A stretch of DNA of 43,372 bases from Deltaproteobacteria bacterium (GCA_020062745.1 JAGUVT010000031.1:1-43372); one strand, 5' to 3'; positions 1-43,372 are shown, counted from the first letter of the stretch. Program-made: numbers and translations. The notes: generated by a model not told the origin, from the sequence alone.

Positions 1-1
1 C

Positions 2-997
2 GGCCTGACTGACGAGGAAGCGGCGGCTGTTAGTAAAGTGGGCGCCCGTTTTCGCTGGGCGATTTCACCTCATTATGCCGCCCTGATCGGGAACGACTGT
101 CTGGATGATCCGGTCCGCCTGCAATCCGTGCCCCGCATTGAGGAGATTGCCATTCCTTACGGGATGGATGATCCCATGGCGGAGGAATATACTTCTCCGG
201 CTCCGGGGATTACCAGGCGTTACCCCGACCGGCTGATTATCAACGTGACCAACCAGTGCGCCATGTACTGCCGCCACTGCCAGCGCCGGCGCAATATCGG
301 CGAAGTGGACCGGCACCGGTCCAGGCGGGTGCTGGAAGGGGCGCTTGAATACATTAAGGCCAACACGGAGATCAGGGACGTGCTGATTACCGGCGGCGAC
401 GCTCTTTTGCTGGACGACAGAACAGTAGACTGGTTGCTCGGCAGACTGGACAGCATTGAACACATGGAAATCAGGCGCATCGGCACCAGGACTATTGTGA
501 CCATGCCCCAGCGGGTTACTCCGGAACTGTGTGCGGTTCTGGAAAAACACCCGCCACTCTATATCAATACCCAGTTCAACCACCCGCGGGAGATCACGCC
601 CGAAGCGGCCCGGGCCTGTACCATGCTGGTGAAAGCCGGGGTCGTCCTGGGCAACCAAACAGTGCTCTTAAGGGGAGTAAACGACAACCCGCATGTGATG
701 AAGAAATTAAATCAGGAGTTGCTTAAAATAAGGGTCCGGCCCTACTACATATTTCATGCCAAGGCAGTAAAAGGTACGGCTCATTTTATTACCTCGGTGG
801 AAACGGGCATCAGGATCATGGAGGAATTAAGGGGCTATACTTCCGGGCTGGCGGTGCCGACCTATATTATCAACGCTCCCGGCGGGCTGGGGAAAACACC
901 TGTTTTTCCGCAATATGTGGTTAAAAGAGATAAAGAGCGGCTGATGCTGCGCACCTGGGAAAATCGCCTGGTTCCTTATCATGTTCACAAGGCTTAA
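2..997 (+). CDS. eam: Glutamate 2,3-aminomutase-like radical SAM/PLP enzyme, 5' end outside window
   Basis: KamA-family aminomutase, predicted to convert L-glutamate to beta-glutamate using a 4Fe-4S cluster, SAM and PLP in the cytoplasm. The frame is open from base 2 to the window edge, so the N-terminus is missing; GTG at 38 is internal. The radical SAM motif CX3CX2C is encoded near 257-280. The C-terminus has the family signatures GYTSG and APGG-GKTP. The two positions that are Asp in lysine 2,3-aminomutase (D293 and D330, binding the lysine epsilon-amine) are Lys (codon 761-763) and Asn (codon 872-874) here, exactly 37 residues apart. From memory of the family, this Lys/Asn pair marks glutamate 2,3-aminomutase. 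beta-Glutamate is a compatible solute, which fits the sucrose-synthase-like remnant 15 bp downstream. KamA-family membership is certain; substrate assignment is strong inference. Confidence 0.85.
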   Translation, partial: GLTDEEAAAVSKVGARFRWAISPHYAALIGNDCLDDPVRLQSVPRIEEIAIPYGMDDPMAEEYTSPAPGITRRYPDRLIINVTNQCAMYCRHCQRRRNIGEVDRHRSRRVLEGALEYIKANTEIRDVLITGGDALLLDDRTVDWLLGRLDSIEHMEIRRIGTRTIVTMPQRVTPELCAVLEKHPPLYINTQFNHPREITPEAARACTMLVKAGVVLGNQTVLLRGVNDNPHVMKKLNQELLKIRVRPYYIFHAKAVKGTAHFITSVETGIRIMEELRGYTSGLAVPTYIINAPGGLGKTPVFPQYVVKRDKERLMLRTWENRLVPYHVHKA

Positions 998-1011
998 GGT
1001 GGTGGCAAACT

Positions 1012-1700
1012 GTGAGTAGAAAGATAATGGTTATTTCAGTTCACGGCGACCCTCTGGCCGGTTTAGGCGGCATTCAATCCGGCGGACAGAATGTTTACGT
1101 CAACGGTTTGACCAGAGCCTTGGAGAAACTTGGCTGGCAACTGGATATTTTTACCCCTTGGGACAGGCCGGGTGATCCGGAGGTGGAGAGTTTGGGCTGC
1201 CGGAGCCGGGTTATAAGGCTGGCGGCAGGATTTAAGGGCTTTTTGTCGAAGAATAAATTGTTTAATTATTTACCGGCGTTTGTAGAAGAAGTCAAGTCTC
1301 GTTTTGTCAGTTCAGGTAATTATTGTCTTATTCACAGTAATTACTGGCATTCCGGGTGGGTCGGCAGGCAACTGAAGCTTAAACTGGGCCTTCCCCAGGT
1401 GCATACCTCTCATTCGCTGGGAATAGTCAGAAAAGAAGCCGTCCCTGTGAATCCGGATGCTGTTTCTAAAAGACTGGCTACAGAAAGAGAAGTGCTTAGA
1501 GGAGCTGACGAGGTAATTGCCACCACGCCGGCGGGAACGACCTGTCCATGTTCATGCTGGGGTTTAAAGGTATTGTTGTCGGCAATGCCCAGCCTGAACT
1601 GGCCGGTATTGCCTTGCCCGGCAAGGTGTACCGGGCGGGCAGCAGTTGTGCGGGAGGAATACTGGAAGGATTGAGGCATTTTGGTATGACGGGCGCCTGA
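1012..1700 (+). pseudogene. Internally deleted sucrose-phosphate synthase/phosphatase-type gene
   Basis: From GTG 1012, preceded by GGTGGT, about 172 residues match the N-terminal Rossmann domain of GT-B glycosyltransferases of the sucrose-phosphate/mannosylfructose-phosphate synthase type (GGIQSGGQNVYV motif, a HSNYWHSGW stretch, HTSHSLG, then VIATTP). After about 1530 this frame becomes meaningless and stops at 1674. In the +2 frame from 1533 to the stop at 1700 lies a C-terminal HAD-phosphatase tail: GNDLSMF, VVGNAQPEL, then AGGILEGLRHFG, as at the end of sucrose-phosphate phosphatases. The simplest reading is a former bifunctional synthase-phosphatase of about 700 residues that lost its middle, joining the two ends out of frame. 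The junction has GC-rich microhomology (GCCGGCG). The product cannot be active. An assembly collapse is the alternative. Confidence 0.75.
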
Positions 1701-1731
1701 TTACTTTATAACGTTGAAGGGGGAAGCTATC

Positions 1732-2850
1732 TTGAAGAAAGCGCTGGTTGTGTTGCTTTCTGTGGTCATTATGATTACAGTTATTGCTCCCGCCGCGATC
1801 GGCGAGCAAAAATTCAGCGACGTTCCGGATAATCACTGGGCTTTTAAGATAGTTGATCAGATGGTTATAAGAAATATCTTGAGCGGTTACCCGGACGGCG
1901 CCTTTCGTCCCGGACAAAAAGTGACACGGGAGGAGTTTACTACGATGCTGGTCAGATCCGCCGGTCTGCCTCTGCCCGGGATAACTGACGCCTCTTTTGC
2001 CGATCTGCCTGCCGATCGCTGGTCTGCTCCTTATGTGGAGGCGGCAAAAGATTACCTGGGCGGCTACCGGATAGACAGCGGGGCGGAGGTATTTAAGGGA
2101 GAAGAACCTGCCCTGCGGGAAGATGTAATTGCTGCTTTGGTGAAGGCAAGGGGTTACAAGCCGGGAGCGGAAACGGGAGACTTCCAGGAGCAATTTAAGG
2201 ACTACGGCGAAATATCCGAAGCGCTCAGGGAATATATCGGCCTGGCTTTGCAAAACCACCTGATCAGTGGTTATGGCGACGGGACGCTCCGGCCGAAAGG
2301 AACTATAACCAGGGCGGAGGCGGCAACCCTGCTTTACCGTGCTTATTTTGGAAGCGGGTCGGCGCTTGGCAACCTGATTTCGGCGCAAGATGTTTACGCC
2401 ATTATAGAATCTGAAAATACGGGTGTGGAGGCTGGCCGGCTGTTAACGGACAGGTACGGGCAGGCTTATATTTATGACGGCTATTATGATTTCAGCATTT
2501 TTATCCGGGGCGTTCCGGTAAATATAGAAGGGATGGGCGACCTCGTATATGTTTTTGTCAGGGTGGATCCCAGCCGTTATTTTACTTTTGAGAATGCTTA
2601 CCGCAGGGACAGGCCGGCTATTCGCCAGTACCTGCAAAATATGGCGCAGGATGCGGCCGGTTACTTTCCCGGCCGGAGAATAATTATTATGCTGGGATAT
2701 ACTAATAATTTCGAATGGGACGTAACTGAAATCTTCGGCCGGGATTATACTTCATATAACAAGGAAACCAACATTTACAGGGTTGATCGGTTCTTCCACG
2801 GCATGCTGTTAAATGGCGGGAAGATCGTTGATGAATATGAAAAGCCTTGA
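1732..2850 (+). CDS. Exported S-layer homology (SLH) domain protein
   Basis: A 372-residue secreted protein. TTG 1732 is chosen because AGGGGG lies 9-15 bases upstream; the encoded Met-Lys-Lys start and hydrophobic stretch (residues 4-22) form a signal peptide ending near AIGEQ. Three SLH repeats follow at about residues 28-79 (FSDVPDNHWA, then SGYPDGAFRP and TREEF), 89-140 (degenerate) and 155-205 (SGYGDGTLRP, TRAEA). SLH modules bind pyruvylated cell-wall polymer and anchor proteins to the cell surface. Residues 206-372 are a compact tyrosine-rich domain I do not recognise. It lies 32 bp after the broken glycosyltransferase and may be transcribed from the aminomutase promoter. The SLH assignment is sure; the role of the C-terminal domain is unknown. 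Confidence 0.88.
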   Translation: MKKALVVLLSVVIMITVIAPAAIGEQKFSDVPDNHWAFKIVDQMVIRNILSGYPDGAFRPGQKVTREEFTTMLVRSAGLPLPGITDASFADLPADRWSAPYVEAAKDYLGGYRIDSGAEVFKGEEPALREDVIAALVKARGYKPGAETGDFQEQFKDYGEISEALREYIGLALQNHLISGYGDGTLRPKGTITRAEAATLLYRAYFGSGSALGNLISAQDVYAIIESENTGVEAGRLLTDRYGQAYIYDGYYDFSIFIRGVPVNIEGMGDLVYVFVRVDPSRYFTFENAYRRDRPAIRQYLQNMAQDAAGYFPGRRIIIMLGYTNNFEWDVTEIFGRDYTSYNKETNIYRVDRFFHGMLLNGGKIVDEYEKP

Positions 2851-2971
2851 TAAACTAAAGATGCAGTTGGCTATAAGCCATTAGCCGTCAGTAAAAAAGA
2901 ATTGAGGAGTCAGGAGCCGGAATTCAGAAGAAATAAAATAGATGCGGTTTAAAAAACGGAGGATGCTTGTT

Positions 2972-4036
2972 TTGGATCACCTTATTTTTGAGTATCAGGA
3001 GCGGCTGCTTCTTTTATTGAAAGGCTCGGCCTACTTTTTGGGCGGTTTGCTGCTGGCCTGGGCAGCCGGAAAGTTATGGGACCGGATCATCGGGCGCCTG
3101 ACGGAGCGCACGCAGACCGAACTGGACGGCAAAGTGGCCGCCGTATCCCACCGCCCCTTTGTTATGCTGGTATTTTTAATCATCTTAAAGATAGGAGTTC
3201 AGGACCTTTCTACAAGCCCTTTGTTTCAGGGTTCCCCTTTTTTTACCTGGTTTGACCGTGTGTTTTACGCCGTCCTCATCATCACCATCGCATTTTGGGT
3301 GGACGCTGTTACCCGTACCGCAATCGACTGGTATTCCAGTGATTTTTCCGCCCGTACCGGCAGTTCAGTAAACCAGTTCCTGCCCCTCGGCCGCCAGGTC
3401 GCCCGCCTGTTGATTTTCTTCCTGGCTGTAACTATTGTCCTGGGGTATTTCGGGATTAATATTTCCGGCCTTATCGCCACCGCCGGCGTGGCTTCCCTGG
3501 CTATCGCCCTGGCTGCCCAGGAGACTTTAAGCAATATGTTCGCCGGGCTGATGATCATGCTGGACCGCCCTTTCCGGCCGGGCGACCGGATTGAACTGGT
3601 AGGCTCCGGCCTGATCGGTGATGTGCTTCAGATTGGTACCCGTACCACTAAGATCCTTACCTTTGAAAACAACGTAATTGTAGTACCCAATAAGGATCTG
3701 GCCAATAGCCGGGTGATCAACCACATTTCCCCCGATCCCCAGGTGACCCTGCGCCTGTCCGTCGGGGTGGCTTACGGTACCGACATGCACCGGACGAAGG
3801 ACGTTTTGATGGAAGTTTTAAAGGGTCACCCCGACGTGCTGGACAACCCGGCGCCGGCGGTTTACTTTACCGAATTCGGCGATTCTTCTTTAAACCTGCT
3901 CATTACCTGCTGGATACCCAGTTCCCTGGATCGCTTCCGGGTTACCGACGAACTGAACACGGCCATAAAGGACCGTTTTGAAAAAGAAGGCATTGAGATA
4001 CCCTTCCCGCAGCGGACGGTTCATTTGAAAAAATAA
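2972..4036 (+). CDS. MscS-family small-conductance mechanosensitive channel
   Basis: Inner-membrane channel that opens under hypo-osmotic stress to release solutes. The N-terminus has three to four hydrophobic segments. The pore helix plus beta domain is clear: an alanine/glycine-rich stretch near GVASLAIALA, then the MscS signature DRPFRPGDRIEL, GDVLQIGTRTT and VVPNKDLANS, and a C-terminal alpha/beta domain ending IPFPQRTVHLKK. The length of about 355-364 residues is typical of short MscS proteins. TTG 2972 is preferred because GGAGG (2958-2962) precedes it by 9 bases. ATG 2963 directly abuts that site and ATG 2942 has no Shine-Dalgarno, so the true start lies somewhere in 2942-2972. Together with the beta-glutamate and sucrose-type genes upstream it points to osmotic adaptation. 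Confidence 0.92.
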   Translation: MDHLIFEYQERLLLLLKGSAYFLGGLLLAWAAGKLWDRIIGRLTERTQTELDGKVAAVSHRPFVMLVFLIILKIGVQDLSTSPLFQGSPFFTWFDRVFYAVLIITIAFWVDAVTRTAIDWYSSDFSARTGSSVNQFLPLGRQVARLLIFFLAVTIVLGYFGINISGLIATAGVASLAIALAAQETLSNMFAGLMIMLDRPFRPGDRIELVGSGLIGDVLQIGTRTTKILTFENNVIVVPNKDLANSRVINHISPDPQVTLRLSVGVAYGTDMHRTKDVLMEVLKGHPDVLDNPAPAVYFTEFGDSSLNLLITCWIPSSLDRFRVTDELNTAIKDRFEKEGIEIPFPQRTVHLKK

Positions 4037-4122
4037 TTGCATAAGCATTCCAATCTCCAAAATTTGGCGTTAGTATTTAATTACCTTTTGTTTTTTATAA
4101 AAATCTTTGATTTACTTTGCTA

Positions 4123-4151
4123 TTGACAAAATCAAGAATTTTTTGTAAATT
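4123..4151 (+). promoter_or_regulatory. Sigma-A-type promoter for the secreted-protein cluster
   Basis: A perfect -35 box TTGACA (4123-4128), a 17-base spacer and a -10-like TAAATT (4146-4151) lie in an AT-rich 150-bp gap directly upstream of the repeat-protein gene. This is a vegetative promoter by consensus; no operator is evident. Confidence 0.65.
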
Positions 4152-4187
4152 TAAATTAGCAGCTTTATTACCTGGGGGGTAATGCAG

Positions 4188-5114
4188 GTGGAGCGGTTTG
4201 GTTTTCAAAATTTGATGGGGTTAAAGAACAGGTGCTGGCGTTTACTGGTGGTGGGTTTACTTCTTTCCTTTGGCTTTTTGTCGATACCTGTTTATTCAGC
4301 CAGCGGCGGTCTTTTGGACGGTATTGTAGGTGACGTGGTTGGCACGGTTGACGGTGCAACAGGCGGTATTGTAGGTGACGCGGTTGACACGGTTGACGGT
4401 GCAACAGGCGGTATTGTAGGTGACGCGGTTGGCACGGTTGACGGTGCAACAGGCGGTGTTGTAGGTGACGTGGTTGGCACGGTTGACGGTGCAACAGGCG
4501 GTATTGTAGGTGACGTGGTTGGCACGGTTGACGGTGCAACAGGCGGTGTTGTAGGTGATGTGGTTGGCACAGACGAAGGTTTGTTGGGCGGTACTTTAGA
4601 AGATTTGAATAAGGTAGTTGACGGTCTTTTAGGCGAGAATGGGACGAATGGCGGCTCCGCAGGTGGAAATGTGACCGGCGATGTATATGTGAATCCGCCG
4701 CCAAATCCGCCTCCGGCTAAGAAAAAAGTTGTAGTTATCTTTCAAGTAGGTAATAAACATTATTATATAAACGGCGCTTTTGGGTTAATGGATGTTGCGC
4801 CGTACATCAAGCACGACCGCTGTTATTTACCTGCCCGCTTTGTTGCCTACAGCCTGGGAATTAAACCGGCGGACGTGACCTGGAACAAGGATACCAAAAC
4901 GGCTACTTTTACCAAGAACAGTACGACAGTGAGCGCAATAATCGGCAAAGATGTAATCTATATTAATGACAAGCCAATAAACATTGATGTTTCAACAGAA
5001 CTTGTAGAACCAGGACGAACCATGCTTCCTTATCGTTTTATAGCGGAGTCTTTTGGTGCAACGGTCAAGTGGGACGACGCCAATAAGGCGGTAATAGTCG
5101 AATATTACGGGTAA
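4188..5114 (+). CDS. Secreted glycine-repeat protein with copper-amine-oxidase-N-like C-terminal domain
   Basis: An exported protein of about 308 residues. A GTG start at 4188 fits the GGGGGG at 4174-4179 (spacing 8); ATG 4182 is also possible but only 2 bases from it. A signal peptide (LLVVGLLLSFGFL, cleaved near YSASGG) is followed by five to six copies of a 15-residue unit of the type GIVGDVVGTVDGATG, then a glycine-rich linker and a proline/lysine hinge. The last ~125 residues match the copper amine oxidase N-terminal-like fold common in clostridial surface proteins: HYYINGAFG, RCYLPARFVAYSLG, VTWNKDTKTATF, VEPGRTMLPYRFIAESFGA, KAVIVEYY. The same domain closes the paralogue at 6889. The domain name comes from homology to amine oxidases; no catalytic copper site is implied. 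Likely surface or biofilm role, inferred only. Confidence 0.8.
   Translation: MERFGFQNLMGLKNRCWRLLVVGLLLSFGFLSIPVYSASGGLLDGIVGDVVGTVDGATGGIVGDAVDTVDGATGGIVGDAVGTVDGATGGVVGDVVGTVDGATGGIVGDVVGTVDGATGGVVGDVVGTDEGLLGGTLEDLNKVVDGLLGENGTNGGSAGGNVTGDVYVNPPPNPPPAKKKVVVIFQVGNKHYYINGAFGLMDVAPYIKHDRCYLPARFVAYSLGIKPADVTWNKDTKTATFTKNSTTVSAIIGKDVIYINDKPINIDVSTELVEPGRTMLPYRFIAESFGATVKWDDANKAVIVEYYG
4320..4589 (+). repeat. In-frame 45-bp tandem repeat array, six units
   Basis: Units begin at 4320, 4365, 4410, 4455, 4500 and 4545. The first five are nearly identical (they differ at a few bases, giving Ile/Val, Val/Ala or Gly/Asp changes) and the sixth diverges after about half its length. Each encodes 15 residues with Gly spaced every 3-4 residues. 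The near-identity at DNA level indicates recent expansion and probable copy-number variation. Confidence 0.92.
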
Positions 5115-5116
5115 AG

Positions 5117-5152
5117 AAGGTTAAAAATTTCAACCTTAAAAAATTTTTATTT
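5117..5152 (+). terminator. Weak candidate terminator after the first repeat protein
   Basis: A 6-bp stem AAGGTT/AACCTT with a 9-base loop starts three bases after the stop codon and is followed by an A/T-rich run. The stem is short, so this may only attenuate transcription. Confidence 0.35.
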
Positions 5153-5252
5153 TTTGTTGGATTTACAATTATGAGAATATTAGATAAAATTAAATTAGTT
5201 AAGCGCAGGTAAATTTAATGTTAAGGTTTTCCTCCACAAAGGGGGGAGCACA

Positions 5253-6554
5253 ATGGTGAGGTTTAACTTTCCAAGTATAAAAAGTTTAGGCAGATGGTGT
5301 CAGGCAGGAGTTTTATTTGCTGTTTTTGCTTTTACGTTTATTATCTTTGTTACTCCGGCTTATGCCTTGGGCCTTGATCTGGGAGTGGCGAAGGTTGGCT
5401 TGAATGAGAACGGTTTGAAAGTAAGCGCAGGTGAAGGAGCTGTTTCAGCAACAATCGGTTCCGGCGGTTTGGCGGTTGATGTGGGAGAAGGAGTTGCTGC
5501 TGCGGCTGTTGATCTGGGTGAAGCGGCTGTGACGGCTGACTCTCCCAATGCAGGTGAGGGAGAAGGCTCTCTTGTTGTTGAGCAATTTGCTAAAGGCGTA
5601 ACTTCGTCTTTAACCGGGTCTGATAGGGGGAGAGATGCACAGATAATTGATAAAGTTCCCAAAGTATCTCCTCCTCCGGTTGAGGTGGGTGGTATATTGG
5701 CTGGTGCAGGGGATTTGACAAGAGGGCTGGTTAGGGCGCTGACCAATGATTCGGCAGTAACTGGTCCTGCCGTGCCGGTTGTTTCACCGGTGACTGATGT
5801 GGCAGGTGGGGTTCTGGAACCGGTGGGTTCATTAATTAAAGCAACTGTTGCAACGGTTGCGGAAGTGCCTGTAGCAGGCCCGGTTGTGGAGAAAACTGTA
5901 GTTGCCACAACAGGTGTTGTGGGTGCGGGATTGGAACTGGTTGATAGTGTAACAGGAGATGTTCTTGTGCCTTTGGCAGACGAGGTTCTTGATCTGCCTT
6001 CAACTTTGTTAACGCCTGTGCTGGGAACGGTGGATGAATTGCTGGAAACCGACCTTACCCGGACTGTACAAAGTTTGTTGATGTTTGTTTCGGATAAAGG
6101 CAAAGGGATAATTGGGACTGTGGATGGCTTGTTACCGGTTGTCAATGAGATTTTAGAGCCGGTTGGGATAAATGCTGGAAGTAATTACGCCGGGGATGGC
6201 CCTGGAGAGGGATTTTATAATCTAACGTTTTTGCCAGGTGAAGAAACGGAGAGCGGTCGTATTTCTTCGTCAGGGGTTGGTTTTGCCCCTGAAACAGGTT
6301 TCCCTGGCCTTATATCCAGTGCGGGAACCCGAAGTGAGAAGCGTTTCCCGCATGCTGAAAGAGTGAACTCTTCACCGGTAAGCGGTATGAATGTCAATGC
6401 CGGTTCTTCTGGAACTGGAGCCGGCGGCAACCAGGCTGCAGTGAACAATACCGTTTTTAAATTAGATCGCCTTCCTCTCAATGGAGTAATACTTGAGTTT
6501 CTGGACCCAGATCGTTTACCCCCCTTTATTTCTCTATTTTCTCCTCCGGGATAA
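5253..6554 (+). CDS. Exported Val/Gly/Asp-rich protein of unknown function
   Basis: A 433-residue protein I cannot assign to a named family. ATG 5253 follows GGGGGG with good spacing. Residues 1-39 form a signal peptide (hydrophobic run VLFAVFAFTFIIFVT, cleavage near AYALG). The mature protein is low-complexity and rich in Val, Gly, Ala and Asp, with no cysteine visible after the leader. The first part (residues 40-90) alternates short hydrophobic and glycine steps (for example GLAVDVGEGVAAAAVDLG). The middle has repeated PVxxVxxxV segments such as VAGPVVEKTVVATTGVVGAG, and the C-terminal 120 residues are Ser/Gly/Pro-rich, ending LFSPPG. Composition matches the neighbouring repeat proteins, suggesting a shared surface structure. 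No anchor, transmembrane helix or catalytic motif was seen beyond the leader. Confidence 0.7.
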   Translation: MVRFNFPSIKSLGRWCQAGVLFAVFAFTFIIFVTPAYALGLDLGVAKVGLNENGLKVSAGEGAVSATIGSGGLAVDVGEGVAAAAVDLGEAAVTADSPNAGEGEGSLVVEQFAKGVTSSLTGSDRGRDAQIIDKVPKVSPPPVEVGGILAGAGDLTRGLVRALTNDSAVTGPAVPVVSPVTDVAGGVLEPVGSLIKATVATVAEVPVAGPVVEKTVVATTGVVGAGLELVDSVTGDVLVPLADEVLDLPSTLLTPVLGTVDELLETDLTRTVQSLLMFVSDKGKGIIGTVDGLLPVVNEILEPVGINAGSNYAGDGPGEGFYNLTFLPGEETESGRISSSGVGFAPETGFPGLISSAGTRSEKRFPHAERVNSSPVSGMNVNAGSSGTGAGGNQAAVNNTVFKLDRLPLNGVILEFLDPDRLPPFISLFSPPG

Positions 6555-6888
6555 TGCTTCCCTTCTTTCAAGTCCAGTATGTTTCAAAAACTGCATAAGG
6601 TGCCAATCTTAGACAACCCTTTATGTCCTTGGGTTTTTCCACCGGCGTTACTGGTGGAAAAGGCATTAAGGTATAAGGAAATGCGAAGGGCGTGGAGGAG
6701 TTAGGGTAGCTCCTAAATAAGGTATGTATGGTAGCTTTAACCAAATGCTATATTCGGCGTACCCTTAGTTTTCTATTGCCCGAAAAAGGTACAAAGGTAC
6801 AGCGGAGATATGGGAATGGGTCTAAATGAGGTGGATGAGAATGAGATGGTAAGATGACCTTTCATTAAATTAAAAGGAGTGGTAAGCA
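6555..6888. other. 334-bp gene-free interval with hairpins, no recognised element
   Basis: No convincing reading frame. A perfect 9-bp stem TTTTCCACC/GGTGGAAAA (6635-6643 with 6653-6661) and a 5-bp AGGAG/CTCCT hairpin (6696-6714) are present, followed by AT-poor sequence leading to the ribosome site of the next gene. It was compared by eye with c-di-GMP and c-di-AMP riboswitch consensuses without a match. It may be a leader RNA for the 6889 gene. Confidence 0.4.
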
Positions 6889-7752
6889 TTGAAGCTTAAG
6901 AATAATAAATACGTGGCAATTTCTATAAACGTTTTGTTAATGGTAGCGATGTGGCTGTTGGTGATGTGGTTTCCACTGGCGGGGATAGCCTTCGCCGCTG
7001 AACAGGATATCGATCTCTCCGGTTTACTGGGTGGTGTTACCAACATAAACCTGCTTGGCACTTCCGATATTTTGGGAAGTGTAGGCAATGTGGTTGGCGA
7101 GACGGATTTACTGAAAGGGTTAACTGATGATAGCGGTTTGCTGGGCGGTACCGTGGGAAGCATAATCTATACTGAAGATAGCGGCCTTTTAGGCGACCTC
7201 GGCGGGACAGTCGGCGGTCTCCTGGGCGGCGTCGGCGATCTGGTGGGCGATGTTGGTAACGCTGTTGGTGATCTTCTGGGCGATGTCGGCGACACGGTTA
7301 CCAACCTGCTGGGTGGAAGCAAGACTACCGTTGTGAATGTAAACCCGCCTGCAGGAAAGAAGAAAGTGGTGGTTGTCTTCCGGGTAGGAGATAAACACTA
7401 TTATATTAACGGAAAAGTTGGGCATATGGATGTTGCCCCGTATATCAAGTACGACCGGTGCTATTTACCTGCCCGCTTTGTGTCGTACAGCCTCGGTGTC
7501 GACCCGGCCCATGTTACGTGGGACCAGGCGGCTAAGACGGCCACCTTTGCCAAGGGTGGAACTACCGTGCGGACGACTATCGGTGACAATTTTATATATG
7601 TAAATAGTGGGAAAGTAGTTACTAATGCGCCGACAGAGCTGGTAGAACCCGGCCGGACCATGCTTCCATACCGCTTTATGGCGGAGGCATTTGGCGCTAC
7701 GGTAAGCTGGAATGATGGCACGAAAACCGTGACTGTGGAGTATTACGAATAG
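6889..7752 (+). CDS. Secreted glycine-zipper protein with copper-amine-oxidase-N-like domain (paralogue)
   Basis: A 287-residue paralogue of the gene at 4188. TTG 6889 lies 9-10 bases after AAGGAG. A signal peptide (hydrophobic residues 10-34, cleavage near AFAAEQ) precedes a region of about 110 residues dominated by Gly-x-x-Gly and GD-x-x-G steps (LLGGVGDLVGDVGNAVGDLL and similar), then a proline hinge and the C-terminal domain. That domain matches the paralogue almost position for position: KKKVVVVFRVGDKHYYINGK, RCYLPARFVSYSLGV, VEPGRTMLPYRFMAEAFGA and a final VEYYE. The repeat region differs strongly in length and sequence, while the C-terminal domain is conserved. This suggests a common anchor or adhesion module carrying variable stalks. 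Function inferred only. Confidence 0.8.
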   Translation: MKLKNNKYVAISINVLLMVAMWLLVMWFPLAGIAFAAEQDIDLSGLLGGVTNINLLGTSDILGSVGNVVGETDLLKGLTDDSGLLGGTVGSIIYTEDSGLLGDLGGTVGGLLGGVGDLVGDVGNAVGDLLGDVGDTVTNLLGGSKTTVVNVNPPAGKKKVVVVFRVGDKHYYINGKVGHMDVAPYIKYDRCYLPARFVSYSLGVDPAHVTWDQAAKTATFAKGGTTVRTTIGDNFIYVNSGKVVTNAPTELVEPGRTMLPYRFMAEAFGATVSWNDGTKTVTVEYYE

Positions 7753-7764
7753 GATGAATAACGG

Positions 7765-7792
7765 CCCGGCTTCGCATGACGAAGCCGGGTTT
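7765..7792 (+). terminator. Rho-independent terminator after the second CuAO-N-like protein
   Basis: A perfect 10-bp GC-rich stem CCCGGCTTCG/CGAAGCCGGG (7765-7774 with 7780-7789), 5-base loop, followed by TTTGTT. It begins 13 bp after the stop and separates the genes upstream from the DUF6230-like genes. Confidence 0.85.
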
Positions 7793-7847
7793 GTTCCTCA
7801 ATAAAGGGTATGACAATATCTGTAAATAAGCAAAGGAGATGAGATTT

Positions 7848-8426
7848 ATGAAACTCGGTCTGAACATTGATCGAAAACGTTTTGCCCTGGTGGCCGGCTT
7901 GCAAATCGCTGTTTTGGCGGTGATAGTTGCTGTTTTTATGATCAACGGGGTGGCCCTGGCGGCCTTTCCCATTGCCGGTATCGGGGGCTTTGTAATTGAG
8001 GCGGATCAGATTATTGGAGAAGGCTTCACGCTCTACCCCATAGTAGGAGAAACATCGGAGCAGGGTAGTTCTTCGCAGGCGGCTGTGGACCTGGGTAAAG
8101 CCACTATTATCGGCCTGCGTCTTTCCAAGGAGTTGCCGGTGGCAGGCGGAACGGCAAAAGTCGTAATTACCAGTTCAGGCAATGTGGTAGGCAGCGGTGT
8201 GAAGTTAAGAGTAACGGGGATTACTGCCGATAACGCTTCCTTCGAAGGATTGGATGCCGAAGAACACTACGGTGACTACAGCGGAGACGGTAAGGTTGAC
8301 GCTTCTGACAAACTGGATTTAAAAGCTCCAAACGTGGTTTTGGAAAACGCTGCCATAAACGGACATGCCTTGTTTGCCACTGCTATCGTTATCCCGGGCA
8401 TGGGCCTGGATCTGCAATTTCATTAA
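7848..8426 (+). CDS. Exported DUF6230-like protein with calcium-loop motif
   Basis: A protein of 192 residues. ATG 7848 is chosen over ATG 7839 because AAGGAG (7833-7838) abuts the latter and sits 9 bases from the former. One hydrophobic segment (about residues 16-36) serves as leader or anchor and ends near VALAAFP. The mature part starts with GIGGFVIEADQIIGEGF and contains AAVDLGKATIIGL, a pattern I associate with the actinobacterial DUF6230 family. Near residue 145 the motif DYSGDGKVDASD has the spacing of a dockerin/EF-hand calcium loop. It is followed after 14 bp by a DUF6114-like membrane protein and then by a longer paralogue, as DUF6230/DUF6114 genes are paired in Streptomyces. Family assignment is from memory of sequence pattern and synteny; the biochemical role is unknown. 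Confidence 0.65.
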   Translation: MKLGLNIDRKRFALVAGLQIAVLAVIVAVFMINGVALAAFPIAGIGGFVIEADQIIGEGFTLYPIVGETSEQGSSSQAAVDLGKATIIGLRLSKELPVAGGTAKVVITSSGNVVGSGVKLRVTGITADNASFEGLDAEEHYGDYSGDGKVDASDKLDLKAPNVVLENAAINGHALFATAIVIPGMGLDLQFH

Positions 8427-8440
8427 AGGAGGCGTTTTAA

Positions 8441-8815
8441 GTGCTTAATAGTTCCAGACCGGTTGTAGCGGGAATTTTATCCTTGCTTTCCGGTATCTTT
8501 ATCCTTGGCGTGGGGCTGATGTTGATGTCCCTGTCGTTTATGCCCGGCAGTTTAAGCTACCTGGGGCTGCTTGAAGGAATGGTTATGTGCACCCTGGCGT
8601 TGCTGCTGCTGGCCTATCCTCAGTTTTCCGGTATCTTAGGAGCATTTATCATCGTGCTGGCGATTTTCTCCATTATCGGTACTTTGGGTGGGCTTGTGCT
8701 CGGTACCATTTTCGGCATGGCGGGCGGTACCCTGGCGGTGGCCTGGAAGGGGCCGGTTACTGAGGAAAGTATGGTTTTGTCTTCTGATGAAGATCAATCG
8801 GTTTTAGAAGCTTAA
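8441..8815 (+). CDS. DUF6114-like four-helix membrane protein
   Basis: A 124-residue integral membrane protein with four hydrophobic helices (about residues 8-32, 38-58, 60-80 and 82-105) and a short acidic cytoplasmic tail (EESMVLSSDEDQ). GTG 8441 follows AAAGGAGG by 9 bases. The opening RPVVAGILSLLSGIFILGVG, the central GLLEGMVMCTLALLLL and the ending GTIFGMAGGTLAVAWK fit the DUF6114 pattern, in which an Arg-Pro start and a final Gly-Gly-x-Leu-Ala-x-Ala-Trp-Lys/Arg are characteristic. It sits between two DUF6230-like genes with spacing of 14 and 15 bp, so it is probably cotranscribed and may be the membrane partner for their export or anchoring. No enzymatic motif seen. Confidence 0.7.
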   Translation: MLNSSRPVVAGILSLLSGIFILGVGLMLMSLSFMPGSLSYLGLLEGMVMCTLALLLLAYPQFSGILGAFIIVLAIFSIIGTLGGLVLGTIFGMAGGTLAVAWKGPVTEESMVLSSDEDQSVLEA

Positions 8816-8830
8816 GGGAGGTGACCGGTT

Positions 8831-9976
8831 ATTTGCCAGATTAATTTTTGGCGGCGCTGCCGGGTGTGGATTCTTGCCCCGGTGTTTTTGGCAATGGCTC
8901 TGGTTTTTTCTGTCCGTCCGGCCATGGCCCAACAGGTTGCCGGTGCCAGGTATTTCCCTGCTGAGCCGGAGGTAGGCGGTTTTGTAATGGAAGTTAAGGG
9001 GTTTAAAGGAAAAGGACTGGATGTAAGGAAAATTGCTGGCTTGACATCTGAACGAAAGCAGGAACCTCAGGCCTATGTCGGCTTGGATAGGGTTGATATT
9101 GAAGGTCTGGTTTTTTATAAAAACCTTACTTTAGCTGATGGACGGAAAATGAATATTTGTATTAAAACACAGAACCCTACAGATGTGGTAATAGTCCGGA
9201 AAGGAAAGTACGAGCGGGATTTTCAGACTCATATATCCGAGCTTTATGGTAAAAAACTGGTAGCCGGAATTCTGGACCAGGTGCCGGTTACGTTAAATGA
9301 TTACTGGAACACCAAACCGGAAGATGACCTGCTTTTTCTGGCCGGCAGCAAGGTAAGGCCTTCGTTTGAAGGCACCATTGTAAAGATGAATGCTCACTCT
9401 TTGAAGCTTAGTAAGATTAGTATTCCCAATCTTAACCTGACGATAGAATCCGGACACCGGATTGCCGATAGTTTTGGCTCGCCTGATAGCAAAACTAAAA
9501 TGTCTGATAGCCTGGGGTTGTCCGATGGCCTGGATAAAAAAGTTGAAGCGCTCACCGGTATTACCGGCGGTCTGGTTGACTGGTTGGGTAAAACGGTGGT
9601 TGGCTCCGATTTTGGAGAAGTTTTGGGTAACCCTACTGGCGATTTAAGCAAAAAAGCTGGTCCCATTCTTACTCCTGCCGGTGATTTAGTCGGTGATTTA
9701 AGTGGAACAATTGGCAACCTTACAGGTGAAACAGGCGATATTGTCGGCAATGTTGTTAATGATCTGGGCAGTGCTGTGAGTAACCTTGGGGTGTTGCCCG
9801 ATAGTGTGGTAGGAATAGTCTATGACCGTGATTTGCCTGACGGCCAGAGCTCTGATCAAAGCGGAACTGTCGGCAACTTGATCAGTGATGTCGGTGGAAC
9901 TGTTGGGAATGTGGTTGGCAGCTTGGGCAAAACAATTGGCGGCCTTCTTTCGGGCATTGGAAAGAATAATGAGTAA
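8831..9976 (+). CDS. Exported DUF6230-like protein with glycine-zipper tail, probable ATT start
   Basis: About 381 residues if started at ATT 8831. This codon lies 6 bases after a near-perfect GGAGGTGA (8817-8824), and only from here does the leader gain a proper n-region (MCQINFWRRCR) before the hydrophobic core VWILAPVFLAMALVF and cleavage near AMAQQ. The first conventional start, GTG 8864, would remove the charged n-region and leave the ribosome site 39 bases away. The N-terminal domain parallels the 7848 gene: VGGFVMEVKGFKGKGL, AYVGLDRVDIEGLVF. The last ~150 residues are glycine-zipper-like repeats (GDLVGDLSGTIGNLTGETGD and others), as in the 6889 gene. It therefore links the DUF6230-like and glycine-repeat families. 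Function unknown. Confidence 0.72.
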   Translation: MCQINFWRRCRVWILAPVFLAMALVFSVRPAMAQQVAGARYFPAEPEVGGFVMEVKGFKGKGLDVRKIAGLTSERKQEPQAYVGLDRVDIEGLVFYKNLTLADGRKMNICIKTQNPTDVVIVRKGKYERDFQTHISELYGKKLVAGILDQVPVTLNDYWNTKPEDDLLFLAGSKVRPSFEGTIVKMNAHSLKLSKISIPNLNLTIESGHRIADSFGSPDSKTKMSDSLGLSDGLDKKVEALTGITGGLVDWLGKTVVGSDFGEVLGNPTGDLSKKAGPILTPAGDLVGDLSGTIGNLTGETGDIVGNVVNDLGSAVSNLGVLPDSVVGIVYDRDLPDGQSSDQSGTVGNLISDVGGTVGNVVGSLGKTIGGLLSGIGKNNE

Positions 9977-10007
9977 TGATAGTACTTTATGACAGGAGGA
10001 GGTTTAA

Positions 10008-11031
10008 ATGGAACTTACCGAACTAAGAAAGAAACTTTTTGATAATGGGACAATATATGCTTTAAAAACAGGGCGTGGGCTGGTAATTGAAACTGCTGAT
10101 ATGTTTTTACCTGCTAAAAGTGAAAAACCGGTTAAAATAAAAGGAAGTAATTTAAAAAAAGGATGCTGGGTAATTGGTATCAGTGTTATGTCCGGCTGTC
10201 CGGTTGGGTGCTGTTTTTGTGATACTGCCGGACGTTACTACGGTAGCCTGACCGCGCAGGAGATGATCGGGCAGGTTGATTTTATATTAAATAAAAAACC
10301 TGATGTTGACCCCAGTTCACTGGATGAATTCAGGATTTCGTTTGCTCAGATGGGGGAACCTTTTTACAATCTTGGTAATATCCATAAGGCCATGATCCGG
10401 TTGCAGGAAAGGTTTCCACATGCTGTTTTTGTTTTGAATACTGTTGGTGTTAAGCTGCCGCAAGCGGTGGATGACCTGCTTCAGTTGGGTAAAGAAGTAT
10501 ATAACATTCAACTTCAGTTCTCTTTACATACTACCAGTGAAGTTTATCGCAATGAGCTTTTAGGACCTGTGAAAAAACTTAGCTTTAAAGAGATCGCATC
10601 TGTTGTTGATGGTTGGCGGGTTTTACCAAATAACTGGAAAAGAAAAGTAGATTTGTATTTTATGATGACAGAAGGCATATTTTTTGACGTTGATTTTGTG
10701 ACCAGGATATTTAATCCAAAGGATGTACAGATAAGACTCAATCTGTCTGATGACCGGCTTGCACGGCAGGGCAGAATGGCTGGTACTACCTGTTAAAATG
10801 CTTGAGGAGGCAACAAGAAAAATGCAAATAACTGCCAAGCTTATGAATTCACTGGAAGACAAGGGCTACGATTACAGTCTTATTGTGGCAATAACAAAAA
10901 AGTACCTGCGTGTAGCAAGCTTCCTGCAGGCAAAAGAATTTGATTGTGATTTTGTTATTGCCGATAAGGGTTGTGCTGACATAACTTGTGGGAAACTGGC
11001 CGCCATTATTACGGAAATTGCTATAATTTAA
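10008..11031 (+). pseudogene. RlmN-like radical SAM protein, frameshifted near the C-terminus
   Basis: ATG 10008 follows AGGAGGAGG. Residues 1-255 resemble the RlmN/Cfr branch of radical SAM enzymes: the cluster motif CPVGCCFC (CX3CX2C), ISFAQMGEPFYN (the GEP motif), and QLQFSLHTT. The frame ends in an unrelated stretch at 10796. In the +1 frame, open from 10735 to 11031, the continuation reads LEEATRKMQITAKLMNSLED and closes with GCADITCGKLAAI, placing a cysteine where RlmN carries its methylated C-terminal Cys (GDDI-AACGQL). The shift is located at about 10765-10796 and the repaired product would be about 340 residues, normal for RlmN. An authentic frameshift or a sequencing error cannot be distinguished. 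The stop overlaps the end of the convergent acyl-CoA synthetase gene by four bases. It may be a paralogue rather than the housekeeping rlmN. Confidence 0.6.
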
Positions 11032-13190
11032 GCAGTATTTTCATTTTCCAAAACCAGCAAGGCATCAGCAGCACAAGCGCCCTCCCCTTCTGCAAACACC
11101 ATCAGCGGGTTTATGTCCAGTTCGGATATTTGCGGAAAATCCGCTGCCAGTCGGGCCACTTTAAGGATAATGTCCACAATGGCCTTTTTGTCGGCAGCGG
11201 GTTTTCCCCGGACTCCTTCCAACAGGCTGCGTCCTTTTATTTCGTTGATCATTTCCCAGGCGTCTGCTTCATCGAAAGGCACCACCCGCAGGGCAATGTC
11301 CTTGAGGGCTTCTACAAAAATGCCGCCTAAGCCAAAGATCACAGTGGAACCGAATACCGGGTCTTTTCCGATGCCGACAATGACCTCCGTGCCTTCTTTG
11401 AGCATTTCCTGCACCAGCACACCGTTCAAACGCGCCTGCGGATTGTAACGCCGGGCGCCGGCCATCACTTCCTGGAAGGCCTGGCGTACCTCCTCGGAGG
11501 TGGTTAAATTTAATTTTATTCCGTCGGCTTCGGTTTTATGGAGTACATCCGGGGAATCGATTTTTACCGCTACCGGGTAACCGATTTGCCCGGCTATCGT
11601 TACAGCTTCATCGGCTGTGGCAGCCCTTTCTTCGCGGGTGACGGGTATCCCGTAAGCGGCCAGTATTTTTTTAGTCTGCCATTCCGAAAGCCTGTCCCCG
11701 GGTTCTAGGGAAGACAATATTTTTTCCACCTCATGCTTTGCCGGTGAAGGGGAAGCGGTTTTAACAGGCTTGAAAGAACCGGCCTTGCTGACGTAGCCGG
11801 CAACATGATTTACGGCCCGTGCGGCTGAATCCACACCCATTATGGTTGGAACCCGGTGCTTGTGCAGGTAATGAATATGTTTAAAAACATATTCATTTGA
11901 ACCGAGAATTACCGCTATGACCGGTTTTACGGTAGAATTGGCGATTTGAATTAATTGTTTCTGGATCGGCCCTTCCAATTCTTTTGTAGCCCAGTAGGAG
12001 ACAAGCACTACATCCACGCCGGGGTCAGCCACGACAATTTCAGCGCATTTTTGGAAGAGATTGGGTTGGACTATATCCATGCCGGTGAAATCGATGGGGT
12101 TGCTGATATTGGCAAAAGATGGCAATAACCGGGCCAACCCGGCGCGGGTTTCTTCGCTCAATGAAGCTATTTCCAAACCGGCTTCCACACATTTATCCAC
12201 CATTACCACGCCGTGCCCGCCTGAGGAGGCAAAGATGGCCGCTCTTTTCCCCTGCGGCAAATTTCCGGCTTCGAGAATAGCCATTACGGCAATCATTTCC
12301 GCGATGCTTTCAGCCCGGATAATTCCTTTTTGCCGGAAGAAAGAGGTATATACCAGGTCGGAACCGGCCAGGGCGCCGGTGTGGGACACGGCGGCCCGGG
12401 CGGATGCCTGATGCCGGCCGGTTTTGTATATCACCACCGGTTTTTTTGCTTCCAGCGCCATGTCTGCAGCCAGGGCCAGCTTTTTGCCGTCTCTGGCTCC
12501 TTCCATGTAGCCGCCGATAACTTTGGTACAGCGGTCGCCGGTCAGGTAGGCCAGAAAATCGGCGAAGTCGGCGTCGGCTTCGTTCCCTGTGCTGATGTAA
12601 TGAGAAAAGCTGATTCCCTGGTTTATGGCTGTGATGAAGGTACTGCATCCAAAACCGCCGCTTTGGGTGATAAAACCGGCGGATTTCGGCAGGTCCGGGG
12701 GGTTGCCGGGTAAAATACTGCCGAAAGTAAATATTGACTTCATGTTGTTGTGGAGGTTCATTATTCCCATGCAGTTTGGGCCGCATACTCTCGTGTCGGT
12801 TTGAGCGACGAGTTCTTTTATTTCTTTTTGCAGATTGACTCCTTCTTCTCCTGCTTCGGCAAAACCGGAAGTAAATATGATTACCCCTTTTACTCCCTTG
12901 GCGATACATTCCTTGAGGATGTTCATTACCTGCGGGGCCGTCACCGCAATAACGGCCATTTCAACTTTATCAGGAATTGCTGTCAGGTTTGGGTAACAGG
13001 GCAGGCCGCGTATTTCTTTTTGTTTTGGATTGACGGGATAAATCTTGCCTTTGAAGCCCTCTTCCTTCAGGTAGGCCAGGACAACTCCGCCTGGTTTGGT
13101 GATTTCTTTTGAGGCGCCGACAACGGCTACGGAACAGGGATCAAAAAGGTACTTTAACCCTTCGACTCTTTTTTTAAAATCAGTATTCAA
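11028..13190 (-). CDS. ADP-forming acyl-CoA synthetase (acetate--CoA ligase), fused alpha-beta
   Basis: A 720-residue NDP-forming acyl-CoA synthetase that interconverts acyl-CoA + ADP + Pi with acid + CoA + ATP, giving substrate-level phosphorylation in anaerobes. Domains in order: CoA-binding Rossmann (residues ~10-140, VAVVGASKE), succinyl-CoA-ligase-like domain (~165-300) with the phosphorylated histidine at His270 in AVSHTGALAGSD, a second ligase-like domain (~310-460), and a C-terminal ATP-grasp domain (~495-715: YPVAVKIDSPDVLHKT, GIGKDPVFGS, ELDINPLMV). TTG 13190 follows GGGGGAGGA; the ATG nearer that site stops after six codons in another frame. Substrate cannot be fixed; acetate, propionate or aryl acids are possible. 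No partner gene is adjacent, so it is likely monocistronic. Confidence 0.93.
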   Translation of the reverse strand: MNTDFKKRVEGLKYLFDPCSVAVVGASKEITKPGGVVLAYLKEEGFKGKIYPVNPKQKEIRGLPCYPNLTAIPDKVEMAVIAVTAPQVMNILKECIAKGVKGVIIFTSGFAEAGEEGVNLQKEIKELVAQTDTRVCGPNCMGIMNLHNNMKSIFTFGSILPGNPPDLPKSAGFITQSGGFGCSTFITAINQGISFSHYISTGNEADADFADFLAYLTGDRCTKVIGGYMEGARDGKKLALAADMALEAKKPVVIYKTGRHQASARAAVSHTGALAGSDLVYTSFFRQKGIIRAESIAEMIAVMAILEAGNLPQGKRAAIFASSGGHGVVMVDKCVEAGLEIASLSEETRAGLARLLPSFANISNPIDFTGMDIVQPNLFQKCAEIVVADPGVDVVLVSYWATKELEGPIQKQLIQIANSTVKPVIAVILGSNEYVFKHIHYLHKHRVPTIMGVDSAARAVNHVAGYVSKAGSFKPVKTASPSPAKHEVEKILSSLEPGDRLSEWQTKKILAAYGIPVTREERAATADEAVTIAGQIGYPVAVKIDSPDVLHKTEADGIKLNLTTSEEVRQAFQEVMAGARRYNPQARLNGVLVQEMLKEGTEVIVGIGKDPVFGSTVIFGLGGIFVEALKDIALRVVPFDEADAWEMINEIKGRSLLEGVRGKPAADKKAIVDIILKVARLAADFPQISELDINPLMVFAEGEGACAADALLVLENENTA

Positions 13191-14971
<1,781 letters not shown>

Positions 14972-15039
14972 GATGTTGTCGAACAACGAAAACCTTCTAA
15001 TGACTTGATAAGGGTACTTTTATACTGGATTTGGATTGG

Positions 15040-15066
15040 ACCCGGCAAAAAATTGCCGGGTTTCTC
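15040..15066 (+). terminator. Terminator downstream of guaB
   Basis: 8-bp stem ACCCGGCA/TGCCGGGT (15040-15047 with 15054-15061), 6-base A/T loop, then TTCTCCTT. Confidence 0.75.
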
Positions 15067-15205
15067 CTTATATGAAGGGCGTGCCTGGTGTAGAAGATTG
15101 TAGGAAATTTTTATCATATTAGTTAATTCTATGAAAGGAATATGCCCTGGTGAAGATGAATTAATATAAAACACAAAAAAACAAGCGAGGAAGGTGGTTG
15201 TCCCA

Positions 15206-16609
15206 GTGGATGGGAAGCTATATTCGTTAACTGATGTATTAAAGAAGACTCTTTTCTTCTTTGAATCTTTGTCGGTAGCTGAATTGACTCCTTATGTCCA
15301 CCGCATGATGCTTAAAGACTACACCCGGGAGCAGGTGGAAGAAAAGGTTAATCTTTGTCTCGATCAACATCCGTGCTTTTGCACCAGTGGTGACCAGTTG
15401 TGGCATTTAAACCTGGAGGGCGTGCGGGAAAATGACCAGTTTTATGCTCTTCTCCTCAAACGGGGGCAACCTCTAAATTTACGGGAATTATTAAAGAACG
15501 GTAAAGATAAGAAAAAGAAATTTAAAGATTTAATTACGGAAGAAGCCGGCCTTATTTCGGATGGACGTTTTATCCAGTTGGATAACGGTTATTGGGGCCT
15601 GACTGAGTGGGAGGTTGAAACCGGCCATTATTCTTCGAAACATCTTGTAATTAAAGCATTAAAAACCCACCCGGGCGGGCTTTCTTTGCAGCAGCTTTTT
15701 AACGTAGTGAATGCCTGGCGTACAACAACGATGCAGACAATAGAAGAGATTTTAAATAAATTTCCATACTTCGAGCAAATGGGTGACGGTATTTGGACCT
15801 ATAACCCGGTAGCACAGGTGGTATACGAGGAGCTTTTGAAGAGGTTTCTTACTATAATTAATAAGCAAAAATTGCGCCGGCATAGTGAACGGCTGCTTTG
15901 GAACAACAAAATTGCGTTTTTGCGAAGGCAATTGCAAGAAGTCATCGGCGCTCACAGGGAAGCTGCTGCGGCCCTGGCTGAGAGGATAGAATTGACCGGC
16001 CAGCATGAACAGTTAAAGACTCAAATGGCCGAGAAGGACCTTTTACTTTCTTTGCGTAAGAAAGAAATTATGCGTTACCGGGAGCACCTGGTCAGGCTGG
16101 AGAACAAGGCGAACAGTATTTTGCATCAGTGCCGGCTTTGGGTAAAACGGGCCAGGGAGGAAGAAGAGGTAAATGCCAGGTTGCGGGAGATACTTAACCA
16201 GAACCGGGACGATATGGAAGGCATTTTTGTGAAGATGCAGCAGTATAAAGAAAGGGACAGGGAAAACAAGGCCAGGCTGGCCGAAATAAAAGAGCGCCAC
16301 AGCATCAGGGTAGCTGAACTGCAGACTGAGATTGTTGAGTTAAAACAGAGAATGGAAAGAGAAATAGAAAAAGCTTCTTTGGTGGAACGACGCTTACGGG
16401 AGGAAATAAATGCGCTCAGCAATGACCTTAAAAAATCTTTAAGTGCTGCAGAAGAGTATCACCGGTCCCTTCGTTTTGCCCAGCAGGAACTGGCTGCCGT
16501 TCGGGAAGATTATCAGCGGTTGTCCCGCCGGGTAAATCACCCGCTGGTCAGGTTGGCCGTCAGGGTTTGTTCTTTTTTTAACCGTGACGGCAGACATCAG
16601 TTGCTTTAA
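15206..16609 (+). CDS. Coiled-coil protein with N-terminal winged-helix-like repeats, unknown function
   Basis: A cytoplasmic protein of about 467 residues that I do not recognise. GTG 15206 is preferred (AGGAAGGTGG about 10 bases upstream); GTG 15194 lies inside that site. Residues 1-200 contain three similar small segments, each ending in a Trp-centred strand (QLWHLNLEG, NGYWGLTEWE, DGIWTYNPV) and preceded by a helix, which resembles HARE/RpoE-type winged-helix repeats. Residues ~215-445 are an almost continuous coiled coil rich in Glu, Arg, Lys and Gln (for example KERDRENKARLAEIKERHSI). The C-terminal 25 residues are basic. There is no signal peptide or membrane helix. It lies between guaB and the glycyl radical enzyme and is 227 bp upstream of the latter. 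A DNA-binding or structural role is plausible but not shown. Confidence 0.75.
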   Translation: MDGKLYSLTDVLKKTLFFFESLSVAELTPYVHRMMLKDYTREQVEEKVNLCLDQHPCFCTSGDQLWHLNLEGVRENDQFYALLLKRGQPLNLRELLKNGKDKKKKFKDLITEEAGLISDGRFIQLDNGYWGLTEWEVETGHYSSKHLVIKALKTHPGGLSLQQLFNVVNAWRTTTMQTIEEILNKFPYFEQMGDGIWTYNPVAQVVYEELLKRFLTIINKQKLRRHSERLLWNNKIAFLRRQLQEVIGAHREAAAALAERIELTGQHEQLKTQMAEKDLLLSLRKKEIMRYREHLVRLENKANSILHQCRLWVKRAREEEEVNARLREILNQNRDDMEGIFVKMQQYKERDRENKARLAEIKERHSIRVAELQTEIVELKQRMEREIEKASLVERRLREEINALSNDLKKSLSAAEEYHRSLRFAQQELAAVREDYQRLSRRVNHPLVRLAVRVCSFFNRDGRHQLL

Positions 16610-16836
16610 AATTTATTAAAATATTATGAATGATCACGGAGTCCAGGGTACAGAGAGAAATATACTGTATACTTTGAATTTTTTAAATGTTATGTATTGA
16701 AAAAAACCGGTCTTTATTAGATCAGAGTGGTGTTTCTTGCCTGTCCCAAATTCTACCGGTCGTTTGTGGGGGGTGGTAGGAAAGCAGAGGTTTTAGGGGC
16801 CTGCATATGCTGAAAAAAATATTTTAGGAGGTAAAA

Positions 16837-19329
16837 ATGTCTGTGGATGTAAAAGAGAAAGAAGTTCAAGAAGCATTAGAAAAAAAGGAATACTGGTGGT
16901 GGGCGGAAAAAGCCAGATCCCAGAGGATGGATTATTTAAGAAAGGCGGTATGGTCCAAAGCAACAAAGGGATCCAGTTGGCTGCCGGGTGTAGAAGTATG
17001 TACGGAAGGGTTACGGTGGTTTACAAAGGGATTTAAAGAAGCCGACCCGGCCGAAGAGTTTATTATCACCAGAGCCAATGCGTTTGCTTTGTTACTGGAT
17101 AATATACCTATTTTTATTGTTGATCAATCGCGGATTGTAGGTTATCCCGGTTCTGCCCCGCACCGTATTCATTGGATTCCTACCCAGTCTTATACGGTGA
17201 ATGACGATATTTTTAACGATCGAACGGGGATTCTGCGTGAAGAGGACAGGCTATGGATAGGTGAAGCACTGGATTGGTGGCAGCGTAGAACTTACCAGGC
17301 AAAGTGTGAAAAGTACTTAAGCCGCAGGGAGAGAATGCTTTCAGCCCTGTCTATTTTTGTTGCCGCCGGCCGGCACTTGACTGCCTTTGATTATGTGACA
17401 CCTCAGCCGGACTGGATGTTTGGAAAAGGGCTTGAGGGCATAATTGAGACTATTGATGGAAAATTAAGCGAGGCAAACCGGAAACTTCATGAGGATGCTC
17501 CCGATGCAACAGAACAGGTTGCTTATCTCCAAAAAATTGATACCTGGACGGCCATGAAGATTTGTTTGGAAGCGGTAATAAGGTATGCCAGGAGATACAG
17601 CAGGCTGGCGAAGATAATTGCTGAGAACTTTGAAACCGACCCGACAAGGAAACAGGAACTGCTCAGGATTTCTGAAACCTGCTACAAGGTACCCGCCCAG
17701 CCTCCCGAGCATTTCTGGGAAGCTATCCAGTTTGAGCACTTTGTACAGATAGCGTACCGGTATGAATGGCATAATGCCGCCTGGTCTTCGCGTTATGACT
17801 ACTGGTTGTGGCCTTTTTACAAAAAGGATGTAATAGATGAAAAGAGCATGACCAGGGAGGATGTGGTGGAGTACTGCATGGAGTGGATGATCCGGGCTTA
17901 CGAGGTCGGTAAAACCTGGCTCAGATTCGGGCGTGAGGCTATGCAGGGGACTCCCGGACCTTACGTGTGGACCATAGGGGGAGTCGACGAGGAAGGCGGG
18001 GATGCCTGCAACGACCTTACCGATTGTTTCCTGGAGGCGGCCAGGCTTACCAGGGTGTGTGACCCCACCTTCGGTTTTCGCTATCACCCCGGCGCCCGGC
18101 TTGAAACCTTGCGTCAGGTGTTTGAGTGCATCAGGCATGGTTTGGGCTATCCGTCCATAAGAAATGACAGCGTTCTCATACCCAATATAATCCAGTGGTT
18201 CGGCCACCCTCTTAACGAGGCGCGACGCTGGGTCCACCAGGCCTGTATGGCGCCTGCCCCGGACACCATGATGGGAGCGCCGCCGCTGCGCTACCCTTCG
18301 GCATCGCTTTTCGGCGGAGCAAAAGCAGTTGAGTTTGTCCTCTTCAATGGGTGGGATCCGCTGATTAAAATGCAGTTGGGCGTTAAGAGCGGGGAAGCCG
18401 CCGGGTTTAAGACTTTCGACGAGTTTTATAATGCCTGGCTGGAACAGATGAAGGACGGTTTTAACGTAGCCTGCCGGATAGAACATATCAACCGGCATGT
18501 GGAAGCTCTCCACTATCCAAAACCGATGACTTCGGCCCTTTATCAGCGTTGTGTGGAGTCGGGTGAAAACAGCGCTCTCAGTAAGGAGAGGAGTAGCCTG
18601 TGGTTTACCCTGTTTGCTTTCGGCGATACGGGTGACTCCTTGGCGGCAGTTAAGAAACTGGTTTTTGACGAAAAGAAATATACTGTAACCCAGTTGATCG
18701 AGGCGCTGAAAGTTAATTGGGACGGTTATGAAGAGATGCGGATGGATTTTGTGAAGGCGCCGAAGTGGGGCAATGATGATGATTACGTCGACCAGATCTG
18801 GGTGCGTATCTATAATGACTTGCGCAAACTTTCCTGGTCGGCGCGAGACTGGTGCGGTTCTCCCTGGGGTACTCTGCCGGAGAGCGTGGCCACTCATATT
18901 GTGCAGTCGACAAAGATTGGGGCGCTTCCCAACGGAAGGCGCTGGGGAGATCCTTTGTATGACGGCGGTTGTTCACCGGGCGCCGGCCAGGATAAGAAGG
19001 GCCCTACGGCCGTGCTCCGGTCGGTGGGTAAAATAGACCATGTGGGTACAGTGAGGGGGTCTTTGCTTAACCAGCGTTTGTCGCCTACTCAACTGGCCGG
19101 GGAGAAGGGCTTCCAATTGTGGCTGGACTATATTAAGACCTGGCATGATCTGGGAATAAACCATGTCCAATTTAATATGGTTGACAACGAAACCCTTTAT
19201 GCGGCACAGAGAGAGCCTGAGAAATTCAGCGAGTTGATCGTGAGAATTGCCGGTTACAGCGCTCATTTTGTCGAGATGAATAAGAAAACCCAGGATTCTA
19301 TAATTGCCCGGCAGGTTCAGGCGCTTTAA
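16837..19329 (+). CDS. Glycyl radical enzyme, X-succinate synthase (benzyl/alkylsuccinate synthase)-like catalytic subunit
   Basis: An 830-residue PFL-superfamily enzyme. The C-terminal glycyl radical motif is RIAGYSAHF with Gly806. The catalytic thiyl residue is predicted at Cys470 (WVHQACMAPAP). The Cys-Gly spacing of 336 equals that of benzylsuccinate synthase BssA (Cys493, Gly829), and an Arg at +15 from the Cys (Arg485) matches BssA Arg508, which holds a fumarate carboxylate; these BssA numbers are from memory. The segment after the Cys (SLFGGAKAVEFVLFNGWD, LGVKSGEAAGFKTFDEF) also follows the BssA pattern, and a small Cys-rich subunit lies 24 bp downstream. X-succinate synthases add hydrocarbons to fumarate. 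Against certainty: the local Cys motif differs from the usual CMSPG, only one small subunit is present, and no activase gene adjoins. Substrate unknown. ATG 16837 follows TTAGGAGG. Confidence 0.82.
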   Translation: MSVDVKEKEVQEALEKKEYWWWAEKARSQRMDYLRKAVWSKATKGSSWLPGVEVCTEGLRWFTKGFKEADPAEEFIITRANAFALLLDNIPIFIVDQSRIVGYPGSAPHRIHWIPTQSYTVNDDIFNDRTGILREEDRLWIGEALDWWQRRTYQAKCEKYLSRRERMLSALSIFVAAGRHLTAFDYVTPQPDWMFGKGLEGIIETIDGKLSEANRKLHEDAPDATEQVAYLQKIDTWTAMKICLEAVIRYARRYSRLAKIIAENFETDPTRKQELLRISETCYKVPAQPPEHFWEAIQFEHFVQIAYRYEWHNAAWSSRYDYWLWPFYKKDVIDEKSMTREDVVEYCMEWMIRAYEVGKTWLRFGREAMQGTPGPYVWTIGGVDEEGGDACNDLTDCFLEAARLTRVCDPTFGFRYHPGARLETLRQVFECIRHGLGYPSIRNDSVLIPNIIQWFGHPLNEARRWVHQACMAPAPDTMMGAPPLRYPSASLFGGAKAVEFVLFNGWDPLIKMQLGVKSGEAAGFKTFDEFYNAWLEQMKDGFNVACRIEHINRHVEALHYPKPMTSALYQRCVESGENSALSKERSSLWFTLFAFGDTGDSLAAVKKLVFDEKKYTVTQLIEALKVNWDGYEEMRMDFVKAPKWGNDDDYVDQIWVRIYNDLRKLSWSARDWCGSPWGTLPESVATHIVQSTKIGALPNGRRWGDPLYDGGCSPGAGQDKKGPTAVLRSVGKIDHVGTVRGSLLNQRLSPTQLAGEKGFQLWLDYIKTWHDLGINHVQFNMVDNETLYAAQREPEKFSELIVRIAGYSAHFVEMNKKTQDSIIARQVQAL

Positions 19330-19353
19330 AAGATGAAGAAGGGAGAATAACTG

Positions 19354-19587
19354 ATGCCGAGATGTGGAGACTGCAAGAACATAATAATTCAATCGAGTAA
19401 TTCGGCGGCAAGAGAAGGTTACTGCAATGCGCAGTTGGACGAGTGCGGATTGGGCAAGGAAGTCACGATTTATCTGGATGCCGGTAAGTGCCCCTACTTT
19501 GTAGCGCAGGACCGGATCAGGACGGAAGTTTCGGAGTTTATGTGGGACCAGTCGTTACGCGTCGCCAGAGGCTTTGAAGAGAAATAA
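19354..19587 (+). CDS. Small cysteine-rich subunit of the glycyl radical enzyme (BssB/BssC-like)
   Basis: A 77-residue protein with Cys at 4, 7, 24, 31 and 46; the pattern CX2CX16C with a later CPYF resembles the HiPIP-type 4Fe-4S small subunits of benzylsuccinate synthase and 4-hydroxyphenylacetate decarboxylase. Those subunits bind the catalytic chain and modulate its activation. The gene starts at ATG 19354 after AGAAGGGAG, 24 bp behind the large subunit, so the two are almost certainly cotranscribed. The C-terminus (VSEFMWDQSLRVARGFEEK) is helical and could contact the large subunit. Family is inferred from cysteine pattern, size and position; there is only one such subunit here, whereas Bss has two. 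Confidence 0.75.
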   Translation: MPRCGDCKNIIIQSSNSAAREGYCNAQLDECGLGKEVTIYLDAGKCPYFVAQDRIRTEVSEFMWDQSLRVARGFEEK

Positions 19588-19620
19588 ATTTGTTTTGAGC
19601 AGATAAAACGGCGGCTTTAG

Positions 19621-19667
19621 AACCAGTGAGTTTTATCACTAACTGGTTAAAAGGACGCTTTTTTTTG
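19621..19667 (+). terminator. Probable terminator of the glycyl radical enzyme operon
   Basis: Stem AACCAGT/ACTGGTT with an inner AGTGA/TCACT pairing (19621-19648), then an eight-T run at about 19659-19666. The T run is about ten bases from the stem, so efficiency is uncertain. Confidence 0.5.
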
Positions 19668-19741
19668 TTTTTTAATTATTTTTTAAAGTCAAGGATGCAG
19701 GTTCATTAACACCAGCTTGATTAGATGGTAAACTTTCGCAT

Positions 19742-19837
19742 ATGGAGGGTGATACCTTTAAAATCTGTATGATCACAATAGAGGAGCAGCTTAAAAATAA
19801 AGGCGGGGTAGCAGTCGTCTTCAAAGGTAATGCTTGA
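19742..19837 (+). other. 31-codon reading frame in the interval before the ASKHA gene
   Basis: The 345-bp gap 19588-19932 holds the terminator and this short frame (MEGDTFKICMITIEEQLKNK and eleven more residues). It looks protein-like, but ATG 19742 has no ribosome site before it; an inner ATG at 19769 follows GGAGGG too distantly. It could be a gene fragment. I recognise no family. Confidence 0.2.
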
Positions 19838-19932
19838 TTCTCAACAAGAGGCTGTGTTATTATAAGTTTTAAGAAAGTTTTTTCTGCTATAAATTTTAAT
19901 TTTGCTGAAAGCTGATTGCTGACGGCTTTAAT

Positions 19933-21570
19933 ATGATTTTTGCCGGGAACAAAGTTCCTGTTTTTTTTGTTGAGGTGGCTGGTTTGAACGATAAATGGAA
20001 AGTGATCCTGTCCGACCGTACCGCCGGCGAGATTCAGCTTGATCCTTTGACCAAGAAGATTTGCCTGTGTCTTGAACCGCCCAGTCTCAAGGACAACCGG
20101 GCTGATGTGGACCGGTTAAGGGAAGCGCTGGGGCATTTGGTTGGTCCGGTGGACGTGCCGCTGGTCCTGATGCGTAAAGTTCCCGGTGTTTGCCGGGAAA
20201 GAGATTGGGCAGTAACGGCTACTGTAGGGCCGGCCGGTGCCGGGACGAAAATGATTGACCTGGAGGCAGGGGATACTACAGCCCGGCATTTCGGACTGGC
20301 GGTTGATGTGGGCACCACTACCGTAGTGGTCTACCTGGTTGATCTGGGCAGCGGCGAAATTTTAGGCACGTCTGCGGACTATAATGCCCAGGCACCGTTG
20401 GGCGAGGATATTCTCACCCGTATTTACCTCTCCGGCAGCACCGGCGGCCTGGCCGGAATGCAGGAAGCGGTGGTAAAAACAATAAACGGCTTGCTGGCTG
20501 GACTGACGGAACGGTGCGGGGTGGCGCCCGATGAGATAACTGCGGCGGTAGTTAGCGGCAACAGTACTATGATCCACCTTTTGCTTGGTCTCGACCCGGG
20601 CTTGATCTGCCGCGAGCCCTACATACCGGTGGTAAATCTACCCGGCCTGCTGCAGGCCGGAGAGGTCGGCCTGCAGGTCAACCCGCAGGCTGTGCTGTAT
20701 TGTCTGCCGGGCGTGGGCAGTTATATCGGCGGAGATGTTGTTGCCGGCGTGCTGGTCAGCGGGATGCACCGCCGGAAAGAAATAGCCATGCTGGTAGACA
20801 TAGGCACCAACGGTGAGATTGTGGTCGGCAATGAGGAATGGCTGGCGGCCTGCGCCGGGGCGGCCGGACCGGCCCTGGAAGGCGGGGTGGCCCGGGCCGG
20901 GATGCGGGCGGAGCCGGGGGCCATCGAGCACGTGCGAATTGACCCAAAAACCGGCAAGATTTGCTATAACACCATCGGTGGTAATCTTAAGCCGGCCGGT
21001 ATCTGCGGCTCCGGCCTTGTCGACTGTCTGGCCGAGTTTTTGTTGAACGGGATTATCGACCGTTCCGGGCACTTCCAGCACGGATCTGGCTCTTTTACTT
21101 TGGTGCCGGCGGCGGAGTCGGCTACCGGTGCGGAGATTGCCATCACCCAGACGGATATAAATAATTTTATGCGCACCAAAGGAGCCGTTAATGCTGCCGT
21201 GGAAACCCTGCTTGAAGGAGTGGGGCTGGATCTTCAGGCTATTGAGCGCTTTTATGCAGCCGGCGCTTTTGGTCATTATCTTTGCCTGGAATCGGCTGTT
21301 ACCATCGGCCTCTACCCTGATCTCCCCCGGGAACGGATGATCAGGCTGGGGAACAGCGCCGGGGAGGGAGCCAGGCAGGTGCTTTTGTCCAACCGGAAGC
21401 GTTTAGAGGCAGAAGAAATAGCCCGACGGGTTACCTACTTCGAGCTAAATGCCAGCCAGCAGTTTATGAACCGTTTTATCGGCAGCAAGTTCCTGCCCCA
21501 TACCAATCTCGATTATTTCCCCACAGTTAAGGCCAGATTGCGGGAAAGAGGCCTTCTACCCGATGATTAG
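19933..21570 (+). CDS. RACo-like ASKHA-domain protein (DUF4445) lacking the N-terminal ferredoxin domain
   Basis: A 545-residue member of the reductive-activator-of-corrinoid-protein family, whose ASKHA ATPase domain drives reduction of corrinoid or related metal centres. The sequence begins in the linker that normally follows the 2Fe-2S domain (LDPLTKKICLCLEPPSLKDN at about 35-54), then the ASKHA signatures: VDVGTTTVVVYLVDL (~120), VVSGNSTMIHLLLG (~210), MLVDIGTNGEIVVGN (~290), GICGSGLVDCLAEFLL (~360), and a GAFGHYL region (~445). The usual 2Fe-2S domain (four Cys, about 90 residues) is absent and no trace was seen upstream. ATG 19933 has no convincing ribosome site, which supports 5' truncation, though a domain-lacking variant is possible. 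It is separated from the glycyl radical operon by a terminator. Confidence 0.8.
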   Translation: MIFAGNKVPVFFVEVAGLNDKWKVILSDRTAGEIQLDPLTKKICLCLEPPSLKDNRADVDRLREALGHLVGPVDVPLVLMRKVPGVCRERDWAVTATVGPAGAGTKMIDLEAGDTTARHFGLAVDVGTTTVVVYLVDLGSGEILGTSADYNAQAPLGEDILTRIYLSGSTGGLAGMQEAVVKTINGLLAGLTERCGVAPDEITAAVVSGNSTMIHLLLGLDPGLICREPYIPVVNLPGLLQAGEVGLQVNPQAVLYCLPGVGSYIGGDVVAGVLVSGMHRRKEIAMLVDIGTNGEIVVGNEEWLAACAGAAGPALEGGVARAGMRAEPGAIEHVRIDPKTGKICYNTIGGNLKPAGICGSGLVDCLAEFLLNGIIDRSGHFQHGSGSFTLVPAAESATGAEIAITQTDINNFMRTKGAVNAAVETLLEGVGLDLQAIERFYAAGAFGHYLCLESAVTIGLYPDLPRERMIRLGNSAGEGARQVLLSNRKRLEAEEIARRVTYFELNASQQFMNRFIGSKFLPHTNLDYFPTVKARLRERGLLPDD

Positions 21571-21668
21571 AGGATCTGCCCGTTTTGTTTTTGAAAAAGA
21601 GAAATTCCGGAAAAAGAGGAATCCCGGCCTGTTTGCTAGAATTTTCATTGGAAAAGGGGGCGGTACGG

Positions 21669-21890
21669 ATGAAAATTGCCTGTCCGCAAAACTTTTCCTG
21701 CGCAAAATACGAGATCTTGCTTACGGCCGGCCCGTCCGGGCTTCTTTTGCCGCCCTATAAAGGTTCTACGCTGCGGGGCGGCGAGCTGATTCATGCCGGC
21801 AAGGGCGTCGTCTTCGGCCTCGGTCAATACGAAATCAGGGAAACCGGCCGGCCGGTACCCCCGGAGGGATCTTCATGGGATCAAAGCTGA
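21669..21890 (+). pseudogene. Cas6 endoribonuclease remnant: N-terminus joined to C-terminus
   Basis: A 73-codon frame from ATG 21669 (AAAAGGGGGCGG upstream). Residues 1-37 end in LPPYKGSTLRG, the N-terminal signature of Cas6/RAMP crRNA-processing proteins. They run directly into GELIHAGKGVVFGLGQYEI (residues 38-56), which is the C-terminal glycine-rich signature of the same family. A normal Cas6 has roughly 200 residues between these, so the middle is deleted in frame, with the junction at about 21774-21785. The catalytic centre is gone. The frame overlaps the start of the WYL regulator gene by 16 bases; WYL proteins commonly regulate CRISPR loci. No repeat-spacer array or other cas gene is visible here, so this is likely the relic of a lost CRISPR system. 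Confidence 0.65.
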
Positions 21891-22876
21891 GTTATCATGA
21901 CTTGAACCGGCCCAGAATTCACCGCATCTTTTATATTCATCAGCAGGTGAAGGCCGGCCGGCACCCCAACGGGCCGACTCTCGCTGCCGATCTTGAGGTG
22001 AGCATCCGCACCATCCAGCGGGATATTGCTTACCTGAGGGATTTGATGCAAGCCCCCCTTGAGTACGACCGGCATAAAAACGGCTTTTATTATACATGGC
22101 CTTTTGAAGTGCTTCCGCTGACCCTCACCGAAGGGGAGCAGGTAGCCCTCTTTTTGGGTCAAAAACTCCTTCGCCAGTGTGCCGGCACGCCGCTGGAACA
22201 ACCCATCCGCAGCGCCTTCGAAAAAATCTGCTTCTGCCTGCCGGAGGGAGTGAGCGTCGATTTAAGCCTTTTAGAACAGATATTTTCTTTTGACGTGCAG
22301 CCCTTGCGGGGTGATGAACAGAGCCTTGCCCAGACCTACCGCCTGCTGGCCCAGGCCGTAGAAAAAAAGAATGCAGTGGAAATGGAGTACTATACCGCCA
22401 GCCGTGACCACCAGACCAGACGGAAAGTGAATCCCTACCACCTCCGTTATTACGGGGGAGCCTGGTACCTGATTGCTTACTGCCGCCTGCGCCGGGAAGT
22501 GCGCATTTTTGCCCTGGACCGCATCCGGGAGGCTGTCCTGCTGGAGGAGACCTTTGAAATAGAGACCGGATTTAACCTGGAATTCTACCTCGGCAGCAGC
22601 CTGGGCATAGAAAGAGGGGGGCCGGTGGAAGAGGTGATCGTCCTTTTTGATCCCTACCAGGCCCGCTGGATCCAGGAGCGGAAGTGGCATGAATCCCAGG
22701 AAACGGAGTTCAAGCCCGACGGATCGCTGCTCTTGCGCCTGAAAGTAAGCGGCTTGAGCGAGGTCAAGCGCTGGCTTTTAAGTTTCGGCGCCCATGCCCG
22801 GGTGCTGGCGCCGGCTTCTTTGCGGGAAGAAATCCGCCGGGAAGCCGGGAAAATGATGGCGGTTTACGAGAAATAG
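21875..22876 (+). CDS. WYL-domain transcriptional regulator (HTH-WYL)
   Basis: A 333-residue regulator. The N-terminal winged helix (residues ~10-65; LAADLEVSIRTIQRDIAYLR) is of the DeoR/HTH_11 type. The central WYL domain (~140-225) carries KVNPYHLRYYGGAWYLIAYC followed by RIFALDRIR, the nucleic-acid ligand-binding surface. A C-terminal WCX extension ends the protein. ATG 21875 lies 7-8 bases after GGAGGG and overlaps the Cas6 remnant. WYL proteins control CRISPR, DNA-damage and phage-defence genes in response to single-stranded DNA or oligonucleotides. Its partner here has decayed, so its present target is unknown. It may be cotranscribed with the adenine deaminase gene 22 bp downstream. 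Confidence 0.9.
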   Translation: MGSKLSYHDLNRPRIHRIFYIHQQVKAGRHPNGPTLAADLEVSIRTIQRDIAYLRDLMQAPLEYDRHKNGFYYTWPFEVLPLTLTEGEQVALFLGQKLLRQCAGTPLEQPIRSAFEKICFCLPEGVSVDLSLLEQIFSFDVQPLRGDEQSLAQTYRLLAQAVEKKNAVEMEYYTASRDHQTRRKVNPYHLRYYGGAWYLIAYCRLRREVRIFALDRIREAVLLEETFEIETGFNLEFYLGSSLGIERGGPVEEVIVLFDPYQARWIQERKWHESQETEFKPDGSLLLRLKVSGLSEVKRWLLSFGAHARVLAPASLREEIRREAGKMMAVYEK

Positions 22877-22898
22877 TTTACGTTTATGGGAGGAAGTT

Positions 22899-24653
22899 AT
22901 GGATTGGAAAACTATTCGCAGCCTGCAAAAAGTAGCCCTGGGGAAAGAACTCCCGGACTTGATCATAAGAGGTGCTTCTGCCGTGAACGTCTACACGGGA
23001 GAAATCATTCCCGACTGCCGGGTAAGTGTTAAAGGCAGGTACATTGCCTGTGCCGGCGCCGAAGAAGTAGAGGCCGGACCCAGTACCGAAGTTATCGACG
23101 CGGCCGGCAAGTTCCTTGTTCCCGGTTTTATCGATCCGCATACCCACCAGGACGTATGGGTGCAGTTCCATGAATTTTTAAGCTATGCGGCCGCCGGCGG
23201 CACCACTACCTTTGTCTCGGAAGTGATGGGTCTGGCCAATGTTGCCGGGTACGACGGCGTTAAATGTTTCCTGGAAGCAATTAAAGACCAGCCGGTCAAA
23301 ACATTCACCCTCGTTCCCATGATGGTACCGGGAAACCCCGGCCTGCAAAAGGGACATACCCTCACCCTGGAACAGAAAGAAGCGCTCCTGCAACTGCCGC
23401 AAACGCTCGGTCTCGGCGAAACGTACTGGACCCGGGCCATCGAAGGAGAGGAAGAATTTTTCAAGATGTATGCGAGCGTCATAAACAGCAGAAAAACGCT
23501 GGAAGGACACAGCGCCGGGGCCAGAAACCGCAACCTGGCCGCTTACTTTGCCGCCGGCATTACTTCCTGCCACGAGCCGATCTCCGTACAGGAAGTTAAA
23601 GAGAGGTTGCGCCTGGGCGCCTATGTTACCGTAAGAGAAGGCTCCATTCGCCGGGAACTGGAAGCAATTGCCCCGATTGCTAAGGAAAACATCAGCCTGC
23701 GCCGGCTTGGGCTCTGTACCGACGGAGTTTTCCCCGACGACCTGGTGGATTGCGGCGCAATGGAATTTGTTGTGCAGAAGGCTATCGACCTCGGGTTTGA
23801 TCCGGTGCAGGCTATTCAAATGGCCACCCTCAACAACGCGCAACGCTTCAATCTGGACAACCGGCTGGGCGGCATTGCCCCCGGAAAATACGCCGATATG
23901 GTGATCATTCCGTCTTTAAAAGAAATCCGGGCCGAATGCGTAATCAGCAACGGGAAGGTGATTGCCTGGGACGGAAAACTGGTCGTGCCGCCTCGCTCCT
24001 GCGAGTACCCGCCGGAAGTTAAAAAGGCCTTCCGGATTACGCCCCGGTTTGAGCAGGAAGACTTCTCCCTGCCGGCCGGAAAGACCGGTGGAACCGCCAC
24101 GGTTAGAATCATTAAAATGCTCAGCGACATGATCACGGCCGAAGAGACGGCGGAACTGCCCGTAACCGGCGGGGCGATACCGGCGCGGCCGGAAAAAGAT
24201 ATTTTAAAAGTAGCCGCCGTCAGTGCGCTGGACGGCCGGGCCATGACGGTCGCCCTGGTAAAAGTCTTCGGCCTGCGCCAGGGCGCCTGCGCCGTGAGCT
24301 ACACGTGGGATGCGCCGCACCTCGTCATAGTGGGAACCAACGACCGGGACATGGCCGTCCTGGCAAACCACATAGCCGGTTCAGGCGGCGGATTCGGGGT
24401 CTGTATCGACGGCGAAATCGTGGCCGATCTGCCCCTGCCCGTGGGAGGGTGTATTTCCGACCGGCCTTTGCCCGAAGTAGCAGCAAAGTTAAAGGAGATA
24501 AACCGGCTGCTCATCAATCTCGGCTACTCCCACTGCCGGCCCACCCTGGGGCTGCAGGTTTTTACCTTTGTGGGTGTGCCGGCCCTGCGCATCAGCAGCG
24601 AAGGACTTATTTCCACCAAAGACAAAAAGTTTGTTGATGTTGTAATCTCTTAA
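22899..24653 (+). CDS. ade: Adenine deaminase
   Basis: Deaminates adenine to hypoxanthine for purine salvage; a metal-dependent amidohydrolase. At 584 residues it has the usual AdeC length. Metal-ligand motifs: PGFIDPHTHQD (~70), EGHSAGA (~200), a HEP motif (~230) and CTDGVFPDDL (~275). The composite beta-sandwich domain surrounds the barrel (GGIAPGKYADMVII), and the C-terminal adenine deaminase domain (~400-584) contains GGGFGVCIDGEIVADLPLPV. ATG 22899 follows GGGAGG. Together with guaB it contributes to purine nucleotide balance, but the genes are unlinked transcriptionally. High-confidence family assignment. Confidence 0.95.
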   Translation: MDWKTIRSLQKVALGKELPDLIIRGASAVNVYTGEIIPDCRVSVKGRYIACAGAEEVEAGPSTEVIDAAGKFLVPGFIDPHTHQDVWVQFHEFLSYAAAGGTTTFVSEVMGLANVAGYDGVKCFLEAIKDQPVKTFTLVPMMVPGNPGLQKGHTLTLEQKEALLQLPQTLGLGETYWTRAIEGEEEFFKMYASVINSRKTLEGHSAGARNRNLAAYFAAGITSCHEPISVQEVKERLRLGAYVTVREGSIRRELEAIAPIAKENISLRRLGLCTDGVFPDDLVDCGAMEFVVQKAIDLGFDPVQAIQMATLNNAQRFNLDNRLGGIAPGKYADMVIIPSLKEIRAECVISNGKVIAWDGKLVVPPRSCEYPPEVKKAFRITPRFEQEDFSLPAGKTGGTATVRIIKMLSDMITAEETAELPVTGGAIPARPEKDILKVAAVSALDGRAMTVALVKVFGLRQGACAVSYTWDAPHLVIVGTNDRDMAVLANHIAGSGGGFGVCIDGEIVADLPLPVGGCISDRPLPEVAAKLKEINRLLINLGYSHCRPTLGLQVFTFVGVPALRISSEGLISTKDKKFVDVVIS

Positions 24654-24758
24654 GTCATAGAAAAACCGTTGAAAGACTCTTTTTTGTCACCGCGGGCGGA
24701 GCGGTCCGCAGTCTATACAGGCGTAAAAGTTTTATTAAAAATGAATGAACTTAACAGT

Positions 24759-24791
24759 CACCCCGACCGTCTATGTCGGGGTGGTTGTTTT
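24759..24791 (+). terminator. Terminator after adenine deaminase
   Basis: 9-bp perfect stem CACCCCGAC/GTCGGGGTG (24759-24767 with 24775-24783), 7-base loop, then GTTGTTTT. Confidence 0.85.
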
Positions 24792-24886
24792 ATACTGAAG
24801 GCAGGATATTGACCATAACTTGGATGGGTTTTATAATAATTTAGGCTCTTTTAACCGGCTCTCAATAAAACCGGAGGGGGGACCGG

Positions 24887-26968
24887 ATGTCCTGTAATCT
24901 GCATGAAGCGCTGTACCGGTATTTTAACTTTACGGCCTTCAGGCCGGGTCAGAAAGAAGTAATCGAACGGGTAATGGCGGGGGTAGATGTCCTGGCCGTA
25001 ATGCCTACCGGCCAGGGTAAGTCGCTCTGCTACCAACTGCCGGCGTTGATTTTGCCCGGCCTGTCCCTGATCATCTCACCTTTGGTGGCTTTAATGAAGG
25101 ACCAGGTGGATAACCTGCTGGAAAAAAATCTGGATCAGGTGACGCTGATCAACAACCAGATTCCCCTGGCGGAGCATCGCAGGAGGATAGAAGGCATCCG
25201 CCAGGGTAGGTACAAGCTTGTCTACATCGCCCCGGAGCGGCTGCGCAACAGGCACTTCGCGGCAGAGATAAATGAAATGCAAGTGGACCTGCTGGTGGTG
25301 GATGAAGCCCACTGTATTTCCCAGTGGGGTCATGATTTTCGCCCGGATTATCTTTACATCCGGGAATTTTCTCAAGGGCTGTCCGTCCGCCCGCGCCATC
25401 TGGCGTTGACGGCCACCGCCACGCCGGCGGTTCAGCAGGATATTTTACGCCAGTTGGGAATTGCCGGCGCTGAGAAGATAGCGGTAAGCAGCGACCGGCC
25501 CAATTTGTTTATTTCCGTACAGCAGGTGTCCAATGATAAAGAAAAGCTTGATTTATTAGGCGGTGTCCTCGCTCAAACGAATGGAAGCAGCATTATTTAC
25601 GCGGCTACCAGAAAAGGAAGCGAGATGGTGGCCGGATGGGCCAAATCAAGTCTTGGGGTAGAAGCGGAATGCTATCATGCCGGCCTTGAACCGGCGGAAC
25701 GCACCCGGATTCAGGAAGCCTTTATAACCGGTAAAATCCGGCTGGTTGCGGCCACAAACGCTTTCGGTATGGGCATCGACAAGCCCGATATCAGGCTGGT
25801 CGCCCATTTCAACTTTCCCTCCTCCCTGGAAGCATACTACCAGGAAATCGGACGGGCCGGACGGGACGGCCTGCCGGCGCTTTGTCTTCTTTTTTTCAGC
25901 CTGGCGGATAAAAGCTTGCAGGAATGGATGATTAATAAAGACGCTGTAACCAGGGAGGATCTGGCTGTCTTTTGGCGGACGTGCGTAAAGTTTGCCGACG
26001 GGAATCAGACCGCCGTTCCGGCTGAAGTGCTGGAGCAACAGGGATTGGATGAAATCAAGCAGCGGCTGGTTATCAGTATGCTGGAGCGGATCCGGGCTTT
26101 GCGCCTGGTGGAACGCGAGCCGGAACGGATAATCCTGAAAACGGGTCCCGAACGCCCGCGGCCCGAAGCTGTCCGGGAAATGCTCCAGGATGCCGAAAAG
26201 CGGTTGATTTACCGGAAAAAGAAACTTGAAACCTTGATCAACTGGGCGCACACTACCAGCTGCCGCCGCCTTGTCCTGCTGGAATACTTCGGCGAGAAGC
26301 CGGCCGGAGGCGCCGGTGATTGCTGCGACAACTGCGTAAAGAAAGCCCGCGGGAGTGTTTTATATTCAAAAGAACCGCTGACCGTCTTGCGTTGCCTGGC
26401 GGAACTGCCCCGGAATGTGGGTCGAAAAAAGCTGGCTGATATTTTAAAAGGCTCCCGGAGCGTTGAAATCACAACATACCGTTACCATAAGCTGCAATCT
26501 TACGGAAAGCTGGCCGGAAAAAAGGGCAATACGGTATTGCAGATGATTGACCAGTTATTGGGTGACGGTTATCTGGAATCAACCGGGGCGGATTATCCGG
26601 TTCTTTTTTTAACATCCGCAGGCAGGGAGGCGCTCAAAAGCGGCAAACCCTTGCCCGTATATAGTTTGCAGGAAAAGCAGAATATACTGCCCTCCGTACC
26701 GGCCGGAGAAACAGAGGAAACAAAAAAGGAGATTCCGGAGGCGCTTTTGGCGGCTTTGAAAGAGTACCGCTCCAACCTGGCAAAACAAAAGAAAATGTCG
26801 CCTTTTTTCTTTTTCCACGACAGCGTGATCAAGGAAATCGCCCGCTGCCGGCCTCTTACGGTAACGGAACTAAAAAGAATAAAAGGGCTGGGAGAGAAAA
26901 AGATTGGTGCTTACGGGGATGAGATAATAAAAATAGTGGATGCTTTTTTGAAGGATAAGGAAAGCTAA
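24887..26968 (+). CDS. recQ: ATP-dependent DNA helicase RecQ
   Basis: A 3'-5' DNA helicase for recombination and fork repair. The 693 residues include the RecA-like core with Walker A (MPTGQGKSLCYQLPA, ~42-56), DEAH box (VVDEAHCISQWGHDFRPDY), motif III (LTATATP), motif V/VI (AFGMGIDKPDIR, QEIGRAGRDG), the RQC zinc ligands (Cys residues of TTSCRR and DCCDNC, ~450-480), a winged helix, and a C-terminal HRDC domain (~620-690, ending LTVTELKRIKGLGEKKIGAY). ATG 24887 follows GGAGGGGG. It is complete and intact; the HRDC linker (~585-615) is Lys/Glu rich. Confidence 0.97.
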   Translation: MSCNLHEALYRYFNFTAFRPGQKEVIERVMAGVDVLAVMPTGQGKSLCYQLPALILPGLSLIISPLVALMKDQVDNLLEKNLDQVTLINNQIPLAEHRRRIEGIRQGRYKLVYIAPERLRNRHFAAEINEMQVDLLVVDEAHCISQWGHDFRPDYLYIREFSQGLSVRPRHLALTATATPAVQQDILRQLGIAGAEKIAVSSDRPNLFISVQQVSNDKEKLDLLGGVLAQTNGSSIIYAATRKGSEMVAGWAKSSLGVEAECYHAGLEPAERTRIQEAFITGKIRLVAATNAFGMGIDKPDIRLVAHFNFPSSLEAYYQEIGRAGRDGLPALCLLFFSLADKSLQEWMINKDAVTREDLAVFWRTCVKFADGNQTAVPAEVLEQQGLDEIKQRLVISMLERIRALRLVEREPERIILKTGPERPRPEAVREMLQDAEKRLIYRKKKLETLINWAHTTSCRRLVLLEYFGEKPAGGAGDCCDNCVKKARGSVLYSKEPLTVLRCLAELPRNVGRKKLADILKGSRSVEITTYRYHKLQSYGKLAGKKGNTVLQMIDQLLGDGYLESTGADYPVLFLTSAGREALKSGKPLPVYSLQEKQNILPSVPAGETEETKKEIPEALLAALKEYRSNLAKQKKMSPFFFFHDSVIKEIARCRPLTVTELKRIKGLGEKKIGAYGDEIIKIVDAFLKDKES

Positions 26969-26992
26969 GAAGTAGGGGCCGGACTTTTTTTA

Positions 26993-27217
26993 CTAAAGTG
27001 ATTTCCAGAACTCTTCCTCCGTAATTTTTAGCTGGTGTTTCAGGATTTTTCTCCACAAGTTGCCCGGGATTTCTTTGCCGGTGGCGTGACTTATTCTGGT
27101 ACGCAGAATTTCGCCGTTCGGTAGAACTTTTTCATAGTACCAGTGGTCGGTATTTCTCGTTAGATACCAGCCGTTCTTTTTGCAGTAACTTTTAAGATTG
27201 CCGAAAGTTGGTGGCAT
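26993..27217 (-). CDS. HicA-like toxin of a type II toxin-antitoxin pair
   Basis: A 74-residue protein of the HicA/YcfA type, a double-stranded-RNA-binding-fold mRNA interferase. The pattern of an N-terminal KSYCKKNGWYL, central HWYYEK and then ATGKEIPGNLWRKILKHQL matches the family, in which a catalytic His lies in the G-S/T-H-x-x-Y region; here His is in NTDHWYYEK. The ATG at 27217 immediately abuts the stop of the partner gene, so translation is coupled. The order (antitoxin first) is the reverse of classic hicAB but common in Firmicutes. Family assignment moderate; the antitoxin is not a typical HicB. Confidence 0.6.
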   Translation of the reverse strand: MPPTFGNLKSYCKKNGWYLTRNTDHWYYEKVLPNGEILRTRISHATGKEIPGNLWRKILKHQLKITEEEFWKSL

Positions 27218-27643
27218 TTATTCTGTTATCTCCAAAAGAGACCTGATTTCCTGGTCGTCATTGCAGAGCCACACCCGCAGCAGGTAAGGAAAATGGCCTT
27301 TGCGGTTGGGTGCGTTTAAAAACAACTGCGGCCGTTCGCGATAATCTTCAGCGTAAATCTTCATCTCCCGGATCATTTCATTAACTGCTTCCTTCAGTGC
27401 CGGCGCGTTGACAACCAGGTCCAGTACGTTTAAGGCCAGGGTTACCGAGCCGTCTTCTTCCGGCAATATTTCCGGGATGAGTTTGTACGCCTGCAAAATG
27501 TCCTGCTGTATATCCCGGCGCAGCAATAATACTTCTTCAGCCTGGCGACGTTTGATTATTGCGGGCAAGGAACGGTGCCACACGCTGTCGAATAATTCGG
27601 TAAAGGACTTGCGTGCGGAAGTAAACCGGATTTCATTCAACAT
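27218..27643 (-). CDS. Antitoxin-like partner of the HicA-like toxin
   Basis: About 141 residues from ATG 27643, placed 8 bases after AAGGAG; the upstream ATG at 27670 has none. The N-terminus (EIRFTSARKSFTELFDSVWH) resembles the Phd/YefM DNA-binding fold, followed by IIKRRQAEEVLLLRRDIQQDIL, a segment seen in antitoxins of several RelBE/HicA-like systems. The C-terminal ~80 residues are mixed alpha/beta and probably bind the toxin. A perfect palindrome lies 37 bp upstream. The pair's coupling, size and operator support a toxin-antitoxin module; the exact antitoxin family is not certain. Confidence 0.6.
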   Translation of the reverse strand: MLNEIRFTSARKSFTELFDSVWHRSLPAIIKRRQAEEVLLLRRDIQQDILQAYKLIPEILPEEDGSVTLALNVLDLVVNAPALKEAVNEMIREMKIYAEDYRERPQLFLNAPNRKGHFPYLLRVWLCNDDQEIRSLLEITE

Positions 27644-27679
27644 GCCCATCTCTCCTTTTGCCTCCAGCATATCATAAAA

Positions 27680-27694
27680 TGTACATTATGTACA
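27680..27694 (-). promoter_or_regulatory. Perfect palindromic operator of the toxin-antitoxin operon
   Basis: TGTACAT-T-ATGTACA: two 7-base arms around one base, upstream of the antitoxin gene and next to a TATGAT -10-like element read on the minus strand (27670-27679). Position and symmetry suit autoregulation by the antitoxin. Confidence 0.6.
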
Positions 27695-27808
27695 CCCAGT
27701 ATATGTCTGTTTTTATGTCATTATGCTTGTATTTATAATAGATAGGGCTCGCTGCATTTCCCGGTGAGGTTATGACTTCAGACACGATTGCTTTCTTCAG
27801 GCATGTAT

Positions 27809-27943
27809 TTACAGGTCTACGGGCAGTTGACAGGCTGTGGATAGCCCTTCTTTTATTTTTTGGACGGCGTCGCATTCAGAAAAAAATTCCCGGATTTTAT
27901 CGCGTGCCTCCCGGTATTCATGTTCTGTCGATATCCTGTTCAT
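27809..27943 (-). other. 44-codon frame, possible small gene or gene relic
   Basis: In the 340-bp gap between the toxin-antitoxin operon and the transglycosylase, the minus strand reads MNRISTEHEYREARDKIREF and continues for 24 charged, helix-prone residues (with ECDAVQKIKEGL) to TAA. The frame stays open 11 codons upstream (EFKQFLCQCS) and a helical continuation lies in another frame further up, so it may be the end of a broken gene. No ribosome site was seen at ATG 27943. I do not recognise a family. Confidence 0.35.
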
Positions 27944-28032
27944 AGAACATTGACACAAGAATTGTTTAAATTCTCACGCAATTTCAACAAGTTTTTACTT
28001 TTCTTAAGAATTTGCTGATGGACCTTCGAAAC

Positions 28033-28641
28033 CTATTTTCCCAGGCCCATATTCTGGCGGCCGTAGAGGAAAGTGTAAACCATCTGGTTTAACAAAACCT
28101 TTTTTATAAAGTGTCGGGTTTCCGGGAACGGGATCATTTCGATATCGGTTTGCCGCTCAGGCCATTCTTTTTGGTCCAGCCACTCTCTGACGTTGCCCCT
28201 CCCGCCGTTATAGGCGGCCAGAACCAGGATCGGGTCGCGGTTGAATTCCTTTTGCAGATCTGCTACATACCACGTGCCCAGTTTGATGCTGGTTTCCGGA
28301 TCGAAAAGCCGGTCCGGATTAAAATTGCGTTCACCTGTTTGTTTTGCAATCCATTGGCCGGTTTCCGGCATTATTTGCATCAACCCCCGGGCCCCGCTTT
28401 GCGATACGGCGTTTCTTTTAAAGTTGCTTTCGGTCTTTATGATGGCGGCAACCAGGTAGGGGTTTACCTGGTAAACACCGGCATAATAAAATACCTGTTC
28501 CCGGTAAGGAAAAGGGTAAACTTTTCGTCCGATCTGTTCAATATTCAGGAACAGGAGGATAAGAAAAAGTATGAGCAGGATGATGGGGCCGCGGCTCTTT
28601 TTTTTGTTTTTGTGCTTGCGATTTTTCATGCGGTTCTTCAT
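28033..28641 (-). CDS. Membrane-anchored lytic transglycosylase (SLT domain)
   Basis: A 202-residue cell-wall enzyme that cleaves peptidoglycan glycan strands with 1,6-anhydromuramyl formation. A very basic N-terminus (KNRKHKNKKKSR) and one membrane helix (~20-33) anchor it outside the membrane. The SLT domain follows from ~45: catalytic Glu71 in IIKTESNFKRNAVS, then GARGLMQIMPETG, LAAYNGGRGNV, and the closing segment YVxxVLxxY-like IKKVLLNQMVYTFLYG. The start codon overlaps the coaE stop (ATGA-type, 28638-28641), so the two genes are translationally coupled, an arrangement common in Peptococcaceae. Family assignment sure. Confidence 0.93.
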   Translation of the reverse strand: MKNRMKNRKHKNKKKSRGPIILLILFLILLFLNIEQIGRKVYPFPYREQVFYYAGVYQVNPYLVAAIIKTESNFKRNAVSQSGARGLMQIMPETGQWIAKQTGERNFNPDRLFDPETSIKLGTWYVADLQKEFNRDPILVLAAYNGGRGNVREWLDQKEWPERQTDIEMIPFPETRHFIKKVLLNQMVYTFLYGRQNMGLGK

Positions 28642-29255
28642 TTTGATGAAATTTGGGCTCCTGCCTTTTTCAACAACGCTTTCCAGTGGCGCTCGACTTG
28701 CTTTTCTGTTTCTTCCGGGGTGCCGCTGTTATCGATGATCCGGTCGGCATATTTAAGCTTTTCTTCCTGCGGCAGTTGCGCTTTCAACCGCATCACGGCC
28801 TCTTCGGCGGTCAGATTATCCCGTTCCTGCACTCTTTTTAACTGTTCTGCTTCGTTTATTTTTACCACCCAGATTTCATCTACTCCCTGCCGCAGGCCGG
28901 CCTCGATTAACAGGGGGGCTTCCAGCACCAGCACTTTGGTATCCGGCCGGTGGCGTTCTATTTCCCGGCGGATGGCGGACCTGATCCGGGGGTGGGTAAT
29001 GCTGTTTAACTTTGCTCTCGCTGACGGGTCGGCGAAGACGATGGCACCCATTTTGCTCCTGTTTAAAGTGCCGTCCGGGTTTAATACGGCCGGGCCGAAC
29101 TGTTCCACTATTTCAGCCAGTGCCGGTTCTCCGGGTGCTACTACCGCCCGGGCCACCTGGTCGGCGTCAATAACCTTTGCCCCCAATTTTTTCAGGTGAC
29201 GGGCTACCGTACTTTTTCCGCTGCCGATATTGCCGGTTAAACCGATGATGATCAT
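28638..29255 (-). CDS. coaE: Dephospho-CoA kinase
   Basis: Last step of coenzyme A synthesis: ATP-dependent phosphorylation of the ribose 3'-hydroxyl of dephospho-CoA. The 205 residues are normal. P-loop GNIGSGKSTVA (residues 8-18), the DADQVAR motif (~34), then VLEAPLLIEAGL and VWVV-type WVVKINEAEQLKRVQERD, and a final HWKALLKK. ATG 29255 follows AAAGGAGA. It heads a two-gene minus-strand unit with the lytic transglycosylase and is divergent from the RidA-family gene. Confidence 0.96.
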   Translation of the reverse strand: MIIIGLTGNIGSGKSTVARHLKKLGAKVIDADQVARAVVAPGEPALAEIVEQFGPAVLNPDGTLNRSKMGAIVFADPSARAKLNSITHPRIRSAIRREIERHRPDTKVLVLEAPLLIEAGLRQGVDEIWVVKINEAEQLKRVQERDNLTAEEAVMRLKAQLPQEEKLKYADRIIDNSGTPEETEKQVERHWKALLKKAGAQISSK

Positions 29256-29475
29256 GAGGTTCTCCTTTGGAATATTTTTTTAATCATGATTTTAGACTAT
29301 TCGAGAGAAATTTTGCCTTTCCTTCAGGATCAGGCAGGATTTTTTGCCGGTAATGGCGTAAATATAAAAGCTATGTAATTTTATTACTGGTAGTTATGTA
29401 TGAATTTTTGTATGGGGTAATACTAACTAAAATACCCCTTTATAATTTCCCGGAATGAAGCGGGGAGATGCAGGT

Positions 29476-29940
29476 ATGTCTTTTGAGAAAAGGTTAGAAG
29501 AGTTGGCCATATCAATTCCTCCCGTACCGCGGCCGGTAGCGGCCTACGTGCCGGTGGTGCGTGCCGGCAGGTATGTTTATACGTCCGGCCAGTTGCCTCT
29601 TATTGACGGTTTGGTCAAATATCAGGGAAAGGTAGGCCGTGATTTAACGGTAGAAGAAGGATACCTGGCGGCGCGGATATGTGCCTTAAACTGTTTGGGG
29701 GCCGTCAGGAGCTTACTGGAAAGCCTGGACCCGATTGAGAGGATTGTAAAAGTTACCGGTTTTGTAAATAGTGCCGAGGGTTTTAACCAGCAGCCGCAGG
29801 TATTGAACGGAGCGTCGGAACTCCTGGAAGATATTTTCGGCGGCGAGGGCCGGCATGTCCGCTCGGCGGTAGGAGTAGGAGAACTGCCTTTAAATGCGGC
29901 GGTGGAAGTAGAAATGATTGTGCAGATACGGAAAATGTAA
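29476..29940 (+). CDS. RidA/YjgF family protein
   Basis: About 154 residues from ATG 29476, which sits 8 bases after GGGGAG; ATG 29455 upstream lacks such a site. RidA proteins hydrolyse reactive enamines/imines made by PLP enzymes. Signatures: YVYTSGQLPL near the start, NCLGAVRSLLESLDPIERIVKVTGFVN in the middle, and VGVGELPLNAAVEVEMI at the end. The family's catalytic Arg (in the usual P.R..V) aligns with HVRSAVGVGELP. It is longer than the 125-residue canonical RidA, matching the atuF-like/PH0854-type branch. A TATAAT at 29439-29444 could be its -10 box. Confidence 0.88.
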   Translation: MSFEKRLEELAISIPPVPRPVAAYVPVVRAGRYVYTSGQLPLIDGLVKYQGKVGRDLTVEEGYLAARICALNCLGAVRSLLESLDPIERIVKVTGFVNSAEGFNQQPQVLNGASELLEDIFGGEGRHVRSAVGVGELPLNAAVEVEMIVQIRKM

Positions 29941-30036
29941 TATATGTAAATATTTTTATGTTTTTCACGCATCTTGTCATTAAATATTTAAAATGATAAA
30001 CTGGTCTTGTACTTAAAAGATGATTAGGGGATGCTC

Positions 30037-30297
30037 ATGGGAAGAAGCGTAAAGGACCACTCCGGTATCTGGGTACTGATTATACTGCTGATTATCGGCG
30101 GATTGGCCGGCAGCGCTTTGGCCAACCTGCTGGCTCCTTCCGTGCCCTGGTTGAAATCTACCTCAACGGTGGGCTTGAAGCCGCCTGTTACCATAGATAT
30201 GCAATTCTTTAACCTTACCTTTGGGTTTACTTTTGTCATGGGACCGCTTTCCGTTTTAGGCATGATTCTGGGTTATGTAGTTTATCGCAAATGGTAG
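30037..30297 (+). CDS. DUF4321 family membrane protein
   Basis: About 86 residues with two transmembrane helices (~13-32 and ~62-82) enclosing a hydrophilic-to-amphipathic loop with VDIDMQFFNLTFG-like sequence. It matches the DUF4321 proteins of Clostridia, which are found directly upstream of maf. ATG 30037 follows AGGGG. The last seven bases overlap the start of maf, so translation is probably coupled. Function unknown. Confidence 0.82.
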   Translation: MGRSVKDHSGIWVLIILLIIGGLAGSALANLLAPSVPWLKSTSTVGLKPPVTIDMQFFNLTFGFTFVMGPLSVLGMILGYVVYRKW

Positions 30298-30884
30298 GGA
30301 TCTATATAGAGCCTCTTATTTTAGCTTCGACTTCTCCCCGGCGAAAAGAGCTTTTGGACATGCTGGGCTTGAGTTTTCAGGTTTTGAACCAAACAGTTGA
30401 CGAGACCACGCCGCCTGATCTGCCGCCGGCAACTGTCGTGGAGTTACTGGCAGAACGGAAGGCAAAAGCAGTAGCCGAAAATCTTCGGAGAGGGCTGGTG
30501 ATCGGCGCTGATACCATAGTGGTGTGGCGGGGGCAGATTCTGGGCAAGCCGACAGATTTCGGTCAGGCGGTAACAATGTTGCAATGTTTGCAGGGTTGTC
30601 AGCACGAGGTTTTTACCGGCCTGGCGGTGGTAGAGGCTTCGTCCGGAAAGGCAGTTACCCTTCATGAGAGAACCAGGGTGATATTCCGGCGGATAGAAGA
30701 TGAGGAAATTTTAAGCTATGTGGCTACGGGAGAACCCATGGATAAGGCGGGAGCGTATGCAGTACAGGGGATAGGCGCTATTTTTATTCAGCGCATTGAA
30801 GGTTGCTATACAAACGTTATCGGTCTTCCTCTGGCCAGGCTGGCCGAAGTATTGAAACAATTTAACTATAATATACTGCTTTAA
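30291..30884 (+). CDS. maf: Maf family nucleoside triphosphate pyrophosphatase
   Basis: Hydrolyses non-canonical or pyrimidine NTPs to NMPs (dTTP/UTP/m5UTP); formerly named septum formation inhibitor. 197 residues. Motifs: LASTSPRRKELLDMLGL at the N-terminus, GADTIVVWRGQILGKP (catalytic Asp), HEVFTGLAV and EPMDKAGAYAVQGIGA. ATG 30291 overlaps the DUF4321 stop and has no own ribosome site, consistent with coupled translation. It starts the maf-radC-mreB run typical of Firmicutes. Confidence 0.95.
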   Translation: MVGIYIEPLILASTSPRRKELLDMLGLSFQVLNQTVDETTPPDLPPATVVELLAERKAKAVAENLRRGLVIGADTIVVWRGQILGKPTDFGQAVTMLQCLQGCQHEVFTGLAVVEASSGKAVTLHERTRVIFRRIEDEEILSYVATGEPMDKAGAYAVQGIGAIFIQRIEGCYTNVIGLPLARLAEVLKQFNYNILL

Positions 30885-30901
30885 GGGGTTGCTGGTTAGT
30901 T

Positions 30902-31597
30902 TTGAATTCAGTTAATTACCGGGTAACTATGAAGGAGTTGCCGGAAGAATTACGCCCCCGGGAAAGGCTTTTGAAAGAAGGCGTTGAGGTTCTTTCAGAT
31001 ATTGAATTGCTGGCCATTTTATTGCGCACCGGTTCACAGGAAGCTACTGCTGTAGAATTGGCTTCCGTATTAATGGCTCGTTTTCAAGGTTTGCGGTTTT
31101 TGCTGGACGCCAGTATAGAAGAGTTATCTGCCGTTAAGGGTATCGGCCTGGCCAAGGCCAGCCAGATAAAGGCAGCTTTGGAACTGGGAAAACGGCTGGC
31201 TTTAATCTCATCCGGGTCACGTCCGGTAATTAAAACGCCGGCTGATGCGGCAGGATTGCTGATGGAGGAGATGCGCCATTATGACCGGGAGCATTTTCGG
31301 GCCCTCTTGTTGAATACGAAAAACCAGGTGCTCTGCCAGGACGAAGTATCGATCGGCACTTTGAATTCTTCTTCGGTACACCCCAGGGAGTTGTTCCGGA
31401 ACGCCATTAAAAGAAGCGCAGCGGCTATAATCCTGATTCATAACCATCCGAGCGGCGACCCTGCTCCCAGCAGGGAAGACCTGGATGTTACCAAGAGACT
31501 GACTGAAGCCGGAAAAATTATTGGGATCGAAGTATTGGACCATATTATCATCGGTGATAAAAAATATAAGAGTTTGAAGGCATCAGGTTTGATTTAA
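30902..31597 (+). CDS. radC: RadC/JAB1 domain protein
   Basis: 231 residues. An N-terminal UPF0758-type HhH region (~8-95: [42 protein letters not shown]) is followed by the JAMM metalloprotease-like domain: [11 protein letters not shown], then the zinc motif [18 protein letters not shown] (His, His, Asp ligands) near residues 178-195. TTG 30902 follows AAGGGG at a longer-than-usual spacing of about 12. RadC's biochemical role is unresolved. Its place between maf and mreB is the standard Gram-positive order. Confidence 0.95.
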
Positions 31598-31625
31598 AGA
31601 TATTTTTATAGAAAGGGGCCGCAGC

Positions 31626-32657
31626 GTGCGTATTGGAATGTTCTCGAAAGATATTGGTATGGATCTGGGTACCGCCAATTCCCTTGTTTATGTGAAAGGG
31701 AGAGGGATAGTATTGCGGGAACCTTCAGTAGTAGCAATACAGAAGGGCACCGGCCAGGTACTGGCGGTAGGTGAAGAAGCAAAACGGATGATTGGCCGTA
31801 CCCCGGGGAATATTGTGGCCATCAGGCCGCTGAAAGACGGGGTTATCGCTGATTTTGACGTTACCCAAAATATGATTAAGTATTTTATTGGCAAATCGCT
31901 GCGCGGCCGTACTTTTATGGTTCGCCCGCGGGTGGTGGTTGGGGTGCCGTCCGGTGTCACTCCGGTAGAAGAGAGGGCGGTGCGGGAAGCTGCCCTGCAA
32001 GCCGGCGCCCGGGAGGCTTATCTCATTGAAGAGCCGATGGCGGCAGCTATCGGAGCCGGTTTGCCCGTACACGAGCCGATGGGCAGTATGATTGTGGACA
32101 TCGGCGGGGGTACAACCGAGGTGGCGGTAATTTCACTGGGTGGAATTGTCACCAGTTGTTCCATCCGGATTGCCAGCGATGAAATGGATGAGGCTGTAAT
32201 CAGCCATGTTAAACGGAGTTACAATTTGATGATTGGTGAGCGAACCGCCGAGCAGATCAAGATCCAGATTGGAACGGCGTATTTGTTGAAAAGTATTGAT
32301 AGTTACGAAGTGCGTGGCCGTGACCTGGTTACCGGCCTGCCCAAAACTATAAAAATTACTTCGGAGGAAGTTTATAGAGCCCTTTCTGAACCGGTTTCCA
32401 GCATTATGGAAGCTATTAAGTCCACCCTGGAGCAGACGCCGCCTGAGCTTTCTGCCGATATTATGGACCGGGGGATTGTGATGGCCGGCGGCGGGTCGCT
32501 TTTAAATGGACTGGATCGCCTGGTGAGCGAGCAGACCGGCATGCCGGTGCACCTTGCTGATGAACCGCTCCTGGCGGTGGCCTACGGGGCCGGGCGGGTG
32601 TTGGAAAACATTAATGTTTTACGGAAAGTGTTAATCCAGCCAAAGAGGCTGGCCTGA
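31626..32657 (+). CDS. mreB: Rod shape-determining actin homologue MreB
   Basis: Bacterial actin that positions the elongasome. 343 residues. Phosphate-1 loop [15 protein letters not shown], the [11 protein letters not shown] loop, phosphate-2 [15 protein letters not shown], adenosine motif [16 protein letters not shown] 31626 follows AAAGGGG. It lies 28 bp after radC and heads the mreBCD-mrdA-min-rodA cell-shape cluster. Confidence 0.98.
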
Positions 32658-32672
32658 TCAGGGGTGTTTTGG

Positions 32673-33497
32673 ATGAACCATCGAGTCTCTGTGAAGAGAC
32701 TGTTTTTTTTATCTATTTTGATCGTTTTTGTTTTGGTTTCTATTCGCTTTACCAGTCCGGAGAAAGCTATACCGGTGAAAGAAAATTTAAAGGACGTTTT
32801 TTTACCGGTTCAGATCGGTCTGGCGAGTCTGGGCCGTCAGGTATATGAATGGGTTTCAGCCCCGGTTTTATTTTATAGAACAGCCAGGCACTCTCGGGAA
32901 CTGGAACAAGAAGTTGCCGAACTGGAAAGCCGGATAACGCAGTTGACAGAAGTAAAACTGGAAAACGAGCGCCTGTCCAGGCTTTTAGGCTACAGTCAGA
33001 GTGCAGCCGGACAGTATGAATTCATTACGGCTTCGGTTGTCGGCCGGGATTTGGGGAGCTGGTTTGGCACGGTAACTTTAAATAAAGGCACAAATAGCGG
33101 GATTAAAAAAGATATGGCGGTACTTACTCCGGATGGTCTGGTGGGCCGGATTATGTTTGTTTCCGACTATACCAGTGAGGTGTTGCTCATTACCGATCCC
33201 CGGAGTGGAGTCAGCACCTTAATTCAAGAGAGCCGGACGCCGGGAATAGTGGAAGGAATAGCCGGCGATTCAGGACTGGTCAGAATGATTCATCTTCCCT
33301 CCGATGCTTTGGTAGATGAAGGCCAGACAGTTGTTACCTCAGGGCTGGGCAGTATTTTCCCCAAGAGTATTCCGGTGGGCAGGGTAATTGCTATCAGGAG
33401 GGAATCTGCCGGGCTTTTCAAGAGTGCTGAGCTCCGGCCTTTTGCTGACTTAAACCGGCTGGAGGAGGTTCTTGTAATCAAACGGGTGTTGCCTTAA
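32673..33497 (+). CDS. mreC: Rod shape-determining protein MreC
   Basis: Bitopic elongasome scaffold. About 274 residues from ATG 32673, which has AGGGGT 8 bases before it; GTG 32664 overlaps that site. One membrane helix (~8-26), a coiled coil (~72-105, ELEQEVAELESRITQLTEVK), then the double beta-barrel domain (~115-270) with NKGTNSGIKKDMAV, GLVGRIMFVS and a final LEEVLVIKRVLP. Interacts with MreD and PBP2, whose genes follow. Confidence 0.95.
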   Translation: MNHRVSVKRLFFLSILIVFVLVSIRFTSPEKAIPVKENLKDVFLPVQIGLASLGRQVYEWVSAPVLFYRTARHSRELEQEVAELESRITQLTEVKLENERLSRLLGYSQSAAGQYEFITASVVGRDLGSWFGTVTLNKGTNSGIKKDMAVLTPDGLVGRIMFVSDYTSEVLLITDPRSGVSTLIQESRTPGIVEGIAGDSGLVRMIHLPSDALVDEGQTVVTSGLGSIFPKSIPVGRVIAIRRESAGLFKSAELRPFADLNRLEEVLVIKRVLP

Positions 33498-33544
33498 GAA
33501 GGCTTCTCGATCACGATAATGGTCTCAATGGAGGTTGTCTTTGC

Positions 33545-34039
33545 TTGCATTCCCTTATTTTATTATTGCTGGCGGTAATAGCCCTGATTTTGCAGACGAC
33601 CGTGGTCAACTTCATTGCTGTAAATGGGGTTAAACCAGACCTGGTTATGTTTTTTATAATTATTTTTGGTTTTCTGCGGAATGCCGGAGAAGGGGCCTTT
33701 TGGGGTTTTAGTGCCGGTCTGCTGGAGGATTTGTTTGTCGGTAATTATATTGGTTTAAATGCTATTTCCAAGCTGACTGCCGGTTACCTTGCCGGACTGG
33801 CCGGAAGCAAGTTTTATAGAGAAAACCGGTTAATTGCCGCAGTAGTAACTTTGTTGGCATCAATAGCAGGGCTGGTTGTATACTACCTGTTATTGCTATA
33901 TTTAAACATATTTATTCCCTTCTTTTATGCTTTTTTACGGGTGATCTTGCCGGTATCTATTTATACAGCCTGCCTGGTACCGTTATTATATAAGCGTTTT
34001 GCCGTCTTTGAAACCAGAAGGGGTTTTTATGACCTTTAG
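33545..34039 (+). CDS. mreD: Rod shape-determining protein MreD
   Basis: A 164-residue integral membrane protein with five to six helices. TTG 33545 lies 9 bases after GGAGGT. Family pattern: a first helix ILLLLAVIALILQTTVV, then NGVKPDLVMFFIIIFGF, GLLEDLFVGNYIGLNAISK and a terminal ARG/LYS-rich loop before YDL. Works with MreC in lateral wall synthesis. Confidence 0.92.
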   Translation: MHSLILLLLAVIALILQTTVVNFIAVNGVKPDLVMFFIIIFGFLRNAGEGAFWGFSAGLLEDLFVGNYIGLNAISKLTAGYLAGLAGSKFYRENRLIAAVVTLLASIAGLVVYYLLLLYLNIFIPFFYAFLRVILPVSIYTACLVPLLYKRFAVFETRRGFYDL

Positions 34040-34065
34040 TTTGATTGGTTTTTGATGGAGTGAAA

Positions 34066-36087
34066 ATGGAAAGAAAAATTATTGAGAAGAGAATGCAAGT
34101 ATTTCTTGCTTTGCTAATTGTGATTTTTCTTATTTTGATAAGCAGGCTTTCTTATATGCAATTAATCCAGACTGATAAATTTCAGGTACTGGCCCGGGAA
34201 AACCAGATTCGTTTGGTTGCTATTGCTGCGCCCAGGGGGGAAATTTTCGACCGCAATGAAATTAAACTGGTTGGCAACCAGCCGGTGTATACTGTTTCTC
34301 TGGTAACCCTGGGTCAGGGTGATAACAGTGAAGTAGTACAAAGTCTGGCCGGTATCCTCGGCATCAGCCGGCAGGAAATACAACAAAAAATAGAAGGCCA
34401 AAGGCAGCTTTATGAACCGGTAAAAATTGCTACTAAAGTTTCTGCGGAAAAGGTAACCATGATTGAGGAACGGCGCCTGGATTTGCCTGGTGTGGTGATC
34501 GATGTCGAGCCGGCACGGGAGTACCCGGAAGGGTTTATATTGGCTCAAACCCTTGGCTACGTGAGAGAAATTAACGGGGATCAGTTAGCAGCCAACAAAG
34601 ATAAGGGTTATAAACCAGGTGATATGTTTGGTCAGTCCGGCCTGGAAGCTGCTTTTGAGGAGTACCTGCGCGGTCAAAAAGGCGCCCGGCAGGTGGAGGT
34701 GGATTCTTTAGGCCGGCCAGTACGGGATCTGGGAGTAAGAGAGCCTGTTTCCGGTAATAATCTGGTTCTTACAATTGATCAGAGACTGCAAAAAGCAGCG
34801 GAGGATGCCCTGGCCGACGCTCTGGTGCGGGCCAAAAAAATGGGTCACCGGGAAGCCAGTGGAGGAGCTGCCGTGGTTCTTAACGTGCGTACAGGGGAAG
34901 TGCTGGCCATGGCCAGTCAGCCTTCGTTTGACCTTGATCAACTGACTAGGGAACTTTCTCCGTCTGATTATAACAAAATCTTTAATTCCCCTTTAAAACC
35001 TGTTTTGAACCGGGTATTGCAGGTATATCCGCCGGGATCGGTTTTTAAGATGGTGGTTGCTGCTGCCGGTCTGGAGACTGGTAAGATAAAGCCTACCGAT
35101 ACGATCAGTGATCCCGGCTACTTTTTTTGGGGCAGAAGGTATAATGATTGGAAGCCGGGCGGGCACGGCCGGGTGGATTTGCTCAGGGCTATAAAGGTGT
35201 CCTGCGACACTTATTTCTACCAGGCCGGCCTCAAGGTCGGCATTGATGATATAGCCGGGTTTGCAAGTGAATTCGGCCTGGGGCAAAAAACCGGTATCGA
35301 ACTGGGTGGAGAGGAAAAAGGGGTGGTGCCGGGACCGTCTAAGAAGTTTGAATTAACCAAAAACCTTCTTTCCAGTGCCGGTCTGCGTAAGATAATGGAG
35401 CTGGAACAGAAGTATGGTAATTTAATGACCGGGGCAGTTACGGAGGAAGAAAGATTACGGCTGGAGAAGGCTAAAGAGAAAGAACTTGAAGCTATAAACT
35501 GGGAATTGGTTTGGCACGATTCCGATACCGTCATTTCTTCAATCGGACAGGGTATTAACAGTTATACGCCGCTTCAATTAGCAAACTATATCGCGGCTAT
35601 TGCCAATGGAGGGATAAGGTATAAACCCTTCCTGGTTCAGAAAGTTATTACTCCTGAGGGTAAGATTGTAAAAGAGTTTGGACCGGAGGAATCAGGCAGA
35701 ATAAAAGTATCGCAAAATACTCTGGCGATCCTCAGGGAAGGGATGCGCCAGGTAGCCTTACCGCCCGACGGTACTGCAGCAGGAGTTTTTGCCGGCTTTC
35801 CTTTTTCGGCGGCAGCTAAAACCGGTACGGCCGAAGTTGCCGGTCATGACGATCACGCTCTTATTGTTGCTTTTGCTCCTTTTGAAAACCCCGAAATCGC
35901 CCTGGCCGTAGTAATCGACTATGGCGGGAAAGGCAGCGCAATTGCGGGTCCGGCGGCCAGGAAGATACTTGATGCCTATTTTAGTGAGCGATTACCACAG
36001 CTTAAAAAGCAACTGAAGAGTAAGCCGTCCACCCAAAGCCGGGTTTACAGCGGGCATTTATTAAGAACGGAAGGTTTAGTAGAATAA
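34066..36087 (+). CDS. mrdA: Penicillin-binding protein 2 (elongation transpeptidase)
   Basis: Class B PBP that cross-links peptidoglycan during elongation. About 673 residues from ATG 34066 (GGAG five bases upstream); TTG 34045 has no site. One N-terminal membrane helix (~13-32), the pedestal/dimerisation domain (~45-230, RGEIFDRNEIKLVGN, LGYVREINGDQL), and the transpeptidase domain: SXXK with nucleophile Ser325 in PPGSVFKM, SCDTYFYQ (SxN-type), and KTGTAE with Lys585. An insertion of about 45 charged residues (near 440-480, KIMELEQKYGNL onwards) is seen, as in other clostridial PBP2 proteins. Confidence 0.96.
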   Translation: MERKIIEKRMQVFLALLIVIFLILISRLSYMQLIQTDKFQVLARENQIRLVAIAAPRGEIFDRNEIKLVGNQPVYTVSLVTLGQGDNSEVVQSLAGILGISRQEIQQKIEGQRQLYEPVKIATKVSAEKVTMIEERRLDLPGVVIDVEPAREYPEGFILAQTLGYVREINGDQLAANKDKGYKPGDMFGQSGLEAAFEEYLRGQKGARQVEVDSLGRPVRDLGVREPVSGNNLVLTIDQRLQKAAEDALADALVRAKKMGHREASGGAAVVLNVRTGEVLAMASQPSFDLDQLTRELSPSDYNKIFNSPLKPVLNRVLQVYPPGSVFKMVVAAAGLETGKIKPTDTISDPGYFFWGRRYNDWKPGGHGRVDLLRAIKVSCDTYFYQAGLKVGIDDIAGFASEFGLGQKTGIELGGEEKGVVPGPSKKFELTKNLLSSAGLRKIMELEQKYGNLMTGAVTEEERLRLEKAKEKELEAINWELVWHDSDTVISSIGQGINSYTPLQLANYIAAIANGGIRYKPFLVQKVITPEGKIVKEFGPEESGRIKVSQNTLAILREGMRQVALPPDGTAAGVFAGFPFSAAAKTGTAEVAGHDDHALIVAFAPFENPEIALAVVIDYGGKGSAIAGPAARKILDAYFSERLPQLKKQLKSKPSTQSRVYSGHLLRTEGLVE

Positions 36088-36209
36088 AGGAACTGCTGGG
36101 ATTTTTCGATAGTCTCATGAAATGTCTAAAAACGGAAGAAAAACTTGGTGACCGGAGAGCAGGATTTAGTTGCCTGGTGTAGAAACTTAAAACTGGTGGA
36201 GGGATAACT

Positions 36210-36632
36210 TTGGCAGGTGGCTTTAAAGATAATTGTTTTAGAAGTAGTCAGGACATTCCGGCGGGTCAGGATTACTCTTTAGATGAAAATGCAATTCTGG
36301 TGCAACGAACTTTACGTTCCGGCCAAAGTATTCATTATAATGGGAATGTGGTAATTTTAGGTGATGTTAACCCCGGGGCGGAAATAGTTGCTGCCGGCAA
36401 TGTTATTGTGATGGGCGCCTTGCGGGGAGTAGTGCACGCCGGTGCTGCCGGTGACGAGAGCGCTATCGTGATGGCGTTTAAACTACAGCCCACCCAACTC
36501 CGGATTGCCAATCATATTACCCGTTCTCCAGATGACGAGATGACCGAATCCAAACAGCCGGAAGTAGCCAGGATTAAAGATGGGGTAGTCACCATTGAAG
36601 AATTCCAGGCTGGCAGTGAACGGCATATATAG
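36210..36632 (+). CDS. minC: MinC, C-terminal domain only
   Basis: Division-site inhibitor component. A protein of 140 residues that consists of the right-handed beta-helix C-terminal domain (~28-115: LVQRTLRSGQSIHYNGNVVI, GDVNPGAEIVAAGNVIVMG, LRGVVHAGA) plus a short tail. This domain dimerises and binds MinD. The N-terminal FtsZ-inhibiting domain (about 100 residues) is absent; the 122-bp gap upstream carries no trace of it in any frame. TTG 36210 follows GGTGGAGGG with good spacing, so the short form looks genuine rather than mis-started. Whether another protein supplies FtsZ inhibition is open. Confidence 0.88.
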   Translation: MAGGFKDNCFRSSQDIPAGQDYSLDENAILVQRTLRSGQSIHYNGNVVILGDVNPGAEIVAAGNVIVMGALRGVVHAGAAGDESAIVMAFKLQPTQLRIANHITRSPDDEMTESKQPEVARIKDGVVTIEEFQAGSERHI

Positions 36633-36697
36633 TCAGAATTAGGGACCGGGATAAATTAAGATCATCGGGTATTGATTTATAGAGGAGGAACTAAAGA

Positions 36698-37491
36698 ATG
36701 GGTGAAGTGATTGTAGTAACTTCCGGCAAGGGAGGGGTAGGGAAAACTACCACTACTGCCAATATTGGCGCCGGGTTGGCATCCATGGGCAAAAGAGTAG
36801 TGATGATTGATGCCGACATCGGTTTGCGTAATTTAGATGTGGTTTTAGGGTTGGAAAACCGAATTGTTTATGATTTAGTTGATGTAACTAGCGGCCAGTG
36901 TCGCACCCGGCAGGCTTTAATTAAAGATAAGCGGCTGGAAGGTTTATACCTGCTTCCCGCTGCTCAGACCAAAGATAAAACAGCGGTTAATCCGGAGCAA
37001 ATGCGTGATCTGTGTAATGAACTGCAGCAGGAGTTTGATTTTATAGTTATTGACTGTCCGGCCGGCATTGAGCAGGGTTTCCGTAATGCCATCGCCGGTG
37101 CGGAAAAGCTATTGTGGTAACTACTCCGGAAGTCTCGGCGGTAAGAGACGCTGACCGGATTATCGGACTTTTAGAAGCCTCTGAATTGAGAGAACCGAAA
37201 CTGATCATTAACCGTATCCGTCCTAAAATGGTCAAATATGGAGATATGATGGATATCGATGATATTATCGATATTTTAGCCGTTGATCTTTTGGGAGTGA
37301 TCCCGGAAGATGAAATGGTTGTTGTTTCCACAAATCGTGGTGAACTGGTGATCCTGGAGCAGCGTTCGCGTTCCGGTCAGTCCTACCAGAATATTGTCCG
37401 CCGCATTGTGGGGGAAGACATTCCAATGATGGATCTGGGGCGTGGAGATAACCTGGTCAGCAGGTTGAAAAAATTCGTCGGCTTGAAATAA
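36698..37491 (+). pseudogene. minD: MinD ATPase with a single-base frameshift
   Basis: Membrane-cycling ATPase that recruits MinC. The first frame (36698-37120) covers the deviant Walker A GKGGVGKTTT, Walker A' DADIGLRNLD and Walker B DCPAGIEQGF, then breaks off after NAIAGAEK. The second frame continues directly with VTTPEVSAVRDADRIIGLL from 37114 to the stop at 37491, ending in the amphipathic membrane helix VSRLKKFVGLK. Restoring one G after the AAAG at 37105-37108 rejoins them into a normal 264-residue MinD. Both halves are otherwise perfectly conserved, suggesting a very recent mutation or a sequencing error in a homopolymer-adjacent site. Ribosome site AGAGGAGG precedes ATG 36698. Confidence 0.93.
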
Positions 37492-37514
37492 ATCCGGGAA
37501 GGGGGGTTCTTCCT

Positions 37515-37781
37515 TTGTTAGATTTTATAATGAGATTCTTTAACCGGGATAGTGGAAGCAAGAACCTGGCGAAGGAGAGATTGCGCCTGGTTTTGGTGCA
37601 TGATCGGGTGGGCATATCACCTCATATACTGGAAAACATGAGAGCCGATTTAATCCAGGTGATTTCAAATTATATGGATATTGATGAACAGGCCCTGGAA
37701 GTGAGCCTGGACTCCAGCGGTAGCAGTGTTGCCCTGGTGGCGAATATTCCGGTTAAGGGGATTAAAAGAGTAACTGCTTAG
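37515..37781 (+). CDS. minE: MinE topological specificity factor
   Basis: 88 residues. N-terminal membrane-targeting and MinD-contact helix (MLDFIMRFFNR, then AKERLRLVLVHDRV), then the dimerisation domain (SPHILENMRADLIQVISNYM, ALEVSLDSSGSSVALVANIPV). TTG 37515 lies 8 bases after GGGGGG. MinE sweeps MinCD to the poles. It retains its MinD-binding segment intact, which argues that MinD is functional in the living cell. Confidence 0.95.
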   Translation: MLDFIMRFFNRDSGSKNLAKERLRLVLVHDRVGISPHILENMRADLIQVISNYMDIDEQALEVSLDSSGSSVALVANIPVKGIKRVTA

Positions 37782-37799
37782 TTAAAGGATTTGCTCCTT

Positions 37800-38981
37800 G
37801 TGTTGAGAAGAAGCACATTATTAAAAAAAATTGACTATACTCTTGTTATGGCGGTAGGCATAGTTGTTCTTTATAGTTTGGTGGTAATTTACAGTGCAAC
37901 CAAGCCGGTTGAATTGCTGTCTGCAGATGACATAGTGGGTAAGAGCGGGGACTCTTTTGCTTTTGTTAAGAAGCAGGTGCTGTGGATTTTGCTGGGGATT
38001 GTGGCCATGATGGCGATGATCTCAATCAGGTACGAGGATTTGGCCAGGCATGTGCGGTTTCTTTATATATTTAACCTGTTTGTGCTGGCAGCAGTGGTTT
38101 TTATCGGCCATTCCACGTTAGGAGCGCAACGCTGGATTGCCCTGGGGCCGTTCCGGTTTCAGCCGTCGGAATTCTCCAAACTGATCGTGATCATTTGTTT
38201 CGCTGTTTTTTTAGCTGCCCGTGAAGGCAAGCTTAATTCTTTACGCGACCTTTTGCCGTGTTTTGTTTTTATTAGTGTTCCTATGTTGCTTGTATTAAAA
38301 CAGCCTGATCTGGGAACATCGCTGGTTTTTATAGCCATTATGTTCGGCATGTTGTTTGCTGCCGGCGCCCGTCCAGCATTGCTTTTAGGTGTTATTTTTT
38401 CTGTTGTTTTACTGGTCGGGAGTTGGCTTTGGGCTCATTACTGGCTGGAGGTAAACCATGGTTTTAATCTCTGGATTCCTTTGCAGGAATATCAGTTTCA
38501 GCGCCTGATTATTTTCCTTAATCCGTGGAGCGACTGGTACGGTAGCGGTTATCATATTATTCAGTCACAAATTGCTATCGGGCAGGGTGGGTTTTGGGGA
38601 AGAGGCTTGTTTCAGGGCAGCCAGACCCACGGTAATTTCCTGCCCATTCAGGAGACCGATTTTATCTTCTCGGTGGTTGGGGAAGAGCTTGGTTTTATTG
38701 GCGCTTTTATCCTCCTGGCTCTTTATTTTATAATCCTCTACCGGGGGATTTTAATTGCCGCCGGGGCCCAGGACATGCTCGGCAACCTTTTAGCCGGCGG
38801 AATTGTATCCATGCTGGCGTTTCATGTTCTAGTAAACGTCGGCATGACTATCGGCATAATGCCGGTAACCGGAATTCCTTTGCCTTTGTTCAGCTACGGC
38901 GGCAGTAACATGATTACCAACATGGCAGCCCTGGGCCTGCTGTTGAATATTGGTATGCGTGGCAAAAAGATCTTGTTTTAA
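37800..38981 (+). CDS. rodA: SEDS peptidoglycan glycosyltransferase RodA
   Basis: Polytopic enzyme polymerising lipid II in elongation with PBP2. About 393 residues with ten hydrophobic segments. Family motifs: GAQRWIALGPFRFQPSEFSKL, KQPDLGTSLVFIAI (catalytic Asp), QEYQFQRLIIFLNPWSD, SQIAIGQGGFWGRGLF, ETDFIFSVVGEELGFIG and PLPLFSYGGSNM. GTG 37800 is chosen because AAAGGA ends at 37789; TTG 37791 would abut it. Its place after minE and in a cluster with mrdA marks it as RodA rather than FtsW. Confidence 0.94.
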   Translation: MLRRSTLLKKIDYTLVMAVGIVVLYSLVVIYSATKPVELLSADDIVGKSGDSFAFVKKQVLWILLGIVAMMAMISIRYEDLARHVRFLYIFNLFVLAAVVFIGHSTLGAQRWIALGPFRFQPSEFSKLIVIICFAVFLAAREGKLNSLRDLLPCFVFISVPMLLVLKQPDLGTSLVFIAIMFGMLFAAGARPALLLGVIFSVVLLVGSWLWAHYWLEVNHGFNLWIPLQEYQFQRLIIFLNPWSDWYGSGYHIIQSQIAIGQGGFWGRGLFQGSQTHGNFLPIQETDFIFSVVGEELGFIGAFILLALYFIILYRGILIAAGAQDMLGNLLAGGIVSMLAFHVLVNVGMTIGIMPVTGIPLPLFSYGGSNMITNMAALGLLLNIGMRGKKILF

Positions 38982-38983
38982 AA

Positions 38984-39178
38984 TTAGAATTTTTTTATGA
39001 CGGTAGTAGTTTCATTAACCATTGCCTGGTAATTGCCGCACTCCGGGCAGGGTAAGTTGATTTTAGCGATGATGGTCAGGTATTTTTCCCTGATTTCTTC
39101 CGGTTGTGCCTCCGGTGAAGGAATCTCAATAAGAGCGCCGCAATTGGCACAACGCATGGCTTTTCTCTCAAAAGGCAT
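38984..39178 (-). CDS. Small double-CXXC zinc-ribbon-like protein
   Basis: A 64-residue cytoplasmic protein with two CXXC knuckles (CANC at ~10 and CPEC at ~44), about 31 residues apart, suited to one Zn or Fe site. No other motif; the linker is Glu/Pro-rich (EIPSPEAQPEEI). ATG 39178 is preceded by GGAGGG 11 bases upstream and by a TATAAT on the minus strand (39212-39217). It ends three bases after rodA, convergent to it. Function unknown. Confidence 0.65.
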   Translation of the reverse strand: MPFERKAMRCANCGALIEIPSPEAQPEEIREKYLTIIAKINLPCPECGNYQAMVNETTTVIKKF

Positions 39179-39250
39179 TTTTTAAGACCCTCCTTATAGA
39201 TATCATATCGTATTATATCATATTAAACAGGGTTATTAAGCTAATTATAT

Positions 39251-39276
39251 AAAAAGGCTTTCGTCAGAAAGCCTTT
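39251..39276 (-). terminator. Terminator of the homocysteine-biosynthesis operon
   Basis: 11-bp perfect stem AAAAGGCTTTC/GAAAGCCTTTT with a 4-base loop, overlapping the stop codon of the UPF0280 gene, followed by T-rich sequence on the minus strand. It is symmetrical and could act in both directions. Confidence 0.8.
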
Positions 39277-40037
39277 TATGGTTGTAGCGGTTCATCCGGC
39301 AGAGGCGCCAGTTTTATGTTGCCCCATAGGGCAATCTTATCGTCTTTTATGGCCAGGGCGCCCGCAACGTTGTCGATTTGCGCGGCAAATTCAACGGCTT
39401 TTTGCAGGTCATCGGAGGTTTGCACGACGTTTCCGGCAGCGGTGGCTGCGGCGTCAGCCAGTATGGCAGAAGGAGAAAGAATTACTACTGCGTCGGCTTT
39501 CCCGAAGCTTAAGGAGTGACCTACAGTGCCGGAAGAAGTGCAGATGCCCAAAGGAGTATGGTGCGGTTGAATTTTTAAGGCAATACGGTTTGAAAGAGGC
39601 GAATTTCCGGCAAAGATGCCGATGTAGCGCTGGCGGGTGGTGCGCAAATAAATATCTCCGCCGTTTTCTACGATTACATCCTTTGAGCGTTTGGCCAGGG
39701 CCCGGCCGATATGTTCGGCAAAGGCCCCGGCTACTGCAGCCATCGGACCAACCCCTGCTTTACGGGCAGCTTCCGCCATATCTATAGCTATGGAAGGAGC
39801 CCCCGGCAGCACGTTATGAGGTGCGAGGGAATGGAGGAAGACCGGGTCCCGTGCTATGTATTCTTCCAACTGGTTTCGGTATTGTGCCACCGTTTGTTTT
39901 ACCCATTCCGCCAGGGCCGGCGAGAACCTTTCCCGGCGGATACCGATATCCAGGTCGGTTTGTTCTACTATAACCTGAAAGTGAATCAGGTCTTCCTGGC
40001 GAAAGTGCTGCCGGTAACTTCTTTCCATATATTTCAA
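39276..40037 (-). CDS. UPF0280 (COG2122, ApbE-like) protein of the homocysteine pathway
   Basis: A 253-residue protein with the ApbE-like fold (HSLAPHNVLPGAPSIAIDMAEA, GPMAAVAGAFAEHIGRAL, VIVENGGDIYLRT, SSGTVGHSLSFGKADAV). ATG 40037 sits directly at the end of the NIL-ferredoxin gene (stop at 40038), indicating tight coupling. In Methanosarcina, COG2122 (MA1715) acts with the DUF39 and NIL-ferredoxin proteins to make homocysteine from aspartate semialdehyde and sulfide; this is from memory. Here all three genes form one SAM-riboswitch-controlled unit, so the same role is inferred. Confidence 0.88.
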   Translation of the reverse strand: MKYMERSYRQHFRQEDLIHFQVIVEQTDLDIGIRRERFSPALAEWVKQTVAQYRNQLEEYIARDPVFLHSLAPHNVLPGAPSIAIDMAEAARKAGVGPMAAVAGAFAEHIGRALAKRSKDVIVENGGDIYLRTTRQRYIGIFAGNSPLSNRIALKIQPHHTPLGICTSSGTVGHSLSFGKADAVVILSPSAILADAAATAAGNVVQTSDDLQKAVEFAAQIDNVAGALAIKDDKIALWGNIKLAPLPDEPLQP

Positions 40038-40439
40038 TTAAAAGCGGACCTCCATTGCTCTAACCGGGCATACTTTCAAGCAGAGCTGGCAGACCACGCA
40101 ATCGTCACCGTTGAAATCGACTTCCATCGAGGGCCTGTGCAAATATAGGGCGCCGGTGGGACAGAGGGCGGTGCAGGCCCCGCAACTGGTACATTTTTCT
40201 TTATTTATTATGACTTCTTCCGTCAGCGGTTGTACTTTTACGCCCTGGCTCTGAAGAAATGCCAAACCCTGGTCGTATTTCTCCCCGGTAAGCTCCAGTA
40301 CCATTGTGCCTTCTTTTTGCGGATCAACGTTGGCCTTGACAATATTGAAAACCAGGTCGTAGTCTTTAGCCAGATGATATATTATTGGTTTATCTGAAAT
40401 ATCTCCGCCAAACCGCAAAACTATTTTTTTCGGTGACAA
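40038..40439 (-). CDS. NIL-domain plus 2x[4Fe-4S] ferredoxin protein (homocysteine pathway)
   Basis: 133 residues. The N-terminal NIL domain (~1-75: KKIVLRFGGDISDKPIIYHL, with a substrate-sensing alpha/beta fold related to ACT domains) is followed by two 4Fe-4S motifs, CTSCGACTALCPTGAL (~85-100) and CVVCQLCLKVCPVRAM (~114-130). TTG or ATG 40439 starts after AAGGGAG. It probably supplies electrons for reductive sulfur insertion on aspartate semialdehyde by the DUF39 protein encoded just upstream. The assignment to this pathway rests on operon context and on the known methanogen system. Confidence 0.9.
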   Translation of the reverse strand: MSPKKIVLRFGGDISDKPIIYHLAKDYDLVFNIVKANVDPQKEGTMVLELTGEKYDQGLAFLQSQGVKVQPLTEEVIINKEKCTSCGACTALCPTGALYLHRPSMEVDFNGDDCVVCQLCLKVCPVRAMEVRF

Positions 40440-40462
40440 TGTATTCGCTCCCTTCTTAATTA

Positions 40463-41665
40463 TTATACCCTAATCTCCAGTGTGTTGGCGGTAAGGCCGT
40501 CTTTAGGTGACGGCAGCTTTTGCACCGGTTCTGTTAATAAAAATTCACCTTTTTGGATCCATTCCTTTAATATTGCAGCTATTTCCCTGGCTTTTGGGTA
40601 GCTGGACAAGGGGGCGGCAGGCACTTCTTTGCCGTTTACTTTAATTGTACCTGACTTTAAATCTGCATAGCTAGCGTACCCCAGGTTGCCGGGAATACGT
40701 TGCCCGTAAGCTTCACCGTAATCTACGATGGGTGCGCATAAATCTGTATCGGTAACCGAAGCAAATCGCATTACTTCTTCGTTGAGAATAGGGATCGGGA
40801 TTCCTAAGCCAACTGTTAAACTTGCTCCATAACCAAAGTAACTGGTGCCGACTAACCAGTTGGGCTTCATCTGTTTAAGATCCCCAATTACGGCCAGGGT
40901 TCCCCCGGCTGGACCATAATTGTTGCCTTCTGAATCTTTCTGCCACCCGGGGAAATGCTGCGTTCCGTTCCAGGCCACATAGCCTACCCCGCCGCCGAGG
41001 AATATCCTGGTGCCCAGCCCGATGGTCAGGAAATTGGGGTCTTTGAGAAGCGGGCTTAACTGACCGGCGCTGCAGTAATGAGCGTTACCCAGGTTCGGCT
41101 TGAGCACTCCCATGTAAGTGTAAATGGTTTTGGAACTCAAGTTTACGGCGCAGTTGTAATTCTGGTAGGAATTGCGCGGATTAAACAGCACTGCTTCGTT
41201 AATGTCGGCCAGGGTGATATGGGTTTCCAGTTCCTTGCGGGGGTAGCAATCAGTTCCATAAGATACGGCTTTTAGTTTAACCGGCTGGCCTGCTACCAGA
41301 TCATGGATAACATGTCCGCCGCCGTAACGGAACTCGCCCGGGAAGTTGCTGTTGGCCGGGTCCCCTTCCGGAAGTTCGGTAGCCCCGATATATGCGTCTA
41401 CCGCGGCAATACCGGCATAGGCCGGGACTTCGTTTAGCCAGACCTTCTGCATCTTGATCCGGGGTTTGCTATGACCCAGGTTAAGGAAGGCGCCTGAAGA
41501 GCACATAGGGCTGAAAGTTCCTGTAGTGACAACGTCTACTTCCCGGGCTGCTCTGGACACGCCTTTTTCTGCCACCAGAGAAATTACCTCTTCTGCTGTC
41601 AGGACGACTGCTTTGCCGGCTTTAATTTTAGCATTAATTTCGGCATAAGTTTTTTCGGTAGCCAT
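40463..41665 (-). CDS. DUF39 homocysteine biosynthesis protein
   Basis: A 400-residue protein of the DUF39/HcyS type, proposed to form homocysteine from L-aspartate 4-semialdehyde and sulfide. ATG 41665 is chosen because GGAGGT lies 9 bases upstream; the frame extends a further 75 bases upstream but into the riboswitch terminator. Signatures: TGTFSPMCSSGAFLNLGHSK with the reactive Cys pair region, GGGHVIHDLVAG, GTDCYPRKELET, FLGGGVGYVAWNGTQHFPG and VDYGEAYGQR. It heads an operon with the NIL-ferredoxin and UPF0280 genes. SAM-riboswitch control fits end-product regulation of methionine precursors. Confidence 0.93.
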   Translation of the reverse strand: MATEKTYAEINAKIKAGKAVVLTAEEVISLVAEKGVSRAAREVDVVTTGTFSPMCSSGAFLNLGHSKPRIKMQKVWLNEVPAYAGIAAVDAYIGATELPEGDPANSNFPGEFRYGGGHVIHDLVAGQPVKLKAVSYGTDCYPRKELETHITLADINEAVLFNPRNSYQNYNCAVNLSSKTIYTYMGVLKPNLGNAHYCSAGQLSPLLKDPNFLTIGLGTRIFLGGGVGYVAWNGTQHFPGWQKDSEGNNYGPAGGTLAVIGDLKQMKPNWLVGTSYFGYGASLTVGLGIPIPILNEEVMRFASVTDTDLCAPIVDYGEAYGQRIPGNLGYASYADLKSGTIKVNGKEVPAAPLSSYPKAREIAAILKEWIQKGEFLLTEPVQKLPSPKDGLTANTLEIRV

Positions 41666-41711
41666 TTTTCCATTACCTCCTGTATTGTGCTCTGCCCCGA
41701 GCAACTTAAAA

Positions 41712-41737
41712 GGCCCCTTCTTAGACTGAAGAGGCCG
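41712..41737 (-). terminator. Riboswitch expression-platform terminator
   Basis: On the minus strand GGCCTCTTC-loop-GAAGGGGCC (one wobble pair) followed by TTTT, between the SAM riboswitch and the DUF39 start. The flanking GCAACTTA/TAAGTTGC arms extend the pairing. When SAM is bound the terminator should form. Confidence 0.8.
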
Positions 41738-41753
41738 CAATAAGTTGCATTTC

Positions 41754-41904
41754 CTCTTATCTGTCAGAAGAATGATCTCCTGCAGGAATTAGCACCATTT
41801 TGAGAGTACAGACTATCGTTGGCGGTGGCCTCCAACTGTTGTCTGCTCTTCCCAACGGTTGCCGGGTTTCATTGGGCCAGTCCCTCCACCTCTCCGGATA
41901 AGAG
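41754..41904 (-). ncRNA. SAM-I (S-box) riboswitch
   Basis: Minus strand: P1 arms CTCTTATC/GATAAGAG, the core GGTGGAGGGACTGGCCC, the kink-turn and SAM-contact strand GATGAAACCCGGCAACC-type (here AATGAAACCCGGCAACC), and GGTGCTAATTCCTGCAG before the closing arm. The elements are in the canonical order and spacing; the variable P3 (about 60 bases, ACAACAGTTGGAGGCCACCG) is longer than average. Ligand S-adenosylmethionine is established for this class. It controls the downstream homocysteine genes by transcription termination. Confidence 0.97.
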
Positions 41905-41929
41905 CACTAGAATTTAGTTGTATACATGT

Positions 41930-41958
41930 AGTGTACCAGCAGTTTGGGCCCATGTCAA
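41930..41958 (-). promoter_or_regulatory. Promoter of the SAM riboswitch transcript
   Basis: Minus strand TTGACA (41953-41958), 17-base spacer, TACACT (41930-41935), about 25 bases before the P1 stem. Fits sigma-A consensus with an optimal spacer. Confidence 0.8.
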
Positions 41959-41965
41959 CAAAAAT

Positions 41966-42541
41966 TTATTGAATAATCAGTGACTCTGCCCGTTCGTAAG
42001 TCAACTGGCCCGGACTGGCATAGACTACTTTACCGTTCGGCTTAACTACGATGGTTGTTGGTATATTGCGGATTCCGTAGCTTTTGGCCACCTCTCCTTT
42101 TTTGTCCAGGAAAACCGGAAGTTGCAGATTGTTCTGTTGCAAAAATTCAATTACTGCTTTTTCAGATTTTTCCTGAGCAGTTATGTTAATGAAGAGAAAC
42201 TCGACATTTTTATTCCGGTACTGCAGGTATAACCGGTTTAAGTCAGGCATTTCAGCCTGGCACGGCGGGCACCATGTATTCCAGAAATTAATAAAAATGT
42301 ATTTTCCCTTCAAGTCATCAAGGGTTAAAGTTTCATTAACCCGGGTGATAAAAAATGATGGGGGCAATTGATTTTCAGGCAGAGTCCGGTCTGTGCCGGG
42401 TGGTGCTGCAATGGATACCTCTCCGGTGATTTTTTTGATTTCCCAAAGATTTTTATTTTTTTCTTTATTGTTGGAAAACACCCAAAAAATGCCGGCTAAA
42501 AAGATGATGACAACTGTAACGGAAACCAGTCTAACATTCAT
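41966..42541 (-). CDS. Membrane-anchored TlpA/ResA-like thiol-disulfide oxidoreductase
   Basis: 191 residues: one N-terminal helix (~5-22) anchors a thioredoxin-fold domain on the outer face. The redox motif is WCPPC (in FWNTWCPPCQAEM, ~95-105), followed by the cis-Pro loop IPTTIVVKPNGKV. A TlpA-type insertion EKSEKAVIEFLQQNNLQL is present. It is encoded 15 bp after ccdA, forming a CcdA/ResA-like pair that reduces apocytochrome c or other extracytoplasmic thiols. No haem-lyase genes are visible in the window. Confidence 0.9.
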   Translation of the reverse strand: MNVRLVSVTVVIIFLAGIFWVFSNNKEKNKNLWEIKKITGEVSIAAPPGTDRTLPENQLPPSFFITRVNETLTLDDLKGKYIFINFWNTWCPPCQAEMPDLNRLYLQYRNKNVEFLFINITAQEKSEKAVIEFLQQNNLQLPVFLDKKGEVAKSYGIRNIPTTIVVKPNGKVVYASPGQLTYERAESLIIQ

Positions 42542-42556
42542 AAAACATCAGGCCTT

Positions 42557-43240
42557 TCAGTTTATAATTAAAAAGGAAGCTAACTGCTGCCATTTCCCGG
42601 TTAAAAACATTATTCCCATAGTGATCAACAATCCTCCGCTGACGGCGTTAATGTAGGGAAGAAACCGCCTGGCGCTTTGAATGCGCTGGTAGACGAGAGT
42701 AATACCGGCAGCAGACAGAAGGAATGGTACGGCAAGACCGGCAGCGTAAGCAGACAGCAGCAGTATGCCCTGGCCAAGGGTATCTGAATTACTGGCCAGA
42801 ATCAGAATAGATGCCAGGACTGGTCCGACGCAGGGAGTCCAGCCGGTGGCAAAAGAAAGGCCGAGCAGGAATGCCCCGGGCCAACCGGATATTTTGAGCG
42901 GTTTTTGCCACTGCCGTTGTTTCAGAAGAAGGTGGAAAGGGAGTAATTCACTTAAATGAAGCCCAAATAAGATAATGATTATCCCGGCGAGGCGCGTTAA
43001 GAGAACCTGGTGCTCTGTCAACAGTTGTCCGAAACTGCTGGCCAAAGCTCCCATGCTTATAAAGACAATACTAAAACCAAGCACGAAACCGGCGGCGTTT
43101 TGGATGATATGGTATCGTGATAGTACTGTATTGCTGCCGGCCAGAAAGGATAAATAGCCGGGCAATAATGGTAAAATGCAGGGAGAGAGAAAGGAAAGAA
43201 ACCCGAAAAGAAATGCTGCGAACAGGTTGAAAACCGGCAA
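42557..43240 (-). CDS. ccdA: CcdA-type thiol-disulfide transporter
   Basis: A 227-residue membrane protein with six helices of the DsbD/CcdA type, transferring electrons from cytoplasmic thioredoxin to extracytoplasmic TlpA/ResA. Signature SPCILPLLPGYLSFLAG at residues 19-35 (Cys21) and the second cysteine in TGWTPCVGPVLAS. TTG 43240 follows GGGGG at 8 bases. It is the first gene of a two-gene operon with tlpA. Confidence 0.92.
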   Translation of the reverse strand: MPVFNLFAAFLFGFLSFLSPCILPLLPGYLSFLAGSNTVLSRYHIIQNAAGFVLGFSIVFISMGALASSFGQLLTEHQVLLTRLAGIIIILFGLHLSELLPFHLLLKQRQWQKPLKISGWPGAFLLGLSFATGWTPCVGPVLASILILASNSDTLGQGILLLSAYAAGLAVPFLLSAAGITLVYQRIQSARRFLPYINAVSGGLLITMGIMFLTGKWQQLASFLIIN

Positions 43241-43285
43241 ATGGATACCCCCATTAAATTAAGTTTAATCTGTTTTTTTAAGACT

Positions 43286-43372
43286 CCCACTTCTATAAGT
43301 GGGGGTTCCTCTTTTCACTTCAGATGGGGTAGAATCCCCATCTGAAGCCCCGATGTTCAGCTTAAGCTGAAC
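43286..43372. repeat. Three tandem perfect hairpins at the window end, probable mobile-element end
   Basis: Hairpin 1: CCCACTT/AAGTGGG with a 4-base loop (43286-43303). Hairpin 2: CTTCAGATGGGG/CCCCATCTGAAG, 12 bp, 6-base loop (43318-43347). Hairpin 3: the 18-bp palindrome GTTCAGCTTAAGCTGAAC (43355-43372), ending exactly at the last base. Such stacked subterminal palindromes resemble IS200/IS605-family ends or the guide-RNA region beyond tnpB, but no transposase is in view. Hairpin 1 with its T-rich run may also act as a terminator. Confidence 0.45.

Follow-up and report, generated by a model that had tools for sequence, protein, structure and literature searches.

A two-gene locus in a deltaproteobacterial draft genome and its very probable place in an uncharacterised branch of the alkylsuccinate synthases

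Does a divergent glycyl radical enzyme gene that stands beside a single small Cys-rich subunit gene, with no activase near it, encode a minimal two-subunit enzyme or one part of a larger system, and on what does the enzyme act? The question is raised by a locus within a 43,372-nucleotide contig of a deltaproteobacterial genome (the whole stretch analysed, here called the window). The substrate of an alkylsuccinate synthase (Ass) is not yet predictable from sequence, and the one solved Ass structure, that of MasDCBE from Azoarcus HxN1 (9o8u, PMC12358834), leaves the role of the beta subunit and the entry of the alkane open.

The cassette and the class of its alpha subunit

The landmarks of the locus are as follows.

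16826..16831, + strand: ribosome-binding site AGGAGG of the alpha gene, read from the sequence, 5 bases ahead of the ATG
16837..19329, + strand: predicted alkylsuccinate synthase alpha subunit, glycyl radical enzyme, 830 residues (Pfam, PDB sequence search, trees, model with Foldseek match to 9o8u at TM 0.95)
17365..17367, + strand: Ala177 codon, at the position of the MasD gating Trp185 (alignment to MasD; role of Trp185 from PMC12358834)
18244..18246, + strand: codon of the catalytic Cys470, within ACMAPAP (alignment)
18289..18291, + strand: codon of the fumarate-binding Arg485, equivalent to MasD Arg492 and BSS Arg508 (invariant in 31 sequences, mapped)
18880..18882, + strand: Glu682 codon, equivalent to MasD Glu690 and Gln in BSS (alignment; role from PMC12358834)
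19252..19254, + strand: codon of the radical-bearing Gly806, within RIAGYSA (alignment)
19354..19587, + strand: predicted beta subunit of the MasB family, short 77-residue form without the N-terminal helix region (family profile against 9o8u_B, 1.8e-27; profile from long forms only, 0.0012)
19597..19670, + strand: intrinsic-terminator-like hairpin with T run, closing the alpha-beta unit (fold -24.1 kcal/mol, z -3.35)

The alpha gene is real and intact, with an uninterrupted reading frame of 830 residues (16837-19329, + strand) whose product scored well over the Pfam cut-offs for both PFL-like (406 bits) and Gly_radical (92 bits). Alignment to TutD/BssA bore out the geometry that the first-pass annotation had likened to benzylsuccinate synthase: Cys470 and Gly806 lie 336 residues apart and Arg485 stands at Cys+15, the same spacing as in TutD/BssA (Cys493, Gly829, Arg508), and MasD likewise has Arg at Cys+15 (Cys477, Arg492). 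The ACMAPAP motif is also present as described. The CMSPG loop against which it had been set is usual only for BssA-type enzymes, whereas Ass/Mas enzymes mostly have CMSPCP or CMSPNP, and a CMAP loop occurs also in three enzymes of the Bss/Nms clade.

Twenty-five bases past the alpha stop starts a 77-residue Cys-rich ORF (19354-19587), the one such subunit at the locus, just as had been described; no second small subunit was found beside the alpha gene when specifically looked for, and Rfam gave no match across 14900-23000 of the window. A single-sequence PDB search with the 77-residue protein returned nothing notable. The profile of its family matched 9o8u_B (MasB) at 1.8e-27, and a profile made from long beta members only, run against 7632 ORFs, recovered the window protein at 0.0012, behind none but members of the family. 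Judged by these profiles, the neighbour is a beta subunit of the MasB family.

In a PDB sequence search, MasD (9o8u) was the closest solved protein to the alpha subunit, scoring 839.6 bits vs 527.7 bits for TutD/BssA. The window enzyme fell inside the Ass/Mas clade with support of 100/100 in a 34-row tree (mixture model) and with an SH-aLRT of 100 in a 105-row tree; this clade also holds MasD and the AssA proteins of Desulfatibacillum, Smithella and Desulfosarcina, with Bss/Nms outside. It was thus not placed in a clade of other function, and the curated NCBIfam cut-offs for HPAD, indoleacetate decarboxylase, CutC, HypD, sulfopropanediol dehydratase and PFL were not approached by any score (CutC 362 of 1050, HPAD 254 of 1150 and indoleacetate decarboxylase 289 of 1100 bits). 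Plasmid records held only ordinary glycyl radical enzymes at ~31% identity to the window enzyme. An AlphaFold model of the alpha subunit (pLDDT 84, pTM 0.88) superposed on 9o8u_A in Foldseek with a TM of 0.95 and an rmsd of 1.8. The earlier assignment to fumarate-adding X-succinate synthases therefore stands, together with the fumarate-binding Arg, yet the type is Ass/Mas rather than BssA. We consider it very likely that the window enzyme is an alkylsuccinate synthase (Ass/Mas) of the alkane type from an uncharacterised branch, and the locus reads with the same strength as a two-gene cassette that encodes its alpha and beta subunits.

Within Ass, the subclade of the window enzyme comprised 13 of the 34 rows (100/99) or 15 of the 105, and was sister to all remaining Ass in trees built without the AssA sequences of BuS5, Propane60GuB and 'Ca. 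Alkanivorans'. Nested in it is a clade of six (100/99) that shares the motifs CM[AS]PAP and RYP. The other five sequences come from four MAGs named Syntrophaceae, Deltaproteobacteria, Dehalococcoidia and Desulfobacteraceae (two sequences); these are NCBI names, which give for example 'Myxococcota' for Deltaproteobacteria MAGs, and were not relied on as labels of kinship. The clade was not found in other genomes of the window organism's own order among those searched, and the nearest relatives in that order, 53-61% identical, were placed elsewhere in the tree. The spread of the six-member clade across phyla suggests gene transfer.

Partner genes elsewhere in the genome and the flanking genes

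The window is contig C84 of a 2.69-Mb draft genome, 99.65% complete, in 148 contigs with breaks inside Ass genes. A genome-wide search for an activase with extra 4Fe-4S clusters, which the first-pass annotation had suggested, returned two tandem genes on contig C104 (2037-3954) with inserted ferredoxin-type (Fer4) clusters, the only two over cut-off. The claim that there is no activase thus holds for the 43-kb window and fails for the genome. Within the window, the radical-SAM gene at 10008-10796 is RlmN-like and not of activase type, and that at 38-997 reads as an aminomutase-like protein.

The remaining subunits are likewise encoded in trans, on C104 and C90, with only beta adjacent to alpha. 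The gamma family (54 residues) has a profile that matched 9o8u_C (MasC) at 1e-18 and TutF at 1e-8, and its genes lie at C104 4224-4385 and C90 9937-10098, with none near the window alpha gene. The rubredoxin-like delta family, with a profile match to 9o8u_D (MasE) at 3e-17, is encoded at C104 426-665 and C90 11476-11706. In relatives, these parts stand together: one locus (L033) combines an orthologue with delta-like genes, two activases, and AAA and VWA genes, another (L029) has beta, orthologue and gamma in a row, and a third (L030) has gamma directly upstream of the orthologue. Thus, "one small subunit, no activase" is true of the locus and not of the system, which corrects the view of such orphan loci as minimal two-subunit enzymes without activase. 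With gamma and delta genes standing apart from alpha, the make-up of the complex is itself a matter of inference. On C104, a radical SAM-PDZ-DUF512 protein (L019:7887-9752) is encoded a few genes past the stretch of the Ass cluster that holds the two activases, an AAA ATPase and a VWA protein.

Besides that of the window (C84), Ass-type alpha genes of this genome occur on C107 and C145, on C90 as two long genes and a cut one, and on C23 as a long gene and a cut one; C34, C72 and C104 hold pieces. Five paralogues besides the window gene are near full length; the long ones are 51-77% identical to one another and belong to different subclades, and the window alpha is 55-63% identical to the other intact paralogues. 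Among the incomplete genes, one on C72 (L017:1-309, 2789-4711) is a second gene of the window type, 79% identical over 103 N-terminal residues and cut by the contig start, and sits downstream of an apparent carbon monoxide dehydrogenase gene. Two N-terminal halves that are 91% identical (L014:7727-8771 and L011:1-1048) are both cut by contig ends, so near-identical Ass copies probably broke the assembly. At the end of C34 (L015:14275-15273), an Ass-type gene has shrunk by internal deletions, with residues 162-389, 514-621 and 804-830 consecutive in one open frame. The closest orthologue, at 69% identity (L029; G113:C123 812-3271, from Syntrophaceae CG2_30_49_12), contains one in-frame TAA, and this copy is accordingly broken or misassembled.

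It had also been remarked that no CoA-transferase or dehydrogenase gene flanks the enzyme. No CoA-transferase or fumarate-adduct pathway gene indeed adjoins the window alpha gene; the pathway genes lie on contigs C90, C104 and C107, which encode two CoA-transferases (one succinyl-CoA:acetate-type, one CaiB-type), methylmalonyl-CoA mutase subunits, enoyl-CoA hydratases and an MmdA-like carboxyltransferase. SCADC1_2_3 (L040), which, together with BRH_c4a, belongs to the same order as judged by identical matches, has almost the same genes beside its AssA. With dsrA also present (585 bits), the genome fits a sulfate-reducing alkane degrader.

The coiled-coil gene upstream (15194-16609) and the RACo-like ASKHA gene downstream (19933-21570) had been thought possible parts of the system, a suggestion that their distribution contradicts. 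Of the 113 genomes of the order, 104 have the coiled-coil gene but just 16 have any match to the window enzyme at E <= 1e-100, and the gene was rejected as an enzyme partner on these grounds. The ASKHA gene was rejected as an activator: it occurs in 58 of the 113 genomes, a terminator separates it from the cassette here, and in at least 13 genomes (G010, G014, G015, G016, G017, G018, G022, G023, G025, G033, G072, G111 and G112) it is directly adjacent to the coiled-coil gene, with gaps of 117-368 bases and no enzyme between. Furthermore, G+C is 0.55-0.58 on the ASKHA side vs about 0.47 in the cassette. Neither gene belongs to the enzyme system, and most likely the alpha-beta cassette was inserted between two old neighbours. 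The pairing of the coiled-coil and RACo-like genes is conserved across the order; some genomes have nothing between the two, others a gap of 2.3-5.5 kb, possibly marking an insertion hotspot. The RACo-like protein itself is without the N-terminal 2Fe-2S domain.

The active-site pocket and the rival readings

In MasD, fumarate is contacted by Arg492, Glu690, Tyr194 and Thr598, beside Cys477 and Phe600 (PMC12358834). By alignment, the window enzyme has the same residues at all of these positions (Arg485, Glu682, Tyr186, Thr591, Cys470 and Phe593, respectively), as against Arg, Gln, Ser, Asn, Cys and Ile in BSS. Arg485, the fumarate-binding residue, was invariant across 31 aligned sequences, and the BSS-specific fumarate residues Ser199, Asn615, Gln707 and Gly512-Gly513 correspond to Tyr, Thr, Glu and Ala-Ser in the window enzyme. 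On these alignments, the fumarate half of the pocket is of the Mas type.

The hydrocarbon half, read from the same alignments, differs from that of MasD. There, Trp185 shuts the substrate channel (PMC12358834). The window enzyme has Ala177 at this position and the rest of the six-member clade has Pro, Thr or Gly; indeed, the Trp is missing from the whole subclade of 13 or 15 rows, with Ala, Gly, Pro or Thr in the window clade and its sister groups. The Trp185 gate is known from one solved structure and is not known to define the Ass/Mas family. Together with the replacement of the Cys-loop Ser by Ala472, the missing Trp makes the predicted pocket unlike that of any tested enzyme.

Some of these features would also suit a benzylsuccinate-synthase-type enzyme activating toluene or another methyl-aromatic: the Cys-Gly spacing and the Arg position are those of BSS, BSS too has Ala at the place of Trp185, and genomes of the same order carry true Bss enzymes that are 66-74% identical to TutD. 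However, the window enzyme lies outside the Bss/Nms clade with full support, its Tyr186, Thr591, Phe593 and Glu682 form the Mas set where BSS has Ser, Asn, Ile and Gln, and its beta subunit is MasB-type and not BssB-type. Moreover, Phe593 stands at the place of MasD Phe600, which blocks the toluene site (PMC12358834). The trees and pocket residues led us to reject this assignment, which we regard as most improbable.

The altered Cys loop (CMAPAP) and altered hydrocarbon side, in a clade whose members are known from sequence alone, could instead point to a new reaction on the X-succinate synthase scaffold, other than hydrocarbon addition to fumarate; yet all MasD fumarate contacts are conserved, orthologues are accompanied by Ass-type activases and subunits, and CMAP loops are found in the Bss/Nms clade as well, which makes such a reaction very unlikely. 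A redundant or decaying Ass paralogue without a function of its own would be in keeping with the reduced gene on C34, the other copies cut at contig ends and the in-frame stop of the L029 orthologue, but the window gene spans the full length, keeps every catalytic residue and comes with a strong ribosome-binding site, a beta gene of its own and a terminator. Its identity of only 55-63% to the intact paralogues further argues for an old, maintained type and not a fresh copy, and we give decay very little credence. An alkane-type alkylsuccinate synthase is thus the reading that we carry forward, and its substrate is most likely a saturated hydrocarbon.

The Trp185 position, the beta subunit and a proposed working

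We matched each Ass alpha subunit with the beta gene of its own locus, which yielded 46 pairs. In all 39 pairs with Trp at position 185, at least 27 residues precede the CxxC motif of the beta subunit, whereas in all 7 pairs without this Trp there are 11 or fewer; mixed pairs were absent (0 of 46). These pairs are not 46 independent events, as the split falls mostly on one branch of the tree. Both classes occur in the window genome: the genes on C107 and C145 combine Trp with a long beta, and the window gene and the C90 gene combine Ala or Gly with a short one. A second lineage without Trp (MAGs CSMAG_2994 and CSMAG_2959) has Phe, Ala, Ile, Met or Val at position 185, and here beta was out of reach in 6 of 6 testable cases vs 7 of 47 for Trp types, which points in the same direction. 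Each MAG of this lineage holds many Ass copies, and these have no genes for small subunits close by (L045, L047, L049, L051, L053, L055, L058, L059, L061 and L069). No earlier report of the correlation was found in the open-access literature.

The N-terminal helix of MasB rests on the helix-loop-beta(-1) element that bears Trp185, and this element shifts when MasB is absent (PMC12358834). Together with the co-occurrence of Trp and long beta, this suggests that gate residue and beta helix form a single gating module, retained or lost as a whole. The co-occurrence in 46 pairs, with both classes inside one dsrA-bearing genome, amounts to a natural experiment, and swapping would put the gating role proposed for MasB to the test.

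The window enzyme resembles MasDCBE in clade, fold (TM 0.95), Cys/Gly/Arg, the Glu-Tyr-Thr fumarate set, Phe593 and the MasB-family beta, and its genome has homologues of MasC (gamma) and MasE (delta). It differs in that the alpha subunits are 47% identical, with Ala for Trp185 and CMAPAP for CMSPNP, MasB has 120 residues and the N-terminal helix whereas the window beta has 77 and lacks it, and alpha and beta stand apart from the gamma, delta and activase genes. AssA of Desulfatibacillum alkenivorans (L070) and of Smithella SCADC (L098) share the Ass clade, the fumarate residues and a MasB-family beta, but are 47-49% identical and have the Trp gate, a long beta, and gamma and beta adjoining alpha. 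TutD/BssA (4pkc, 5bwe) shares the X-succinate synthase class, the Cys-Gly distance of 336, Arg at Cys+15 and the fold (TM 0.92), and differs in clade, in fumarate and hydrocarbon residues and in overall sequence (36% identity). SCADC1_2_3 (L040) is in the same Ass subclade, likewise without Trp185 and with a short beta; it belongs to a sister group at about 54% identity, with the Cys loop CIVPCP and Gln at the place of Glu690.

Stagars et al. 2016 (PMC4703814) describe MasD cluster III as BuS5, Propane60GuB and a Peptococcaceae single cell. From this description we infer that SCADC1_2_3 stands for cluster III, BuS5 itself lying outside our trees. Strain BuS5 uses propane and butane (PMC9576796), and its grouping with SCADC1_2_3 hints at short alkanes for the sister group, which does not amount to proof for the clade of the window enzyme. 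Branched or cyclic alkanes could also fit into the space left by the missing Trp.

In the working that we propose, one of the two C104 activases would generate the radical on Gly806, from which it would pass to Cys470, and the thiyl radical would abstract a hydrogen from the alkane. Fumarate would be held by the oxyanion hole of the Cys loop, Arg485, Glu682, Tyr186 and Thr591 while the alkyl radical adds to it. The alkylsuccinate would then undergo CoA transfer, a rearrangement of the methylmalonyl-CoA-mutase type, decarboxylation and beta-oxidation by enzymes encoded on other contigs. Several Ass paralogues of the genome would share gamma, delta and the activases, supplied in trans. In the window subfamily the channel would be without Trp closure on the helix-loop-beta(-1) element and beta without its N-terminal helix, so that substrate gating would have to differ from that of MasD. 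Our broader proposal is a tentative one, possible rather than probable: that Ass enzymes fall into two gating classes, with Trp185 and a helix-bearing beta or with neither, and that the cross-phylum window clade belongs to the second, admits its substrate differently, acts not on linear C6-C8 alkanes but on other hydrocarbons (gaseous, branched or cyclic alkanes) and has its gamma, delta and activase shared among paralogues.

Elsewhere in the window, 4182-9976 encodes a run of five or six + strand proteins that are hydrophobic at the N-terminus and of no clear family. An ADP-forming acyl-CoA synthetase-like gene (11028-13190, - strand) is found on the opposite strand, 3.6 kb upstream of the alpha gene, and its product might conceivably use a pathway acid as substrate.
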